Below, one piece after another: positions 1 to 64,000 of a stretch of 64,000 nucleotides of DNA. The translations under genes and the position numbers were made by a program. Under the pieces are notes generated by a model that was not told where the DNA came from, did not search any database, and saw only the letters and a list, made by a program, of their open reading frames with translations. How positions within the stretch are numbered: the first letter of the stretch is position 1; the number at the start of each line of letters is the position of its first letter. Origin of the DNA: Roseicyclus marinus (GTDB lineage: Bacteria; Pseudomonadota; Alphaproteobacteria; Rhodobacterales; Rhodobacteraceae); NCBI RefSeq assembly GCF_030163795.1, contig NZ_JASJOF010000012.1, positions 1 through 64,000 on the forward strand, in the 5' to 3' direction.

Positions 1-402
1 CTCAACACCCAGAACCTCGCCCCGCATAGCCCCTCCGCACATAAGAGACGTCGCAAACGACGTCGTTATGCACGTGTCTTAGAGCCTCACGCTGAAATCC
101 GGCAGGCGGTGCCAACCGGGCGGTTACCCTTCACGATCCAGTGGAGCGGTAGCCTCGCCTTGGCGGGTCGGGTGCAAGACAGCCCCGAATTCGCCGATGA
201 TGAAGCAATTGTGACAAGCCCGCTTGTCTTCCTCGATCAGCAGCGTGGCATCGCCCGTACCCGGTCCCGCTGGTATCGCCTTGGCGCGATGCAGCCTGAC
301 ACGGAGCGCATGCGCGGTGCCTTCAGGCCCGACCCGGCTGCGGTCGATGCCTTCTTGCGAGCGCAACTCGTGTTGCTGATCGAAGCACAGCACCTTTTTT
401 AG
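1..402 (+). CDS. DUF6634-like hypothetical protein (5'-truncated by window)
   Basis: The reading frame is open from the first base of the window to the stop at 400-402, so the real start probably lies upstream; a GTG at 109 is an internal alternative. The middle part reads TSPLVFLDQQRGIARTRSRW followed by YRLG, which resembles the small DUF6634-type proteins common on alphaproteobacterial plasmids (family recollection, not checked). The N-terminal part is very basic (RRRKRRR). No catalytic motif is visible. It is followed after 11 bases by the start of a phosphoesterase remnant, so it was probably the first gene of a two-gene unit. Function unknown. Confidence 0.5.
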   Translation, partial: LNTQNLAPHSPSAHKRRRKRRRYARVLEPHAEIRQAVPTGRLPFTIQWSGSLALAGRVQDSPEFADDEAIVTSPLVFLDQQRGIARTRSRWYRLGAMQPDTERMRGAFRPDPAAVDAFLRAQLVLLIEAQHLF

Positions 403-413
403 GAGACCCGGTG

Positions 414-476
414 ATGATCCATCTCTTCACCGCCGATCTGCATTTCGGGAACGGCCGCATCATAGGAGCCGGTTAA
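414..476 (+). pseudogene. N-terminal remnant of a calcineurin-like metallophosphoesterase
   Basis: After a ribosome binding site (aggag at 401-405) the sequence encodes MIHLFTADLHFGNGRIIGAG and then stops. The D-x-H-F-G motif is the first metal-binding motif of the small metallophosphoesterase family that normally runs for about 170-250 residues. Everything after motif I is missing, so this is a 5' remnant left by a deletion or rearrangement. The breakpoint is at about 470-480, just before the convergent GIY-YIG-like gene. Confidence 0.6.
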
Positions 477-493
477 CTCGACTAGGATTTAGT

Positions 494-1447
494 CTAAGTC
501 GGGCTGTCCACTGGTCGCAGGTAATCCTGTGGATAACGGAACATGTCCTGAATGTTGACCGGCGCGAAAACCTTTTCGTTCATCTCCACCTTGTGGCTCC
601 CCATCGGATTAAGCGCTGCCACGGGAAACCCAATGCGGGGCTGCGTCCCAAGATAGATTCGAGCAACCCAGCTATTGCCTTTCATCTTTCCGGAGTTACC
701 GATTTCGCCGAAGGTGAGGGTGGTGACCCCATTGCACCCATGCAACTGGTCTGTGTAGCCCTTAATCAATTTCGATCGATGGCCGGGCCCCAGAAGCTCA
801 TTCTCTACGAAAAGCAACATGGATTTGAGTAAATCACAATCCGCAGCTGAATAGACTTCTTCCATTTGTGCGATGGCGTCGTCCACGGTGCCGGGCTGAT
901 GCTCCAGCAATCTGTCATTCAACAGTGACGTGATGGACCCGATGTGAGGGGCGAAACCGACTTGTGTGGTATCGGGCAGCTCCTCAGATCCTTCAGCGGC
1001 AAGCTTGGGAAATATCTGACGGTTCAATCGTGGGCGCAGGACAGCGCAGAGCGCTTCCTCTTCGCTGGAGTATAGCGAAACGCATGTGCCAAAAAGCTCC
1101 GCGGTGTCCGCGCGGCGAGCAAAAACTCTTATCCGTGTATTTACGTCTGACAGGATCTCGAGGAGTACTAAAGCGTTCTTCCTACCGGTAACGCTTCCCC
1201 TAAAGCCAGCTTGGTGTTGATTGCTCCTCTGCTCAACACCTTTTCCAGCCTTACCGACATAGAGAACCTCAATCTTTTCCTGACCAACTCGTTCGGCGAT
1301 CCATAAGTAGACGCTCGGTTCCTTCGTTGGCCGACTGCCTTTCACGGGTCTAAAAACCGGAGCCTCGTTGTTACTGGCCGGATCCAGTTCGATAATGTGC
1401 GTTGGGATAAACCCAAGATCTGCCAAGTGTGTAAGAGTCACCGACAT
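494..1447 (-). CDS. GIY-YIG-like nuclease-fold protein
   Basis: 317 aa, starting at an ATG with a clear ggaggaa site about 6 bases upstream. Residues 46-50 (VYLWI) and 63-74 (YVGKAGKGVEQR) fit the two strands and first helix of a GIY-YIG domain, and E130-E131 followed by LRPRLNR (137-143) fits the closing Glu and P-x-L-N element. The canonical GIY is replaced by VYL, so catalysis is uncertain. The C-terminal 170 residues carry no motif I recognise. Such proteins can be DNA-cutting enzymes or just structural relatives; the gene stands alone, convergent with the phosphoesterase remnant. Function is inferred only at fold level. Confidence 0.5.
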   Translation of the reverse strand: MSVTLTHLADLGFIPTHIIELDPASNNEAPVFRPVKGSRPTKEPSVYLWIAERVGQEKIEVLYVGKAGKGVEQRSNQHQAGFRGSVTGRKNALVLLEILSDVNTRIRVFARRADTAELFGTCVSLYSSEEEALCAVLRPRLNRQIFPKLAAEGSEELPDTTQVGFAPHIGSITSLLNDRLLEHQPGTVDDAIAQMEEVYSAADCDLLKSMLLFVENELLGPGHRSKLIKGYTDQLHGCNGVTTLTFGEIGNSGKMKGNSWVARIYLGTQPRIGFPVAALNPMGSHKVEMNEKVFAPVNIQDMFRYPQDYLRPVDSPT

Positions 1448-1606
1448 GCTGATTCCTCCCGGCTTCGTTAGCGGTGGTTTTCAAATATAAGCCTTCAAAG
1501 CGGCTTTTTGTCAGACAAATAGCAAGGCGTCGCTTTTGGAAAGATGCTGAGTTAGTAGAGCTGGATTTTGCGTGGGCAAGGTTATTTTGGCGAGGAAGGG
1601 CTAGGG

Positions 1607-1996
1607 TCAGATGTTATCCCAGAACTCAGGCGCGTCCTGCCCTTCGTTGATGAGCGCGTCTTCAAGGGTCAAATGAGCAAGAATAAGATCCGGATCGCGT
1701 GGGTGCCCGTCCGGCGTTTCGAACCGCGCTTCGAGTTGCGCGAGCATCTCTGACCCCGGCTCAAAAGAAATGTCGATATAAATAGCGCGCGGCCCACCCT
1801 CGATCAACAGCATCTTGGGCACGAACCCTATACAGTCTGTCCAACCTATGCCCTCAGCTTCAAGCCATGCAGTCGCTTTAACGACTTCCGGCGCCGTTAA
1901 AACGGCGTAGCGATCATTGCTCCGAATATCGAGGAAAATTACATCGCGACCAAGACGGCGCGCAATCATGTCGATAGTCTCGATGCGAGTGGGCAT
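1607..1996 (-). CDS. 129-aa module protein, copy A
   Basis: Begins MPTRIETIDMIARRLGRDVI and ends QDAPEFWDNI. It is a clear paralogue of the 129-aa protein at 13757-14146 (same length, same start MP-RIETID, same C-terminal FW-D/N-I and LEARFETPDG-PRDPDLIL block). A longer frame upstream to 2089 exists, but the paralogue start and the gagagg site at about 2003-2008 favour 1996. No known domain; acidic, possibly a small alpha/beta protein. It is the last gene of the mirrored module, separated from its usual partner genes (4885-6491) by an inserted cassette. The stop codon lies within a sequence, GGCTAGGGTCA read on the plus strand, that also resembles the end of an IS5-family element. Confidence 0.7.
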   Translation of the reverse strand: MPTRIETIDMIARRLGRDVIFLDIRSNDRYAVLTAPEVVKATAWLEAEGIGWTDCIGFVPKMLLIEGGPRAIYIDISFEPGSEMLAQLEARFETPDGHPRDPDLILAHLTLEDALINEGQDAPEFWDNI

Positions 1997-2085
1997 TGGT
2001 GTCCTCTCTTTCTTATGCTCTACGAGAAGGATGGGTAACTTTCGCATAGGGTCTTCGGTGAACCATACTCCCGAGGCGCATAGTA

Positions 2086-2226
2086 TCAATGCAACCCATT
2101 GCGGTTGATGAAGATTATGCCGCTCAAGACGCGCCGATCATTGACGCGTGGCTTGCCATTGCTATTCGGGAAGAACAGCCGGAGCCGCTCCAGTTGCTCT
2201 TCCGTCAGCCAGAATAGGTTGCTCAT
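2086..2226 (-). pseudogene. IS5 family (IS427 group) transposase OrfA, N-terminal fragment
   Basis: Reads MSNLFWLTEEQLERLRLFF, then PNSNGKPRVNDRRVLSG, and stops after RNGLH. This is the start of the first ORF of IS427-type IS5 elements, normally about 130 aa, so two thirds are lost. The element's terminal repeat (plus-strand gtcgtgaccctagc, 2291-2304) sits at the expected distance upstream. A C-terminal fragment of the same type of element is at 9018-9372. Confidence 0.75.
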
Positions 2227-2299
2227 CATCACCCCCGTCAGTTCGGGAGCTTGAATGATTCAGCCGCAGCGATTTCAGCCAAGTCAATAGGTCGTGACC

Positions 2300-2851
2300 C
2301 TAGCTTTCTGGGACATTCAACACCAAAATCCTCGGCGGCCGCAGAAAAGTAGCATTAGCATGTGATGCTTCAACTTGAGAAAGCTTTTCCAGCATCCCAT
2401 CCAGGTCTTCGACGGTCAAATTTAAAGGGCGCAGCCGTACATCTCGATTTTTTGCCATCACATGCTTTGCAAGAAAGCAGCAAATCGCCATAACGTATTT
2501 ATAATTTTGATGAATGTCCGGAATGTGCCTTACCCTTGTGTGAGACCTGGCAAACTCCCGCATAAAATGCGAAAGATCTTTGTGCGTGGCATCCTGCATC
2601 ACTATCTGGTCTTCAAATTCATTAAGGGCGTTTACTGCAGTTAGTAAGAAGTCGGCATTTTCTGCGAAAGCCGTTGCCTGGCGCTGGCGGCGCTGGTAGA
2701 GCCATCTTGTGAAAAAACTGGAATTAAAAAGAACAGCAAAGAAGCCACCTCCAATTTTTAGACTATATTCCCCTTCAAGCTCCGCAATCCTCGACAAAAA
2801 TGCGACTTGTTCTGCTACTTTCTCAACTTGAATGGCCATGTTTTCCCTCAT
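2300..2851 (-). CDS. hypothetical helical protein, probably 3'-truncated by an IS end
   Basis: 183 aa beginning MRENMAIQ (a second ATG four codons on is also possible). Its ATG overlaps the TGA of the upstream zinc-ribbon gene (ATGA), so the two are translationally coupled. Predicted mostly alpha-helical with a short hydrophobic patch at about 34-50; no known domain. Its stop codon (TAG) lies inside GCTAGGGTCA, the terminal repeat of the IS5-family remnant next door, so the original C-terminus was probably replaced when the IS inserted. Base composition is lower in GC than the flanking module genes, as for 2848-4583, suggesting acquired DNA. Confidence 0.55.
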   Translation of the reverse strand: MRENMAIQVEKVAEQVAFLSRIAELEGEYSLKIGGGFFAVLFNSSFFTRWLYQRRQRQATAFAENADFLLTAVNALNEFEDQIVMQDATHKDLSHFMREFARSHTRVRHIPDIHQNYKYVMAICCFLAKHVMAKNRDVRLRPLNLTVEDLDGMLEKLSQVEASHANATFLRPPRILVLNVPES

Positions 2852-3081
2852 ATGATGCGTTTGTGGTATAGGAATCCAAAAAAAGCGATAACCGGCAAGA
2901 GAGTAACAAGGAATACAACCGCCAGAAGCATCAGCCCACCCATAAGGGCCATAGTTATAATAATGGCAATGCCAGCATACGCCCTTTTATTATTGGGATC
3001 ATCTTTTCCGCAGCGTGGGCAAGTATCCACGTCGTGCGAGATCTGTGATTTACAAGCGGGGCATGGGGTGAGGGAGGGCAT
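2848..3081 (-). CDS. zinc-ribbon small membrane protein
   Basis: 77 aa. The N-terminus carries CPACKSQISHDVDTCPRCGK, a classical CxxC...CxxC zinc ribbon (residues 7-24), and residues about 33-72 form one or two transmembrane helices ending in a basic tail (YHKR). Starts at an ATG with an aaaggag site. Proteins of this layout are usually membrane-anchored with the ribbon in the cytoplasm. It overlaps the downstream helical gene by four bases, so both are one transcriptional unit, possibly with the exonuclease gene upstream (110 bp away). Role unknown. Confidence 0.65.
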   Translation of the reverse strand: MPSLTPCPACKSQISHDVDTCPRCGKDDPNNKRAYAGIAIIITMALMGGLMLLAVVFLVTLLPVIAFFGFLYHKRII

Positions 3082-3191
3082 GACGGCTCCTTTGTGAAAT
3101 ACTTCCAGTCCTTATGGGGGGCTATTTTTTGAAGTTTCCTATCGGCAGACTCCATTTTGAGCGGAAAATCAAACATCTTCGCAAGTCACTC

Positions 3192-4583
3192 TTACGCAGA
3201 TGTTCCAGTGCTCACATGCACTTGCTCTTTGAGGAATCCAACGATGCGGTCTAAGTCCTCATTGGGTATTTTATTTTCTAGCCTTAGTTCATCAATGGTT
3301 TCCGTGGCTTTTTGCAAAGTCATCCATTCGGCTAAGCTTGGCTCTGCCTTCAGCCATTTATCGCGAATATATTTTCTGAATTCTATGATCTCCTCTTCAG
3401 AAAGTAGATCGGGACTGTATAATGCTATTAGTCTGTGCCCAAGTTGACGTAGGCGTGAATCGGAAAATTGAGAAACTATATGCCGTTTCTGCAGCCAATC
3501 AGCATCATGAAATCGTACCAGAAGATTTTTGTCGGACTCTGAATAGAATGCTTCGTAAATCCTTTCTTCCACCTGTTTACACTGCGCGTCGGACGCTCCT
3601 TTGTATCGCTTTGCCATCGCTAGGCTAACGCGTTCGCGAAACTCCGGTGCAGCAGCAATGACCGCTGCTCTCTGAAGTTGTTCGGCACTTGGCTCCCCTA
3701 CGGAAAGCAGGGTCGGAGCCCTACTTGTTGCAACGCTGCGGATGATCTTGGGGGAGGAGTTGACCGCGGCGAATAGAACCTCCTCCGATGCATCGAGGAA
3801 GTCCGTCGGATCAGCAGCTTCAATGTCGAAAAAGGCCGCTTCTCCCCTATTCTGCGCTGAATATCCACAGAAGCAGCCAATATAAGCTCGAGGTTCTTGA
3901 GCGCCATAGCGCGCAACAAGGCGTTGTGGTGCAAAGCTCTCTAGTTTTCTTTCTACGTGGGCCTTACAGGACGAAGCTAGTAATTCATTCCAAAGCTGAG
4001 CGTTTCCTGACGCAATCATTTTGGCGATATGAACTGTTGCCTCTACATCTCCAAGCGCATCATGCGCGTTGTGCTTGTCAAAACCATTAAATGGTGCGAG
4101 TCGATCTAGCTTAAAGATGACCTTTCCCTTTTTATTGGTCGGCCATTTAAGAATATTAGTGTTTTCAAGGTATACAGCATGGATAGCAGGCATGAGGTCA
4201 AAGCGCGCATTCCCTAAGCTTTGCGTTAAATATATATTTGGTAGTAGATTTTGATAGAGCGTTTGCCGGAGAAAAGACTCATCAAACCTCATTGAATTGT
4301 AGCCAATCCACACTGCTGGCGCCCAGCGTTCAATCAACTCAGAGAGCCTTTCGGCAAATTCAAGAAGAGATGGCAAATTGGGATCGAGAATCTCCTCGGG
4401 GCTCACCCTTGTCACGAGAAGTGCGTGTGGTGACGGCAAGATATGAGGCGCTAGACGACAACGCATGTTGACACGAGCGATCTCAGTGAAATCTTCGTCC
4501 GTCATGATGGCTGCAAATTGTAATGGTTGGTCAAACTCGGGAGAGAGCCCTGTGGTCTCCAAGTCGTAGAATACGTACTTCAT
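3192..4583 (-). CDS. sbcB: ExoI-like DEDDh 3'-5' exonuclease
   Basis: 463 aa, close to the usual size of exodeoxyribonuclease I (about 475). DEDDh catalytic residues are all visible: D7 and E9 in YDLETTGLSP, D101 in GYNSMRFDESF, H174 and D179 in HNAHDALGDVEAT. The phrases QFAAIMTD, GYN-x-x-RFD and NAHDALGDV are typical of ExoI, which degrades single-stranded DNA from 3' ends and works with SbcCD at palindromes and recombination ends. The C-terminal half is more divergent. ExoI is not a standard alphaproteobacterial core gene, and the low GC plus position inside an otherwise conserved gene module points to transfer. An sbcCD pair lies at 16702-21666. Confidence 0.8.
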   Translation of the reverse strand: MKYVFYDLETTGLSPEFDQPLQFAAIMTDEDFTEIARVNMRCRLAPHILPSPHALLVTRVSPEEILDPNLPSLLEFAERLSELIERWAPAVWIGYNSMRFDESFLRQTLYQNLLPNIYLTQSLGNARFDLMPAIHAVYLENTNILKWPTNKKGKVIFKLDRLAPFNGFDKHNAHDALGDVEATVHIAKMIASGNAQLWNELLASSCKAHVERKLESFAPQRLVARYGAQEPRAYIGCFCGYSAQNRGEAAFFDIEAADPTDFLDASEEVLFAAVNSSPKIIRSVATSRAPTLLSVGEPSAEQLQRAAVIAAAPEFRERVSLAMAKRYKGASDAQCKQVEERIYEAFYSESDKNLLVRFHDADWLQKRHIVSQFSDSRLRQLGHRLIALYSPDLLSEEEIIEFRKYIRDKWLKAEPSLAEWMTLQKATETIDELRLENKIPNEDLDRIVGFLKEQVHVSTGTSA

Positions 4584-4884
4584 CTTTGTCTCCTGGCTTT
4601 AGTCGAGGGATAGACATAATGCACTTGTCTGACAGTGAGCGGCGGGTCCCTGAAGCGACTAGATAACCCAAGTTTTTATTTAATGAGTAGATCTTACTTG
4701 CGTGATCTAAGAGAACTCTCTTGGCAATGGGGCTCGAGTCTGTAGTTCTACTGCAATGCCGGGATAAAATTGCGTGGGTATATTGTGAAATAGCACCCTG
4801 ATATCTTAATTAATTGGTCTGTAATTGTGTGTGAACTTTGATCGTCTTGGTTCTGGGGGCGCCTATGCGCTTCCAAGTTTTCTT
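4584..4884. other. intergenic, AT-rich, no gene seen
   Basis: About 300 bp between the exonuclease gene and the 3' end of the PcfJ-like gene. AT-rich, no convincing ORF, no strong terminator hairpin. It must contain the promoter of the leftward exonuclease cassette and the junction between that cassette and the module genes. Confidence 0.5.
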
Positions 4885-6006
4885 TCAGGCGGCCTCTTCG
4901 AAGTCAAAAAACTCATGCACCATGTAAGGATTGGGGTTGCTTCGGTATGAATTCATCATCCTTTCGACAGATCCTTCGACGCGAACCCCGCAGGTACGCA
5001 ACACTTCTTCGAGCTCCCTGCGCAGCCGGAGCGGAAGCTTTTCATTGTTGGCTAATTTAGCTTCGGACAAATACCAGCCAAATGGCCCCTCTGAGTTTAT
5101 TGAGAACACAACCTGTGGAGCTTTGGGCGCGCTCCAGATATAAAACTGACGCTCGCCTTTGAGTGCCTCGGCGACATAGTCAGCGACGCAGTTTGAGAAT
5201 TCTCGTGACGTATGAACCAATGCTTTCCCATCAGCGACATAGGTGAGGTCCGGACAAGAGAGGACTGGTGCCGGAAAAGGCAGATCGAGATAAAGTCCCT
5301 CTAGTAGGTTTCCCGGCGCTTCGCCCTCAGCTATCCGTAGCAGATGAGCGTTGGTTAGCTTGCTTTCCCCTGTGATTGCTTCGTAGGGTCGCATAAGGCT
5401 GCGATACTCCTCCATCGTCTCGAAGCGCGCGGCAGCACGAATGCCGAGTGAAGTCGGGGGAAGAGCTTGCGCGAGTTCGACCAAGTCGTCGGTTAGGGAT
5501 CTACGTTGGCAGACGCCCAGAAGCGGCTGTGCGAGTTCGGAATACCGGTCCAAGAGGGTGAACAAACCGGTGTAGATTGCAGCCTGCTGCGCACAGTCCC
5601 CCAAGCGACCAATGAGGCGGATGAAGCCTGTAGGGCAGGAGCCATAGGCGTGTGCTATAAGGTGTTCGTTGCGGGACATCACGAGCCTGGTGAGGAGGTC
5701 AGCCCTCGCCATCTCATTGAGACCTGGGGCCTCGAAAGCTCCGTCTGCCTCAAGGCGAGCTAGAACTGCAAAATATACTTGTCGGCGACGCGGCTCGGTC
5801 ATGACAAGCAGCATAGCGAGTGGGCCGAAGACAGCGGAGACCGCCCCTTCAAGTGAGCCACAGACTGCATTGACTAGAAACCTATTTCCGGGAACGACCT
5901 GGCAGTGTCGAGCGAGATCGAGCAACTCTGACTTCAGAGCAATCGGGCTTATGTTGTCTGCGGCACAAATGAGCTTGGTGATACGGCGGGACAAATCGAT
6001 GTGCAT
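4885..6006 (-). CDS. PcfJ-like protein, module copy A
   Basis: 373 aa from the ATG at 6006, chosen because its paralogue (12561-13682) has the same length and an almost identical upstream sequence (aagcgaggttcgcc before ATG); the frame is open further to 6072. Long N-terminal helical region (EPRRRQVYFAVLARLEADGA, RNEHLIAHAYGSCP-G), then a C-terminal block TSREFSNCVADYVAEALKGE followed by RQFYIW and PFGWYLSEAKL. That block resembles the PcfJ-like pattern (h-x-NCV-x-Y ... G-x-x-x-YI), seen in plasmid and phage proteins of unknown biochemistry. In this copy the His before NC is Ser. It is preceded by the 143-aa gene with 53 bp spacing, forming an operon. Confidence 0.7.
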   Translation of the reverse strand: MHIDLSRRITKLICAADNISPIALKSELLDLARHCQVVPGNRFLVNAVCGSLEGAVSAVFGPLAMLLVMTEPRRRQVYFAVLARLEADGAFEAPGLNEMARADLLTRLVMSRNEHLIAHAYGSCPTGFIRLIGRLGDCAQQAAIYTGLFTLLDRYSELAQPLLGVCQRRSLTDDLVELAQALPPTSLGIRAAARFETMEEYRSLMRPYEAITGESKLTNAHLLRIAEGEAPGNLLEGLYLDLPFPAPVLSCPDLTYVADGKALVHTSREFSNCVADYVAEALKGERQFYIWSAPKAPQVVFSINSEGPFGWYLSEAKLANNEKLPLRLRRELEEVLRTCGVRVEGSVERMMNSYRSNPNPYMVHEFFDFEEAA

Positions 6007-6059
6007 GGCGAACCTCGCTTTGAAATGGGCGTTGAGGCAGAAGAGCGAAGAGGCCGGGG

Positions 6060-6491
6060 TCAGGCGGCCCACCGAAAGTATGTGAGAGGGTCATATTCCC
6101 CCGCTCGAACGGCATCCGCCGCAGCAGCACGCGCGGCGGAGAGCGTGGAATAGGTCCGGCCCACAACGGTTCCTTTCACTTTTACCGCGAACTTGCCTGG
6201 TTTGACGCGGGTGATGCGGGCGACAAGACGATCACCATCGAAGCCGCGAAAGATGTTACGGTCTTTAATGGCGCGATCCCATTCGAGGCCACATGCGAAA
6301 GTCAGGTCCTCGTGCTGGGGACGAGTTGCCTCAAATGCTTCGATAGCGTCTTGCAGACGCTGAGCGTCCGCGTGGGCGGGATTGCGGCGGGGACCACGAG
6401 CGATAACACGGGCGGCATTTGCGGCCCAAATCTCACGCTTAGTTTCGGTCATGGTGGGGATAGCGCTGATCACGTCATCGATGCGGCTCAT
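6060..6491 (-). CDS. 143-aa module protein, copy A
   Basis: Start set at the ATG 6491 (MSRIDDVISAIPTMTETKRE) because the paralogue at 12085 begins with the same block and a ggagacc site precedes the codon; a longer frame to 6638 is unlikely. The centre reads VIARGPRRNPAHADAQRLQD, then ACGLEWDRAIKDRNIFRGF and LVARITRVKPGKFAVKVKG: an N-terminal helical half and a C-terminal beta-rich half. No known family. First gene of the leftward operon with the PcfJ-like gene, divergent from the NUDIX gene at 6785. Confidence 0.7.
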   Translation of the reverse strand: MSRIDDVISAIPTMTETKREIWAANAARVIARGPRRNPAHADAQRLQDAIEAFEATRPQHEDLTFACGLEWDRAIKDRNIFRGFDGDRLVARITRVKPGKFAVKVKGTVVGRTYSTLSAARAAAADAVRAGEYDPLTYFRWAA

Positions 6492-6784
6492 GAGGTCTCC
6501 GTTATGTTGGGCTACATATAAAGGGAGAGTGGGGCGAGGGCTGGACATGCGAAAAAGCGTCGGAGCGCGGAGCGCGACGACGTTGATGTATCGGCGATTG
6601 CAGGGATGAGAGGTGTGACGAGGAGCGCTATGCTTCACTCAAATCAGGCGTTTCTCTTAGCTGCTGTCGACGCGCGTGTCAAGAAAAAAACTTCTGGTAC
6701 TTATTTTGCGTTGAAGCATTCCTCGATGGGCTATACACGGCGTGGCCTGCTGCGAGCGGTTTACTCACTACGTAGGAGTTCCCA
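6492..6784. promoter_or_regulatory. divergent promoter region, module copy A
   Basis: 293 bp between the divergently transcribed 143-aa and NrtR-like genes. Both genes have purine-rich ribosome binding sites (ggagacc and aggag). No copy of the hairpin-terminator seen in copy B is present. If the NrtR-like protein is a regulator, its operator should be here. Confidence 0.4.
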
Positions 6785-7990
6785 ATGACTGAGTATGATC
6801 AGCCGCCAACAGACAAACGACCTCATCAATACAAGTTTCCAATGGTCTCAGTCGCGGCGGATGTGGCGTGCTTCACGGTCCACCCTGAGGATGGGTTGAT
6901 GGTAGCATTGGCTCGACGTTCGTGGGACTCTGATGCGTTTGCGGGTTATTGGGCGCTACCGGGTGGGTTTCTCCAAGCCAAGTTGGACCGCACCATTGCC
7001 GATTGTGCCCATCGTGAACTACTGGAAGAAACTGGAGTTCAGGCTTCGCACTTGGAACTCGTTGACGTGTTTAGCGACATCGCACGTGATCCTCGGCCTG
7101 AGCGCGTACTATCCGTCGCCTTTCTTGCGATAATCCCAGACCATAGCCTTACCTTGGCGCCGATACCTGAGACCGATGTCACCGTCGCGCGCTGGTTTGC
7201 CTATGAACGGGCCATAGCGCTCGATCTTGCTTTCGATCATCGTCAAATAATCGAGGCTGCACGCACTCGATTGGCTGGTAAGATTGGCTTCGGCGCTCGA
7301 GAGCATGACGAGCCAGAGCTACTCTTCGCGTTCTTGCCTGATCGCTTCCCGATTGCTCGCGCGGAGCAAGTGGTATCGGACATAAAAGGGACGCGTCCTG
7401 AACGTGCAAACTTTCGAAAGTGGATTGGGCGGTATGTCAGGCAGACAGAACAAACAGAGCCTGCGCGGACCCGGCATGCACATCTCTACGAAAGGATGCC
7501 CATGGGGCTTCCGCAGGCAAGCAAGACGCCGGCGCCGATGTCTGTAGTGCATGATCTGGCGCGAACCCACGGCATGGCGGAATTGGCGCTGTTCACCGAT
7601 GGCATGCGGGGGGCGCCATCCGCTGCGGTGGCGTTTTTGGAGCAGGTCCTCGCGCGATATGCCGATCATCCCAGCTATTCTATTAAGGTCACGCGGGTCC
7701 CCGACTTACGGATCAATGAGCGCCACACGGGGCGGGTTTTGTTGACCCTGACTTGGCAGGTTCGCAATCAGGTTTTTGCCTGCACAGCGCTGGCATCAAA
7801 ATCGTCGTTGGAGCGAGGTGACTTTGACGAGCTGAAAGCTTGGAACGGGAAGCCGCACCAAAGCGCCTTTCGCTTGGCCGCCGGCCTTGATGACTTGCCA
7901 CGTGTGGTAATCGCCCTTGGCGAGGGATTAGCGGTTCTCGAGCGTCGCATGAGCTCCAGGCCCACACGTACAAATAGAATCCAAAAGTAA
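6785..7990 (+). CDS. NrtR-like NUDIX/winged-helix protein with extra C-terminal domain, copy A
   Basis: 401 aa; aggag sits six bases before the ATG. Residues 20-160 form a NUDIX domain: LPGGF (58-62) and RELLEETGV (77-85) keep the catalytic REU-x-EE-x-G part, but the upstream Glu of the box is replaced (R69 region) and two residues are inserted. RDPRPERVLSVAFLAI, DLAFDHRQIIEAA, LLFAFLPDRFPI and ERANFRKWIGRYV (about 101-225) match the NrtR arrangement, an ADP-ribose/NAD-metabolite-sensing repressor with a winged helix. NrtR proteins end near 230 aa; here about 170 further residues follow, with a block (KVTRVPDLRINERHTGRVLL) conserved in copy B. Could be a regulator of the divergent operon or an enzyme on an ADP-ribose-type substrate. 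Confidence 0.75.
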   Translation: MTEYDQPPTDKRPHQYKFPMVSVAADVACFTVHPEDGLMVALARRSWDSDAFAGYWALPGGFLQAKLDRTIADCAHRELLEETGVQASHLELVDVFSDIARDPRPERVLSVAFLAIIPDHSLTLAPIPETDVTVARWFAYERAIALDLAFDHRQIIEAARTRLAGKIGFGAREHDEPELLFAFLPDRFPIARAEQVVSDIKGTRPERANFRKWIGRYVRQTEQTEPARTRHAHLYERMPMGLPQASKTPAPMSVVHDLARTHGMAELALFTDGMRGAPSAAVAFLEQVLARYADHPSYSIKVTRVPDLRINERHTGRVLLTLTWQVRNQVFACTALASKSSLERGDFDELKAWNGKPHQSAFRLAAGLDDLPRVVIALGEGLAVLERRMSSRPTRTNRIQK

Positions 7991-8023
7991 CTATTAAGAA
8001 CGTATAAACCGGCAGTTTTGATC

Positions 8024-9017
8024 GGCATTGTTGCGGAACTCTCGTCGTGAATCCATGGGGTTAGACGGGCAGCATGAGCAAGCCCAAGCCCCCCCCGATA
8101 CCGCACCACCAACTGGTCCGCCTACAACGCTGAGCTCAGGAAGCGCGGGTCACTGCTGATCTGGCTGGACAAGGAGATGGCTTGGCACGCGCCGCATGAG
8201 GGCCGTGCGGGGCGCCCGCCGGTCTTCTCGAGCGCGGCGATCCAGTTCTGCCTGTCGATCAAGGTGCTGTTCAAGCTGCCGCTCAGGCAGACCGCCGGGA
8301 TGGTTGCAAGCCTACTGCGGCTGGCGGGGCTGGACTGGCCCGTTCCGGACTACTCGACGCTGTGCCGCAGACAGAAGACCCTGAAGGTGCAGATCCCTTA
8401 TCGTTGTGCCAACGGGCCGCTGAACCTGCTGGTGGACAGCATCGGCATCAAGTTCCTGGGCGATGGGGAATGGCAGGCCCGCAAGCATGGCGTTCAGGGC
8501 CGCCGTCAATGACGCAAGGTGCATCTGGCCATGGACACCGCCACTTCGGACATTCGCGCGGTGGAATTCACCCCCAGCTGGGAGGGCGACAGCCCCGTCC
8601 CGCCCGACCTGCTTGGCCAGATCCCGCAGGACGAGGAAATTGGCACCGTGACCGCGGACGGCGCCTACGATACCCGCCGCTGCCACAGCGCCATCATCGC
8701 GCGTGGCGCCACGGCGGTCATCCCGACCCGCAAGAACGGTCGCCCGTGGAAAGAAGACTGCCCAGCCGCCCGGGTGCGCAACGAAACCCTCCGTGCAACG
8801 CGCCATTATGGCCGCGCGTTCTGGAAGCGTTTGACCGGATACCACGCCCGCAGCCGCGCAGAAGCCAAGATGCGGTGCCTCAAATCCTTCGGCGAGCGCA
8901 TCGCCGCAAGAGACCCCGACCGCCAGACCGCCGAAATCCAAATCCACGTAGCCCTCATGAACCGCTTCAACTCGCTCGGCACAGCCGAGGTCGTCCGCGT
9001 CGTCGGAACCTAAACGG
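8024..9017 (+). mobile_element. IS5-family (IS903-like) insertion sequence, right end lost
   Basis: Left end begins near ggcattgttgcgg (8024), 49 bp before the transposase start. The right terminal repeat is missing: immediately after the transposase stop the sequence switches to another IS5-family element. The transposase is interrupted, so the element cannot move by itself. Confidence 0.6.
8073..9013 (+). pseudogene. IS5-family transposase, frameshifted and with a nonsense codon
   Basis: The start MSKPKPP is followed by a run of eight C (8078-8086 area); with seven C the frame would continue RYRTTNWSAYNAELRKRGS into the long frame at 8177, so a one-base insertion breaks the gene. A second lesion is TGA at 8510-8512 within GRRQ-W-RKVHLAMDTAT, where relatives have Trp. 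After it the frame runs on through the DDE regions (VTADGAYDTRRCH, RAEAKMRCLKSFGE) to the stop at 9011-9013. Typical of IS903-like DDE transposases of about 310 aa. Confidence 0.75.
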
Positions 9018-9372
9018 GAAAGGGACGTCACGCCTCAAGCCGCTTTTCTGCAACAACGCCGATTACATCGGCGCGCGGGCATTGCTGGACGGCCTGCCTC
9101 TGGCCGAACATCTTCTGGCCGACCGTGGATACGATGCGGCCTGGTATCGCGAAGCCCTTGAAGACAAGGGGATCAAACCCTGTATTCCGTCGAGGAAAGG
9201 CCGCGAGGTCGCGATCCTACACGATGAGGCGCACTATCGAAACCGCCACAAGATCGAGAACAGCCTCGCCCGCCTCAAGGACTGGCGACGGGTCGCCACC
9301 CGTTATGACAGGTGCCCGAAGGTCTTCCTGTCCGCATGCGCCTTGGCTGCCATGGTCATGTTCTGGTTATGA
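9018..9372 (+). pseudogene. IS5-family (IS427 group) transposase OrfB, C-terminal fragment
   Basis: Frame reads SRLKPLFCNNADYIGARALL, then LADRGYDAAWYREALEDKGI, PCIPSRKGR, and ends RLKDWRRVATRYDRCPKVFL, the end of an IS427-type DDE transposase. The first half is lost at the junction with the preceding IS. The terminal repeat cctgaccctaaac follows the stop (about 9378-9390). Confidence 0.75.
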
Positions 9373-9448
9373 ATCCTGACCCTAAACTAAGAAACGGCTT
9401 TTAAGTAAATTTGAAATTTCCCGCAAAATCCCCCCCCCAATAGACTTA

Positions 9449-9715
9449 TTAAACCGCGTTGCGGTATTGATGGTAATAGCGAAGAAATATATTACAAACT
9501 ACAAAAATACCTGCAGCATGCGAAAATGCAGCCCAAACAGAAACAGTTCCATCTACAGGGCTACCACCCAAAATGAAGCTGCCAGCGACGACCAAAAAGA
9601 AACATAAAATAGCGCCACCAAACAGACTTTTAGTCATGTTGCCGAGCCGTTGTTCAAACTCTAGGTTAAGCCACGATGCCAACCCCACCGCCAACACCGC
9701 CAACGTAATAGCCAT
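9449..9715 (-). CDS. small membrane protein
   Basis: 88 aa with three hydrophobic stretches: residues 1-16, about 31-51 (LFGGAILCFFLVVAGSFILG) and about 58-80 (VSVWAAFSHAAGIFVVCNIF). The start ATG is preceded by a weak purine stretch (ggggattt). No family recognised. It lies between IS fragments in an AT-richer stretch, so it may be cargo or debris. Moderate support only from its membrane-protein character. Confidence 0.4.
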   Translation of the reverse strand: MAITLAVLAVGLASWLNLEFEQRLGNMTKSLFGGAILCFFLVVAGSFILGGSPVDGTVSVWAAFSHAAGIFVVCNIFLRYYHQYRNAV

Positions 9716-10217
9716 GTGAAATCCCCGCTGATGTCATAAACGCTCGACAAAATTTCCCCGAGCAATACAGTTTGGCACTGCGCATACTTATATACAACTC
9801 TCAAAGAGAATCGCTCAAAATTCTATTTTTTAATCGGATTACCCAGAACGTTTTTTGCGCCATATTGCGCCTGTGCTATGGCCTTCGCATCGTTGCCATT
9901 CTGTGCTTGTACCACTACGTTCCGCGCAGTTCCGTTCGGAAGTTTTACCATTATCTCAAAATTCGCCATTATCTCTTGCTCCGTATGAGTCCGCCTTATT
10001 CATGCAAATCGGGCGAAGGTGTTGCGTGTTCCTTAAAGCAGTGCAGACTCATCCTTCGATGCCAAAGCCTCAAACAGCTACAAACGCCATCTGAGATGAA
10101 ATACTACCGCCTTTCACATCGCTGTTCAACAATTGTGCTAATCCCCAACTCTTGGACAGCGTTCCGGTTAATTTAATCTATTACCCGCACCTGCGGATCG
10201 GTTTCGACGATGGTGAA
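9716..10217. other. intergenic, no supported gene
   Basis: About 500 bp of AT-rich sequence between the small membrane gene and an IS110 fragment. Open frames here have no ribosome binding site and no protein-like composition. Probably rearranged debris between mobile elements. Confidence 0.45.
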
Positions 10218-10502
10218 TTAGACCACAGCGGGCGGCTGTCCACCATAGGCCGTGTGAGGCCGAACATACAGAGGCGACATCAACCGAGGCTCATGCCCCT
10301 TCTGAAGGCAAAAGCGCCCAACGTGATGCGCCCCGCCATAGGCTTCCATCACGATCACGCAGGGCGCGAGTTTATCAAGAAAGTCCAGCAGTCGATGCTG
10401 CGGCAGTCGTTTGCTAAACACGACTGCACCCGTGTCATCCAGCCCAGCAAAACTGTGACCGGTCTTGCCTAAGCCAATGCCCAGAACCGTGATATCTATC
10501 AT
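10218..10502 (-). pseudogene. IS110-family transposase, N-terminal fragment
   Basis: From the ATG at 10502: MIDITVLGIGLGKTGHSFAG, later KLAPCVIVMEAYGGAHHVGR and RLMSPLYVRPH. This is the N-terminal DEDD RuvC-like part of IS110/IS1111 transposases (LGIDLGK motif, here LGIGLGK with Asp changed to Gly; MEAC-GGAHH motif). The reading frame ends shortly after residue 90, where the full protein has about 340 aa. The lost catalytic Asp and truncation make it a dead relic. Confidence 0.75.
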
Positions 10503-10585
10503 GTGCTCTTCTCTCCGCCTATGCCCGCCACGATAGCAGCGTTCGATGGGAAGGCAGTTCATCCCATCAGCTCAAAACCCGAGCG

Positions 10586-11758
10586 TCACTGGGTCAGGAG
10601 GGTCATGGACGATCGGCCAAGCACCTCGTCGAGCCTGTCGAGATCTTCCTCGCCATACCCCAAATGGAAGGCCGTCTCGTGCGGACCCGTGTTCCATTCC
10701 TTCACACCTGACAAACCCACAGCCTTGAGGGCATCTTGCTTCACGAGCGCCGTGCAGAAGAACACTTCTTTCCGGGGCTGCCACTTCAGCGTCATCAGGA
10801 CCCGTCCTGTCCGTTCGTCATCGATCCGAAGGTCTGGCACCTTTGTCACTTTGAGAAGGTAATCCCGGTGACGACCGTAGGTGGCGACGATCCGGGTCAG
10901 CATCCGAACGGCCGCATCGGGTGCGGAGGTTAGTCCGGAGAGAAGAAGTTCGAAGTTCCGGATCCGCTGATCCTCGGCCAACTTTCGCAACCTGGCCAGC
11001 GCCGGCGAAAACAGCTCATCATCTTGGGCCGGGTCTGCGCTTCGGCGACGATAGACGGCCGCCGGCCGGGTCGTGATGGCCCAGGTCGCGCCGGTCGGTG
11101 TGACGAACTTCTCGATGTATTTTCGGAAGTTGCTTTTATCGACATGCTCCCCTTTCAACGCCTGCATCACGCCCTGCGCCTGAGAGAGTGTGAATTCCTC
11201 GGGCAGGAAGGCGAACAGGAGATCCGGGCTCTCGTCACCCTTGCGCGCAAAACTCATACTGTCCGCGAGCTTTCTTCGGGCATCGCGAATGATCTGCGCA
11301 TGATCGAATGCCAACTCGAGCCCACTCAGAGCTTCGAATGGAAACCATCTCGCCTCGCTGACATCCGTGTCAGGAACCGGCGCCAGCGCCACCTGGTCAC
11401 CCGTAACAACGGCGAGATGCGCGATCGAGATCACGCGCTCCGGGCGCGGATCCCTGCCTTTCGCGCTATAGACACCGACCAGCTCCACATGTGGCCGGTC
11501 CGCCGCGGAGAACGGGGGGACAAGGCCCGCCTCTTCGGAAAGCTCCCGCAAAACGCAGGATGTGATATCGTCATCCTCATAGGGCTTGAAGAACCCGCCC
11601 GGCAAAGCCCAGGCGCCGGGAAACGCATCGGAGCCTTCATTTCTCCGAACAAGCGCAATCTGTAGGCCCCCCTTCTCTGTGACATGGAAGACGGCGATGT
11701 CGGTCGCGACCGACGTCATGGGGAAAGGGTAGGTGTAGCCTGATGTCGGGCCTGTCAT
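10586..11758 (-). CDS. NrtR-like NUDIX/winged-helix protein with extra C-terminal domain, copy B
   Basis: 390 aa from the ATG at 11758 (MTGPTSGYTYPFPM); GGAG lies six bases upstream, the same spacing as in copy A, which favours this over the ATG 12 bases earlier. NUDIX part: LPGGF ... RELSEEAGL, with the first Glu of the box replaced by Asp. NrtR-type blocks GRDPRPERVISIAHLAVV, ELAFDHAQIIRDARRKL, LLFAFLPEEFTLSQAQGVMQ and DKSNFRKYIEKFV are clear. The C-terminal extension keeps KVTKVPDLRIDDERTGRVLM and EWNTGPHETAFHLGYGE in common with copy A. Divergent from the 12085 operon, across a 326-bp region with a hairpin and terminator, which suits a regulator of that operon. ADP-ribose-type ligand is an inference from the family. 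Confidence 0.78.
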   Translation of the reverse strand: MTGPTSGYTYPFPMTSVATDIAVFHVTEKGGLQIALVRRNEGSDAFPGAWALPGGFFKPYEDDDITSCVLRELSEEAGLVPPFSAADRPHVELVGVYSAKGRDPRPERVISIAHLAVVTGDQVALAPVPDTDVSEARWFPFEALSGLELAFDHAQIIRDARRKLADSMSFARKGDESPDLLFAFLPEEFTLSQAQGVMQALKGEHVDKSNFRKYIEKFVTPTGATWAITTRPAAVYRRRSADPAQDDELFSPALARLRKLAEDQRIRNFELLLSGLTSAPDAAVRMLTRIVATYGRHRDYLLKVTKVPDLRIDDERTGRVLMTLKWQPRKEVFFCTALVKQDALKAVGLSGVKEWNTGPHETAFHLGYGEEDLDRLDEVLGRSSMTLLTQ

Positions 11759-11872
11759 GGGATACTCCACGTCGTTTGGTGTGATGCGCCGGAGTGGTCA
11801 CCGGGCTGATCAGCACCTATCTACCATCAATGTCACATAATACAATTAAGATATTTTATCCTTGACCATATT

Positions 11873-11896
11873 AGCGCCATCCTGTAGGAAGGCGCT
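11873..11896. promoter_or_regulatory. near-perfect hairpin between divergent module genes
   Basis: AGCGCC-A-TCCT-gt-AGGA-A-GGCGCT: ten paired bases broken by one A-A mismatch with a two-base loop. It could be an operator palindrome for the NrtR-like protein or the 5' stem of a small transcript. A TTGACC element lies at 11862-11867. Confidence 0.45.
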
Positions 11897-11980
11897 CGTA
11901 TCTCCTGTTTGCAAGTTTTGCATGCGTACCCCTTTGCTGTTTATAAACTAGGCCGCCAGTCTGACTGGCGGCCTTTTTTT
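11890..11980 (+). ncRNA. candidate small RNA or attenuated leader
   Basis: The strong plus-strand terminator at 11951-11980 has no gene in front of it: the NUDIX gene runs the other way and the operon starts only at 12085. A short transcript of roughly 90 nt beginning after the TTGACC/hairpin region would end exactly there. It may be a stand-alone small RNA or an attenuator leader of the 12085 operon. No homology was recognised; the boundaries are guesses. Confidence 0.35.
11951..11980 (+). terminator. intrinsic terminator
   Basis: Perfect 10-bp stem ggccgccagt/actggcggcc with a three-base loop (ctg), followed by seven T. Oriented to stop plus-strand transcription between the divergent module genes. 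Confidence 0.85.
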
Positions 11981-12023
11981 ATCAGCCCACCACACACCCC
12001 TTCGAACAGACAGCATCTGCCAT

Positions 12024-12038
12024 GTACGCAGAACGTAC
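12024..12038. promoter_or_regulatory. inverted repeat upstream of module operon B
   Basis: gtacg-cagaa-cgtac, a 5-5-5 inverted repeat about 47 bp upstream of the ATG at 12085 and followed by tctttttt. Candidate operator for the divergent NrtR-like protein; could also act as a weak terminator. Confidence 0.35.
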
Positions 12039-12084
12039 TCTTTTTTACATAGTGTAACTAAACTACCTATTAGGGAGACTGTTC

Positions 12085-12513
12085 ATGACCTATATCGACG
12101 ACATCATCGCCAAGCTTGACACGCTGACCGACAAGCAGCGCGCAACCTGGCAACTGAATGCAGAGCGCGTGATTGCCCGCGGCCCCCGCCGCAACGCAGC
12201 CTACGCACCCGGACTGCGGCTACGCGACGCGATTGCCGCGTTCGAGGCAACCCGCCCCGATGAGGACGCACTCATTGCCGCGTGCGGGCTTGACTGGGAT
12301 CGGGTCATTGCTGGGCGGACCACGTTCCGTGGGTATGCCGGTACGCGCCTGGTGGCCCGGGTCACCCGGGTTAAGCCAGCCACGTTCGCCGTGCAGGTGA
12401 ACGGGAAAACGCTGGCACGCACGTTTACCACACTTTCCGCCGCGCGCGCCGCCGCGGCCGAAGCCCACATTACGGACGTCCGGGGCTCGCAGCCGGGCAC
12501 CCGTGCCGCCTGA
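12085..12513 (+). CDS. 142-aa module protein, copy B
   Basis: Starts MTYIDDIIAKLDTLTDKQRA after an agggagac site. Paralogue of 6060-6491: shared blocks RVIARGPRRNAA, LRLRDAIAAFEATRP, ACGLDWDRVI, FRGYAGTRLVARVTRVKP and TLSAARAAAAEA. The N-terminal half is helical and the second half looks beta-rich; the C-terminal 15 residues differ from copy A. No known family. First gene of an operon with the PcfJ-like (47 bp), 129-aa (74 bp) and glycosylase-like (113 bp) genes. Function unknown. Confidence 0.75.
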   Translation: MTYIDDIIAKLDTLTDKQRATWQLNAERVIARGPRRNAAYAPGLRLRDAIAAFEATRPDEDALIAACGLDWDRVIAGRTTFRGYAGTRLVARVTRVKPATFAVQVNGKTLARTFTTLSAARAAAAEAHITDVRGSQPGTRAA

Positions 12514-12560
12514 CGCCTGCCACAACCCGTCGACACACACCCTTTGAAGCGAGGTTCGCC

Positions 12561-13682
12561 ATGAAAGACACTCTGTCCCACCGCATTGCACACCTGGTTA
12601 CGCACGCTGACAAACTGCGCTCGGTGGAGCTCAAGACCGAGATGCTTGACCTGGCCAAACTGTGCCAGGTGGTGCCCGGAAACGCGTTCCTTCTCAGCAC
12701 CCTGTGCGGGCAGATGGAAGAGGCGGTGACGGCCGCCTTTGGTACGCTTGGCATGGTGCTGGTGATGACCGAGCCGGGCCGCCGGCAGGTGTATTTTGCG
12801 GTGCTGGCCCGCCTGGAAACCGACGGCGCCTTTGCGGAGCCGGGCCTGACAGAAGCAGGTCGGGCCGAACTGCTGACACAGATGGTCACGGCGGGCAACG
12901 AATCCCTTATCCGTTACGCATACGGCACCTGCCCGCCCGGGTTTGTACGGCTGGTGGCGCGGTTTGGAGAATGCGCCCGCAAACCCGAGATTTACGTGAC
13001 CCTTTTTGAGATCCTGACCGCAAACCCGGAGCTTGCAAAGCCCCTTCTGGCGGCCTGTCAGGGCCGGGTCTTGAGTGATGACCTAATCCTACTGATGCGC
13101 GAACTGCCTGCGACCCGGCTCGGGGTGCGCGTGGCAGCCCAGATTGGCGCGTTGGGAGATTACAAGGAATTGATGCGGCCCTACCGGGTCGTCGCCGGGG
13201 CGGAGCAGCTAACGGAAGAGCACATGAAGCGGATTGCAAACGGCGAGGCCCCCGGGACCCTTTTGAAAGGACTCTACCTTGAGCGCGTCTTTCCGGCGCC
13301 GGTGCTGGATATTCCGGGAGTGACCCACATTCCAGACGGGCAGACACTGTTCCGTACTGCTCGCGAGTTTCACAACTGTCTGCGCGACTATGTAGCCGAG
13401 GCCCTGAACAACGAGCGCCAGTTCTATATCTGGAGCAAACCCGCGGCGCCGGAGGTCGTGTTTGCGATCGACAGCGAAGCACCGTTCGGCTGGTACTTGT
13501 CCGAGAGCCGACTGGCCGAGAACGAACGAGTGCCGCGGGTGCTGGCCGAAGAACTGGCGGCGTTGCTTGGCGAGCACGGTGTGCGGATTGATCGCTCACT
13601 CGAGCGAATGATGGAGCCATTTCTCCGTGAAGAAGATGAGCCCGACTTTGACGCCTGGTTCAACCTCGACATGGCCGCCTGA
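12561..13682 (+). CDS. PcfJ-like protein, module copy B
   Basis: 373 aa, same length as copy A; ATG preceded by the conserved aagcgaggttcgcc. Long helical N-terminal part (LCQVVPGNAFLLSTLCGQME, EPGRRQVYFAVLARLETDGA, YAYGTCPPGFVRLVARFGEC), then the block REFHNCLRDYVAEALNNE with H271, N272 and C273, followed by RQFYIW and APFGWYLSESRLAENERV. The H-N-C-x-x-D-Y and following hydrophobic strand are reminiscent of PcfJ-like domains; the biochemical role of that family is not established. Acidic C-terminus. Its conservation in both module copies suggests it is the effector or core component of the set. Confidence 0.75.
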   Translation: MKDTLSHRIAHLVTHADKLRSVELKTEMLDLAKLCQVVPGNAFLLSTLCGQMEEAVTAAFGTLGMVLVMTEPGRRQVYFAVLARLETDGAFAEPGLTEAGRAELLTQMVTAGNESLIRYAYGTCPPGFVRLVARFGECARKPEIYVTLFEILTANPELAKPLLAACQGRVLSDDLILLMRELPATRLGVRVAAQIGALGDYKELMRPYRVVAGAEQLTEEHMKRIANGEAPGTLLKGLYLERVFPAPVLDIPGVTHIPDGQTLFRTAREFHNCLRDYVAEALNNERQFYIWSKPAAPEVVFAIDSEAPFGWYLSESRLAENERVPRVLAEELAALLGEHGVRIDRSLERMMEPFLREEDEPDFDAWFNLDMAA

Positions 13683-13756
13683 AACTGCGCCGGGGACGAT
13701 ACCGTCTCCGGCCATCCCTCTCCGCTTTCGTTCAACATAACACAGGGAGCAAACCA

Positions 13757-14146
13757 ATGCCCGCCCGCATCGAAACCATTGACGCGATCGCACGCAGGCT
13801 CGGCCGCGACGTAATCTTCCTCGACATTCGGAACTGTAGGGACCGCCCCGCTCGAGATCGGCCAGAGATCGTCGAGGCCACCGCCTGGCTCGACGCCGAA
13901 GGGATCGGCTGGACAGCCTGCCTGAGCTTCGCCCCTGGGATGCTGTTGATCGAAGGGGGTCCACGGGCGATCCACATCGAAGCCCCTTTTGAGTCAGACT
14001 CACCGATGCTGGCAAAGCTTGAAGCTAGGTTTGAGACGCCAGACGGGCGCCCCCGCCACCCGGATCTCATTCTCACACTCCTTACCCTTGAAGACGCGCT
14101 TATCAACGCAGAGCAGGATGCGCCTGGTTTCTGGGACCGGATCTGA
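13757..14146 (+). CDS. 129-aa module protein, copy B
   Basis: MPARIETIDAIARRLGRDVI to FWDRI; same length as copy A at 1607-1996. A cagggag site precedes the ATG. Conserved blocks: ATAWLDAEGIGWTACLSF, LLIEGGPRAIHIE, LEARFETPDGRPRHPDLIL and LEDALINAEQDAPGFWD. No known domain; the W/G-rich centre and the acidic end suggest a compact globular partner protein. Third gene of the copy B operon. Copy A has RSNDRYAVLTAPEVV where this copy has RNCRDRPARDRPEIV, so a short central stretch has diverged most. Confidence 0.72.
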   Translation: MPARIETIDAIARRLGRDVIFLDIRNCRDRPARDRPEIVEATAWLDAEGIGWTACLSFAPGMLLIEGGPRAIHIEAPFESDSPMLAKLEARFETPDGRPRHPDLILTLLTLEDALINAEQDAPGFWDRI

Positions 14147-14259
14147 CCCCACCAGGTCCGATCAGAGTCCCCGCGCTCTCGCGAAACCCCGACTCTTGTC
14201 CGCCTCGGCAGCCGCAAACGTCTGACCACCCCCCGCCGTCTCAAAAGGAGATCTACCAC

Positions 14260-15054
14260 ATGCCCAAGACCCGCATCCCCAACACCGTCATTGCTGACGA
14301 CGCCACCATCGCCCGTGCCTGCGAGCGCTACCTCAACATGCGCGAGTGCCTGCCGCAGAACGCGGTGGTCGAAATCGACGATATCCTCGCACGACTCCCC
14401 ATCGATCCGCGCAGCGCGACGGCCGCTCAGGCTTGGCGCGCCATGTGGGACAAGCCGCTCTATGCAAACACGAAGGTCGCCACTGGCAGGCGGTGGGTCG
14501 CAGAGCTCGAGCCCTTCATGGATAGTGCCTGGGAGACCTGGGGCGCGGACCCAGAGCAGTTCGTGATTACTCGGATCGGGCGCGGGCGCGACGCTGGCTC
14601 GTTCCAAGTGGAGGGTGCCCAGGCGAAAGAGGTCCGTGCTGCGACCGGAACCTCCGTGCATCGCCTTTATGCGATCCAGAACGCAGCCGGTCTTCTGCGT
14701 GGTCTCGCCGCTCAGTCCGACACGCCAGTGATGAAGTTCTGGACCGAGCCGCTCGACACCCTCGTCCCGGATCTGCGCCGGAAGCTCGGTTGGGGTTGGG
14801 GCCCGATCACGGCCCTGCACATGCTGACGGATTTCGGGGTGGCCTGCAAACCGGACATCTGGGTCACGCGCAGCCTGCGCCAGTTCGGGATCTGGTCGTC
14901 GCCCAGCGATCAACCCTCCGACGACGAGGCGCTCGCCATCAATCACGCCATCCGCCAGATGGTCCTGAAGACCGGCGAGCTGACCCCTGCCCGGCTCCGC
15001 CGGATCGACATTGAGCTGATGGCCTTGTCGCGTTACGGGGTCATCGCCCCGTGA
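14260..15054 (+). CDS. helix-hairpin-helix (HhH-GPD-like) protein
   Basis: 264 aa; aaaggaga precedes the ATG. LGWGWGPITALHML (176-189) looks like the helix-hairpin-helix of HhH-GPD DNA glycosylases (G-x-G-x-x-TA), and KPDIWVTRSLRQFG (197-210) matches the following loop and helix that carries the catalytic Asp (here D199). The Lys used by bifunctional lyases is Pro, so a monofunctional glycosylase or non-enzymatic DNA-binding protein is more likely. It follows the module genes of copy B at 113 bp on the same strand and has no counterpart in copy A. Base-excision repair or recognition of modified DNA is an inference. Confidence 0.55.
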   Translation: MPKTRIPNTVIADDATIARACERYLNMRECLPQNAVVEIDDILARLPIDPRSATAAQAWRAMWDKPLYANTKVATGRRWVAELEPFMDSAWETWGADPEQFVITRIGRGRDAGSFQVEGAQAKEVRAATGTSVHRLYAIQNAAGLLRGLAAQSDTPVMKFWTEPLDTLVPDLRRKLGWGWGPITALHMLTDFGVACKPDIWVTRSLRQFGIWSSPSDQPSDDEALAINHAIRQMVLKTGELTPARLRRIDIELMALSRYGVIAP

Positions 15055-15097
15055 CCTGACACCGGAACCTCGCTGCCGGTATCCTTGGGGGATGGAC

Positions 15098-15841
15098 TTA
15101 TTCCGTCCGGCGCCAGACACCGATGCTGGTATTGCCGAGGATCCCGAGCCGATCAGCATACTGCGGCCAGCACGGTCGCGTGTACCAGTGCGCCCCCCCG
15201 GCCCCACCGTACAACAGGCAATCCGGCCGTCCGGCCGGGTTTCCAAGAACAGCTTCCGCAAACGGCTCCTCTGGGTCCGCAAAATCGGTCCAGTTGCCCC
15301 CGAAGCCGGTTCCTGGCTGAATGATGGCAACCGTTCCGGGAACAGCGCCGTTGCCGACATAGAGGGTCCGGAATGTGGCAACCCCGTCGGCGCAGAGGAA
15401 CAGGAGACTGAACCGTTCCGGCCCATGGTCTTCCGAGAGCTCGGCATCACGTTCCAGAACGATCCATTCACAGAACGGAGGGCGCACCCACCCTAACGGC
15501 GGTCGACGTAATCTTCCGGTGGGGATGACCGGTGACCACCCGTTTGGTGTGAGTTCGGTCTCGAGAACCGGCCGATGGCACAAGACGCGGTAGCCAAGGA
15601 ACCCCGGCTCCTCCAACGCAGCGAGTAACCCGCTCCGCTCTTCCCCGTAATCCACATAGACGAAACTATGGTGGTTGCCGCCTAGATAGGCGACCGGGTC
15701 ACCATCAAAGCCGGAACTGGGGTAATACAGGGATCCCGAGAGAAGGTCGTGCAGCGAGACCGGGCCCTGAACCATCCGCTCCGGCGTCATCTGGACGAGC
15801 CAGTCAGGCATTGGCTGAACAGGAAGATACGGGATCGGCAT
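15098..15841 (-). CDS. hypothetical protein
   Basis: 247 aa, cytoplasmic, rich in Pro, Gly and aromatic residues. Recognisable phrases SGSLYYPSSGFDGDPVAYLG, HHSFVYVDYG and GGAGGAHWYTRP occur in a widespread but uncharacterised bacterial family (recollection). No catalytic motif or membrane segment. The gene is convergent with the glycosylase-like gene and has no obvious partner. Function unknown. Confidence 0.6.
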   Translation of the reverse strand: MPIPYLPVQPMPDWLVQMTPERMVQGPVSLHDLLSGSLYYPSSGFDGDPVAYLGGNHHSFVYVDYGEERSGLLAALEEPGFLGYRVLCHRPVLETELTPNGWSPVIPTGRLRRPPLGWVRPPFCEWIVLERDAELSEDHGPERFSLLFLCADGVATFRTLYVGNGAVPGTVAIIQPGTGFGGNWTDFADPEEPFAEAVLGNPAGRPDCLLYGGAGGAHWYTRPCWPQYADRLGILGNTSIGVWRRTE

Positions 15842-15917
15842 GATGAGAACCCTTGGCGACTGTTGCTTCAGACCGAGCTATTCACCATCGCCGAAACGAA
15901 ATCTTTCATCAAAAGAA

Positions 15918-16565
15918 CTACCTTTTCCGATTTTTCATGATTTCGGCGGCGCGGGGAGTTATGCAGTCTGACATTAAGTTAAGCTCCTCCGTTATGTTGG
16001 CAAACTCGGCGCGCACTTCCAGTCTGAGATTCAGTTTGGATCCAAGCAAGTTCAGCAAACCGCTCAGGGTTACGTCTTCATTTGACCCGGGCAAAATGAA
16101 CGAAGCATCCAGTAAGCTACCCTGCTCATACAAGGGAACAGGCATCGCGCGATAAGTCTGACGGCCACCTTCTCGCCAGGGCATCCAAGACGAAAAGAAC
16201 CGCAGGTCGAGATGCTTGTTACTTTGTTGGATTTTTCTCTGTGCGGTTTCCGTTAACCAAAAGAAGAGTTTTGTTCCCTTAGTCCCATCGCTGCCTTTGA
16301 CATGAGTGGTCAGTCCGAATTTTGGCTCATTCATAGAACCAGCAATGGTCGGCCGTCCGAAAACAATCATAGGCTGTTCATCGCGGTTCCATTCTGGTGT
16401 GGCGGCAGCTCGAAAGCCGGAACAAGCGTGAATCATCTGGATAGATTTTTGCAGGGCTTCCAGAGGAACCTCGCCGAGGTTGCGACGCGTTACGTCTGTA
16501 CAGAATTTTTCGCTGAATAGCGTTTCGTCTTTCAGTACATCATCCATGGTGTGGGGTGTCATCAC
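15918..16565 (-). CDS. hypothetical protein
   Basis: 215 aa; the start is GTG 16565 or the following ATG. Lower in GC than neighbours. Contains RPTIAGSMNEPKFGLTTHV and KLFFWLTETAQRKIQQSNKH; N-terminal part probably helical. No signal peptide, membrane segment or known motif. It lies alone between 15098-15841 and sbcC, on the same strand but with gaps of 76 and 136 bp. Confidence 0.5.
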   Translation of the reverse strand: MMTPHTMDDVLKDETLFSEKFCTDVTRRNLGEVPLEALQKSIQMIHACSGFRAAATPEWNRDEQPMIVFGRPTIAGSMNEPKFGLTTHVKGSDGTKGTKLFFWLTETAQRKIQQSNKHLDLRFFSSWMPWREGGRQTYRAMPVPLYEQGSLLDASFILPGSNEDVTLSGLLNLLGSKLNLRLEVRAEFANITEELNLMSDCITPRAAEIMKNRKR

Positions 16566-16701
16566 GATCTCTTTCTGTTGAATTTCCGCTTATCCCAGTC
16601 ATAGCTACAGCAGGGCCCTCCCGATGATGTCGAGATCATGGACGCCATTGATGCGGCGAGCTTTCCTTGAAAGGGCGCATACCCGCCCGCCGGGAAACCT
16701 C

Positions 16702-19700
16702 TCATGCTACCCTCAGTCGAATTTCGCTGGCCCCTCCACCCGTCTTGACGACCTCGACCTGAACCGGGATCCGGTCCTTCATCGCCTGGACGTGGCTGAT
16801 GACACCGACCGTGCGCCCCTGCGCCTGCAGCCGCTCGAGGGCATCGATGGCAAGGTCGAGGCTGTCGGAATCCAGGGATCCGAAGCCCTCGTCGATGAAG
16901 AGTGTGCCGGCCAGCGCACCATGCGTGCCCATGCCCGAAAGGGCCAGCGCGAGCGCGAGCGACACCAGAAAGCGCTCGCCGCCCGACAGGAGCCGCGTCG
17001 GACGCCGGTCACCACCCATGTCGAGGTCGACTACATGGAGCGCAAGATCAGACGAAGCCACCTCGAGCTGGTATCGCGGTTTCAGATCCTGCAGGTGCAG
17101 GTTCGCCCGCTCGACGAGCAGGCCAAGCGTCACGGCCTGCGCGATCTGTGCGAAACGGTCCCCGTTCGCGGCCCCGATCGCCTCGTTGATGGCCAGCCAG
17201 GTTTCCGCGAGGCCCCGTGTTGTGCGGATTTCCTCCTCGAGATCCTTTAGGCGTTCACGCGCCTCGGCATCCGCGGATTGCCGCTCGTGGAGACCCCCGA
17301 GTTTCTCCCCCCGCATCTCGATGATCGAGGCAAGTTCGACCCGGCGCGCCTCCAGATCAGGACGTGGCGTCGTAGGAAGACCATTTTCCAGAAGCGCCTC
17401 CATAGCCTCGCTGCGCTCCCGGAGCGCGCCCTCAGCCTCGGATTTCTCTTTGTCCGCCTTCTCGATCCGGATTCGACAGGCCGCGACCTTCTCTTCGGGC
17501 GCTGCCTGCAGCGCCACGCAGCGATCTAAGGGAAGGTCGGCTTGCTCGCAGGCCCGTGCGAGTGCTTCCTCAGAAAGAGACTTGCGCTTTTCGGAGTGTG
17601 TCACGGCATCCCTCGCCGCACCCAAGGCGCTCTCAAGACCGGCAAGCTTCGTGGCGGCCTCGGTGCGCGTCTCATCGGCCGTTTGGAGGTTCTCGAACGC
17701 TTTGCGCCGCGCATCGTTGTGGCGCGTGCGATGCGCTTCCGTCGGCTCACCACCAAGAAGGCCTGCGCGCTCCTGAACCAGCGCATCTCTGACCTCGTCC
17801 CGCTCCTTACTCTGGGCGCGGCATGCAACCTCCGCCTTCTCCTTCCCTTCGAACTCGGCCCGGGCGCGCCCGATCTCCGACGCGAGTCCGGCGAGGCTCT
17901 CCTTGTACGTGGCGATCTCCGATCGTGCTGTGACGAGCCTGTCCACGACATGCCGAAGCTGTTCGAGGTGTTCCTCCGCGCCTGCTCCGAACAAGGAGGC
18001 TTGCTGCCTGACCGGGGCGAGCATGGGTGTCATGCGCGCATCAATCTCCGACAGGGTTTGCTCTGCCGCCTCGATGTCGCCGGAAAGCCGCGTCATCCTG
18101 GTCTCAGAGCCGCAGATGCGGGCGTCGATATCCCGAACATCATCTTCAAGACGCCTGGTTTCCCGCTCTTGTGCCTCGATCACCTTCGCAGCCTCGTCGA
18201 ACTGTTGATCGAGCTCTGAGAGCCGGTCCCGATCTCCCTCGAGCGTCTTTCGCCGTTCAGCGATCCGGGCGTGGATCCCGTCAAAAATCTCCTGAGGAAC
18301 ACCGGGCCCACGCGGGAGATCCGCATCGAAAGGGCTACCGTCGAGCGCTTGTCGCGCCTCGCTCACGCGCCACATGGACCGATCCATGACCTCAGCAAGG
18401 CCTGGTCGTGCTTTGTCCTCGGCCTCGAGCGTTCTTTGCGCCTCGGCGAGAGCCCGGTCCGCCTTCTGAGCCGCATCAAGCCCATCCTGCCGATCGCGCC
18501 GCACCGCGTCGAGTTGTGCCCGCAGATCTCGGGCGAGCTCCGCAAGCGCGCTGTCCTCCATGACCGGATGCGAAGTCGATTGACAGACAGGACAGGGGGC
18601 ATCGCGTTCGAGATGCCTGCGCAGTTCCAAGGCTTCGCGCGAGACCGCAGCATCGGCCGTCTCGACCGGACGCTGCAGTGCCGCAATCGCGATATCGGCT
18701 TGAGCGACCTTCGCCTCCGCGTCTTTCTTCGCAGCCGTCGCCTCGGCCTCGCCCGAGACCGCAGCCTGCCGCCCTGCATCGCTAGCCGAAAGCGCCTCTT
18801 CGGCAAGGCGCAGGTCGCGGTTCGCGTCCTCGAATGACCTCAGATCAGCCGCGGCCTGGGTCAACCGGGCGAGCCGGTCAGCCGGTGCCGCAGCGGTCAG
18901 AGCAGCGCGCGCGTCACGAAGCCCATCCTGCGTGTCACGCGCGGCCACAATCAAGGCTTTCGCTGCCGAGATCTTCGTGGTGGCTGCGTTTTTCGCCACG
19001 AGAGCCTCTGCGATCTCCGATGTGAGCTGGCCGAGCTCGGACTCCCAGCCGACCTTCTTCGTCGCACAGACAATGCGCGCTTGAAGGCGATCCTCGAGCA
19101 CCGGCCAGTTAGACAATAGGGCGTCATGGTCCGTCACCTGCGAAAGCTTGGCCTGTTCTTTGAGGATGGCAGCCTCGAGAGCAGCAGCCTGCGCCTCGAG
19201 GTTCTCCTTCGCGCGACGGGCTGCTGTAGTGTCCTCCACGGCCCTCACCAGAAGGGTTTGCGCCTTTTCAGCTTCCTCACGTGCCGTTGTGATTTTTCCG
19301 TCAAGCGCCGTGGCCCGGCTCCATTCCGGCCCAAGGCACTTGAAAGCGGCCTCTGCCTCGTCATGCTGGGTTTTCGCCGCAGCAGCCTCGGAACGGGCCT
19401 GCTCGAGGACGTGGTGTTGCGCGTCGCGAGCGCGGACCAAGCTGTCCCGCGCGGCGATCGCGTCATTGAGCGCTGTTCGGGCAGAGGCGCGCTCCCTCAC
19501 CTCCCCCCGCAGGCCACGCGCCTTGTCCCAATCCGCAAGCCAGCTGCGGTTGGCCGCCAAGGTCTTGGCGGCCTCGAGGGCCTCGCTCACGCGTGCCGCG
19601 GCTTTCTCTTTCGCGGCGTGCGCCTCTTCGACGGCCTTGTAGGTACTAATCTCGGCGTCGACATGCTTTAGCTCGGTCTCATCGGCTTTCTGGGTGACCT

Positions 19701-20433
19701 TGAGATCATGGATCTCGACAGTGAGCGCCTCACGCTCCTCAGGATCAAGAATCCGATGCTCGGCGCGCCGTGTTTCGAGGTCCTCGAGTGTGCGCCGCGT
19801 CTCGGCATGACGCTCGTGTACCTTCTTGGAGATCATGCGATAGATTTCGGTGCCCGTAACTTTCTCAAGGATCGCCGCACGCTCTCCGGTCCTGGCGTCG
19901 AGAAAGGCCGCGAAATCGCCCTGCGCCAACAAGACGGTACGGCGAAACTCATCATAGCTGAGGCCCGTCAGCTTCTCGACTTTTTCATTTACGAGCGTGA
20001 GCTGGGTGGCCAGGACCTGACCATCGGAGAGACGGGACACATTACGGTCCACGTTTTGCAGCCGCCCATCGAGCCGCCCACGGGCCCTGCGCGCCACCCA
20101 TTCGGCTACATAGGTCTCGCCATCGACCGCCCGGAATATCACTTTGGCCGTAGCCTGCGCAGCACCCCGTCGCAGCGCCATACGCGGGTCATTCGCCTTA
20201 AGTGCGCTTCCGTCAACATCCTCGACGTTCTCTCGGGTGCCGTCGCCCGAAAGACGTGGGCAGTTCCCATAGAGGGCAAGGCACATCGCATCGAGGATGC
20301 TCGACTTGCCCGCACCGGTCTCGCCGGTGATGGCGAAAAGCCCCGCCGAGGAGAGCGGGCCGTCCTCCAGACGGATCTCAAAAGGCTCGGCGAGGCTGGC
20401 GATGTTTTGGCCGGAGATCGAGAGGATCTGCAT
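16702..20433 (-). CDS. sbcC: SbcC nuclease subunit (SMC-like ATPase)
   Basis: 1243 aa, within the long end of the family. Walker A GETGAGKSS at 37-45, long coiled coil rich in Ala, Glu and Arg, central zinc hook CPVC at about 613-616, then second coiled coil, signature LLSGGERFLVSLALALALSG and Walker B/D-loop LFIDEGFGSLD at about 1176-1186. With SbcD it forms the ATP-dependent double-strand exonuclease that cuts hairpins and blocked DNA ends. Its ATG lies three bases after the sbcD stop with ggagg inside the end of sbcD, so the pair is one operon in the usual order. Confidence 0.95.
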   Translation of the reverse strand: MQILSISGQNIASLAEPFEIRLEDGPLSSAGLFAITGETGAGKSSILDAMCLALYGNCPRLSGDGTRENVEDVDGSALKANDPRMALRRGAAQATAKVIFRAVDGETYVAEWVARRARGRLDGRLQNVDRNVSRLSDGQVLATQLTLVNEKVEKLTGLSYDEFRRTVLLAQGDFAAFLDARTGERAAILEKVTGTEIYRMISKKVHERHAETRRTLEDLETRRAEHRILDPEEREALTVEIHDLKVTQKADETELKHVDAEISTYKAVEEAHAAKEKAAARVSEALEAAKTLAANRSWLADWDKARGLRGEVRERASARTALNDAIAARDSLVRARDAQHHVLEQARSEAAAAKTQHDEAEAAFKCLGPEWSRATALDGKITTAREEAEKAQTLLVRAVEDTTAARRAKENLEAQAAALEAAILKEQAKLSQVTDHDALLSNWPVLEDRLQARIVCATKKVGWESELGQLTSEIAEALVAKNAATTKISAAKALIVAARDTQDGLRDARAALTAAAPADRLARLTQAAADLRSFEDANRDLRLAEEALSASDAGRQAAVSGEAEATAAKKDAEAKVAQADIAIAALQRPVETADAAVSREALELRRHLERDAPCPVCQSTSHPVMEDSALAELARDLRAQLDAVRRDRQDGLDAAQKADRALAEAQRTLEAEDKARPGLAEVMDRSMWRVSEARQALDGSPFDADLPRGPGVPQEIFDGIHARIAERRKTLEGDRDRLSELDQQFDEAAKVIEAQERETRRLEDDVRDIDARICGSETRMTRLSGDIEAAEQTLSEIDARMTPMLAPVRQQASLFGAGAEEHLEQLRHVVDRLVTARSEIATYKESLAGLASEIGRARAEFEGKEKAEVACRAQSKERDEVRDALVQERAGLLGGEPTEAHRTRHNDARRKAFENLQTADETRTEAATKLAGLESALGAARDAVTHSEKRKSLSEEALARACEQADLPLDRCVALQAAPEEKVAACRIRIEKADKEKSEAEGALRERSEAMEALLENGLPTTPRPDLEARRVELASIIEMRGEKLGGLHERQSADAEARERLKDLEEEIRTTRGLAETWLAINEAIGAANGDRFAQIAQAVTLGLLVERANLHLQDLKPRYQLEVASSDLALHVVDLDMGGDRRPTRLLSGGERFLVSLALALALSGMGTHGALAGTLFIDEGFGSLDSDSLDLAIDALERLQAQGRTVGVISHVQAMKDRIPVQVEVVKTGGGASEIRLRVA

Positions 20434-20436
20434 CGC

Positions 20437-21666
20437 TCACACACCTCCGGCGATTTCGCGGAACCCTGCGAGATGACGATCCGAGGGCGGGATCCCATGC
20501 TTGGTCTTGAAGGCTTCCACGAACAGGTCTTCAGGTTGCGTCTCGCGAAGGGATCGCGGCGGCGTCAGCCCCTCCGACGCCTCCGGATGGTCCGCCAGGG
20601 ACCGATGGATGCGAACACCGGCAGGTCGGACCGGAACGGCGCGAAGAAGGGCCTCGGCTTTGCCAAGAGTGACGGCCGGCGCTTCGTCGCCCGCGGCAAG
20701 CTCGACGTAGATGAGCGGTCGGAGCCCAGGGTCAGGTACATCCTCGATCGCGAGTAGAGCCTTCTCCAGCCCGTCAACATCGGTCACACCGGTTTTTGGC
20801 AGCCGTAGAACCTGAGCCGGCCATGGAATACCCCTATGCCGGGGCGCGACCTTCCGCCCGTCGATTTCGAGGATCGTCACGCCGTGATCGTATCGGATCT
20901 CAGCCGCCGAGAGGGGAAAGCAGCTTCCCGAATATCGGACGCGTCCACCGTCGAGGTTCTGTGGCCCGTGCAGATGGCCGAGGGCGACATAATCGAGCCG
21001 TGCAGGAAAGATCTCAGGCGGGACGGCATGCGAACCGCCGATCAAGATGCGGCGTTCGGCGCCTTCGCTCTCTATGCCGCCAGCGCAGTGAAGATGTCCG
21101 GTTGCGATAAGGGGCAAATCACCGACAATGTCCTCGACGCTCGCTACGATCTTCTCATGAAAATCACGCGCCGCAGTCTCGATGCTGAAGCCCATCTCCT
21201 TATCCGAGAAACTCACGCCCGTCAGATCGGCCGCGCGCAGGAAGGGGATCGCCAGCACATAGAGGGCAGGACCACCATCTGGTCCGGGAATCGCGACGAG
21301 ATGCTGGCGCGCGTCGAGCGCGCCATCCTGTCGACGAACCGTGCCGATTGCGTGAATGTCGAGGCTCTGGAACAGATCAGCAGGCGCCTCGAGGCGCAGG
21401 GCGGGATCGTGATTGCCGCCCGAGATCACTGTGATGAGCCCCGGGCGCCGACGCTTGAACTCGGCGAGCGACCGGTAGAGGAGGCGCTGGCTTTCACCTG
21501 AGGGGTTAGTGTTGTCGAAGATATCCCCGGCAACAAGGAGAAGGTCGATCTCCTCATCTTCGAGCACCTCAGCGAGCAGAGAGAAGAACACCTCGTGCTC
21601 GCGCTCGCGCGACCAGCCGTTCAGGGTCTGTCCGATGTGCCAGTCAGCGGTATGAAGTGCGCGCAT
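20437..21666 (-). CDS. sbcD: SbcD nuclease subunit
   Basis: 409 aa from the ATG at 21666 (MRALHTADWHIGQTLNGW); a 14-residue longer frame exists but the family starts at this Met. Mre11-type phosphoesterase motifs in order: D8 and H10 (ADWHIG), VAGDIFDN, SGGNHDP, GHLHCAGG and LGHLHGPQ, followed by a C-terminal capping domain. It provides the Mn-dependent nuclease sites of the SbcCD complex. First gene of sbcDC. Confidence 0.95.
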   Translation of the reverse strand: MRALHTADWHIGQTLNGWSREREHEVFFSLLAEVLEDEEIDLLLVAGDIFDNTNPSGESQRLLYRSLAEFKRRRPGLITVISGGNHDPALRLEAPADLFQSLDIHAIGTVRRQDGALDARQHLVAIPGPDGGPALYVLAIPFLRAADLTGVSFSDKEMGFSIETAARDFHEKIVASVEDIVGDLPLIATGHLHCAGGIESEGAERRILIGGSHAVPPEIFPARLDYVALGHLHGPQNLDGGRVRYSGSCFPLSAAEIRYDHGVTILEIDGRKVAPRHRGIPWPAQVLRLPKTGVTDVDGLEKALLAIEDVPDPGLRPLIYVELAAGDEAPAVTLGKAEALLRAVPVRPAGVRIHRSLADHPEASEGLTPPRSLRETQPEDLFVEAFKTKHGIPPSDRHLAGFREIAGGV

Positions 21667-22039
21667 CAGATCCTCGCATTGTGTTACTCTTGAAGGTGCC
21701 GATGGCACCTAGAGGAGGTCCGCTTTCCTAATTCTTAGGCACCAACTTTCAGAAAAACTTGAGAGGGCGGGCTTACATTATTGGTAATGGCCCATCGGTC
21801 AAAAACTTCGAATTATCCTTCAGGGGGCAATTCACCATGTTCGAACGTAATCGCTGCGGTCTGTGGTTAAACTTGTCAGGGACAATAATTTAAGCCCCCC
21901 GGCTTTGTCGCCAGAGGGTGCAATTCGAGTAGTCCCGAACGGACCATATAGTCGTTAATCACTTCATCGTGTGGCCGGTCTCGTAATCCTTGAGCTTGCG
22001 CCGCGAGCTCCCCAACCAACAAAATCATCAGCAGCAGAT
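21667..22039. other. intergenic, no gene seen
   Basis: About 370 bp between sbcD and the 3' end of the outer-membrane protein gene. It should hold the sbcDC promoter near its left edge. No supported ORF or strong hairpin. Confidence 0.45.
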
Positions 22040-22636
22040 TTAGAAGCGGTAACCGATGAATGCGAATGTTGCATCAGCATCGGACTCGCCACCGAGATTG
22101 TCATAGTAGGTCAGACCAACCGAAATATTGTCAGTGACGTTAAACCCGGCGCCGAGGAAACCGCCGAAACCATCCTCATCTACGGCACCGCTGTAGTTCA
22201 CACCAGCGATGGTAACCGTTCCTGTCGCGCTCACCTCGGAGTAATGAGCACCCGCGCGCAGGAAAATAGCATCTGTCGCGTAGTACTTCAGGCCGAAATC
22301 GAAGCCCCTTGCATCTACTTCCACTCTCCCCGTCGCAGTGGTGCCAGGAGATGCAAAGGTCACATCCAAAGAGCCTGTTTGAAAGAGGCCAAACTCCGCT
22401 GCCAGAGTATTAGTGATGCCCAATTCGGCATACGCGCGTAGTGCAACAGTTGAGCTGTCTTCCGAAAAGGTCACGGTCCGACCGGAAGCAGTTGCGAGTA
22501 CCTGAGCTGCCTCTGCACCACCAACATCAGCTGCAGCAAATCCACCTTCAACGCCGAAGCGCCACTCCTGAGCCTGTGCTGCTGAAAGTGTCAGTGTCGA
22601 CAAGACTATGGCTACCAATAAGCTTTTCTTCATCAT
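22040..22636 (-). CDS. outer-membrane beta-barrel protein
   Basis: 198 aa with a clear signal peptide (MMKKSLLVAIVLSTLTLSAA, cleavage after AQA), then alternating strands with Gly and aromatic residues and a C-terminal FAFIGYRF, the aromatic-ending signature of BAM-assembled barrels. Probably an eight-stranded OmpA/OmpW-like or opacity-type barrel (family porin_Gram-neg/OMP_b-brl). Ser- and Thr-rich loops with many Asp suit a surface protein. The start has a weak aaggaaacg site. A perfect palindrome lies about 60 bp upstream. Confidence 0.8.
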   Translation of the reverse strand: MMKKSLLVAIVLSTLTLSAAQAQEWRFGVEGGFAAADVGGAEAAQVLATASGRTVTFSEDSSTVALRAYAELGITNTLAAEFGLFQTGSLDVTFASPGTTATGRVEVDARGFDFGLKYYATDAIFLRAGAHYSEVSATGTVTIAGVNYSGAVDEDGFGGFLGAGFNVTDNISVGLTYYDNLGGESDADATFAFIGYRF

Positions 22637-22696
22637 CGTTTCCTTATCGTTATTAAAAAAATTGTTTGAACGGGCTCACCCAAAGTGTGGGCTTTG

Positions 22697-22712
22697 GTTT
22701 GACGTGTCAAAC
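22697..22712. promoter_or_regulatory. palindromic operator candidate upstream of the barrel gene
   Basis: gtttgac-gt-gtcaaac, a 7-2-7 perfect inverted repeat. Read on the minus strand it contains TTGACA, usable as a -35 element for the barrel gene, so a bound repressor would block that promoter. Confidence 0.5.
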
Positions 22713-23018
22713 ATTTGTGCTTCCTAAGACAGGAAATGTGTCCCCATCGGCCCGGTTATTGCAGTCGCGTCTTACCTAAGCCCAGCTCGGGTTCTGGAGA
22801 TGCCAGCACGTCAATCGTTGCGTTACGATGGGTCATTCGACCGTTCTGACCAAAGGGTGCTTTGTTCGCTACTCCGACCTAGGCTCGGACCGCAAACACT
22901 GTCCACTTCTTGCCTTCTACCCACATGACAGCTTCTGCCACCCACTGCGTTTACCTTTGGCCAACCAGCGGTCGCCTTGTCCTGAGGCCCGCCCCCCCAA
23001 GCCCGGAGGAAAGACCAG
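22713..23018. other. intergenic, no gene seen
   Basis: About 300 bp upstream of the 23019 operon; must include its promoter. No convincing ORF. Confidence 0.4.
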
Positions 23019-23735
23019 ATGCAGATGAACCATGCCACCTTCACGCGGTCGCCGGCGCTCCGGCTCTCACTCAAACGGGGCTATGCGACACAGGCCATCG
23101 CGAGGGCAGGGCAGGATTCGGCAGATCTGTCGGGACTCGTGCGGATCGCGGCGGAGCTTAGGCCCAACCCCAAGGCGCTGAGCCGGGTCGCCGCACGCAT
23201 AAAGGGCAGGCCCGGTGTCGTCCAGATCGCGGCGAGCGCGGATCGCAAGAGCCTGACCTTCGTGGCCCGCCTGACCCGCGAGATCGAAACCAGGGTCACT
23301 GGGGAACCGGTCTTCGCGGAAACGGGCATGATCTACCTTCGGATGCGCGTCAGAGTCTCTTCGAGAGGTGTCGGGTTCCATCTCTCGGCCATCAGCTTCT
23401 GCCGCCATGCCCTGGAGCGTCTGGTGGAACGCGCGGACCCTGATCTTTGCCGGGGGCTCTTGCCGGTGATCGACGGCGAGGCCTGCGCCATGTTCCGAGC
23501 TTGGGAAGCGGGGCGTCCCTTTGACGAGGCGGGTGACACGTTTTGCCCCGCCGCCGCGGCTGGGGTCTGGGCCGGGGGCTATGACGCCCTGGCCATGGAC
23601 CCCGCATGGGCCCTTGTCTCCACAACAACGGCCAGCGTTCCGATCTTTTCCGCGCGGACCTTTCTGTCGGAAGCCGAGATGCGCCCGACGGTCTGGCTGC
23701 GCTGGAAGGACGATCCGGCCTGCCGGATCATCTGA
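23019..23735 (+). CDS. hypothetical protein (first gene of three-gene operon)
   Basis: 238 aa; the start has a good ggaggaaag site. Basic N-terminus (RSPALRLSLKRGYATQAIAR), then VGFHLSAISFCRHALERLVE and a C-terminal FLSEAEMRPTVWLRWKDDP. No signal peptide or known catalytic motif. The His/Cys-containing middle may be structural. High GC and Ala-rich like the host. Followed by two short genes on the same strand. Function unknown. Confidence 0.6.
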   Translation: MQMNHATFTRSPALRLSLKRGYATQAIARAGQDSADLSGLVRIAAELRPNPKALSRVAARIKGRPGVVQIAASADRKSLTFVARLTREIETRVTGEPVFAETGMIYLRMRVRVSSRGVGFHLSAISFCRHALERLVERADPDLCRGLLPVIDGEACAMFRAWEAGRPFDEAGDTFCPAAAAGVWAGGYDALAMDPAWALVSTTTASVPIFSARTFLSEAEMRPTVWLRWKDDPACRII

Positions 23736-23857
23736 CCCACGCGCGCGCCCTTGGCTTGTGGCGGGGCGCGGAGTGCCTATCTGACGCGCCCCGCCCGAAC
23801 ATGACCAGCGACCACACCCGCGCCATGTCGCGGCAACCCCCACAAAGGAGGGCAAAG

Positions 23858-24112
23858 ATGCAGTTCAACCCGCTGACCGGAACGCTCTGGGATGACGAGG
23901 GGCGGTTCCTCAAAAGCGTCCATTGCCCGAAGGGCGCCACCCAAAATGACATCGCCGCCGGGATCTGCCTGCTATGTGACCATGCGATCGTGCCCCTCGA
24001 CGACCTGCCCGAGGTCGAGGCTCTGACCCGCCTGCGCGCCGATCCCGACCTTTGCCTGAGCTTTCGCCCCGACCACCCCGCCATCAGGATGATCCACCAT
24101 GACCCTAACTAA
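23858..24112 (+). CDS. small Cys-containing hypothetical protein
   Basis: 84 aa from the ATG at 23858, chosen for its strong aaaggag site; the open frame extends further upstream without one. C23, C37, C40 and H42 (HCPKG ... CLLCDH) could bind a zinc ion. Overlaps the next gene by 14 bases, so the two are co-translated. No family recognised. Confidence 0.6.
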   Translation: MQFNPLTGTLWDDEGRFLKSVHCPKGATQNDIAAGICLLCDHAIVPLDDLPEVEALTRLRADPDLCLSFRPDHPAIRMIHHDPN

Positions 24113-24566
24113 CCAAGACGCGTCCCTCCGCAAGATCGTGACTGCCCGCACCCTCGAGGAGATGAACGCCGCGACGCGGAACGGTTGCCGCCTGCTGGTG
24201 CGGCGGATCGAGCGCAACCCGGAGGTTCACGCAAAATACAAGGTGGTGAAGCACAAACAGACCGGTGAGCTGGTAATGGTCACGGACTGGCGCTCGGAAC
24301 CGGTGGGCCAGGATTGGGAGGACTGCATCTCCTGGAGCGATTACTATCCCTACCACTCGCCGTTGCCGTTCGCGGCCTACGTCCTGCCGCCCGATCTGGC
24401 GGTGGACGAGACCGTGTTCCTGGCCGATCTGATCGAGGAGCATGTCGGGATGATCTGGAACCAGGGGGCGGCCTTCCGGCTTGCCGGCTGCAAGGCCCGC
24501 TGGACCGGTCGGGAGTTTGAGCTGATCCGACCTCGCGGTGGCGTTCCGGATCGGATCATCGGCTAA
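24099..24566 (+). CDS. hypothetical protein (third gene of operon)
   Basis: 155 aa. MTLTNQDASLRKIVTARTLE, then RLLVRRIERNPEVHAKYKVV, an aromatic Asp/Trp-rich centre (QDWEDCISWSDYYPYHS) and ETVFLADLIEEHVGMIWNQG. Predicted soluble. Overlaps the 84-aa gene and ends 24 bp before the convergent WYL regulator gene. Function unknown. Confidence 0.6.
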   Translation: MTLTNQDASLRKIVTARTLEEMNAATRNGCRLLVRRIERNPEVHAKYKVVKHKQTGELVMVTDWRSEPVGQDWEDCISWSDYYPYHSPLPFAAYVLPPDLAVDETVFLADLIEEHVGMIWNQGAAFRLAGCKARWTGREFELIRPRGGVPDRIIG

Positions 24567-24590
24567 ACGACTGGCAGCCCAGCCAATCGG

Positions 24591-25586
24591 TCAGGGCAGG
24601 GCGGGGAAATCCCCCCGCCTGTGTCGGGCGACCATCTCGCGCAGGGCGACCGGGGCCAGAACCTCGACCGCATCGCCCCACATGTAGAGGTGCCAGGCCA
24701 TCTCCAGATGACCCGAGGCCGTGAAGCGGATGGTCAGGCCGCCGTCCGGTTCCTCGGTCATCACTTGGCTCGGATGGAACAGGAACTCCCGCGCGGTGTG
24801 GGCGGCCGTGGGGCTGAAGCGCCAGATCACCTCGCCGTATTCGGCATCTGTGTGATAGCTGCCGAAGGCGCGCGCCGCATGGGTGCCGAGATCGAAGGCG
24901 GGATCGCGTGCGAAGCTGTCGGCCTCGATCCGGGCGGCGGTGATCCGGTCAAGCCTGTAATGCTGCATCCGTCCGTCGCCCCCGGCCTCTCGCGCCACAA
25001 GATAGCGGCGGGTGCCAAGGAGCAGGCCATGCGGCTCAAGCCGTCGCTCGCGGTCGGGATCGCGGCCGCCGGCATAGACGATGCTCAGCACATGCGGGCC
25101 TTTCAGCGACTCGGCGATCGCGCCCATGATGTTGCCCGCGACCTGGACCTGCGGACCGGGGCGGGAGGCAAAGCCATGCGCCTCGAGCATCGCCTCGGCA
25201 TCGGCCTCTGCGCGGCGGGCATGGGGGCCGGGCATGGCCGAAAGAAGACGGTCGCGCAGACCTGACAAGGCCCGCACATCCGTCACCGCGCCCTCGCGCT
25301 CGGCCCGGCGGATCGCCAGCTCCAGCGCCGCCAGCTCGCTGTCGCGGATACCCTGCGCCAGCATCAGCCGCGCATGATCGGCGCGTAGCTTCCAGAACTT
25401 GCGCCGCTCGTCATCGATCTGGGTGGTGCAGTTGGGAAACATCTGCTCCAGCGCCTTGGTCATCCGCTGCGCGGTGCGCCGGTCGATGCCGAACTCCTCC
25501 TCGATGTCGGTGAGTGACACGCCTGCATAGCGCGCTGTCGCAAGCTCGGCGAGGCGTAGAAGATCGGCGGCTTTCTGGAAAGACAT
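24591..25586 (-). CDS. WYL-domain transcriptional regulator
   Basis: 331 aa. N-terminal helix-turn-helix (SLTDIEEEFGIDRRTAQRMT, about 25-45) with the downstream strand RKFWKLRAD; central helical region; WYL core with RRLEPHGLLLGTRRYLVARE (usual W-Y-L triplet replaced) and a C-terminal WCX-like part (VIWRFSPTAAHTAREFLFHP). Close in layout to BrxR/PafBC-type regulators, which sense nucleic-acid or nucleotide ligands and often control phage-defence genes. Paralogue of the WYL protein at 34381-35364. A gagg site precedes the ATG. Its target is not evident: the adjacent genes are convergent. Confidence 0.85.
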   Translation of the reverse strand: MSFQKAADLLRLAELATARYAGVSLTDIEEEFGIDRRTAQRMTKALEQMFPNCTTQIDDERRKFWKLRADHARLMLAQGIRDSELAALELAIRRAEREGAVTDVRALSGLRDRLLSAMPGPHARRAEADAEAMLEAHGFASRPGPQVQVAGNIMGAIAESLKGPHVLSIVYAGGRDPDRERRLEPHGLLLGTRRYLVAREAGGDGRMQHYRLDRITAARIEADSFARDPAFDLGTHAARAFGSYHTDAEYGEVIWRFSPTAAHTAREFLFHPSQVMTEEPDGGLTIRFTASGHLEMAWHLYMWGDAVEVLAPVALREMVARHRRGDFPALP

Positions 25587-25702
25587 GAGATTAACCTCAG
25601 AGAAACCTTCGACAGCACGCTTTGGATTGGTTGTGGCGACGCTTGATCTCTACGTTGCCCTACCTTCCTATATTAAAAACAAATTGTTAGGCTGTAATGA
25701 AC

Positions 25703-26965
25703 TTAGGATAAATTCCCACTCATTATTATGCGCATTTTTTCGTCATGCTTCTTTTTCACACTATGAAAGCGTTGAGTAATAACTTGGCGCCTCTTTTCAG
25801 ATATCCAAGGCTTGTTCCTCTCATCTTGATAAGCGTCCATTATGACGCGGAGCTTATCGACCTCTTCACGCAGTGATTCAAGATTCAGCTCACTAGCCTT
25901 CTCACTATTGGATTTCGAAGGATCGACTCTGGAGCTTTTAGCAACTCTCCCATCTGTTGAGATGCCTGCACCCTTTCCATGTCTTGTTTTTATAGACTTC
26001 CAGATATAATTTTTGCTTGGCGCAACAAATTTTTTTGTCTGCCTTGGCTTTGGCCAGCTATGGTAACCGATCATCTCAAGTAGGGTAGCGGAGAGCGCAG
26101 CATCCCATTTCATCCCCCGAGCTGTTCGAAATCCCTCGCGGTTAAATTCTCGCGCAAGAGTAATGGGTTCAATAGGTCCTCTACTATCGAGCCTCCGAAC
26201 TTTTCTCTCGCATATTCGCATGAAGTCTTGTCGCGACATGTTGTTGTTCGAAAAAGGGTCGGCCTGTGGCATTACTTCGCCATCAGACTCTGCATTCACA
26301 GGGCTAGCCTTTTTTTGATCTCGATGCTCAGGCGCTGATGAGCCATCAAACTCGTTAACATTAATCGGTGTAAGAAGCTCTCTTCCTATAAAGGAGAATA
26401 TCTTGCCATTATAACTTACAAGGTCCCCTTCATCGACTACATTACGTTTTGTTTTGATAGTAAAATTGCGCTTAACAATATCTTTTGAGGAAACGCTTTC
26501 AACAAATACACGGATAGTTTCAGTGGATCTTAAGGTTTTTACAACAACGTAGAGCGCCCAAGTTTCATTCCTTCGACCCCATTCACTTGTGAAATAGGTG
26601 CCTGCGAGGTTATCAGCGTCAAGGATCTTTCTGATCTCAGTGGAAGGCCGTTGAGTTGGCCTCAGAAAATCATTGCGTTTCGATTGAGTTTTGGAAATCG
26701 TACAGGGGTGCTTTGGCCAAGGTGGTCCCAACTCATCAAAAAATACTCTACTCCCGTACATATTTTGATAAAAAAAGACGTCTTGCTGGCAAACGGGACA
26801 CTTAGCGTTTGGGCTTACAAAGCATGAGTTGAGGCTGCGAACTCTGAGTTCCGTCAAAATCCTTTTGGCGGAGTCCATCCGAGGTGTAGCATTCTCTAAT
26901 CGATTTCTATTTCCTCCTACGCACCAGCCACAAGTGCATGAGGGATAGTGGTTGTAGCCCGTCAA
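25703..26965 (-). CDS. low-GC Cys-rich hypothetical protein
   Basis: 420 aa from a TTG start (aggggg site upstream); this start keeps the N-terminal HYPSCTCGWCVGG motif, a conserved-looking Cys cluster. A second cluster CPVCQQDVFFYQN (about 58-70) looks like a zinc finger. Middle part beta-rich, then a helical basic C-terminal region ending in a coiled coil (ESLREEVDKLRVIMDAYQDE). Marked low GC and different codon use from neighbours indicate horizontal transfer. DNA or RNA binding is plausible; no enzyme motif seen. Confidence 0.6.
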   Translation of the reverse strand: MTGYNHYPSCTCGWCVGGNRNRLENATPRMDSAKRILTELRVRSLNSCFVSPNAKCPVCQQDVFFYQNMYGSRVFFDELGPPWPKHPCTISKTQSKRNDFLRPTQRPSTEIRKILDADNLAGTYFTSEWGRRNETWALYVVVKTLRSTETIRVFVESVSSKDIVKRNFTIKTKRNVVDEGDLVSYNGKIFSFIGRELLTPINVNEFDGSSAPEHRDQKKASPVNAESDGEVMPQADPFSNNNMSRQDFMRICERKVRRLDSRGPIEPITLAREFNREGFRTARGMKWDAALSATLLEMIGYHSWPKPRQTKKFVAPSKNYIWKSIKTRHGKGAGISTDGRVAKSSRVDPSKSNSEKASELNLESLREEVDKLRVIMDAYQDERNKPWISEKRRQVITQRFHSVKKKHDEKMRIIMSGNLS

Positions 26966-27608
26966 ATACGCCCCCTTTTTCTTTTGCCAAGGTCTTCAAA
27001 CTGATTGTGTCTGCATTCTGGAATTTGCAGTGTTTTTTCAACGCGACGAGTTCTATCGTTGATCATAATACTAAAAAAGCGCCGCCGATTAATTCGGCTA
27101 CTATTCTGCCACAAGTTCAGTGACCGATCCACTTATTTCAAAGCCAAAAAGGGTCAAGGTTGTTCTGTGTTTACCATGGTTCCAGCACGCTTGCGTATGT
27201 AGTTCCCCGCCGCTTATGAGAGTAGCAACTTGTGTTCGTTTACAGGAAAACGCATGGCGCTGCGAACAGTCGCTAACTCAACCGGCGATCTTTAAACTGG
27301 TGACAGTTAGACGTTGCCGCGCAAGGCTGCAGATATAATTCAGAACGTCGCGAAGAGGCTTTCCAGCTGGGTCAGGTCGCACGCTTGGAGTTCTCATGTG
27401 GGCAGCGGCTATAGCAGAGGACTAGTAGACCCTGTCGGACGCGATCGTGGCGCTTGACCTGCCTCATTCCATCTATGCTCACTGAAGTGATGATCCGGCA
27501 GTTTACGGGACTCACAGTCTCGCTTGGTCATCGAGGCTAGCTCCTGCATCAAAGCGTGGAACGGGGTAAACGCCTCGCTGACTTTATGACGCATTCAAAG
27601 GCGAGAAC
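26966..27608. other. intergenic, about 640 bp without a supported gene
   Basis: Only short frames without ribosome binding sites. Low-complexity mix of AT-rich and GC-rich patches that suggests a junction between acquired and resident DNA. Confidence 0.45.
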
Positions 27609-28352
27609 ATGTTTATGCACCAGCGAACCCAGCTCGTTTACAGCCTTTTGGTCGAATATGTGCGCAGTCCCTCCTTGCGCCACGTGCGGGAAGAGCGCTC
27701 CCTCGCAAAGCTCGCCCTCGAGATTGTCACAGAGCTTGATCGAGACAGTTCGGTCTGGAAGAAGTGGGAAGGGCCGCGGGAGAAGATCCTTGGCGCTGCT
27801 ATTGAGTGTTGGATCCCGAAGGCGGATATGCTCGACTTCCTCAACAGCCTGCCAGGACCGACACTGACCATGACGGACCTTGAGCAGCGCATGAAATGCA
27901 TGATCGAGGGAGAGTATATAGGTAATCCTGAGCCCAAACTTGAGGCTGAATGCCTGGCCATCTATCAGGCTGAGAAGGAGGCGGGCACAGAGATGCCCGC
28001 GATCATCGGGCGCCTTGCGGATTACACGATCGCGCAATTCCAGCGGTTGCGCGATGAAAGGCGTGTCGAGGAGGAAAGGCAACTTGAAGAGGCGCGGTTG
28101 GAGCGGGAGCGGCGGCTCCTGTCTTACGCCGATTGTCCCTGGACCCAGATCAAGGGCTCGAAATTTATCTACTGCCGCAAGAACGGTCGGGTTTTTAAGC
28201 TCCAGCCCAATAGCGATAAGAGCCTCACCCTGTACCGCGTGAAGGCGGTCGATGATGCTGCCGCCGGTGAGTTGATCGGCCGATACCGATCGCGCGGTGA
28301 TGCGAGCAAGGTTGTGGCAAAGGCGGCTTATCAACCAGAGCCATGGCGATAG
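27609..28352 (+). CDS. hypothetical protein with charged coiled coil
   Basis: 247 aa. N-terminal helical part (MFMHQRTQLVYSLLVEYVRS), a strongly charged coiled coil (RDERRVEEERQLEEARLERE, about 147-167), and a C-terminal globular end with WTQIKGSKFIYCRKNGRVFK and LYRVKAVDD. A 261-aa frame on the opposite strand covers the same DNA but reads like a shadow (Leu/Arg/Ser-rich, no motifs). The start has little ribosome-binding support. Function unknown; lies just before an IS3 element. Confidence 0.55.
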   Translation: MFMHQRTQLVYSLLVEYVRSPSLRHVREERSLAKLALEIVTELDRDSSVWKKWEGPREKILGAAIECWIPKADMLDFLNSLPGPTLTMTDLEQRMKCMIEGEYIGNPEPKLEAECLAIYQAEKEAGTEMPAIIGRLADYTIAQFQRLRDERRVEEERQLEEARLERERRLLSYADCPWTQIKGSKFIYCRKNGRVFKLQPNSDKSLTLYRVKAVDDAAAGELIGRYRSRGDASKVVAKAAYQPEPWR

Positions 28353-28630
28353 GGTTCAGGGTGGCGCTTTTGCTAAGCCGTGATTGGGATCAGCTTCGTA
28401 TCGCTTCCAGTCTTAACGTCGACTTGGTTCCCCCAGCAGTCTTGGAGCAAAAAGTTCCAATTCAGCGACTTCGCCAATCCGCCGGGGCGAACATGGCGCG
28501 CTCGTTTGGTTTGCGGCGGATGTTCGAAGCGATCTGATCTGCGCCGGATAAGGGATAAGAGCATTAAGCCGATCACCATCAGGCGGATTCGAAGTTGCCG
28601 CTATGGTCTTGCCCCCATTTCACCGGACAC

Positions 28631-29464
28631 TCAGGCGGTTGCGGTTTGAGCTGCGATGAACTCGCGTGGCGAGCGCATTTTCAGCCCTGAGTGCGGGTGG
28701 TTGTCGTTGTAGTCCTCGATCCAGCCTCCGATCAATCCGAGAACGGTCTGTGCATCCGGCAACGGTGTCACCTGGACGTAATCGCGCTTCAGAGTCTTGA
28801 CGAAGGCCTCTGAGAGTCCGTTGCTCTGAGGGCTCTGGACCGGCGTGAAGCAGGGCTTCAGGCCCAGCTGGCGGGCGAAGATCTGCGTGTCCTTCGCGAT
28901 GTAAGGCGAGCCGTTATCGGACAGCATCTCGATGACCGACGGCGCACGGTGACCGCCAAAGCGGCGCTCCACGGCCTCGAGCATGATGTCGCGGATGTCG
29001 GAACCGCTGATCCCGGCGTTGACCACGGCGCGCCAGGCGATGATCTCGCGGTCGTGGGCATCGATTATGAACGCGCCGCGGACGATGTCGCCATTCTAGC
29101 AGGTGAACTCGAACCCGTCGGAACACCAACGCAGGTTCGAGCGCATGACGATCACCTTGCCGTCGTGAACATGCTCGGGGCGCTCGGAGTATTTCCGCGC
29201 CAGCAGCAGGTTATGGGCCTGCATGATCCGGTAAACCCGCTTGTGGTTGACCGGGGCCAGGCCCTCTGCGCGAAGCTTGCGGTTCAGGATCGCCGTGATC
29301 CGACGGTAGCCGTAGGTCGGGCGCGCCGCCACCAGCGTGGTGATCAACGGCACCAACGCCGCGTCTTGCGCTTTATGATAGCGCCGCCGCGGCTTCGTTC
29401 TCCCGTTCAACCGATCGATCAGGTTCGAGCGGGCCACGCCCAGGGTTTCCGCCACGACCTTCAC
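28631..29464 (-). pseudogene. IS3-family OrfB (rve integrase core) with internal TAG
   Basis: Starts at a GTG that overlaps the orfA stop (GTGA). Typical OrfB text: AARPTYGYRRITAILNRKLR, HKRVYRIMQAHNLLLARK, GFEFTC, then TAG at 29093-29095 where relatives have Trp, followed by NGDIVRGAFIIDAHDREIIA, MLSDNGSPYIA and SGLKMRSPREFI. The DDE residues survive (D in SDGFEF, D in LSDNGS, E in SEAFVKTLKRDY) but the stop splits the catalytic domain. Confidence 0.85.
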
Positions 29465-29856
29465 TGGAAATCGTCCTTCAGCGGCGACCGCGCGAGCAAG
29501 GTCGGTTTTTTTGACCGTGACTTGTCCAGCGCCTCGCGCAGGATCTCGGCCTCGAGCGTCTTGCGGCCGAGGTGGCGTTCGAGTTCGCGGATGCGATCCT
29601 CCATTTGACGGACGATCTTGTTGCTGGTGACGTCGTCATCCTCGGTCACGGCGACACTCCCCCCTTCGAGCATGAGCCGACGCCAACGATACAGCAGGTT
29701 GGGCGCTACGCCATTCCGGCGCGCCACGACCGAAATGCTGGCCCGGTCGTCCAGCGTCTCCTCCACGATCCGCAGCTTCTCGGCGGCAGTCCAGCGGCGC
29801 CGACGGCCGCCATCGGTGATGATCTCTATCTCAGACATAAGCACGTGCTCAGGCAT
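29461..29856 (-). CDS. IS3-family OrfA
   Basis: 131 aa; HTH_Tnp_1 type: RRRRWTAAEKLRIVEETLDD, SISVVARRNGVAPNLLYRWR, and a leucine-zipper-like end KIVRQMEDRIRELERHLGRK. Seven A (plus-strand T run at about 29505-29511) lie near its end and would serve -1 frameshifting into OrfB. Intact, but useless without OrfB unless supplied in trans. Confidence 0.85.
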   Translation of the reverse strand: MPEHVLMSEIEIITDGGRRRRWTAAEKLRIVEETLDDRASISVVARRNGVAPNLLYRWRRLMLEGGSVAVTEDDDVTSNKIVRQMEDRIRELERHLGRKTLEAEILREALDKSRSKKPTLLARSPLKDDFQ

Positions 29857-30001
29857 AGGCCTAAGCCTCCATGGTCATGCCCAAGTGTCCGGTCGAAACG
29901 GGGGGCAGTTCACGCTATTCCACTCGAATTCTATGGTTGCTCCAAGTTGGAAACAGCGGCTTATCAATTCTGCCACCTAGAAATTTGGAATAGAGATAGT
30001 A

Positions 30002-30772
30002 GTGCCGCAGAACCAGCAAGAAGATACCAACGCCGAATTACTTCCTGACGGCCTAGAAGCGCTGCGGCGAGAGCTCAGCCTCAAGGATGTGATGGGGTTG
30101 ATCGAGCGGACTGCACGATGGGTCGATCCGCGGACATTCGACTATCTTCCCGTTTGGTACCCAGAACACGCTCGAAGAGCCCTGTTTTATAAGGCAAATT
30201 GGTCTGAGCCGCAGATGAACCACAATCGACAGACAGGAGCGGTCATCCACAAGTTCGAAGGAAACATCCATGCGAACAAGGCTTTAACTCTTGCATTGGG
30301 TCTGCGTGCCGTGGAGCGACCGAACTGGTCATGCTGCCACATCTGGGGTGTGGATGATGCCGCATATCAGACCAGCAATGCCGTGGTTCAGGATCGACGC
30401 TACTTCTCGTGTGTAGCGAACATGGTCCTGCTGCCGACGCCGTTGAAGGCGTTCACCGACGTCATGATCGATGTGAAGATGATGCTTCGCGTGTGCGCGC
30501 TCAACCTCTACGGCTGGTCCTGCGATCATAAAGAGGTAACGGACATCGCAGGCCAGGTTGTTGAATGGTCGAACTGGGATGCCTATCCAAAGAGCTGGCC
30601 AAAGCCCGATCAGCCTTCGCGTCCTCTAGGCACGGCCCAGTTCTCGGCGCGGATCAAGGAGTCGGCAGACCGCAGGAAGGCTGCCATCGTGAAGGATCTA
30701 GCATCCGCAGGCCCGTACTATCCTCGGGATGAAGTGCTTGAGGTACTCGACTACTGGAGCATTTCACTTTGA
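30002..30772 (+). CDS. HNH-like hypothetical protein
   Basis: 256 aa from a GTG start about 95 bp beyond the IS3 end. Central block: MNHNRQTGAVIHKFEGNIHA, then PNWSCCHIWGVDDA and CVANMVLLPTPLKAFTD. The H/N/C spacing (CCHIWG ... N-VLLP ... D) resembles the second half of HNH-type nuclease folds, but I cannot align a full motif. N-terminal ARWVDPRTFDYLPVWYPEHA is distinctive. IS3 may have removed its original promoter. Similar proteins sit in defence-type islands by my recollection; unverified. Confidence 0.5.
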   Translation: MPQNQQEDTNAELLPDGLEALRRELSLKDVMGLIERTARWVDPRTFDYLPVWYPEHARRALFYKANWSEPQMNHNRQTGAVIHKFEGNIHANKALTLALGLRAVERPNWSCCHIWGVDDAAYQTSNAVVQDRRYFSCVANMVLLPTPLKAFTDVMIDVKMMLRVCALNLYGWSCDHKEVTDIAGQVVEWSNWDAYPKSWPKPDQPSRPLGTAQFSARIKESADRRKAAIVKDLASAGPYYPRDEVLEVLDYWSISL

Positions 30773-31107
30773 GACCAAAGATCCGCCGCTCCGAGGGATG
30801 CCCATACCGCGACCAGCTTAACCCGAGGCGGTGATTACGACGCAGATGGTAACCCGCCCCCGATTCCCAGCCTTCTCTTAGGGCACTTCGAGCGCGAGTG
30901 CCGTCACTTGCGCTCTTCTATCGCGCCGCGCACCTTATCAGTGACCTCTAGCGTGGCACCGGCGTGGCAGCGAGGATCCCCTGCTACACTGATACGCCCA
31001 GACGATACGACTCCCCACATAGGGTTGCTGCGTCTCGCATACACTTGACGCTTGAAGTCGACAAATTCACAGTGATTGGGGTAGCTTTTCAAGACTGAGA
31101 ATTACGC
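30773..31107. other. intergenic, about 335 bp
   Basis: No well-supported gene. A 62-codon TTG-initiated frame on the minus strand (30904-31092) has no ribosome binding site. Confidence 0.4.
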
Positions 31108-31695
31108 ATGTCAATTCCCACGGCTGTTATTGAGTGCAGCACATGTGACTATCAGGTCGCTGCTGTCCAAACCCATGGTGCATTCTCATGGTGTGATGAC
31201 ACTGGCAATAGAGCACAGCTAACTCGTGAACTTGGTGTTTGTGAGGACTGTGCCTGTGTTGTGGCAATCGAGAAGTTGCCAAGTGAGAGTGAGCTTCAAG
31301 ACATGGTTGCAGAGGTGCGGGCAACTCATCCCAGGCCCATGAAGAAAGGTTTTTTATCTCGGCTGATGGGAGAACGAAAGGATGATCATCCTGATTGGTT
31401 GAAGGCCTTAGACTCAATGGTTCCCAAAAACCCCGAAAGTGTTCTTTTAGCACTGAGCGAGCAGAAGCGCCGCCCATTGTGCTTGACATGCGGGAGCACC
31501 AATATTGCACCTTTAAATTTGCCCCAAAGGGACGATCTTTCTGAAACGCTAGAGTATACGACAAGAGTCAAACACCCTGGCTGCAGTGGTGTCCTAGTGG
31601 CATATTTTCCGAGAAACCAACGTTTTTCGCCGATGGAATTTGCGACTCTCGTTCATGTTTCGGGAAGGATCGTCTCGCGGCATCGTTATAGGTGA
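31108..31695 (+). CDS. zinc-binding hypothetical protein
   Basis: 195 aa with three CxxC-type pairs: CSTC (10-13), CEDC (45-48) and CLTC (about 133-136) followed by HPGCSG. The first two and the last two could form two treble-clef or ribbon zinc sites. The centre is charged (RATHPRPMKKGFLSRLMGER). Lower GC than neighbours. Followed by a small membrane protein gene four bases later, so co-transcribed. Function unknown. Confidence 0.6.
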   Translation: MSIPTAVIECSTCDYQVAAVQTHGAFSWCDDTGNRAQLTRELGVCEDCACVVAIEKLPSESELQDMVAEVRATHPRPMKKGFLSRLMGERKDDHPDWLKALDSMVPKNPESVLLALSEQKRRPLCLTCGSTNIAPLNLPQRDDLSETLEYTTRVKHPGCSGVLVAYFPRNQRFSPMEFATLVHVSGRIVSRHRYR

Positions 31696-31699
31696 GCCG

Positions 31700-32071
31700 A
31701 TGTCGCGAGCGTCTGCGGTGACGAGAAAGGCCCAGATCGTCTGGACGATCTCGCTGCTCGTTGTGGTCGGATTTCTGTGGGCGATATACGCGCCGTCATG
31801 CCTCGGCCGCTCATTTGCCTATCCAGCTGTATTTGGTGCTGGCATTATGGGAAATATGATAGGCAGGCTATACCAAAATGATGATCCTCTCCCCAATACA
31901 GGTATATTTTCATTTCTTGTTTTCAATTGGTTGTATGGCTGGCTTTTTGTTATTTACGCAGTGCCTGCTGTTGGTTTGGGATGGTTTATCGGTGTATTAG
32001 TATGCTTCAATCTGCTTCCCGAGTTTGGCGATTACCGATGCATTATTTGCATGGAAACATCGAGGCAGTAA
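31700..32071 (+). CDS. small integral membrane protein
   Basis: 123 aa from the ATG at 31700 (MSRASAVTRKAQIVWTISLL); an upstream in-frame start at 31640 would overlap the previous gene. Three to four hydrophobic segments: about 12-31, 41-57, 72-88 and 90-108. C-terminal tail contains CIIC. Low GC. Co-transcribed with the zinc-binding gene. No family recognised. Confidence 0.6.
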   Translation: MSRASAVTRKAQIVWTISLLVVVGFLWAIYAPSCLGRSFAYPAVFGAGIMGNMIGRLYQNDDPLPNTGIFSFLVFNWLYGWLFVIYAVPAVGLGWFIGVLVCFNLLPEFGDYRCIICMETSRQ

Positions 32072-32271
32072 AACTTAGAAGTAGTTCACGAGAAATATAT
32101 GATTGCGATCCCCCTGGCCTGCCTCCTGAAAAGTGGTCCTCCTCAAAATAGTTTCCTGGATGATCGTGCTGACAACGCAGCTCTAGGTCTTGGCCATCGG
32201 GTTAGAAACAAGCCGCCATTTTTCACCATGGCGCTCATACAAAAACAACACAGTGCGCTCTCTTCTCAGGG

Positions 32272-32290
32272 TACGTCCATATCTGACGTA
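32272..32290. promoter_or_regulatory. inverted repeat upstream of the defence-like operon
   Basis: tacgtc-catatct-gacgta, a 6-7-6 inverted repeat ending 38 bp before the ATG of the AAA+ gene. Candidate operator, for example for the WYL regulator encoded second in the operon. Confidence 0.4.
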
Positions 32291-32302
32291 TCGTTGTGAC
32301 AC

Positions 32303-32321
32303 CTCCGTAGTAATGACGGAG
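32303..32321 (+). promoter_or_regulatory. hairpin that can hide the ribosome binding site of the AAA+ gene
   Basis: ctccgt-agtaatg-acggag: six base pairs whose 3' arm includes ggag, the ribosome binding site seven bases before the ATG at 32329. Folding would limit translation of the operon's first gene. Confidence 0.4.
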
Positions 32322-32328
32322 ACGAGCA

Positions 32329-34332
32329 ATGCCGCACGAACAGTATATCGCCCTAGAAATGATAGCTCGATTGGCCAACCGTTTCGGTCCTGCCAGCCGC
32401 ATAGCAAAGGAACTGCCCGGATGGCTGGAGTACCTGACAGAAGTCGAGTGTCCCGAACGGCCCCGTAGCCGACCAAGCTCGCAATGGTGGAACAAAATCA
32501 GGACTATGGCGCACGACTTGGTGCCGACCGCGGGGGGTGGCGAGGGCGAGGTGGTTCAGCGCAATGCAACCCTTCTTGGCGAGCACTTCGGGCTAACAGC
32601 GACCGAAACATCGATGCTCATCTTCGTCGCTTTCTACAAGTTGTTCGACGGATTCGAGCATGTCGTCGATGGCGCGCTGGACACCAAAGAAGTCACCGTG
32701 CCGCTGCTTTTGTCATGGTTCTGCGCAGAGCCCGAGCCTGAAATCCGCTCAGCCATGCGGGCGTCCGGCCGACTGACAAACTCGGGATTGGTGCAGCGCA
32801 ACAGCGGCGGGCGTCACCGCCGGATGCCGTTCGATCTCTCTGATCGCTTGACCCTGGCGCTACTTGCCGAAGTCGATTGCATTACCGACCTGATAGCCCT
32901 GATGTTCCCGCGTGCAGCTAAGCCGCAGGCTCAATGGCAAGATTTCGAAGGTCTAGGCCAGGACGCGGACCTGATGCGTGACCTGCTATCAAGCGCGCTG
33001 GCCAAACGCCAACCCGGCGTACACATTCTTCTCTACGGCCCTCCTGGGACAGGGAAGACCGAATTCGCCAAGGTGCTCGCGCGTGAGGTCGGTGCCGAAC
33101 TGCGCGCGATCGGCGAAACGGACAATGAGGGAGGCGAGCCGTCACGCCGGGAGCGTTTAGCTGAACTCGCCATGGCATCTCGTATGCTGGGGCAAAGATC
33201 GGATACCGTACTGCTGTTTGACGAGATGGAAGACCTGATTGGTGGGCAGGGCTTCCGCTTTAGCCATGACATGCCGTCGAAGGTTCATTTCAACCGAATT
33301 CTTGAAACCAATCCGATCCCGGTGATTTGGACCACGAATTCGGTTCACTCCTTTGACCCTGCCTTCCTGCGGCGGATCAGCTACTCGGTGCTGATGCGCC
33401 CGCCATCGGGCCGCGTGCGCACGCGTATCTGGCAACGCCTCGAAGAGCGGCATGGTGTCGGGATACCGGACGCCGCCCTGCCGGATATGGCGGAACGGCA
33501 TGATCAGGCCCCGGCGCTTGTTTCGGACGCGATGGCGGTGGCAAGGCTTTGTGATGGTGGGCCTGCTGTTGTCTCGCAGATACTTGATGCCGCCGCCCGT
33601 CTGGCAAAGGGCGGAGCCGATAGCGCGCCGCGCCATTATTCAGAAGTGCCTTGGCAGGAGGACCTGGCCTGCGCCGATGTTGATCTAGCCCGGATCGAAG
33701 GGCAGCTAGCTCGGGCGGGCACACCGCGCCGGGTCAGCTTCTGTCTTGAGGGACCGGCGGGGACCGGCAAAAGCGCATGGGCACGGCATCTGGCCCGGGT
33801 CATCGGCATGCCGGTCATCGAAAAGCGCGCCTCGGACCTCATTTCGAAATGGGTTGGCGAAAGCGAGCAGAACATCGCGCGGGCCTTTTCTGACGCACGC
33901 GCCGAGGGTGCCATGCTCATTTTCGACGAGGCTGACAGTCTACTGGCTGATCGTCGTGGAGCTGAACGCAGCTGGGAGGTGAGCCAGGTCAATGAGATGC
34001 TGACCTGGATGGAAAGCCACCCGTTGCCCTTCGTCTGCACTACCAACTTCGTCGAAAAGCTCGACCCTGCCACACAGCGCCGGTTTACCTTCCGCATACG
34101 GTTCGATTTTCTCTTAGCCGATCAACTTCCGCTGGCTTGGTCTGCGCATTTTTCATGTTCGCCGCCGAAAGACTTGTCTACGCTTGATCGACTTGCTCCG
34201 GGAGATTTCGCGAACGTAGCCCGCAGAATGCAGGCACTGGGTGTTGCCGACCCAGAGGAGATCCTGCGCGCTCTTATCCTTGAGGATGAGGCAAAGACAG
34301 GAACAACGCGACCGATTGGCTTTAGGCGTTGA
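32329..34332 (+). CDS. tandem AAA+ ATPase
   Basis: 667 aa. After a helical N-terminal region of about 200 residues come two AAA modules. D1: Walker A GPPGTGKT (237-244), Walker B VLLFDEMEDL, sensor-like IPVIWTTNSVHSFDPAFLRR. D2: GPAGTGKS (475-482), WVGESEQNIARAF pore/linker element, Walker B MLIFDEADSLLADRR, VCTTNFVEKLDPATQRRF with an RR finger. Both sites look active. The D2 wording is that of Cdc48/spastin-like unfoldases or remodelers. First gene of the eight-gene set; probably an ATP-driven remodeler or a sensor. Cellular target unknown. Confidence 0.85.
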   Translation: MPHEQYIALEMIARLANRFGPASRIAKELPGWLEYLTEVECPERPRSRPSSQWWNKIRTMAHDLVPTAGGGEGEVVQRNATLLGEHFGLTATETSMLIFVAFYKLFDGFEHVVDGALDTKEVTVPLLLSWFCAEPEPEIRSAMRASGRLTNSGLVQRNSGGRHRRMPFDLSDRLTLALLAEVDCITDLIALMFPRAAKPQAQWQDFEGLGQDADLMRDLLSSALAKRQPGVHILLYGPPGTGKTEFAKVLAREVGAELRAIGETDNEGGEPSRRERLAELAMASRMLGQRSDTVLLFDEMEDLIGGQGFRFSHDMPSKVHFNRILETNPIPVIWTTNSVHSFDPAFLRRISYSVLMRPPSGRVRTRIWQRLEERHGVGIPDAALPDMAERHDQAPALVSDAMAVARLCDGGPAVVSQILDAAARLAKGGADSAPRHYSEVPWQEDLACADVDLARIEGQLARAGTPRRVSFCLEGPAGTGKSAWARHLARVIGMPVIEKRASDLISKWVGESEQNIARAFSDARAEGAMLIFDEADSLLADRRGAERSWEVSQVNEMLTWMESHPLPFVCTTNFVEKLDPATQRRFTFRIRFDFLLADQLPLAWSAHFSCSPPKDLSTLDRLAPGDFANVARRMQALGVADPEEILRALILEDEAKTGTTRPIGFRR

Positions 34333-34380
34333 CGCAAAGTGCGCCGTCAGAATGATTGTACTGTATTGCTAGGAAGAGTC

Positions 34381-35364
34381 ATGCGCTACGCTCGCCAAGA
34401 AGATTTGCAACGACTCGCTCTGATAATGCAGGGGTCAGCGGAGGGGATTTCGCTTTCCGACATAGAGCGAGAATTCAGCGTATCCCGTCGCACGGCAGAA
34501 CGCATGCGTGATGCCGTACGTAACGCCTACCCTCAAATTGAGGAAATCTCTGGCGATAGCGGTCGAAAATACTGGCGCTTCCCGCCGGGATCATTGGGTC
34601 GCATGGCCGAACCCACGCTTGATGAACTGACCGCCGGCCACCGCGCTGTCGCTATTGCGCGGCGCGAGGGAGATGAACTAACAGCGGAAATATTGGAGCG
34701 CCTTTTAGTAAAGGTGCAGGCAATGTTCCGCGAGGATCGCCGCCGTTTGATTGCTGCTGACCTTGAAGCACAGCTATTGGCTGACGGAGTTGCCTTTCGA
34801 CCTGGACCTCGTGAAAAAATCTCCTCTGAGATTTTATCTACAATTCGCGAAGCGATCCTTGCAGGGGTCATGATCTCTGCTGATCATCGCGCCCGTACTT
34901 CGGCAAAGCTTTCACGCAACACCCGGCTCGGCCCAATTGCCATGTTATTTGGTCAAGGGCGCCAATACCTTTTGGCTTGGAGCGAATATCAGGACGATCT
35001 TCGACTGTTTGCGCTTGCTGGTTTTGAACGGGTTTCGTTGGAGCCCGAAATCTATGAGCGCCCCAAAGGATTCGATCTGCAGGAATGGCTATCAGAGAGC
35101 TTTGGTGTGTGGCGGGAAGAACCGCTTGATGTCGTCTGGCGGTTTCTGCCGGACGTTGCCGATGAAGCTGCGGGATATCTGTTTCATCCCAAACAGCAGA
35201 CCGAGCGGAAGGATGACGGGTCACTGATTGTCCGTTTCCGCGCAGGAGGACGGCAGGAAATGGAATGGTATCTAGTGAGATGGGGAGATCAGGTTGAGGC
35301 GCAATTCTTGGAGATTTCGGTTAACACTTCGTCCGATACGACCGAAAGTGACGTGTTCAGGTAG
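34381..35364 (+). CDS. WYL-domain transcriptional regulator
   Basis: 327 aa from the ATG at 34381 (aggaagag site); a longer frame to 34339 is unlikely. HTH at about 20-45 (SLSDIEREFSVSRRTAERMR), then RKYWRFPPG. WYL core: TRLGPIAMLFGQGRQYLLAW; WCX-like end DVVWRFLPDVADEAAGYLFH, with VRFRAGGRQEMEWYLVRWGD. Clear paralogue of 24591-25586 (same HTH, same Y/T-LFHP ... E-MEWYL-RWGD ending). WYL regulators of the BrxR type repress defence operons until phage infection. Located second in the operon, so autoregulation of the cluster is likely. Confidence 0.85.
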   Translation: MRYARQEDLQRLALIMQGSAEGISLSDIEREFSVSRRTAERMRDAVRNAYPQIEEISGDSGRKYWRFPPGSLGRMAEPTLDELTAGHRAVAIARREGDELTAEILERLLVKVQAMFREDRRRLIAADLEAQLLADGVAFRPGPREKISSEILSTIREAILAGVMISADHRARTSAKLSRNTRLGPIAMLFGQGRQYLLAWSEYQDDLRLFALAGFERVSLEPEIYERPKGFDLQEWLSESFGVWREEPLDVVWRFLPDVADEAAGYLFHPKQQTERKDDGSLIVRFRAGGRQEMEWYLVRWGDQVEAQFLEISVNTSSDTTESDVFR

Positions 35365-35400
35365 TAGTCTCAAGTCGAATCAACAAGGAAAGAACACCGC

Positions 35401-36969
35401 TTGCTTCGTAACAGCACGTCTCACCCCCTTCGCATCGACAGCTTGCCCGTTGGCAACGGTCATCTCGGCCTGACCCTATGTCCTGGCAAGAAAGGCGACA
35501 GTGTCTTCGGCGCGGGATGGGACCGCGATCTGGACATTGATCTCGATGTAATCACGGCGTGGGGCGCGCAAGCCGTTGTAACCCTAGTCGAGGACTCGGA
35601 GTTAGAGCTGCTTTCCGTCACAGGTCTCGGCGATGCGGCCAAGGCACGAGGTATGGACTGGCACCACTTCCCGATCCCCGACCTGGATGTACCAACGCCA
35701 AAGGCCAAGGCGCGCTGGCGCCAATTGGCGCCCCGCCTTCACAGCATTCTGGAAACAGGCGGCCGTGTGCTGGTCCATTGCCGAGGGGGACTGGGGCGTG
35801 CGGGAACCGTTGCCGCGCTTCTGCTGGTTGATCGCGGGCATCCAGCAGGTGAGGCCATGGCCCTCGTCCGTGCCGCGCGGTCAGGAGCCATTGAAACGCT
35901 GGTACAGGAACGCTTTGTTCGCGACTACGCCCGACATGACGGGTTATCGCTTATCCGACTGCATGCCAGCCTTCTGGGTGGGGCGATCGGAGACAGTTTG
36001 GGTGCCGATATCGAATTCCTTTCTCTAACCGAAATTCGCCAACGTTTTCCGAACGGAATTTCGGAGTTGCCAAAACATATGGGGCTGTACGGCGCCATTA
36101 CCGATGACACCCAAATGACCCTGTTTACGGTCGAGGGGATCATCCGCGCGCAGGTCCGCGGCATTCTCAAGGGTAGCTGCCACCCGCCGTCTGTGATCCA
36201 TCACGCACTGCTGCGTTGGTTCAAAACCCAAGGTTGCGAACCGCAGGTTCAAACAGATGATGTGGGGCTGATGAATGACCCGCGCCTGCGGGTCTGCCGC
36301 GCGCCTGGCAATACCTGCCTGTCATCCCTGGCCGCGAGCGCGCAGTTTGGGGACCATGCGCGAAACAACAGCAAAGGATGTGGCACCATTATGCGAGTGG
36401 CCCCGATCGGCTTGATGTTCCCCCGAGAACAGGTTCGTGCGATGGCCGTCGAGACATCTGCTTTGACGCATGGCCACCTGACCGGTCAGCTTGCAGCTGC
36501 AGCCTGGGCAGAAATGCTTGCCGCCGTCATGGCAGGTGCCGACCTTGAGGAGAGTGCGACCCGAACTGCAGAGATATATGCGCGACTAACCGGGGGCGAA
36601 GAGACTGCTCGGGCAATTCAAGCTGCGCTCCACGCGCCGCGGGACGGTTCGGGAGAAACCGTTGAATCTCTGGGTGGTGGATGGATCGCTGAGGAGGCGC
36701 TGTCCATCGCGCTCTATGCCTGCCTCGCCGGAGAAACCTTCGAAGAGGCCCTGCTGATTGCCGCCACCCATGGTGGAGACAGCGACTCAACGGCGGCGAT
36801 TGCCGGCAACATGCTGGGGCTGCTTGATCCTGCGGCCGTGCTTCAACACCGCTGGGCCGAGATTGTTGAAGGCGCAGACATCATCTCGCAACTGGTGCGG
36901 GATTACAGGGACCTCACATCTGAAAGCGGTGCGGCCGAGGATCTCTTCGAGGTCTATCCGGGTGGTTAG
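35401..36969 (+). CDS. protein-phosphatase / ADP-ribosylglycohydrolase fusion
   Basis: 522 aa from a TTG start (aaggaaag upstream) that preserves the conserved SHPLRIDSLPVGNGHLGLTL opening. N-terminal 180 residues: cysteine-dependent dual-specificity phosphatase (CDKN3-like) with D94/D96 as acid and the P-loop VHCRGGLGRAG (C127, R133). C-terminal 335 residues: ADP-ribosylglycohydrolase/DraG fold with GGAIGDSLG (193-201), TDDTQMT (234-240), and HGGDSDSTAAIAGNMLGL for the metal site. It would remove ADP-ribose from a protein or nucleic acid and phosphate from a phosphoprotein or RNA. Both active sites look complete. In this setting it may reset a modification switch of the system. Confidence 0.88.
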   Translation: MLRNSTSHPLRIDSLPVGNGHLGLTLCPGKKGDSVFGAGWDRDLDIDLDVITAWGAQAVVTLVEDSELELLSVTGLGDAAKARGMDWHHFPIPDLDVPTPKAKARWRQLAPRLHSILETGGRVLVHCRGGLGRAGTVAALLLVDRGHPAGEAMALVRAARSGAIETLVQERFVRDYARHDGLSLIRLHASLLGGAIGDSLGADIEFLSLTEIRQRFPNGISELPKHMGLYGAITDDTQMTLFTVEGIIRAQVRGILKGSCHPPSVIHHALLRWFKTQGCEPQVQTDDVGLMNDPRLRVCRAPGNTCLSSLAASAQFGDHARNNSKGCGTIMRVAPIGLMFPREQVRAMAVETSALTHGHLTGQLAAAAWAEMLAAVMAGADLEESATRTAEIYARLTGGEETARAIQAALHAPRDGSGETVESLGGGWIAEEALSIALYACLAGETFEEALLIAATHGGDSDSTAAIAGNMLGLLDPAAVLQHRWAEIVEGADIISQLVRDYRDLTSESGAAEDLFEVYPGG

Positions 36970-37080
36970 ACATATGGGGGAATATTCGAAATGCTTCGAT
37001 TGAGAGTTCGAAAGAGAATGACCTTGGCCACACAAGCCATTGATTTAAAATAATATCCCAATACACTATCAATTTGCACG
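36970..37080. promoter_or_regulatory. AT-rich gap between the two halves of the operon
   Basis: 111 bp with repeated ttcgaa (about 36985 and 37008) before the AddB-like gene. Long compared with the zero gaps downstream, so a second promoter is possible here. Confidence 0.3.
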
Positions 37081-39642
37081 GTGAGCCCGAAATCCATGTT
37101 TTACCCTTTTCTCGTCGCCGACCCCCGCTCCGGCCTGCAGTATCGTCTGACTAATACCGGTCTTGCAGAGCTATCCCTTGCCCCCAAAGCCCAAGAATGG
37201 GCGCCGGGGCGGGTGATGGCGGAAGACCCTCACCCGGTCTGGCGCGAGAGCCTGGCCAATGCACCGGTCGAGACAATGTCGGCCGTCAGCGGGGCGTTGG
37301 AAGGTCTGGTGCTGGCCACTGCCGATCTGCGCGTTCCATCAGCGGGCGCGATGGGCGACAGCCGTGCAGGGCGACATCTGGATGCTATGATCGCACTTTG
37401 GCGCAAGTTGGGTGACGCATTGCCCGAGGGGCTGGCCGCGGTCCGCCATGTTCTGGACCTGCCGCATGGGCGGTTTCTTGACCCATTGCCGGTTGTTGAA
37501 GGGTCCCTTGACCCGCATGCACCAGCCGCGATGAAGGCGCTTTATGGAAGACTTAAGGATGAATTCGGGGCTGTGGCGGCGCCCGCCAAGGCGCGCGCGG
37601 CGCGTGAAGGATTGCGGCTGCACGCTTTGCAGGGCGGAGTAGCCGAGGCCGCAATCGAGGCCGCGCCAAAGGATGACAGCCTCGCCTTTTATGGTTTGCG
37701 CGATGTGGCTGCCTGCGCTGACTTTGCGGCGGCCCGTGCGCGTGCCCTGATCGAAAGTGGCATCCCGGCACGGGAGATTGCTGTGCTGGCCTCTGGTGAC
37801 CCACGCCAGATCGCCCGTGCCTTTGCCGAGCAGGGCGTGCCGATTTCAGGGCTTCCCGGCAGCCTGCCAGAGCGCGACCTCGTTGGTGAAACAGCACTTC
37901 AACTTGCGTTAGCTAAGCGCACACCCACACCTGCGATGGTCCTTGCAAGTCTCGCATTGTCACCGCTGATGCCTTGGTCAGCCCAAACCGGGCGCGACCT
38001 TGCCGAAAGCATTATGAATGGTGACTTTCGCGGTGATATCCTGTCGCCCAGCCCTGCGCACAAAGACCTCTGGACGGATATTCGCTCATCCGCCAGCAGC
38101 CTTGCGCAACTGCGTTTCCTGATCGACCGTATCTGTGAGCGCATTGCGCAAGGGAACGAGGTTCGAGCCCGTCTGTCGATCCCGCCCGGCGAGGGTAGCC
38201 CAGACTGGGAAGCTATCCTGCGCGGTATCCAGATTGCATCCCCGTCAAGTGCCGATCCAGAGCGCAACCTTGAAGGTGTAAGCCTCTGGTCCGCGCACGA
38301 AACTCCGTGGCGGCAATGCCGACATCTGATCATCACGGATTTCACCGACGGTCAGTATCCGACCCGACCTCGCGCCAACCCGCTGTTTCTGGACAGCGAA
38401 ATCACTGCAATTCGAACCACCACCGGTTTGCAGCTTCGCGGGAGGGCAGAGGGTTTGGCTGAAAGCCTCTTCCTCTTTGACCAGCAGCTTCAGGCGGTTG
38501 CGGAGTCTGTGACATTTCTAGTCCCGTGGCGCGATCTGTCGGGCGTGCGGCAGCAACCTTCAGCTGGGCTATCACTGGTCGCACGCGCAATATCGGATGT
38601 AGAAGAAGCTCATGATCTGATCCTCGACCTGTCGCGCCTGCCGCCCGGCGACTGGCCTGTGGCACATCACCGTCTGCCACCGTTGCCGGAATCGGACGAA
38701 CTCCCCGAGGCGCTCTCGTTCCCAGGCCTCGACCTGTTGGCGCTCCGTCGCAAAGATGACGGAACAAGCAAACCTCAGTCACCCTCACGGCTGGAAACAC
38801 TTCTGGTCAGCCCGCTGGCATGGCTTCTGGACGAGGTTGGCGCGGGCGACATGTCTTGGTCCGCTGAGGAACTCGATGTGATGGCCAAAGGCAACATTGC
38901 CCATGACGTGTTTGAACATGTGTTCCTCAAGGACCGACCCCTGCCAGAACCTACGGCACTGACAGCTGCAGTTGCCGAGGCCTATGATCGAGCGTTGACC
39001 CGCCATGCTGGGTTTCTGCGAAGCGCATCATGGGAAATGGAGCGCGGCGGGCTCGAGCGTGAGATCCTGCAGGCGGCGCTGCGCTGGCGCGAACATCTGC
39101 TGGCGCTTGGCGCAAAAATCATCGGCAACGAGATCTGGCTGGCGGGTGAGGCGCATGGCATCAACCTGCACGGTAAGGCCGATGCGATCCTTGAGTTGCC
39201 AGACGGTACGCTTCTTGTCGTCGATCACAAAAAAAGCGGCACATCGGCCCGGCGTAGGCGAATGGAGGCAGGGTGGGATCTGCAAGCAGGGCTATACCGA
39301 GACATGCTCGCCCGTCCTATCCGGCGCGACGGCGACGGGATGGACCCGCTGATTGGCCGACAGGTCGGTATTGCCTATCACCTTATGAATGATGGTGGGC
39401 TCTTAACCTCCGGGCATGTGCCTGCAGAAGGATCTCCCGCCCACGACATAGGCGACGCCGTCAACGATGCGGCTGTTGCGATGCTTGCTGAACGGCTGGC
39501 GCAGCTAGGGGCCGGCCGGGTGGTGCTGAATACCTCAGCAGATGAAGGCTTTTTCAAGAAAGAAGCAGGATTCACGCCCTATGCGCTGACCGATGGCTCG
39601 ACCCTGGTTACCGCGTTCATCCGCCAGATCGAGGAGGTATGA
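37081..39642 (+). CDS. AddB-like inactive-helicase/PD-(D/E)XK nuclease
   Basis: 853 aa; GTG start, internal ATG at 37096 possible. N-terminal two thirds have the layout of AddB/RecC-type degenerate UvrD helicases without a Walker A: YGLRDVAACADFAAARARAL, EIAVLASGDPRQIARAF, WRQCRHLIITDFTDGQYP. The C-terminal third is a RecB-like nuclease: SRLETLLVSPLAWLL, then GKADAIL (about 698) and VVDHKKSG (about 714-721), the D ... D-x-K core. Partner of the downstream AddA-like protein (ATGA overlap). It lacks visible iron-sulfur cysteines. A dedicated DNA-end-processing complex is implied. Confidence 0.8.
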   Translation: MSPKSMFYPFLVADPRSGLQYRLTNTGLAELSLAPKAQEWAPGRVMAEDPHPVWRESLANAPVETMSAVSGALEGLVLATADLRVPSAGAMGDSRAGRHLDAMIALWRKLGDALPEGLAAVRHVLDLPHGRFLDPLPVVEGSLDPHAPAAMKALYGRLKDEFGAVAAPAKARAAREGLRLHALQGGVAEAAIEAAPKDDSLAFYGLRDVAACADFAAARARALIESGIPAREIAVLASGDPRQIARAFAEQGVPISGLPGSLPERDLVGETALQLALAKRTPTPAMVLASLALSPLMPWSAQTGRDLAESIMNGDFRGDILSPSPAHKDLWTDIRSSASSLAQLRFLIDRICERIAQGNEVRARLSIPPGEGSPDWEAILRGIQIASPSSADPERNLEGVSLWSAHETPWRQCRHLIITDFTDGQYPTRPRANPLFLDSEITAIRTTTGLQLRGRAEGLAESLFLFDQQLQAVAESVTFLVPWRDLSGVRQQPSAGLSLVARAISDVEEAHDLILDLSRLPPGDWPVAHHRLPPLPESDELPEALSFPGLDLLALRRKDDGTSKPQSPSRLETLLVSPLAWLLDEVGAGDMSWSAEELDVMAKGNIAHDVFEHVFLKDRPLPEPTALTAAVAEAYDRALTRHAGFLRSASWEMERGGLEREILQAALRWREHLLALGAKIIGNEIWLAGEAHGINLHGKADAILELPDGTLLVVDHKKSGTSARRRRMEAGWDLQAGLYRDMLARPIRRDGDGMDPLIGRQVGIAYHLMNDGGLLTSGHVPAEGSPAHDIGDAVNDAAVAMLAERLAQLGAGRVVLNTSADEGFFKKEAGFTPYALTDGSTLVTAFIRQIEEV

Positions 39643-42600
39643 CCATGGACGGAGCAGATTTAGACCGAGGGTTGGTCATCGTTCCCGCCGGCGCGGGCGC
39701 GGGAAAAACCCATCGTATCAAGACCCAGCTTTCTGACTGGGTGAAACGCAAGATCGTACGACCCGAACGCATCCTTGCGGTGACCTTTACCGAAGCCGCT
39801 GCGGGCGAATTGCGCGAACGTATCCGGGCGGGTCTCCTGGCGGACGGGCTGGTCACCGAGGCCATGGCCGTGGAGCGCGCATATGTCTCTACCATCCATG
39901 GTTTGGGCCTGCGTTTATTGACGGAACATGCGCTAGCAGCAGGTGCATCGCTGCAACCGCGTCACCTTGGCGATGCCGAGCGCGAGCTGCTGATCCGGCA
40001 GGCGCTGGCCCATGCTAAGTCGCTTGATCCGATCAAGGCCGAACCCGAGCGGTTCGGATATCAGCCCAACTGGCAAAAAGGCGAAACGGTCGAAGATTCA
40101 CTACGGGGCCGGGTTCTGTCGATGATCGACCTGTTACGGGGGCTCGGTGACAAAGGCCGTGATCCCGGGCTGATCGCACCCGCATTAAAGCGGCTCGATG
40201 AAATCTACGGCAAGGTGATCGCAGACCCCACAGCCGCCCGTGATGCGTTGGCGAAGGCGGTTGCTACCATGCTCACTGCCTTTCCGGACGGTGGCATGGA
40301 CGGCGTCACAGCGAAGGGCCCCCGCGAGACGCTGGAAAACAATCTGGCCCTGTTTCGCCGTGTCGAACGTGATCCGGCGATGCTGGATCGGGACTGGAGC
40401 GTTTGGCAGTCCCTGCGCACTCTCTTTATCTCGAACCGGAATTCAAAAACACCTGATGGCTATGACGATCTTGCTCTTGCGATCATGCAGGCTGCCGAGG
40501 TGCTGCCGTCACATCCCGGCCCCTTGGCCGATGCCAAACTACACTTTCATTGCCTGATCGCCTGTGCGCAGGAAGTGATGGAAGCTTATGAGACACGCAA
40601 AAAGGCGCTTGGGCTGATTGACTATGCCGACATGATTGCAGGCGCCGAGCGGCTTTTGCGGACCGATCCGGCAGTGCGACAGGCCGTGCTGGATGAAATC
40701 GACTGCGTCATCATCGACGAATTCCAGGACACCAACCCGGTGCAATTCGCGCTGCTCTGGCAGCTTGGTGCCCACGCGCCGCGCACCCTGCTGGTGGGGG
40801 ATGTCAAACAGTCGATCATGGGTTTTCAGGGCGCTGATCCGCGCCTGTCTCAGGCGCTGGCGGCGGCCAACCCCGATGCGACGCAGCCCCTTGACCGCAA
40901 CTGGCGGTCTACACCGGCGGTGATGGACTTCGTCAATGCTATGGGCGGCGGGCTGTTTGGCGCAGGCTACAACCAGTTAGCCCCGACGCGTGATCCGGTG
41001 CCTGGTCCGGCGCTCGAGGTCTTGAACATCGTCAAGGGTCGCGGGGTAAGAAAGTATTCGAAGCCGCAAGAGCATGTTGCAGAGCGCATCGCCCAGATCT
41101 TGCAGGTGGGGGAAACGATCACCGACCGGCACAGCAAGGCCCCAAGGGGCGTGCGCCCCTCTGACATCGCTCTTCTGGTCTGCCGGCACGCGACCGCAGC
41201 CCGCTATGCCGAGGAATTGCGCGCTCGCGGCGTACCTGTCCGCATTGCCGAGGATGGCTGGGCGACAAGCCCGGTTTTTCAGGCGGCTCGCGCGGCGCTC
41301 AGCTATGCCGCGAACCCAGCCGATACGAATGCCGCGCTGGTCCTGCGCACCCTCGGCCCCGATCCGCTCAGCCTACAAGCCGCCATGCAAGCGAAGATCC
41401 AAGGGCGGTTGGAGGATGATCCGATCCTCCTGCGCCTGGCGGCGCTGTCGAACCGCCTTGCTCGCTTGCCAATTTCCGATGCAGTGGACCTGGTGATCAA
41501 TGCTTCTGGGCTGCGTATCTGGGCTAACCGTCAGCGCGACCCAGCACAGGCGCGTGCGGACCTTCTGCGGCTTGAAGCCGAAGCGAGCGACTTCGAATCC
41601 GCGCACCGTGATCTCAAGGCGGCAGCCGGTTTCCATGGCGAAAGCGCCAAGGTGTTTCTTGGCTGGCTGGATGCCCGCGCCAGCGAGCGCGATTTCGACC
41701 GCCGTCCCGACCCCGCCGCCAACGGCGCCGAGGCGGTCGAGATCGTCACATGGCACGCCAGCAAGGGGCGTGAATGGCCGATAACTGTGGTCGCGGAATT
41801 CGACCACGGGATCGAAGACTGGCCGGGCAGCACCGCGACCCGGTTCACCGCGCTTGACGAGATCGACGATATGGACGTGGTGCTGGCCTCAGCCGCACTG
41901 ATCCACACGCCGGGATTTGCCGCCCCGGAGGCCGAGCGACGGTTCATTGAGGATCGGCGTGCGGATTTCGAGGCAAATGCGAAGAACCTTCTTTACGTCG
42001 CCCTGACCCGGGCACGCGACCGATTAGTTCTGGAGTGGCCAAGCTTCCTGAACGAGCGTGACGAGGAAGCTCCGGAAGCCAAATGCCTATTCCATGTGTT
42101 CATGGATGCCTGTGCGCCACAGATCGGTGGTGAAACACTGCGCATCGGTGGGATCGAGTGTCCGGCCATCATCAGGCAATTGCCCGAACACGCGAGCTTC
42201 ACCGCGTATTCAGAGACCGAGATCACGGATACACCACGGCTCGGCCGCGATACCCCCTTGCCTGCTGTGGACTTGACCCCCTGGAGGTTGCAGCCATCGC
42301 AAGCCACCACGGCCCTGCCTGCACCAGAAAGCCAGGTTATCAGCTTGGGTAAGCCATGGCCGAACACAGTTAGTGACGCGGCCCGTGGGACAGCCATCCA
42401 CCTTGCCTTGCGGACTTGCCTGACGCGGTCTGATCTAACTGAAGCCCTGCCCAAGGCAACCGGATTGGATGACGCAATCCTAGCGCTGGTCGCAGAACGG
42501 GCGGCGGCGCTGAAAGCCTGGCTTGCGGCTCATGGCTACACTGATCTACTTTGTGAAATCCCTCTTCTCGGACGTACCAAAGAGGGTGCGGAAATTCCCG

Positions 42601-42836
42601 GCATGATCGACCTGTTAGCAGTTGGGCCGAAGGGATGCCTGTTGATCGACCACAAGACCGGCGGTGCGGGTGAGGGCTTCGGCCTCTACTGGCCGCAGCT
42701 TTCTGCCTATGCCGGTCTGGCGGCACAACTGTTCCCGCAGCGCCCGCTGCAAGGTTTAGCTCTGTTCTGGATAGACCATGGGCGGCTGGACCTGGCGCAG
42801 CTACCTGCCGCCGAACAGAAAGTTATCATTAAATGA
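39639..42836 (+). CDS. AddA-like UvrD helicase with C-terminal RecB-type nuclease
   Basis: 1065 aa. SF1A helicase motifs: Walker A PAGAGAGKT (16-24), LAVTFTEAAAGELRERI (Ia), STIHGLGLRLL, VIIDEFQDTNPVQ (about 356-368), LLVGDVKQSIMGFQGADP, DRNWRSTP, VEIVTWHASKGREWP and LLYVALTRARDRLVLEW. C-terminal nuclease: IPGMIDLLAVGPKG followed by LLIDHKTGGAG and QLSAYAGLAAQL. Composition equals AddA, but here the gene is fused by overlaps to non-recombination partners, so it is not the housekeeping AddAB. Overlaps the previous stop and the next start as ATGA. Confidence 0.88.
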   Translation: MTMDGADLDRGLVIVPAGAGAGKTHRIKTQLSDWVKRKIVRPERILAVTFTEAAAGELRERIRAGLLADGLVTEAMAVERAYVSTIHGLGLRLLTEHALAAGASLQPRHLGDAERELLIRQALAHAKSLDPIKAEPERFGYQPNWQKGETVEDSLRGRVLSMIDLLRGLGDKGRDPGLIAPALKRLDEIYGKVIADPTAARDALAKAVATMLTAFPDGGMDGVTAKGPRETLENNLALFRRVERDPAMLDRDWSVWQSLRTLFISNRNSKTPDGYDDLALAIMQAAEVLPSHPGPLADAKLHFHCLIACAQEVMEAYETRKKALGLIDYADMIAGAERLLRTDPAVRQAVLDEIDCVIIDEFQDTNPVQFALLWQLGAHAPRTLLVGDVKQSIMGFQGADPRLSQALAAANPDATQPLDRNWRSTPAVMDFVNAMGGGLFGAGYNQLAPTRDPVPGPALEVLNIVKGRGVRKYSKPQEHVAERIAQILQVGETITDRHSKAPRGVRPSDIALLVCRHATAARYAEELRARGVPVRIAEDGWATSPVFQAARAALSYAANPADTNAALVLRTLGPDPLSLQAAMQAKIQGRLEDDPILLRLAALSNRLARLPISDAVDLVINASGLRIWANRQRDPAQARADLLRLEAEASDFESAHRDLKAAAGFHGESAKVFLGWLDARASERDFDRRPDPAANGAEAVEIVTWHASKGREWPITVVAEFDHGIEDWPGSTATRFTALDEIDDMDVVLASAALIHTPGFAAPEAERRFIEDRRADFEANAKNLLYVALTRARDRLVLEWPSFLNERDEEAPEAKCLFHVFMDACAPQIGGETLRIGGIECPAIIRQLPEHASFTAYSETEITDTPRLGRDTPLPAVDLTPWRLQPSQATTALPAPESQVISLGKPWPNTVSDAARGTAIHLALRTCLTRSDLTEALPKATGLDDAILALVAERAAALKAWLAAHGYTDLLCEIPLLGRTKEGAEIPGMIDLLAVGPKGCLLIDHKTGGAGEGFGLYWPQLSAYAGLAAQLFPQRPLQGLALFWIDHGRLDLAQLPAAEQKVIIK

Positions 42837-44164
42837 CAATACAATGGGGCATGCTGGCGCCTGAAAGCGTCAAGCAGTCGCGCAGAAGACTGACGCTGGG
42901 GCTTGGCAAGGCAGTCATGCTCTACAACGAAGCTGCGGTTCCCGGACTTGGCGGGATGTGGTTTATACGCCAAGCGGCGCTCGCGCTTCTCGGCATTAGA
43001 ATCGCGGAAGAGACCGCACATGCAGGAAGCAAGATAGAAGTCGCCAACGCCATAGAGGCTCTCGCCTGCTGGATCGGCTATCAGGAGAGAGACTGGAGCC
43101 GTGGAGATTGGAGACTGCGGGGGTCACGCAAGCTCAAGGCATTGCAAGATGGAGGGTCTGATCGGACCTTTCGTCGGCTGAAGTCACAGTCGGCCTATGT
43201 AACCCAACCCATGCGCATGGGCTGTGTCCAAGCGCTCCCCGCGCTTGGACTTGTTGATGCGAGCGGGTCCAGATTCAACAGCTTTTCTGTCAACGTTCGC
43301 GGACAGCAGCTTATTGATGCCGTTTTCGGCGAAAGCGGCCGAGGGAAGCGGTACCTTCCCGATTATCTTCGCGACTGGGTGCTCAATGAACCGGTGAACT
43401 TTACAGCCTCTCTTCGCCAAAAACTCAATCCAACAGCCGATGCGGGAGATGATGCCCGCAAGGTAATGCGTGAGGCGCTGGCGTTCCCCGGAGCAGGCGC
43501 CGAGCGTCGTCATGACGCTCTAATCTGGACGGGGAGAATCGATGGAGGCGACGGTTTTGGCACGATCCCAGACACCGACTGGGGAAATCAACCCGCCGAG
43601 ATCGACGACAACCACTGGAAGGATCTGCAAGCAGGAGCAGCCCTCCTTCAAACCCGCGACGCTGCTATCGGTGTGTTGGCAAATATCGAACAGGAACTTA
43701 TCGCCCATTCACGTCTTGACCTGACGCGAGCGCTTCCTGAAGGGGTGTCGGCCTCGTTGGAAGCGTGGCGCAAGGAAGCGCAGCAGTTTCTGGAACTTGA
43801 TGGTCACGGGCCGGATGATGCGGCTGCAGCGGCACGCGATTTTTGCACCGAAGCACTTCAATCCGACGTTCATGCGATCAGGATGCTCGTGAAACGGGAG
43901 AACCACATGTTGCGGGTGACCGGCAGCGTTGTCGTTCCGACTGCTGCGTGGCGGACAGATGCTGCTCTTCGCGTGGACGACGCTACGCACGACGGGTCCG
44001 ATCTCGAAACCGACTCCGATGGCAGAGAGGACGCTGCGCCCATGCGCGCCGAGCGTGATGTCCTGCCACCTTCGATCTCTCCGCGCATAACTTACCTGCG
44101 ACGCCTGTCACTAGACCTTGACGGACGGCTCGGAACGTTCATCGAAGCCCAGGGTCAGAACTGA
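42833..44164 (+). CDS. unknown operon protein
   Basis: 443 aa, starts MTIQWGMLAPESVKQSRRRL. N-terminal part WFIRQAALALLGIRIAEETA and VANAIEALACWIGYQERDW appears helical; the middle KRYLPDYLRDWVLNEPVNFT may be winged-helix-like; C-terminal stretch acidic. No recognised family. It takes the position that DUF6361-type proteins occupy before PLD and SNF2 genes in Azaca-like loci, but I see no sequence likeness to DUF6361. ATG overlaps the upstream TGA and its TGA overlaps the next ATG. Probably a DNA-recognition or adaptor subunit (inference from context only). Confidence 0.6.
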   Translation: MTIQWGMLAPESVKQSRRRLTLGLGKAVMLYNEAAVPGLGGMWFIRQAALALLGIRIAEETAHAGSKIEVANAIEALACWIGYQERDWSRGDWRLRGSRKLKALQDGGSDRTFRRLKSQSAYVTQPMRMGCVQALPALGLVDASGSRFNSFSVNVRGQQLIDAVFGESGRGKRYLPDYLRDWVLNEPVNFTASLRQKLNPTADAGDDARKVMREALAFPGAGAERRHDALIWTGRIDGGDGFGTIPDTDWGNQPAEIDDNHWKDLQAGAALLQTRDAAIGVLANIEQELIAHSRLDLTRALPEGVSASLEAWRKEAQQFLELDGHGPDDAAAAARDFCTEALQSDVHAIRMLVKRENHMLRVTGSVVVPTAAWRTDAALRVDDATHDGSDLETDSDGREDAAPMRAERDVLPPSISPRITYLRRLSLDLDGRLGTFIEAQGQN

Positions 44165-46224
44165 TGGCCGTTCCACATCTGCCCCTTTCTCTTGTGGAGC
44201 ATGCTGCACCCCCGACTGACATGACCGGCCATGCAGGATGGATTTGCGGGTTTTCTGCCGACGCAGATTTCATGGAGGCGTTCGTCGAGCGTTTCACTGG
44301 CCAGGGTCGATCGGCACGCGCTGAACTTGGCCGCACGTTCATTGGGCTCTGCCTTGACCGTTCGCAGGCACAGATCCCTCCTGGCGAAGTGCCAGGCGTC
44401 CTGCATCTGCCCGCCCGTAACAATGCCCCGCCCTATCGCCTTATGCATGCGAAGGTTGCGCTTTTGGCATTTCGCAGCCCGACCGATGAAAGCAAATGGG
44501 CTCTGCGCTTGCTTGTTACCACGGGCAACTGGACCCGGCAGACCACCGAAGATAGCATCGACCTCATCTGGCGGCTCGATCTGGCGGCGGAAGATATTCT
44601 TGCGCGGGAACCGGACGACGCGCTCGAGCAACTGCGGACTGACATGGCCGCGGCGCGCGATTTCTGGCGTTGGTTGCGGCTCCAATACCAGTGCCGGCTT
44701 TTAGAAGGGGACGCCGAGGCCGGAAAGGCACAGAAAACTCAAAGTGCGGCATTTGCCGAATTGGAGCGCTGGACGAACCAGCTGAAACCCCGACCTAATT
44801 CAACGCCACGCTTCATCGATACGAGGCAGCAAGCTCTGATTGCCCAACTTGTGAGTCGCGTAAAAACACATGCTGGATCGCAGCGCCGCAACAACCTCGT
44901 TCTTGGGTCAGGATTCTGGGAAGGGGGGCAGACCGCAGGCTTGCCAGTTGTTCCCCAAGCGATCGCCAATGCGCTTATAGATGCCTCTCTCCTTAGCCGA
45001 TCCGCGAAGATCACACTTGTGGTAGAGAGCGACAAATGCGCAGCACTGGCCGATGAGCAGGTTTTCAAAAGGATGCGCAAAGCGAGTTGGTCGCTCCTGC
45101 GTCCGCTGAAGACTGACGGCGACATGAGGCGCCTGCATGCCAAATTCCTTTTTTCAGCAAACCGCCACGCAGATGGCAGGCGCTGCGCCTCCGCCTGGGT
45201 CTATCTGGGCTCAGGAAATCTCACGCCTGCCGGTTTTCTCGCTGCCCCGCGCTACGATGGCAATCTAGAAGCCGGGGTCATAATGGCTGCAGACGGTTTA
45301 AGCTGGGAACCTGCCGGGACCAAGTCCCGCCTGGTCCCAGTCGGCGACCTTCTACCCGTCGATTGGGACGCTCACATCACCGATCTTTCAATGCTAACTG
45401 CAGGAGACGGTCCACCTGAGCGAGACACGCGCTTCATCGCAGCGCCTGTCTCCCATCTTGTCTGGATACCCGGCGAGACGGTCGATTTTCTTGCAGTGCC
45501 GCAAGGCGAGGACGCCACAGGGTTAGTGATACTGGGCACGAGCAACGAAGCTCTTACTCAGAACGCTTCTGGACAGTTTCTGTGGAGTGGCGAACAGCCG
45601 GTGCATGTAGGCGTGCGTCGCCCAGATCAGAACGACGATGCGTCAACTGTCCTGGTTCCCGTGTTGGACGGCTATGGACGGCTTGCTGCGCGGCCGCTGG
45701 AGCCGATTGATCTCGAGCAAGCCATCGAACTACTTGATTGCTTTCCTGCTGTGCCAGATGGCGGGGACACCGAAGACGACGAAGATCTGCCAGCGCTGCC
45801 GAACACCAGAAAACCGCCGAGCGCGGCTAGGCGCCTGGCACCGGACGGCCATTATGCTATCCGGCGAACCATGCAGCTGATCGAGGCGATTGCTGAACGC
45901 CAGACGATGGTGCCCCAATCGGATTGGATTAGTTGGACACAGCGGCTGCAATGTGTGCTGACGCAATTGGGCAGAATGCCCGAGCGTGGAAATGTTGGTC
46001 GACACCATGACAAAGAAGCGACGAGAGGCGCACTGGTCGAGGCACTGCTCCCACTAAAGATCAATCCCCTTTCCTGCCTGCGGGAACCGCCATTCCTGCC
46101 GGACTACGTAAAGCGCGGTAGCACTGAGTTCTCGGCCATTCATGAAGCCTTGAGTGCCGCTGAAGCCAACTGGGAGGTGACCAAATTCGATGGGCTGGAA
46201 CGCAAGGTCTCTGATGGTTGCTAA
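44164..46224 (+). CDS. Tdp1/PLD-like protein with two H-K-N motifs
   Basis: 686 aa. Two half-sites: H95-A-K97 with N122 (MHAKVALLAF ... TTGNWTRQTTED), and H325-A-K327 with N352 (RRLHAKFLF ... YLGSGNLTPAGF). H-x-K followed by Asn rather than Asp is the tyrosyl-DNA phosphodiesterase 1 version of the phospholipase D motif, which breaks DNA-protein or other 3'-phosphodiester adducts. The C-terminal third is unassigned and contains an acidic patch (GGDTEDDEDLPAL). Coupled by a one-base overlap to the previous gene and overlapping the SNF2 gene. PLD plus SNF2 pairs occur in DISARM and similar systems. Confidence 0.78.
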   Translation: MAVPHLPLSLVEHAAPPTDMTGHAGWICGFSADADFMEAFVERFTGQGRSARAELGRTFIGLCLDRSQAQIPPGEVPGVLHLPARNNAPPYRLMHAKVALLAFRSPTDESKWALRLLVTTGNWTRQTTEDSIDLIWRLDLAAEDILAREPDDALEQLRTDMAAARDFWRWLRLQYQCRLLEGDAEAGKAQKTQSAAFAELERWTNQLKPRPNSTPRFIDTRQQALIAQLVSRVKTHAGSQRRNNLVLGSGFWEGGQTAGLPVVPQAIANALIDASLLSRSAKITLVVESDKCAALADEQVFKRMRKASWSLLRPLKTDGDMRRLHAKFLFSANRHADGRRCASAWVYLGSGNLTPAGFLAAPRYDGNLEAGVIMAADGLSWEPAGTKSRLVPVGDLLPVDWDAHITDLSMLTAGDGPPERDTRFIAAPVSHLVWIPGETVDFLAVPQGEDATGLVILGTSNEALTQNASGQFLWSGEQPVHVGVRRPDQNDDASTVLVPVLDGYGRLAARPLEPIDLEQAIELLDCFPAVPDGGDTEDDEDLPALPNTRKPPSAARRLAPDGHYAIRRTMQLIEAIAERQTMVPQSDWISWTQRLQCVLTQLGRMPERGNVGRHHDKEATRGALVEALLPLKINPLSCLREPPFLPDYVKRGSTEFSAIHEALSAAEANWEVTKFDGLERKVSDGC

Positions 46225-48856
46225 GTCGGGCAAATTCGCAGGATGGGGATCTGTTGCCGCTAACATCAGCGGATCACAAGAACCACCATTGTTTCCGCAA
46301 GGCTATCTCGATGAGGGTCAGCTCGACGCGTTGAAAGCTTTGTCGGCATCCTTGAGAAATCACGGTGCCGTGCTCGCCGATGAGGTGGGAATGGGCAAAA
46401 CCCGGATCGCCGTTGCTCTCGCCCTTGCGGTAAAGCGTAGCGGTGGCAGGGTTGCATTGGTTGTACCGCCGGTCGTCGCCCCGCAATGGCGCGACGAGAT
46501 CACGAAGGCAGGCGAAAGTTCTAAAGATATTTTGCGCAGCTTTGACGGCTTGATGCTTGAATATGAAACTGATGGCGCGGAAAGAATGGATGATCCCCTC
46601 GTGATCCTTTCGCACCGTTTTGGCGACGTGCGTGCGCAAACGTCCGGAATAAGGTGGCGTGCCGATCTCCTAAAGCTGATCGTTCGAAGGCTAGACAAAA
46701 AAATCAGAGGTGGGTGCCAGCTCGCACATTGGCGAATGCCGGGCGTCGAACTAGCGGCAAAAGAAATTTTTAAGCGGGCACAGAAATGCCAACTTACGGA
46801 GACTTCTGTTGAGGCGATCGTCCATGAATTCCGAGACATCGATAAACGCTCTGAGCTCGATGATTTTCAGTCTGACCGCTTTAAGAACCATTCGACCGAG
46901 CTCAAGTTGCTCGAGCGCACTCTCGGGCTTGCTCTTGGCCCTTTCGACCTTGTCATCATCGATGAAGCTCATAAGTCACGTAGCGAACGGGGAAAGTTAT
47001 CGGCGCTTCTGGATAGCATCCTTTTCCCGCGTGGCAAAACATGCCGCCGCCTGGGTCTAACGGCGACTCCGGTCGAACTTGACGTGTCGCAGTGGGAGGG
47101 CACGCTAAAGCGCGTTTCCATGTCTGACAACAAATGGATGTCCATCAAACCTGCCGTTTTGGAGTTTCGCGAAGCTGCCGAAGCAGTGCGTAGTAGATGG
47201 CGTACGGACGAAGTAGCGCATCATCGTTACAAGGTCGCCGCGACGAATTTTCAAGAGAGTCTGGAGGCTTGGGTCGTACGCCGGGACAAGCGGCGTGATG
47301 AAACCATCATGCTGTTCGACAAGCATGCGCCCAATGGAATAAACTACCGACGAGAGCAGCCGATCGAAGTTCAGCCCGGGGATTTGTCGCCGGATTGGCG
47401 GCGCATCGTCTTTGCCGCCGAGGCACTGTCAGTCATCGGCCAGGCGGAGGCTGATACAAAAGCGGCGCGTGCGCGGCTGACAATCAGCAATGGCCATGGG
47501 GTGGCTGGGATCATCGACAAACTGGCCAGTCAGCAGGCGGACAACAGGCACCCCGAAGATCATGAAGCCGATCGCCTGCAAGTGAAAGAAGACTGTATCG
47601 AAGATGGTATCGAAGCCAGTGCGGAACTTACCGCGGAACAATATGGCGCACAAAAGCGAAAGCAACGCGCAGATTGGTGGAAGAACACGCTGACTGCGTC
47701 ATTCACCGATGGCACTGAAAGTCTTTATGAGCATCCGGTCCTTCTGGCAGTTGTTAATGAGATTGAAAACTACACGCTCACCGGAGAAAAAGTGCTGGTA
47801 TTCGGACGCTTCACGCGCCCCATGCGCGTGTTGACCGATCTTCTCAATGCGCGAGCCTTGTTACGGGCGGTGCGGGACGGAATGCCATGGCCACAGGAAA
47901 AGACGTCAGACTACGATCAAGGTGTATTGCGTGCAGCAGCTAAGCAACTCGAAGTCGAATACGATCGCGAGCGCGTCGATGACATCCTAACCGCTTCCTA
48001 CAAAACCTTTGAAACGGAACGTCAGACGCTGCGCGATCACATACTGGCCCTTATTGAGAGCGGAGCAACCGGCCAGCCAACACTGTTACAGGCCATTGCG
48101 AGTGACGAGAATACGTCTGAAATCGTCACACCACTGGCTCGGGCAGCCGAGCCCTTGCTTCGGGAAGAGGCTTCGGGAACCAGAATATCACGCGAAGCGG
48201 TAGTCGAAGCGCTCACTCAGGTATTCGATGCCCTCCGCGAGCGCGGCGAAGGAAACGCGCAGGACGAAGAACTAGAGGGCATATCTGAGAAGGCGTTGTG
48301 GGCACAGCTTCGGAAGAGACTGATAGAGGAGTACAGTTCCCCTCGAGCCTTATTCGCTCGGATGCTCTACGGTCAGACACTGTCTTCCACGCGACGTCTG
48401 GTTCAGCTTGCATTCAATCGCTCAGAGAGCGAACCACATGTGCTTATCGCCCAATCCATGGTTGGACGCGAAGGACTCAATCTTCACGAAAGCTGCCGAG
48501 TCGTCATTCTACTCCATCTCGAATGGAACCCGGGAGTGGTAGAACAGCAAATCGGCCGTGTCGACCGTAGGAACAGCTATTGGTCACGTCTCCTGAAGGA
48601 GGCAATAGATGCAGGTAGCCAAGATTTGCCGCGAATAGAAATTCGGCCCGTGATCTTTCGGGGTACGTATGACGAGCATCATTGGTCAGTACTGTCACGG
48701 CGTTGGGACGAACAACGGTCACAACTTCACGGACTTATTGCCTCTGGAGCAGATCGTGAAAACCTTAGCGAAGAGGAGAGTAAGCTTCTACAGTCGCTCG
48801 AAGAAAAAAGCCCCGACTTCTGGCCGAAGCCCCCCGGTGCAGCGTTAATACACTAG
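46190..48856 (+). CDS. SNF2-family helicase/translocase
   Basis: 888 aa from ATG 46190, or 880 from ATG 46214, which has the better site (aagg). SF2/SNF2 motifs: Q-like GYLDEGQLDALKAL, Walker A LADEVGMGKT (62-71), Ia VALVVPPVVAPQW, DEAH IIDEAHKSRS (about 258-267), LGLTATP, then GREGLNLHESCRVVILLHLE (V) and QQIGRVDRRNS (VI). A 200-residue helical insert separates the lobes. These enzymes translocate on double-stranded DNA and expose it to partners. Last gene of the overlapping set. Its stop is followed by a broken HD gene, so the operon end may be truncated. Confidence 0.88.
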   Translation: MGWNARSLMVAKSGKFAGWGSVAANISGSQEPPLFPQGYLDEGQLDALKALSASLRNHGAVLADEVGMGKTRIAVALALAVKRSGGRVALVVPPVVAPQWRDEITKAGESSKDILRSFDGLMLEYETDGAERMDDPLVILSHRFGDVRAQTSGIRWRADLLKLIVRRLDKKIRGGCQLAHWRMPGVELAAKEIFKRAQKCQLTETSVEAIVHEFRDIDKRSELDDFQSDRFKNHSTELKLLERTLGLALGPFDLVIIDEAHKSRSERGKLSALLDSILFPRGKTCRRLGLTATPVELDVSQWEGTLKRVSMSDNKWMSIKPAVLEFREAAEAVRSRWRTDEVAHHRYKVAATNFQESLEAWVVRRDKRRDETIMLFDKHAPNGINYRREQPIEVQPGDLSPDWRRIVFAAEALSVIGQAEADTKAARARLTISNGHGVAGIIDKLASQQADNRHPEDHEADRLQVKEDCIEDGIEASAELTAEQYGAQKRKQRADWWKNTLTASFTDGTESLYEHPVLLAVVNEIENYTLTGEKVLVFGRFTRPMRVLTDLLNARALLRAVRDGMPWPQEKTSDYDQGVLRAAAKQLEVEYDRERVDDILTASYKTFETERQTLRDHILALIESGATGQPTLLQAIASDENTSEIVTPLARAAEPLLREEASGTRISREAVVEALTQVFDALRERGEGNAQDEELEGISEKALWAQLRKRLIEEYSSPRALFARMLYGQTLSSTRRLVQLAFNRSESEPHVLIAQSMVGREGLNLHESCRVVILLHLEWNPGVVEQQIGRVDRRNSYWSRLLKEAIDAGSQDLPRIEIRPVIFRGTYDEHHWSVLSRRWDEQRSQLHGLIASGADRENLSEEESKLLQSLEEKSPDFWPKPPGAALIH

Positions 48857-48871
48857 GAGAAGCTATTAAAC

Positions 48872-49110
48872 CTTCAACGCGCCATCGAAATCGCTGCGGA
48901 AGCCCACCGGGAACAAACCGACAAGTCCGGCGCGCCGTATCTGCGACATCCGCTCCGGGTTATGATGTCATTGTAGACCGACCACGAACGGATCGTTGGG
49001 GTCCTGCATGACGTGGTCGAAGACGGCCCCGGCTGAACATTCGAGCGCCTTGAGGAAGAAGGGTTCTCGCCGCCTGTGCCAGAAGCCTTTTGCTTTCTGA
49101 CCTGCTCCCC
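48872..49110 (+). pseudogene. RelA/SpoT-like HD hydrolase remnant
   Basis: Frame LQRAIEIAAEAHREQTDKSG, APYLRHPLRVMM, TAG, then ERIVGVLHDVVED, TGA, and ERLEEEGFSPPVPEAF. This is the N-terminal HD region (HD in LHDVVED) of small (p)ppGpp-hydrolase-like proteins. Two in-frame stops (after 49010 and about 49038) and loss of the rest show decay. It starts 16 bp after the SNF2 stop, as if it once belonged to the same operon. Confidence 0.65.
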
Positions 49111-49120
49111 TGAAACCTCC

Positions 49121-49520
49121 TGTCGCGTTGCCCTTAAATTTGAGATGAGGTGGCTGAAGCGTCGACGCGTGGTCCATTGCTGAGCTATCTGGTCGATGGT
49201 TGCAAGCAGCCGGGGCTCCTTATCGTAGGCGCGAAGCCGGGCAACTCGTGCGCAGACGTCAATGTCCAAGCTGCCGGACCCGGAAAGACGGAGCTGAACC
49301 AAGGGCCTCAAGATCGACGCCTGGCGCGGTTCCTCTGCGCCAACAACTCCGACTTCTTCTCGATCGGCTTGCATCGTCACTGCCAGACCAGCCCTGTGAA
49401 CCCTGTCTCACCTTTAACGGCAAGGATCTCGGGATTAAAGGCAGCATCTCAATTTTAAGGGCAACGTTATACCATTGAATTTATTGAATGCTTCATCTCA
49501 GAATTAAGGGCTACGCGACA
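49121..49520. repeat. 400-bp segment bounded by 28-bp inverted repeats
   Basis: Left end tgtcgcgttgcccttaaatt (49121 on) and right end, read inward, tgtcgcgtagcccttaattc (from about 49520) are inverted copies; a third, direct copy catctcaattttaagggcaa begins at 49445. Looks like tips of a deleted insertion sequence or a miniature element. It adjoins the istA fragment. Confidence 0.5.
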
Positions 49521-49671
49521 CCTGCCTTTGGTCTTTGCGCGATATGGCTGGCAGGCCCGCGGCACCGCGCCGTAATGGTGCAGCAACGCAACCAGCGCGG
49601 CGTTGTAGGTCATCACGCCGGCGTCGTCTTCGCCGATCACTGCGGTCTTCATCCGGTCATAGAGGATCTCC
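49521..49671 (-). pseudogene. IS21-family IstA transposase fragment
   Basis: Minus-strand frame EILYDRMKTAVIGEDDAGVM then YNAALVALLHHYGAVPRACQ and PYRAKTKG: the rve-integrase core of IstA. It is cut at the left by the 28-bp repeat and at the right by the IS66 left end. Confidence 0.7.
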
Positions 49672-49699
49672 GTAAGGTTTCGCCGAGGGCCGTCTTGCC

Positions 49700-50002
49700 T
49701 CAGCAGTTCTTCTCGTCGGCCATGATGCTCTCGATGACTTTGGGATCACACTGTTCGTCGCGCAAGAACTCGCGGATGCCGCCTTTCCAGGTCCGTATGT
49801 CCGCGAGAAGTTCTTGGAGGCATTCGATGCCACGGTCTGTGAAGGTTTTGATCCCCTCCTCAGTGCCGTCGTCTACCCAGATCATCTCGCCATAATCGAT
49901 GTTGTCGGAATTGGCGCTGACAATCTCAATGAGTTCGAGGTTCTCGCCGATCCTCCTTGCGACCTCATCGATGGTGTGGACATGGGTGACCCGGGCCATC
50001 AT
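49700..50002 (-). CDS. IS66 passenger protein
   Basis: 100 aa, acidic: MMARVTHVHTIDEVARRIGE, NIDYGEMIWVDDGTEEGI, and LLADIRTWKGGIREFLRDEQ. It lies inside the left inverted repeat and its ATG overlaps the tnpC stop, so it is part of the element. Some IS66 elements carry such extra genes. No domain recognised; function unknown. Confidence 0.65.
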   Translation of the reverse strand: MMARVTHVHTIDEVARRIGENLELIEIVSANSDNIDYGEMIWVDDGTEEGIKTFTDRGIECLQELLADIRTWKGGIREFLRDEQCDPKVIESIMADEKNC

Positions 50003-51625
50003 GCAGCCTCAGCTGATTGGGGTGCCTGCTTCTGCCAGTTCCACGGGAGCAATTCGTGCAGTCTCGAGACCGGCGTATCAGAGATGCGGGCGATGACGTC
50101 GGCGAGCCATGCCTGGGGATCGATGTCGTTGAGCTTTGCGGTGCCGATCAAGGTGTAGATCGCCGCGGCGCGCTGGCCGCCGCGCTCTGATCCCGCGAAG
50201 AGCCAGGATTTTCGACCGAGAGCCACGCCGCGCAAGGAGCGTTCGGCTGCGTTGTTCGATAGGCAGACCCTCCCATCCTCGAGGAACCGCGTGAAGCCCG
50301 GCCAATGGGTGGATGACAGTAGGTAGTCGATGGCTTTCGCCACCTTGGCGTGCTTCGACAGGAGCGCGCGCTCGCCGCGAAGCCACTGCTCGAGGGCCGC
50401 GACCAGCGGGGCGGATTGACGCTGCCGCATCTCCAGCCTTGCCTCCGGGCTCTGCCCGTTAACCATGCGCTCGATCTCGAACAGCGCGTCGATGCGCTTC
50501 ACCGCCTCGACCGCGATGGGCGAGACATCCTTGGGCGACTTACCCTTGCGGATGTTGGTCTCGACGTCCGCAAGCTCGAAGAACTTGCGCCGTGCGTGCG
50601 ACCAACACAACGCCGATGCGACCGGCCCGGGTTTCCGGGTTGCATCGTAGAGGTGATTGTACCCGGCATAGGCGTCAGCCTGCAGGATGCCCTGCCAGCC
50701 TGCCAGATGTTCCATCGGATGCTCGCCAGCGCGATCGCGGGAGAAGCGGAACACGACCGCGGGTGGAGCGGTCCCGTCAAAGGGACGATCATTACGCACA
50801 TAGGTCCACAGCCGCGCCGTCTTGGTGCCGCCGCGGGCCAACAGCGGCACCGTGGTGTCGTCCCCATGCAGCCGGGCCGCGGTGAAGACATGCGCCTCGA
50901 TCAGGGCGTTCAGAGGCTTCAGCAACTCGGCCACCGCGCGGACCTGGTCGGCGAGCGTGGAGAGGCTGAGGTCCACGCCCTCGCGGGCGTAGCGTTCGGC
51001 CTGACGGTTGAGGGGCTGGTGCTGGCCGTATTTCTCGAAGACGATCATTGCCAGCAGGCTGGGGCCGGCCCATCCCCGCGGGATCGGATGGAAGGGCGCC
51101 GGGGGCTGGGTGATCTTTTCGCAGGCCCGGCACGTGAACTTCTCACGGACCGTCTGGATCACCTTCCACTGGCGCGGGACGACCTCCAGCGTCTCGGTGA
51201 TGTCCTCGCCCATCTTCACGATGCGATCGGAGCCGCAGCATGAACAGGTGCTGGGGGCCTCGACCATCACGCGCTCGCGCGGCAGGTGCTCGGGGAAGGC
51301 CTTCTTGACCGGTTTGCGCCGCTCGAAGGAACCGACCTTGGTCGTCTTCCGCTCGGCCTGCACCCGGTCCTCGGCCGCATCTGCGACCAGCTCCTCGAGC
51401 TGCAATTCCAGCTGGTCGAACAACTTCGCGCTGCGCTCTGCGCTGCGCCCATATTTGTCGCGCTTGAGCAGCGCGATCTCGAGCTTGAGGCCGGCAATCA
51501 TCGCCTCGGAGGTCGAGACCACCGCGCGCGCGCGCGCGCGAGATCGGCTTCAGCCGCCGCCGCGCGCTGCTCCGACGCCTCGAGCGCGGCGCGCAATTCT
51601 TCGAGTTCGGAGCGGCCCTCTGACA
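49999..51625 (-). pseudogene. tnpC: IS66 TnpC transposase, frameshifted at a CG repeat
   Basis: The intact part (from about 51522) has the zinc finger CSCCGSDRIVKMGEDI ... CRACEK, the DDE core (LHGDDTTVPLL, ILQADAYAGYNHLYD, WSHARRKFFELAD) and the C-terminal NNAAERSLRGVALGRK. The natural start is MSEGRSELEELRAALEASEQ at 51625, but that frame runs into the other one across a (CG)9 tract (51523-51540); one repeat unit fewer would restore it. So the gene is out of frame as sequenced unless slippage occurs. Confidence 0.8.
51523..51540. repeat. (CG)9 dinucleotide tract
   Basis: Nine CG units within the 5' part of tnpC, exactly where the reading frame changes. It could be a slippage hotspot or sequencing artefact. 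Confidence 0.85.
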
Positions 51626-51686
51626 TGGCGACTGCCTACCACGATCACCCGCCAAGAACCAGTAAAACAAGGGCTATCCAGTGGAT

Positions 51687-52037
51687 TTATCCAACCTTCG
51701 CAGGACGTTGCGTCCAGCGCGGATTGCGCCAGTCGATCCCCTCGAGAAGATAGCCGAGTTGCGCCGCAGAGACCTGAACAGCCTCCCCCGAGGCGCCTGC
51801 GGGCCAAATGAACTTTCCCGCCTCAAGCCGCTTGGCATAGAGCGACATGCCCACACCATCATGCCAAAGAAGTTTCACGAGATCGCCCCGGCGCCCGCGG
51901 AAGCAGAAGATCTCGCCGGCATGCGGGTCCCGGCCGAGACCCTCCTGTACCTTCAGCGCCAGGCTGTTCATCCCGCAGCGCATGTCCGTCACGCCGCCCG
52001 CAATCCACACGCGCACCCCCGCCGGGAACGCAATCAT
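51687..52037 (-). CDS. tnpB: IS66 TnpB
   Basis: 116 aa: MIAFPAGVRVWIAGGVTDMR, CGMNSLALKVQEGLGRDPHA, GEIFCFRGRRGDLVKLLWHD. Classic IS66 Orf2 (TnpB) required for transposition, role not fully known. Its start overlaps the tnpA stop by four bases. Full length. Confidence 0.92.
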   Translation of the reverse strand: MIAFPAGVRVWIAGGVTDMRCGMNSLALKVQEGLGRDPHAGEIFCFRGRRGDLVKLLWHDGVGMSLYAKRLEAGKFIWPAGASGEAVQVSAAQLGYLLEGIDWRNPRWTQRPAKVG

Positions 52038-52453
52038 TTGCCCTCCAGGATCGGCAGCAGCCGGGCCAATGCGTCCGGCTCCACCGACGAGGGGACAAGC
52101 AGGCGCCTTCCGTTCTTCAGAACAATCTCCAGCTGGACGGCAGGATCCTCTCGCCGCGGCGGCTGTGCATCAACGTCCGCGGCCATCTTCACCGGCACGA
52201 ACGCAGCGCCGCTTGCCATCGAAAGCTCCCCGTTCCGATATTGTCGCCGCCAGACCGTCAGCAGCCCGCGCGAAATGCCGTGCTGACGGGCGGTCGCAGA
52301 AACCTGGCGATGTCCCCGGTAGCTTTCCTCGACCAGCCGGATCTTGTCCGCATCGCTCCATTGCCGACGCCGCGGCACGTCCTCGGCCGACAGGATCTCG
52401 ATGTGCGGTGTGAACGTAAGGTCGACCATAAGGTCGGACTTACCATCACCCAA
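52034..52453 (-). CDS. tnpA: IS66 TnpA
   Basis: 139 aa; HTH_Tnp_1-like DNA-binding protein: RRRQWSDADKIRLVEESYRG, ATARQHGISRGLLTVWRRQY. The C-terminal part (LEIVLKNGRRLLVPSSVEPD, LARLLPILEG) is typical of IS66 TnpA. First gene of the element, 35 bp inside the right inverted repeat. The start at 52453 could be shortened. Confidence 0.88.
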   Translation of the reverse strand: MGDGKSDLMVDLTFTPHIEILSAEDVPRRRQWSDADKIRLVEESYRGHRQVSATARQHGISRGLLTVWRRQYRNGELSMASGAAFVPVKMAADVDAQPPRREDPAVQLEIVLKNGRRLLVPSSVEPDALARLLPILEGK

Positions 52454-52684
52454 CGCGCACCGTCAGACGGCCCCCGCCGGAGCGTTACGATGCGGAGTGT
52501 GTCAGGCTTCGATGTCCCGCTGGTTGTCGGACCGATCGGTGACGTCGAGATGCTCCTGTTCTGGTCTCTTGGCGGTACACTAGGGTTCATCATTTTTCCG
52601 TCGCATGCCACGCACACCCTCGTGTTGGGGCCAGCGACTCGTGACCAAACCTGAACAAATCGAAACAGACGTCATGAGGACCCT

Positions 52685-52999
52685 ATGCCGCCCAAAGGCC
52701 ATCGTCGCGATCCAGAATTCGCCGACATCGTCGACATTCGCGACCCCGAGGGTAAGCCCCTCACAATCGAACCTTGGCTCCTCGTGAAAGCGGCCGTGCT
52801 GCTGGCGGAGCGGACACGCGAAGACGGTCGTTCAAGTCATGAAAGCAAGGTCTGGCGCGTGAACGGTATCTGGGCTCTGCTTGAAAGCCTCGGCAAGCAC
52901 GACAAGAGGTTCGAAGAACTCGTCACACTTGGCAGGGGCATCGAGACAAAGCGCGATATGCAACGAAGAGCGGGATCATCAGATCAATCCGCGAGCTGA
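52685..52999 (+). CDS. hypothetical protein
   Basis: 104 aa: MPPKGHRRDPEFADIVDIRD, a hydrophobic helix WLLVKAAVLLAERTREDGRS, and a basic end. No known family; soluble. Start ATG preceded by a weak gagg (aggacc). Convergent and overlapping by 16 bases with the secreted protein gene at 52984. It lies just right of the IS66 element. Confidence 0.5.
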   Translation: MPPKGHRRDPEFADIVDIRDPEGKPLTIEPWLLVKAAVLLAERTREDGRSSHESKVWRVNGIWALLESLGKHDKRFEELVTLGRGIETKRDMQRRAGSSDQSAS

Positions 53000-53358
53000 T
53001 CCACCACCTCGATGCTGATGAAGACCCGCGATCCGCGGATCTCGACCGTCCCACTACCACTGATCGAGCACAACTCGTCGTAACTCGACATGAATGTGAT
53101 GCCGGAGCACTCCGCCTCTACTCGTTCACGGGTATCCCGACCAGCATCCATAGTCACGCCGAAGGGCTCACGGTCCTCATTGTAGAACAAGAAGTTCTGG
53201 TCAGATGTGTCGTACAGAATGCGACCCGAGAAGGTGACCTCCGTGCGGTCCATCGAGTTCAGGTACTCGGTCAAGGCAACGGCGTCGCTTTGAGCCTGAC
53301 TTGGCGAAGCCATAAAACCGACCATAAATGTTGCCGAGACGATAGATCTGATTTTCAT
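52984..53358 (-). CDS. small secreted/periplasmic protein
   Basis: 124 aa with signal peptide MKIRSIVSATFMVGFMASPS, cleavage after AQA. The mature part has VTFSGRILYDTSDQNFLFY and two Cys (in EAECSGI and DELCSIS) that may form a disulfide, and ends ISIEVVDQLAD. No enzyme motif. Sits 20 bp downstream of the HEPN-like gene on the same strand. Function unknown. Confidence 0.6.
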   Translation of the reverse strand: MKIRSIVSATFMVGFMASPSQAQSDAVALTEYLNSMDRTEVTFSGRILYDTSDQNFLFYNEDREPFGVTMDAGRDTRERVEAECSGITFMSSYDELCSISGSGTVEIRGSRVFISIEVVDQLAD

Positions 53359-53378
53359 AACACCTACCTAAATATTCT

Positions 53379-53924
53379 TCACCCCATGGAGTCATAGACT
53401 GACTTCAGATCTTTTGCGCACGAAAAGAGCATTTCCGGAACCATGACATTGACCCTGGGAGCTTGCGGATATCGATATTCCATGCCTCTATGAATTTCAC
53501 TAAAAGCGATGATCAAATCTGCATTCGGAACCGAAACACCAATGTTCCTTGTAGCCTCCACGGACTTTTCAAGATCGCGTCCTATTCCTTTGAGGTCGGC
53601 CTTCGTTTTTCCATTCTTGATCAACATCGCCTTTAGATAGAGCTCGATTGCGTGTCCTGTAAGAAAATAAAGGCTTCCTGATGGTCCAAATGTCGGGTGG
53701 TCGGACTGTGTAGCATCAATGGCATTCACCTGAAGAAACGGACCTCCAGTGTCTGTGACGGACGACACATTGAACGCGTTAATCCCGAAATTATGGAAAA
53801 TCATATCCGCTTCTTGCATGTAGGTATCTGCTACCATCGCAAAAGCTGTTGGATCGAGGTCGCTTTGTTCCAACATCCACTCTTCAATCGGGTGTTGTCG
53901 CGGTTTGAGATGATCTAAGTTCAA
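53379..53924 (-). CDS. HEPN-like protein
   Basis: 181 aa. The helix SLYFLTGHAIELYLKAMLIK (about 102-121) and following KTKADLKGIGRDLEKSVEAT look like the core of HEPN/MNT-associated proteins, though the RNase R-x(4-6)-H motif is not evident. The remaining helices fit a four-helix bundle. The start overlaps the 3' end of the protease gene by 41 bases, so both are co-expressed. Could be a toxin-like or scaffold protein; uncertain. Confidence 0.5.
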   Translation of the reverse strand: MNLDHLKPRQHPIEEWMLEQSDLDPTAFAMVADTYMQEADMIFHNFGINAFNVSSVTDTGGPFLQVNAIDATQSDHPTFGPSGSLYFLTGHAIELYLKAMLIKNGKTKADLKGIGRDLEKSVEATRNIGVSVPNADLIIAFSEIHRGMEYRYPQAPRVNVMVPEMLFSCAKDLKSVYDSMG

Positions 53925-54936
53925 TCAGACGAGTATCCTTGCCGAGAAAATACCATTCTGGGATGTTCAGTCGAAGAACCCGGACAGCAGTTTGGAATGA
54001 AGGCTGGTCACCAATCTCATTATTCCAGATGATTGCTGGGAATCTGCCGGTGTAATCACGTTCTCCAGTGAAGGCACAGGACGCATTCTGCCACGGCATG
54101 CCCCAATCATGCGTCATTGAAACCACATGCCAGTCTGTGCCTTGGAGCTCCATGGTTTCGACGGGCAACAAGCGCGAAAAATCGGACTCTTCCAACTCAA
54201 AAAGCGGATAATAGGACGCCACTGGGTCGGAAAAATAGGTGCGGTAGACATCGAAAGCGATCTCACATGCATTCTGGAAATCGTGAACGTCCGGATTGTC
54301 CGTGAAGCTGTATGCCGCAAGATAAACTCCGGCATGAGCAAGTTCTCCGACAGTCTCGATATGTCGTGTCTGAGGTCGCTCATCTAAGAAAAAATCGATG
54401 ATGAATTTATCAGAGATATTCAGCGCGAGGCGTTCGGACAGAAGGGTCCTCATGATGACAACCGAGGTGCGCGCCGCCTCGGCAACATGCTCCTGCGTGT
54501 AGCTGCCTTCCGGGAGCGTCAGATAGGGAGCGTGAAAACCGAGGGACCCTCCTGGCTCCAGCTCCCTTGATGCGTACCGAAAGTCGCCCCAGACGCTCCC
54601 CCCAAGAAACGCGAGCGCACAGGATGAATAGCACTGATCCGCCGCGCGGATGTATGTGCCAATACCCTCGGACATGAAGAGCCGGCTCAGTTCGAGACCA
54701 CCCATGAAGGCGCCACCGGGACTGTTCATGCAGACCACAGGACGGCCGTCTATGGCGCTGAGTGCCAGCCTCACACGTTCCGCATCTCCCTGACTGATCT
54801 CCCCAGAGAGGACGAGATCACATCTGGGGTCGAAGGAAGACTGAATTTGCAACGCTGATGCTGGGCGGCTTTGTGGAGCGAGAACAAGTAAGCTCAAGCA
54901 GAACAGCGCAGTGATGGATTGGGATTGGCGATTCAT
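53884..54936 (-). CDS. secreted ClpP-like serine protease domain protein
   Basis: 350 aa with a signal peptide (about 1-28, ALFCLSLLVLAPQS core). ClpP/crotonase-like fold: LVLSGEISQGDAERVRLAL, CMNSPGGAFMGGLELSRLF, DQCYSSCALAFLGG (Ser nucleophile in SS-CA) and GGSLGFHAPY (catalytic His). This is the periplasmic COG3904-type family. The C-terminal third (TDWHVVSMTHDWGMPWQNAS) is specific. Would cleave or bind envelope peptides. First gene of a leftward unit with the HEPN-like and small secreted protein genes. Confidence 0.75.
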   Translation of the reverse strand: MNRQSQSITALFCLSLLVLAPQSRPASALQIQSSFDPRCDLVLSGEISQGDAERVRLALSAIDGRPVVCMNSPGGAFMGGLELSRLFMSEGIGTYIRAADQCYSSCALAFLGGSVWGDFRYASRELEPGGSLGFHAPYLTLPEGSYTQEHVAEAARTSVVIMRTLLSERLALNISDKFIIDFFLDERPQTRHIETVGELAHAGVYLAAYSFTDNPDVHDFQNACEIAFDVYRTYFSDPVASYYPLFELEESDFSRLLPVETMELQGTDWHVVSMTHDWGMPWQNASCAFTGERDYTGRFPAIIWNNEIGDQPSFQTAVRVLRLNIPEWYFLGKDTRLIELRSSQTATTPD

Positions 54937-55122
54937 GCTTTCACTCCAGTTCGCACCCCCACATGCCCTTCAATTTCACATTGTGAAAATGTCTTTCTTT
55001 GGCGCATCATGACGCAAGCGAAGCAGAAGGCACAAGAGATTGTGGGGGATTTCAGAACACACTGCCCTCACTGTGTTCAATGAATAGCAAACGGCCCGTG
55101 AGGATCCAGAAAGGCTGCAATA

Positions 55123-55587
55123 ATGGCGCTGTGTAAATCCTGCGGGAAATCTCTGACCCTGCTCAACAAGGCAACGCAGGATCTGTGCAACACCTGTGTC
55201 AGCTCAGGTCACACAAAAGCAAACAGCGCCGCGCCGAGGAAGGCCGAGGTCGACGCGATCATGCTGACGACCGAAACCCAACTCGATGGTATAAGGGTCA
55301 CACGTCGCATCGAGATCGTGACAGCCGAGTGCGCCTTCGGGATGAACATCTTCAAGGATCTGTTCGCAGGCGTTCGTGACATCGTGGGCGGTCGCTCAGA
55401 GGCCGTGCAGCAAACGCTGAGAGACGCCCGACGAACGGCGCTCTACGAGTTGAAGAAAGAAGCCCATGCTGTTGGCGCCAACGCGGTGATCGGCGTGGAT
55501 CTTGACTACGTCGAACTCAGTGCAGCGGGGAGCATGGTTCTTCTGGTGGCCTCTGGGACAGCGGTCATCGTGGAAGAGAAACTGTGA
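55123..55587 (+). CDS. YbjQ/UPF0145-like protein with zinc ribbon
   Basis: 154 aa. N-terminal [20 protein letters not shown] continuing to TC is a CxxC/CxxC ribbon. Residues about 45-154 match the YbjQ (UPF0145, heavy-metal-binding) family: [57 protein letters not shown]. YbjQ proteins form decamers; physiological role unclear. The stop overlaps the GTG of the next gene (GTGA), so co-translated. Confidence 0.8.
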
Positions 55588-56354
55588 ACAGGCCGACGGG
55601 GCTTATCCCTGAAAATTTGCTATCTCTGCATCTAGCGGAAGAAGGTCTGCGCGGCAAAGCCCTCGACCTGATCGCCCGCGACAATCGTCTACAGCTTCAT
55701 CTGGAAATTGTAGAAGCTGCAATGGATCTCGCAGATACGTTTCGACAGTTCGATACAATGGACGAGGATATCAAGGTAGCTCAGGTGCTGGGGATGCGGA
55801 TGTTCAATGCCCTGGGGGCAAGCCTTAAACTGACCCTGTCTGGATACCATCAGAACAGCGCTCTTATTCTACGCGATGTTCTCGAGACAGTATTCCTGCT
55901 TGATCTGTTCTCCGGTGATCGTTCTCAAATATCGACATGGCGTTATGCTGACAAGAAAACACGCCTGAAAGAATTCTCGCCGGTCAAGGTTCGAACCAAG
56001 CTCGATGAACGTGATGGCTGCACGTCGAAAAAACGTGCAGAAATCTATGAGCTTTTTTCAGAGTTAGCCGGTCATCCGAACATGAAATCAGCTTGGATGA
56101 TGCGGCCAAACAAAAACGGTGATGCTGTCATTGGGCCCTTCATGGAAGCAACTGCGCTTGACGCAGTTCTGTCTGAAATGGGGCGTCTCGCGGTCCAAGC
56201 TGGCCAACATATCAACGCTTTTGTTCCTGCTGACTGGCAATATAGTGAGGCTTCTCGTTCGGCATTCTCGCAAGCTAAGCGACGGTGGGTATCAACCTTT
56301 TACCCAGCAGCAAAATCAGATCAGCCAACTACTTCAGATCCAAGCAAAGCCTGA
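55584..56354 (+). CDS. hypothetical helical protein
   Basis: 256 aa from a GTG start coupled to the YbjQ-like gene. Nearly all helical: [60 protein letters not shown]. The layout resembles DUF5677/AbiV-like HEPN proteins, but no motif is decisive. C-terminal tail Ser/Pro-rich. Function unknown. Confidence 0.55.
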
Positions 56355-56648
56355 TAAGTTCGACGACGAAAACTCCAAATGCAGAGAACGTGGCAAGCGT
56401 GGCAAGGGAAAGCTCATTGCCGGGGCCGACAGCGCATTGTCGGGAGAAAGTCTCTATACAATCATCCGATCCCAGATTGGCGCTATCATCCAGCTCGAAC
56501 GGAGAGAGGGAAAAAGACGGGTCGTGGAAATCGCTTTTCCATCCCGCGAAATTGCACGTGAAAGAAATAACCCGGGAATTTGATAAATTGTTTCCTGTTG
56601 CGCCTCATTGAGTTCATAATCCATAGTGAAGCAGCAAAAGGTGGGAAC

Positions 56649-57614
56649 ATGAGGAATCCATCCCGGCACAATATGGAGCCTTTCCGGAGGTGGGAGGATA
56701 GGGATTCGATCCCCATCGCCCATCGCATGGCATTCAGCTCCTTCAGTCGTTCTGTTGACGATATCTGGGGTCGCCACATCAAGCGGCCTTACTGGATCGT
56801 ATTGATGCCTGGCTATACGCCACCTGCTTCTCTCGACAAGCAAGATAAAGATGCAATGTGGCTGCCCACCAGCCCCAAGGATCCACGCGTGGTTTGGGAT
56901 GGTTTCTGCGCCACAGCACTCTTCGAGCTGATCCGCGAAAGCCTCGATCCCGCGGGGACCTCACCTTACATCAAGGTTGTAAACGCCGAGACGAAAAAGA
57001 TCGTTGAGGATCTCCGCGATCCTGAGATCATGGCAATGCGCCCGATCCGTGCAAAGGGTCTCGGGCCGCGGGGTGTCTACAACCACCTTGTCGAGGTTCT
57101 GTACTGGGCAGAAATGCTTCCGTCTGGCGATCGAACCAGGACGATCATCCAAGACATCCTTGGAGATCGAAAAGACGCGACCGCGACTGAGGATGGATAC
57201 ACCCGCAGCAGGGCGTTCATGGATGAGAAGCGCCAGGATCACGATCCCTGGGAATACCAGGAAGATGTTCTCAGAAGGGCGGAGGCCGACGAGATCAAGT
57301 TGCGCCCTCTGTGCATGTTCGGACCCGCGATCGGCGCTGATCGTGACAGGCTGATCAGAGACAAGGATGTCCCTCTCCTTGCTCTGGCGGACAAGTACAC
57401 GCTGTCTCATGATCCTCTCAAGATCGAGGATTTCCGAGCGACCGGAAGGCCAGAATCGTACTACCGGGCTGCGGCGGAGAAGGGTAGGCGTCGCCGTGAG
57501 GAGGAGCGTAAGATCGCTGCCGCGACGCTGCGCCAAGTCGAAGATATAGACGACCGTGAGCGTCATGGATCGGGATCGTCCGGTCCCGTGTCGAAAGACA
57601 AGAACCCCTTCTAA
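56649..57614 (+). CDS. hypothetical protein
   Basis: 321 aa from the ATG at 56649 (ggtggg upstream); the open frame begins at 56580. Features: RRWEDRDSIPIAHRMAFSSF, IWGRHIKRPYWIVLMPGYTP, GPRGVYNHLVEVLYWAEMLP, and a charged basic C-terminus (KGRRRREEERKIAAATLRQV). No catalytic motif. Single-gene unit with its own strong terminator. Function unknown. Confidence 0.6.
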   Translation: MRNPSRHNMEPFRRWEDRDSIPIAHRMAFSSFSRSVDDIWGRHIKRPYWIVLMPGYTPPASLDKQDKDAMWLPTSPKDPRVVWDGFCATALFELIRESLDPAGTSPYIKVVNAETKKIVEDLRDPEIMAMRPIRAKGLGPRGVYNHLVEVLYWAEMLPSGDRTRTIIQDILGDRKDATATEDGYTRSRAFMDEKRQDHDPWEYQEDVLRRAEADEIKLRPLCMFGPAIGADRDRLIRDKDVPLLALADKYTLSHDPLKIEDFRATGRPESYYRAAAEKGRRRREEERKIAAATLRQVEDIDDRERHGSGSSGPVSKDKNPF

Positions 57615-57617
57615 GAG

Positions 57618-57647
57618 AAGGCCCCGAAGACACCTTCGGGGCCTTTT
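57618..57647 (+). terminator. intrinsic terminator
   Basis: aaggccccgaag / cttcggggcctt, a 12-bp perfect stem with a four-base loop, followed by tt and c. Three bases downstream of the preceding stop; may work on both strands. Confidence 0.85.
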
Positions 57648-57667
57648 CGTTCAGGAATGCCGCCTGA

Positions 57668-57967
57668 TCAGATGGCCCTATGCGGGAATCCGACTTGGTC
57701 GGAGAATGACGGATCTGAAAGAGCAGACCGTAGCGCTGAAATGATGGCATCAATATGGGATACGGCCGCCGTATCGCCCTGCATCAGAAGAAGGGATGCT
57801 GTGCTGCTGCCCTGCATCATGTCGAGAGCGTTCTGAAGGCTTTCCTGAATCCTCTCGGGACCGCCGGTGCGGCTTGCAACGCGATCGAGAGAGATCTTGG
57901 TGAGCCACAGGGCGGAAACTCCTTTGACCCGCTCGCTCTTCGCTCGGGGGAGGGTCACATGGGTCAA
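57668..57967 (-). CDS. hypothetical protein with start inside an IS21 tip
   Basis: 99 aa from a TTG at 57967: VKGVSALWLTKISLDRVASR, IQESLQNALDMMQGSSTASL and AAVSHIDAIISALRSALSDP, amphipathic helices. The start codon falls in the IS21-type end repeat, so the true 5' end may have been lost. Existence as a working gene is doubtful. Confidence 0.3.
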   Translation of the reverse strand: MTHVTLPRAKSERVKGVSALWLTKISLDRVASRTGGPERIQESLQNALDMMQGSSTASLLLMQGDTAAVSHIDAIISALRSALSDPSFSDQVGFPHRAI

Positions 57968-58020
57968 ATCTCAGTGGAAATTACGCGCCCAAACGGGTCA
58001 CTTCTCAGTGGAAATCAACA
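57961..58020. repeat. IS21-family terminal repeats (element tip)
   Basis: Two direct repeats gggtcaaatctcagtggaaa (57961) and gggtcacttctcagtggaaa (57995), 34 bp apart, ending in atcaaca at 58020. On the minus strand this begins tgttgatttccactgagaag, the multi-repeat tip of IS21-type elements. No istA or istB remains to the left. Confidence 0.65.
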
Positions 58021-58170
58021 CTCATACCATCTCAGCGAGATCCGCTTTTTTATCTGAAGCTCATGCGCTCCCCAAAACAGTCTGCCAGTTGCATCTTCGA
58101 TGCCAAGATTGCCTATCTCGTCAATCGTGATGGCTCGAACCCCCTCAGGGAAGCTGGTTTGATCAGTCAT
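58015..58170 (-). pseudogene. hypothetical gene truncated by IS21 insertion
   Basis: From the ATG at 58170 (ggagc site): MTDQTSFPEGVRAITIDEIG, NLGIEDATGRLFWGAHELQI, then KKRISLRWYEC. The last Cys codon and TGA come from the IS21 tip tgttga, so the natural C-terminus was cut off. A small regulatory or structural protein; no family seen. Located just upstream of the secreted protein gene on the opposite side (58206). Confidence 0.6.
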
Positions 58171-58205
58171 ATCTGTGCTCCGCTTCAGAACCGCCTCTAA
58201 GCGCT

Positions 58206-58700
58206 TCAACCTTCGTTCGCGCTTTCGCGCAGGAGATCCAGAAGCTGGCTCTCTCGGTCCTGAATTTCCCTATGAAGCTCGAAGATCAACCCAATCTCTC
58301 GACTGCCCCACCCCTGTGCATCATCGATCGTCCCTCCTGTATCGGCACAGCCATCTCGAATTCCCGCTCTCACCTGATTGGCGAAGAACGGCTGTGAGAG
58401 ACTTTCCGCATTAGGTTGAGCGAGAAAGGCCAAGCGAATGACCTCGCGTGCCAACGCGGCCGTGGCCTCAACATCCTCATCGTCGTGCTCGCGGCAGGCA
58501 AGGTCTTGCCCGGCGGCGCGGGAAACACTCATGGCAGAAGTTCTGATATCGTCGATACCCGCCCATGTTGCCGCCATGCGCGCATCCAAAATGCTCCGGA
58601 GATCAACGATCGAAGACGCCATATCAGCGACAGGATCTGCTTTGCCAGCATGCGCGAACATGGAGATCGAGGCAGCCAAGAGTGTGACATAGTTCTTCAA
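58206..58700 (-). CDS. secreted hypothetical protein
   Basis: 164 aa from a TTG at 58700 (LKNYVTLLAASISMFAHAGK), chosen because it gives a signal peptide and follows an agagg site; the frame is open to 58781. Mature part mostly helical: VADMASSIVDLRSILDARMA, DDEDVEATAALAREVIRLAF; Cys pair possible (LACREHD, DGCADTG). No family recognised. Periplasmic location inferred. Confidence 0.55.
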   Translation of the reverse strand: MKNYVTLLAASISMFAHAGKADPVADMASSIVDLRSILDARMAATWAGIDDIRTSAMSVSRAAGQDLACREHDDEDVEATAALAREVIRLAFLAQPNAESLSQPFFANQVRAGIRDGCADTGGTIDDAQGWGSREIGLIFELHREIQDRESQLLDLLRESANEG

Positions 58701-58761
58701 ACGGCATCCTCTTTCAGACGGTTTCAGCGATTGTGAGGGTCGCTTCTCCCGAAGGGGACCA

Positions 58762-59022
58762 TTGCACGACTTTTCCGTCAATGTTTACCTGCCAGGGGGC
58801 GGTGAAAGGGCCATATTCTCCATGCCATCACGCAAGACGACCCTCGACGATCTTCAAGGCGAACAGCGGAGTTTCATCGGGCCGCCGGCGCCGCCGCTGA
58901 TCCCAAAGATGACATCGGCCTCCGAGCGAGAGGCGGTATATAGGATGATGCTTGAGAACCTAGCGGCGCGGATTGCAGCAGAGACGGAAGCCTTCAAGTC
59001 TTGCCAGAAAACAGATGAGTGA
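58762..59022 (+). CDS. small hypothetical protein
   Basis: 86 aa from TTG 58762, or 66 aa from ATG 58822. RKTTLDDLQGEQRSFIGPPA, then helix REAVYRMMLENLAARIAAET. Reasonable composition but weak start signals. Divergent from the secreted protein gene. Confidence 0.4.
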   Translation: MHDFSVNVYLPGGGERAIFSMPSRKTTLDDLQGEQRSFIGPPAPPLIPKMTSASEREAVYRMMLENLAARIAAETEAFKSCQKTDE

Positions 59023-59078
59023 TCTGCATGATGGATTATTTTCTCTTTTTTCCTAGGGTTATGCTTTAGGCTGGTCAA

Positions 59079-60065
59079 ATGCAGCTACGGGACCTGATTT
59101 GGATGAGTAATTTCACAGACACCGCGAACTGGAAACGAAAAGACGCCACAACGCTCGTTTACTCCTACGACCGAAAAGGTGAGAGGCACGAAGGCTCGTG
59201 CGAGATGGAGCCGCAGACCGTGGCCATGCAACTCCAGCGCCTTTCCGTGCTAAATGAAATCTCGTGGCGCATAAAGGATGAGAAAGATCCGGAAAGAGAA
59301 GCGGACTTTTTCTCTCGCGAATACATCACCGCTCTCGGAATTCTGGATGACTGTCGCCTTCACGCGATTACGTTGGACGACAAACCAAACGAGACATCGT
59401 CGCGGATCAACGTGACGATCCATCCGGTCCCTCTAGAGAAGTTGCAGGCCACGAGCGTTATCGACAGTTGGTCGCTATTCAGAGAAAAGGAAAAACCTGC
59501 CGAGGGTTGGCTGAGAAACGAGATCGGACGCATCAGGTATCACAGTGCAGGCGAATACCATGATGGTTCGATGTTTTCAGCCAGCGTGCTCATTTCACAA
59601 GAAAAGTTCGATGCGCTCGCGTTGGCGGTCAAGCAAGGCAACATCCGATCGGCGCGCCTCAGCCTCCTCGCAGATCTCTACCACTTTGGGTACGAAAGCA
59701 TGGGCGCTGGAATTCGCGGGCACTATTACAACTATGCCATCTTATGCGAGGACGACGGTGCAAGCGCATTGTCGGGAAGTCCTAAGGGTAGTGACGGTAC
59801 GACCAAAGCCCGTTTACAGGAGTTGATCGTCGAGTGGTCGCCCAAACTGGACGCCAAGATGGCTGGCCTTCGCGATGAACCTGACGAAGGCGACCACCTT
59901 GAGCCTGACATGGTGCAGGTTGAGCGGGACTTGGATACGGTTGTCGCTAGGCTTTCAAAAGATGTTCGAGCAATCCGAGGCCGAGTCGACTTATTCTATC
60001 AGGCTGTGATCTTGGGGGTCATCTTGCTGGTATTGGGTCAAGTTCTCGATTGGTTCACAGGTTGA
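59079..60065 (+). CDS. C-terminally membrane-anchored hypothetical protein
   Basis: 328 aa; ATG 59079 or 59103. The soluble part shows mixed alpha/beta text (WSLFREKEKPAEGWLRNEIG, LLADLYHFGYESMGAGIRGH). Residues 280-300 are charged, and 305-326 (LFYQAVILGVILLVLGQVLD) form one transmembrane helix at the very end, giving a tail anchor. No known family. Convergent with the Lrp-type regulator gene. Confidence 0.6.
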   Translation: MQLRDLIWMSNFTDTANWKRKDATTLVYSYDRKGERHEGSCEMEPQTVAMQLQRLSVLNEISWRIKDEKDPEREADFFSREYITALGILDDCRLHAITLDDKPNETSSRINVTIHPVPLEKLQATSVIDSWSLFREKEKPAEGWLRNEIGRIRYHSAGEYHDGSMFSASVLISQEKFDALALAVKQGNIRSARLSLLADLYHFGYESMGAGIRGHYYNYAILCEDDGASALSGSPKGSDGTTKARLQELIVEWSPKLDAKMAGLRDEPDEGDHLEPDMVQVERDLDTVVARLSKDVRAIRGRVDLFYQAVILGVILLVLGQVLDWFTG

Positions 60066-60080
60066 GACGGGGCTGGTGCA

Positions 60081-60545
60081 TCAGGCCGGAATGTCACGAC
60101 CGTTCGCGATGGCCTCCATAGCGATGTATGAGGTGACAGTCTCAAGTTCATTGTCGCCGATGAGCTTCTGATAGACTCGGTCAAAATCGTTCATATCGCG
60201 AGCAACGATCTTGATCATGTAGTCGTAGTCTCCCGCGATCCGATAGAAATCGACGACATTCTCAATAGCGAGAACCGACTTTCTGAACTTTTCGAGCCAA
60301 GCCAGAGAATGGTGCCGCGTCCGGACCATGGCATAGACGGTTAGACCTTGCCCGAGGGCCTGCATATTCACCCGGATGGTTTGCCCCATGATGACGCCTT
60401 CTTCACGCAAACGGGTCAACCTTCTCCAGCAGGCGTTTTGTGAGAGTCCGACCTTCTCGGCCAAGTCGCGTTGCGAGAGCGAAGCGTCACGCTGAAGGGC
60501 TCGGATGATGGATTTGTCGAAGGTGTCGAGCGGTCTTGTGGTCAT
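60081..60545 (-). CDS. Lrp/AsnC-family transcriptional regulator
   Basis: 154 aa. HTH: SIIRALQRDASLSQRDLAEK, VGLSQNACWRRLTRLREEGV (about 12-50); RAM ligand-binding domain from about 65 (LTVYAMVRTRHHSLAWLEKF, VVDFYRIAGDYDYMIKIVAR, YQKLIGDNELETVTSYIAME). Typical length and layout. Divergent from the aminotransferase gene across 71 bp, so it most likely controls it in response to an amino acid or related metabolite. Confidence 0.92.
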   Translation of the reverse strand: MTTRPLDTFDKSIIRALQRDASLSQRDLAEKVGLSQNACWRRLTRLREEGVIMGQTIRVNMQALGQGLTVYAMVRTRHHSLAWLEKFRKSVLAIENVVDFYRIAGDYDYMIKIVARDMNDFDRVYQKLIGDNELETVTSYIAMEAIANGRDIPA

Positions 60546-60616
60546 CTGATCGCCTTACGTCCCTTTTTACGCAAAATACGGTGAAGTTTCCTTAGCGGGG
60601 CCGGTGTAGTCATTCA

Positions 60617-62098
60617 ATGACATCGTCAGAAAGGCCTCTCTCCATGTTGATCACACCGCAGGCAGATCATTTCGACCGCTTCAAGGCCGAGCTGCAAGGA
60701 CCCGATCTGATCGATCGGCTTAGGTGTGGGTTGATAGGCGAGGGCATTGATGTTCCCGGACCAAACGGGGCCAATCCCCTGATTTATGCCGACTATGTCG
60801 CATCGGGCAGAGCCTTGCAGCAAGTCGAGGATTTTGTGGTCCAGACCATCTTACCCCTCTACGCGAACAGCCATACCGAGGCCTCATATTGCGGGCAGAT
60901 GATGACCAGACTGCGGTCTCGTGCGCGGCAAATCATTCTGAAAAGCTGCGGCGGCGGTGATGACTACGCCGTCATTTTTACCGGCGCTGGCGCCACCACC
61001 GGAATCAACCGCCTGGTCAGTCTGCTCGGCGCGGCTCCGGGCCGGCCGGATAGCCCTTTGCCCGTCGTACTCATCGGGCCCTATGAACACCATTCCAACA
61101 TTTTGCCGTGGCGTGAAAGCGGCGCCGAGGTCATCGAAATACCCGAGGCGGCCTCCGGTGGCCCTGATTTTGCGGTGCTTGAAGCCGCACTGATTGCATT
61201 CCAGGGGCGGAAGATAATCGGCGCCTTTTCCGCCATGTCGAATGTGACGGGCATCGTCACCGATGTACGACAGGTGACCCAGATGCTGAAATCTTATGGC
61301 GCCCTCAGCGTATGGGATTACGCGGGTGGGGCGCCCTACTTGCCGATCGATGTCGCGGGCGACGATCAGGCGCAGATCGACGCGGTAGTGCTTTCGCCGC
61401 ACAAGTTCATTGGTGGACCAGGGGCGTCCGGCGTCCTCATCCTGCGCCGCGACGCGATCGAACGAAGCACACCGACGGCGCCCGGGGGCGGCACGGTCCG
61501 CTTTGTATCTCCTTGGGGGCATGACTACTCGGAGGATGTCATCGCGCGTGAAGAAGCGGGAACTCCGAACGTGATCGGAGACCTGCGCGCCGCGCTAGCC
61601 TTCATCGTGAAAGACGCTATTGGCCAAGACTACATGACCACACGTCTCGATGAACTGCGCTGCCGGGCCGAAACCGCCTGGGCGGGAGTGCCTGGCCTGC
61701 ATATTCTGGGCAATCGAGATGCGCCGCGTATCCCAGTCTTCTCCTTCACGCTGACCGATCCAGAGGGGCGCTTGGTTCACCAACAATTGGTTACGCGTAT
61801 GCTATCGGACCTCTATGGCGTGCAGGCGCGCGGCGGATGCGCTTGCGCGGGGCCTTATGCACATCGGCTACTAGAGATTGATCGCTCGCACTCGGACGTT
61901 CTTCGGGCGGCGATCCTAGACGGCGCCGAACTCAGAAAGCCAGGTTGGACTCGCCTTGGGTTTTCCGTCCTGATGACGGATGAGAAGGCTGATCGGATCA
62001 TTGAGGCAGTCAGTCAAATCGCGCGCAGCCCTGAGGCGCTGCGGGCGATGTATAGGGTCGACGGCGCCAACGCCAGATTCTCTGTCGAGGCAGCCTGA
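60617..62098 (+). CDS. class V aminotransferase-fold PLP enzyme (cysteine-desulfurase-like)
   Basis: 493 aa, longer than most class V enzymes. YADYVASGRALQ and SHTEASYCGQMMTRLRSRAR at the N-terminus; cofactor-binding VIFTGAGATTGINRLVSLLG; DVW-DYAGGAPY (Asp); Schiff-base Lys in VLSPHKFIGGPGASGVL; C-terminal GVQARGGCACAGPYAHRLL. Candidate reactions are cysteine desulfuration, C-S lysis or a similar PLP beta-elimination. The stop overlaps the next start (TGATG), tying it to a glutamine amidotransferase. Confidence 0.82.
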   Translation: MTSSERPLSMLITPQADHFDRFKAELQGPDLIDRLRCGLIGEGIDVPGPNGANPLIYADYVASGRALQQVEDFVVQTILPLYANSHTEASYCGQMMTRLRSRARQIILKSCGGGDDYAVIFTGAGATTGINRLVSLLGAAPGRPDSPLPVVLIGPYEHHSNILPWRESGAEVIEIPEAASGGPDFAVLEAALIAFQGRKIIGAFSAMSNVTGIVTDVRQVTQMLKSYGALSVWDYAGGAPYLPIDVAGDDQAQIDAVVLSPHKFIGGPGASGVLILRRDAIERSTPTAPGGGTVRFVSPWGHDYSEDVIAREEAGTPNVIGDLRAALAFIVKDAIGQDYMTTRLDELRCRAETAWAGVPGLHILGNRDAPRIPVFSFTLTDPEGRLVHQQLVTRMLSDLYGVQARGGCACAGPYAHRLLEIDRSHSDVLRAAILDGAELRKPGWTRLGFSVLMTDEKADRIIEAVSQIARSPEALRAMYRVDGANARFSVEAA

Positions 62099-62883
62099 TG
62101 TGCCGGTATCTTGCTTGGATCGGTGCCCCCCGCTTTCTTGATGAACTGATCCTAGAGCAAAGCAGGTCGCTGGTTGAACAAAGCCGCAATGCGCTGATTG
62201 GCAAGACCCCGATCAACGCAGACGGGTTCGGGTTGGCCTGGTACGCAGAACGCAGCACGCCGTGCATCTACAAGGACACTCATCCCGCCTGGGCCGACGC
62301 AAACCTCAAGCAACTTGCACATCACATTCGGTCGAGATTGTTTCTCGCACATGTGCGTGCCTCGACCGGAACGGCGACTTCGCGCAACAACTGCCACCCA
62401 TTCGCCGTCGACAATTGGTGCTTCATGCATAACGGTCAGGCAGGGGGGCACGACCGGTTTAGGCAGGCCCTCGACGCAAAGATACCGTCAGATCTTTATG
62501 CATTTCGTTTCGGAGCAACGGAAAGCGAGGCAATCTTCCTGATTGCACTTGGCCATGGCCTCAAGACTGATCCGATCAGTGCAATGGCACGAGCTGTGCG
62601 CGACGTTCAAGAGATGGCAGAGACGCGGGGGGCGGCCCCGTTTATGCGCTTTGCAGCTTGTTGGTCGGATGGAAACCGCCTCTTCGCCGCGCGGAGTGCT
62701 TCAGATCGATTTGCGCCGAGCCTATTCGTCCGGACTTGCAGGAATGGCCATATCATCTCCTCTGAGCCCTTGGATGATGAACGAAACGCTTGGATCGAGA
62801 TCAAGGCGGGCGAAGCCATTGAGGTCACGCGTTGGGCAGTGATCCAACACGAGTTTAAGACCAATTGCTGCATAACCGGTTGA
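62098..62883 (+). CDS. class II glutamine amidotransferase (EgtC/YafJ-like)
   Basis: 261 aa. The N-terminal MCRYLAWIGAP places Cys2 as the Ntn nucleophile after Met removal. Other family landmarks: NADGFGLAWYA, LFLAHVRASTGTATSRNNCH, FAVDNWCFMHNGQ. Such proteins hydrolyse gamma-glutamyl groups; EgtC does this in ergothioneine synthesis. Coupling to a PLP lyase-type gene parallels the EgtC/EgtE logic but egtB/egtD are absent here. Substrate unknown. Confidence 0.82.
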   Translation: MCRYLAWIGAPRFLDELILEQSRSLVEQSRNALIGKTPINADGFGLAWYAERSTPCIYKDTHPAWADANLKQLAHHIRSRLFLAHVRASTGTATSRNNCHPFAVDNWCFMHNGQAGGHDRFRQALDAKIPSDLYAFRFGATESEAIFLIALGHGLKTDPISAMARAVRDVQEMAETRGAAPFMRFAACWSDGNRLFAARSASDRFAPSLFVRTCRNGHIISSEPLDDERNAWIEIKAGEAIEVTRWAVIQHEFKTNCCITG

Positions 62884-62965
62884 GTGGTTGACGAAACTGC
62901 CACTGGGCCGATTGCTCTGTGCTTTGGCCAGTTGATTTCGTAAGAGCTGACTTGGCGTACTGCCG

Positions 62966-63337
62966 TCAGAAGGCCCGTCGAAAACATTCGCCTTGGGCGA
63001 TCTCTCCGTAAGGGAGAGAGGCTACGCACTCTGCGTCGGAGCAAACATTCCCCATAAGGGACAGCCAAAATCGTCCCGTTGGGCGATGTATCATCACGGC
63101 ATAGACGCTGGCTCCTGAGCCAGTCTTGTTTCCAAGAATAAAGTCATCATCAAAATACGTAATTTCATATCGGTTGTCGTCCCGTCCCCAGGAAAGAAAA
63201 CCCCCCTCCGGACTGACGTTGACCTCTACGCTCGAAGTCGTTCGCCCGTCGTCAAAATCGCAGAAAATCTCGATGTCTTCCTGGGCAACGGCCTGGTTGG
63301 ACAGAAGGAAGACGGCAGCTGTAAGTGTTTTCTTCAT
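62966..63337 (-). CDS. small secreted protein
   Basis: 123 aa with signal peptide MKKTLTAAVFLLSNQAVAQ. Mature part EDIEIFCDFDDGRTTSSVEV, then TYFDDDFILGNKTGSGASVY, and CSDAECVASL near the end: four Cys, likely two disulfides. Beta-rich. No family recognised; periplasmic by inference. Confidence 0.65.
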   Translation of the reverse strand: MKKTLTAAVFLLSNQAVAQEDIEIFCDFDDGRTTSSVEVNVSPEGGFLSWGRDDNRYEITYFDDDFILGNKTGSGASVYAVMIHRPTGRFWLSLMGNVCSDAECVASLPYGEIAQGECFRRAF

Positions 63338-63426
63338 GGTATTATTCGGAGTATTTCAAAGTAGTTGAAAGCTAGTTTGGTGAACTGGTCTTTGTTGAAC
63401 TGCTGCTTTTCTGCCAGTTCGATATG

Positions 63427-63645
63427 TCAACGCAACGTCACACGCGCGCGGTAGCGCTCAGCCGCTTCAGTCAGCGCAACCCCTGGCTTCGCGGGCGCAT
63501 CGAGGAACGCAAAGAAGACGTCATGATCGATGGCCTGGAGGCGGGTGTGCCTATGCACATCGATGATGTCTTCGGCCTTACGCTGTGCCGGCTTTGTCGT
63601 GCTCCCAACTTTGCGTCGACCGGTTGATTTTATGAAAGATGACAT
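63427..63645 (-). CDS. DUF1778-like antitoxin C-terminal homologue
   Basis: 72 aa from the ATG at 63645 (aggat site). The end reads LQAIDHDVFFAFLDAPAKPG VALTEAAERY, which resembles the toxin-neutralising tail of DUF1778 antitoxins (D-x-x-x-F-LD-PP-P-x-x-L-x-x-A). The N-terminal part is basic and may bind DNA. No GNAT toxin gene follows, so it may be an orphan or degraded antitoxin. Confidence 0.45.
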   Translation of the reverse strand: MSSFIKSTGRRKVGSTTKPAQRKAEDIIDVHRHTRLQAIDHDVFFAFLDAPAKPGVALTEAAERYRARVTLR

Positions 63646-63699
63646 GGTGCATCCTGTCGAGTGGGTTTCGGTCATGCGGTAACGCGCTGCGCCACTTTT

Positions 63700-64000
63700 C
63701 TACTCAATTCCATAATCCATCGCGTCGAGAAGGTCATCAGGCAGAACCCCATCATGTTTGCCGAGGATGGATCGGCTTTCCATGGCGCGCACATCAACGA
63801 CCCGCCACATCCTGTAACGACCCTGCCCTGTGACCTCCCGGACAAGGCCCCGTTCTTCCATCCAGTCGATGTTCCGTTGAACTGTCGCCCGATGCACACC
63901 TGTCAGTTTTTCTGCCATCTGGGTCGAGACCAGTGGCCAGCTCGTGAAAGTGTCGCGCAGCATCGGCGGCGTCTTGCCCGACAAGGGCGCCATCATCTCG
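63700..64000 (-). CDS. HTH protein (RHE_PE00001-like), continues beyond window
   Basis: C-terminal 98+ residues of a gene open to the right window edge. STQMAEKLTGVHRATVQRNI followed by DWMEERGLVREVTGQGRYRM is a winged helix-turn-helix; ends LLDAMDYGIE. Resembles the C-terminal part of DUF1612/HTH (RHE_PE00001) proteins frequent on rhizobial and rhodobacterial plasmids (family recollection). Confidence 0.6.
   Translation of the reverse strand, partial: EMMAPLSGKTPPMLRDTFTSWPLVSTQMAEKLTGVHRATVQRNIDWMEERGLVREVTGQGRYRMWRVVDVRAMESRSILGKHDGVLPDDLLDAMDYGIE

Follow-up and report, generated by a model that had tools for sequence, protein, structure and literature searches.

In several described systems a PLD-type protein is found together with a SNF2 translocase. 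Azaca, which is poorly understood, is encoded by three genes in the order zacA, zacB, zacC, with products of about 400, 600-700 and 900-1100 aa, the last one a SNF2-type helicase. DISARM and BREX-related systems show the same SNF2 and PLD pairing. Other SNF2/PLD systems, different from the locus described here, are reported in the available parts of PMC12839542, PMC12458937 and PMC3710099, while the accessible portion of PMC9122601 contains nothing matching the features sought. Links between defence systems and DNA end-processing machines are a current topic, as illustrated, in the parts of these papers at hand, by Druantia III and Zorya II, which are linked via shared DNA intermediates (PMC13192584), and by work on Gabija and phage antagonists of RecBCD (PMC12407980). 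In the literature covered, which lies mostly outside subscription papers, we found no description of the gene set presented below or of an AddAB-like pair located behind Azaca.

The window, i.e. the whole stretch of DNA that was analysed, corresponds to 64,000 nucleotides of Roseicyclus marinus (GCF_030163795.1, NZ_JASJOF010000012.1, positions 1 to 64,000, forward strand). It carries eight ORFs, g1 to g8, all on the + strand and together spanning 32329-48856, which can be divided into three modules, A (g1-g3), B (g4-g5) and C (g6-g8):

32329..34332, + strand: g1, module A, tandem AAA+ ATPase of 667 aa with two Walker A/B sets, CDC48/IetA-like
34339..35364, + strand: g2, module A, WYL-WCX transcription factor of 341 aa, matching PDB 8tp8 (E 5e-47)
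35401..36969, + strand: g3, module A (optional), fusion of a dual-specificity phosphatase and an ADP-ribosylglycohydrolase, 522 aa, with CX5R and DSDST motifs
37081..39642, + strand: g4, module B, AddB-like PD-(D/E)XK nuclease of 853 aa, with nuclease motif
39639..42836, + strand: g5, module B, AddA-like UvrD helicase with a C-terminal PD-(D/E)XK, 1065 aa
42700..42836, + strand: left swap point, where identity with the Leisingera plasmid falls off in the final ~130 bases of g5
42833..44164, + strand: g6, module C, protein of unknown fold, 443 aa, whose start overlaps the g5 stop
44164..46224, + strand: g7, module C, PLD-superfamily protein of 686 aa with two Tdp1-type HxK...N motifs, distant ZacB relative
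46190..48856, + strand: g8, module C, SNF2-type translocase of 888 aa
48841..49089, + strand: right swap point and common flank, where 91% identity with the Leisingera plasmid is back at the g8 end

Distances between consecutive genes, from g1 to g8, are 6, 36, 111, -4, -4, -1 and -35 bases. The last five genes, g4 to g8, therefore overlap, which agrees with the original prediction of eight same-strand genes ending in an overlapping series. In contrast to these junctions, the one between g3 and g4 (A-B) is a non-overlapping gap of 111 bases and counts against the main reading given below. The starts of g2, g3 and g4 (GTG, TTG and GTG) are mechanical longest-ORF choices and remain putative. Promoter and terminator scans gave no excess over shuffled sequences (7 vs 6.4 expected; 15 vs 17.6). 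The domain labels first assigned by eye (AAA+, WYL, phosphatase-ADPRH, AddBA-like, unknown, PLD/Tdp1, SNF2) were upheld by Pfam, PADLOC and NCBIfam. The eight-gene locus is probably antiviral or defensive. On balance we lean towards a modular defence operon carried on horizontally moving DNA, in which module B would be a portable end-processing machine combined with exchangeable restriction effectors, the Azaca-like module C being one of them.

The module A proteins combine an ATPase, a regulator and an eraser-type enzyme. g1 includes two AAA domains (Pfam PF00004, 1.5e-39) and its best defence model in PADLOC is IetA, a partial match (2.1e-29). g2 carries WYL and WCX domains in the family scans, and its residues 11-321 align with PDB 8tp8, a 'DeoR-family' WYL regulator that is its closest solved structure; the label 'BrxR-like' initially given to it was thus over-specific. 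We take 8tp8 to be DriD of Caulobacter, an ssDNA sensor. According to the available part of a preprint, binding of ssDNA in the WYL domain activates DriD (PMC12340889). g2 resembles DriD-type WYL activators both in its WYL and WCX domains and in its match to 8tp8, and is likely to be an ssDNA-sensing switch. g3 associates a DSP-PTPase domain with an ADP_ribosyl_GH domain (9.9e-66), and the CX5R and DSDST motifs are retained in 6/6 aligned copies. Across relatives of the locus, g1, g5 and g8 keep their Walker motifs, motif gaps being confined to truncated or interrupted copies (L001 g1, L008 g7 and the cut end of L025 g5).

Module B resembles the alphaproteobacterial AddAB. g4 ends in a PD-(D/E)XK domain (Pfam PDDEXK_1, E 1e-16) whose nuclease motif is conserved in 11/11 copies. 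g5 matches a UvrD helicase (3.6e-44) and, weakly, a PD-(D/E)XK domain at its C-terminus, as well as the equivalog TIGR02784, with helicase and nuclease motifs kept. However, g5 scores 157.7 bits against TIGR02784 and does not reach the curated cut-off of 860.75, whereas the chromosomal AddA of the host lies above it (1169.6 bits). The possibility that g5 is the host's own AddA was therefore rejected and, given the full AddA on the host chromosome, g4-g5 represent an additional machine. AddB carries an Fe-S cluster; unlike this, the nuclease region of g4 contains no cysteine common to at least 70% of the aligned copies. A further difference is that module B is mobile and sparse.

The first protein of module C, g6, has no match in Pfam, PADLOC or NCBIfam at 0.05. 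Nine g6 members compared with Pfam gave merely six scattered matches, each in one member (best E 0.03), and the search against PDB sequences returned a single chain at E 1.5. Its AlphaFold model, like that of g7, is too low in confidence for a usable fold (mean pLDDT 40.4 for g6 and 36.7 for g7). We suspect that g6 contains a winged helix, from the stretch 'LPALGLV', the short strands and a 'G..L' pattern. g7 matches PLDc_2 (2.8e-6, Pfam) and ZacB (1.3e-8, PADLOC), with no sequence match in PDB. It carries H95/K97/N122 and H325/K327/N352/E369, and the two HxK...N motifs and the following E are invariant in 12/12 aligned members. Such HxK...N pairs are typical of Tdp1, not of HKD phospholipases, and g7, with two HxK...N motifs rather than HKD, falls with the Tdp1/HKN phosphodiesterases. 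g8 is identified as a SNF2-type helicase by Pfam, PADLOC and NCBIfam.

No named system of PADLOC 2.0.0 (2023) spans the eight genes: g3, g4 and g6 are unmatched and the other matches are partial or generic. The statement that no named system has the whole set is hence borne out in this collection, one of the two resources proposed for checking it. DISARM, which had also been evoked, is a poor fit. The likeness lies in the helicase resemblance of g8 (DrmD/DrmA motifs), which matches DrmD models at up to 2.7e-16 in PADLOC. Scans of the eight proteins (best 25 families for g1 and g5) revealed no DUF1998 (DrmB), PglZ or methyltransferase. DISARM membership was rejected because DrmB and a DNA methyltransferase were not found among the eight proteins, and BREX membership because PglZ, BrxC and PglX were not found among them. 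The best PADLOC match of g8 is the helicase model of PDC-M27 (4.4e-20). However, g6 and g7 match none of the PDC-M27 models and, as a bona fide ZacC matches the same helicase model equally (4e-20), this similarity is generic.

Related loci were sought among 72,556 plasmid records, in genomes and in IMG/VR. The g6-g8 triad was identified in 16 independent loci (window, L001, L002, L003, L004, L006, L007, L008, L009, L010, L020, L025, L029, L030, L047 and L070). L046 (same ORFs as L003) and L005, L031 and L032 (repeats of L020 and L025) were left out of the count, and L048 is a remnant outside the 16. The three genes travel together: g6 and g7 are adjacent in 16/16 triad loci and g8 comes after them in 16/16, including L029 (g8 cut by the contig end), L008 (g7 interrupted) and L030 (g6 split). 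A single protein of 1004 aa combines g6 and g7 in Paracoccus versutus. Searches with g7 and with g6 from either the window or Desulfosarcina match the same 7 of the 72,556 plasmid records; g8 matches those 7 plus two partial sequences, from Paracoccus aminophilus and Azospirillum.

The remaining genes follow the triad less faithfully. The co-occurrence analysis suggested for the 443-aa g6 placed g7 and g8 with it in every triad locus and gave graded values for the others: g4-g5 are present in 13/16 loci, g1-g2 in 11/16 (with a truncated g1 in L001 and a weak WYL match, 53 bits, in Pantoea) and g3 in 8/16. The complete eight-gene set occurs in 7/16 triad loci (window, L002, L003, L006, L010, L025 and L047), a count that includes L006 despite an in-frame stop in its g1, and L002 and L025, whose g1 and g5, respectively, are cut by the fetched flank. 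Triad loci short of eight genes miss g3-g5, g1-g3 or more; three of them (L029, L030 and L070) were seen only up to the contig end or the limit of the fetched stretch. Gene order also varies: it is g1 g2 g3 g6 g7 g8 g4 g5 in L025, while in L020 (P. versutus) the fused g6g7 is followed by g8, g4 and g5 and then by convergent g2 and g1 on the opposite strand. The idea of one eight-gene system therefore holds in that the genes recur together, but not as a fixed set, and a single fixed system was rejected since the modules occur separately in relatives.

Comparison of the window with the Leisingera plasmid (L006) captures one such exchange. DNA identity is 93.4% across 32275-42714, is lost in the final ~130 bases of g5 and is restored (91%) from 48845 to 49089. 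Between these points the g6, g7 and g8 proteins share 31, 29 and 35% identity. The difference between the two is a clean cassette swap. L010 shows the same contrast with the window (63-81% identity for A and B, 29-33% for C), and in L047, another locus with the complete set, g6 is 404 aa long, like that of L006-L008. In L025, A resembles that of L010 (74-86%) whereas B and C resemble those of L020 (84-92%). Each of the nine-taxon trees of B and C rejects the topology of the other (AU p 2.6e-52 and 1.3e-48). On these sequence comparisons the three modules differ in their histories. Genes inside each module show similar identities to one another which, together with the swap and the trees, indicates that A, B and C are units of exchange and that C is replaced whole.

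Start and stop codons overlap at the junction between B and C in 13/13 triad loci holding B, a raw count given without a background rate. Where g6 lies behind g5, its start and the g5 end overlap in 11/11 loci, by 1 or 4 bases or, in L010, by 59 according to the annotated start; in L006 the annotated g6 start is three bases later and the overlap is still 1. In the two loci of reversed order (L020 and L025) g4 overlaps g8 by 4 bases (2/2). Translation of the two modules is thus probably coupled. Among loci without B, Pantoea has a 4-base overlap between g6 and the WYL gene, and in Desulfosarcina g6 lies behind g1 after a gap of 140 bases.

Module B was identified in 17/390 genomes of the order (E <= 1e-30) and is commoner than C, the window g6 being detected in 2/292 (0.001). 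Every one of these neighbourhoods was inspected as far as the contigs reach. The triad follows g5 in 3/17 (G000, G286 and G989) and genuine Azaca in another 3/17 (G128, G233 and G016), corresponding to L076-L078. ZacA, ZacB and ZacC were called in all three with models built here; PADLOC recognises the trio in L076 (ZacA 1.5e-118, ZacB 8.6e-165, ZacC 0) and ZacA in L078. The ZacA ATG overlaps the g5 stop in 3/3 of these loci, although in L078 the mechanical ORF opens further upstream than the overlapping ATG. Other occupants are McrBC in 1/17 (G144, Pfam McrBC 2e-22), 366 bases away with a 29-residue remnant of the g6 N-terminus in between, a GmrSD/SspE-like protein in 1/17 (G216, HEC-06 5e-42), 228 bases away, and PDC-S26 in 2/17, 176 bases away in G242 and overlapping by the longest ORF in G958. 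A functional link with B is weaker for the McrBC, GmrSD-like and two PDC-S26 neighbours. On the other side of the module, BREX genes are located directly upstream of g4-g8 in two triad loci: brxC-pglX-pglZ-brxL by annotation in L007, and pglX, pglZ and brxL by ORF reading in L008. Seven of the 17 genomes show no recognised gene after g5, which counts against our main reading. They are G100 (g5 not found), G977 and G1004 (contig ends), G123, G895 and G891 (ORFs without PADLOC match) and G739 (ORF unsearched). We tentatively propose that module B, often with a WYL switch, forms a portable AddAB-like chassis whose g5 end would be a fixed docking junction for unrelated restriction effectors. These would include the triad, Azaca and possibly McrBC, the GmrSD-like protein and PDC-S26, with exchange occurring by homologous recombination.

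In L080 only the first five ZacA-like codons are left and tblastn finds no remnant there, an observation that is suggestive at most.

That true Azaca can occupy the slot and overlap g5 in the same way brings the triad closer to this system than was originally guessed, and raises the possibility that it is a divergent Azaca subtype, the locus being Azaca with accessory genes. This explanation is compatible with our main reading and has some appeal, though we would not put it first. Gene order and size classes are equal. All g7 members match the ZacB model (12/12, best 2e-10, PADLOC), if only partially, and hhalign relates g7 to ZacB with a probability of 90.7 over 131 columns. g8 aligns with ZacC at E 6e-10 in hhalign, over only 70 columns that cover the final helicase motifs; its PADLOC score against ZacC (6.8e-8) is surpassed by other helicase models. 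However, no g6 homology to ZacA was detected: 0/9 members match any PADLOC model, including ZacA, at E<=1, and hhalign gives probabilities of 0.3 and 0.2 (E 0.19 and 0.37), with shallow profiles. The operon of the window also has five more genes than Azaca. Because g6 fails the ZacA test, assignment to plain Azaca was not accepted. Module C is Azaca-like in its predicted anatomy and in its slot, and we do not class it as Azaca.

Another explanation, which we consider rather unlikely, is that an AAA-WYL pair, an AddBA-like pair and an Azaca-like triad are three independent systems that share a defence island but no joint mechanism. Such islands gather unrelated systems, and B and C have incongruent histories. 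Moreover, Pantoea and Desulfosarcina have A and C with no B, and in L029 (G454) C occurs without A or B upstream, indicating that B is dispensable for C. Conversely, plasmids L014-L018 have B without C. There, B is found beside a TIR protein encoded on the opposite strand (L014), beside a WYL gene with a TIR gene beyond (L015), beside a WYL gene (L018), beside an AAA and WYL pair (L017) or one gene away from a GmrSD_N protein (L016). Against independence, the B-C overlap is kept in all 13 loci and in both gene orders, the g5-ZacA overlap in 3/3, and the modules stay together despite rearrangement in L025 and P. versutus.

AddAB-like proteins and Tdp1-type motifs have precedents in DNA repair. 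A non-defence operon for repair or mobile-element maintenance, in which end resection and removal of protein-DNA adducts would be governed by a DNA-damage WYL switch, finds a further precedent in the ssDNA response of DriD-type WYL proteins (available part of PMC12340889) but is improbable: the distribution is patchy and often plasmid-borne, cassettes are replaced whole, and Azaca, McrBC, GmrSD-like and BREX genes are found in the same neighbourhood or slot, all of which is characteristic of conflict systems.

For the modular defence operon, a scheme in two steps is suggested by the association of an end-consuming helicase-nuclease with one restriction-type effector or another. Module C would attack incoming DNA, with g8 as translocase, g7 as HKN phosphodiesterase and g6 as a putative recognition or adapter subunit. 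By finding invading DNA and cutting or unblocking it, C would generate breaks or 3'-blocked ends. These could then be consumed by module B, which would act as a dedicated AddAB/RecBCD-like helicase-nuclease, unwinding DNA from its ends and degrading it. g2 probably gates expression on ssDNA, itself a product of such processing; if it acts like DriD, this ssDNA would raise expression. The g1 AAA+ protein might remodel or reset complexes. g3 may strip ADP-ribose and perhaps phosphate marks, plausibly countering phage ADP-ribosyltransferases. The antiphage function, the division of labour, the target, ssDNA sensing and the roles of g1, g3 and g6 are all proposed here from the predicted activities, while the genes, their intact motifs, the B-C overlap, the cassette exchange and the true Azaca in the same slot are direct observations. 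The eight proteins include no modification enzyme, a point against this reading with respect to self/non-self discrimination; self DNA may be spared through control of expression.

If the chassis proposal is correct, any effector loaded behind g5 would gain host-independent end degradation, and both Azaca and its unnamed relative would be tied to a dedicated RecBCD-like machine. The locus makes a long-standing question testable, namely whether restriction-type systems depend on end-degrading nucleases to finish invading DNA and whether mobile islands come equipped with such nucleases. Two 93%-identical backbones that differ by a natural swap provide a ready-made experiment on cassette-determined traits.

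The triad is sparsely distributed. In the genome sets searched, g6 was detected in 2/292 genomes (window g6, 0.001), 2/398, 4/394 (one of them a fragment) and 1/78. The window g6 has no match in the phage collection (50,697 records). In IMG/VR, the g6, g7 and g8 profiles converge on one triad-bearing contig. The g8 profile has two more IMG/VR matches, L033 and L034, both short, and a partial g4 is found in Thioclava (L019).

L080, a related locus, may be the site of a lost Azaca cassette. Downstream of g5, the second gene of the AddB/AddA-like pair, its stop/start junction and first five codons are identical to those of ZacA in L076, a locus where Azaca directly follows g5, and the sequence beyond them is unrelated. 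A tblastn search of L080 for a longer ZacA remnant found none.

Window 63794-63994 shows a short match (80% identity) to positions 20174-20374 of the Leisingera plasmid L006, just past its triad flank. As judged from this alignment, the two may share a rearranged backbone. Transposases are located to both sides of the window region that contains the operon, IS66 on one side and DDE on the other. The genes around the operon include:

3192-4583 (-), 6785-7990 (+), 10586-11770 (-): one Exonuclease I-like and two Nudix-NrtR-type proteins
8362-9372 (+): DDE transposase
16702-21708 (-) and 24591-25586 (-): SbcC/Rad50-like ATPase, SbcD-like metallophosphatase and second WYL protein
49999-51522 (-): IS66 transposase

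The SbcC/Rad50-like ATPase, the SbcD-like metallophosphatase and the nearby WYL protein possibly constitute another defence unit. The ATPase (1243 aa) was matched by the PADLOC model LmuB at 9.3e-29 and adjoins the metallophosphatase, and the WYL protein exhibits 33% identity to g2, the WYL protein of the operon. A similar ATPase-exonuclease-WYL trio is annotated a few kb from g4-g5 in the Ochrobactrum locus L016.

Related loci carry the following neighbouring genes:

L007 (Haematobacter plasmid) 21264-27943, 3' of the triad: genes for a reverse transcriptase, an ATP-dependent endonuclease, a UvrD helicase and the antirestriction protein ArdA
L010 (Fuscovulum) 7425-8213, g3-g4 interval: HEPN-domain gene, by annotation

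The latter has no Pfam match at 0.001. On the Haematobacter plasmid, BREX precedes g4-g8, which the reverse transcriptase-to-ArdA stretch follows. Broken copies of operon genes were also observed:

L006 (Leisingera) 3484-5487: g1, in-frame stop
L008 (Novosphingobium pSA1) 15661-17989: g7, interrupted
L030 (triad locus, genome G286) 5550-6763: g6, split
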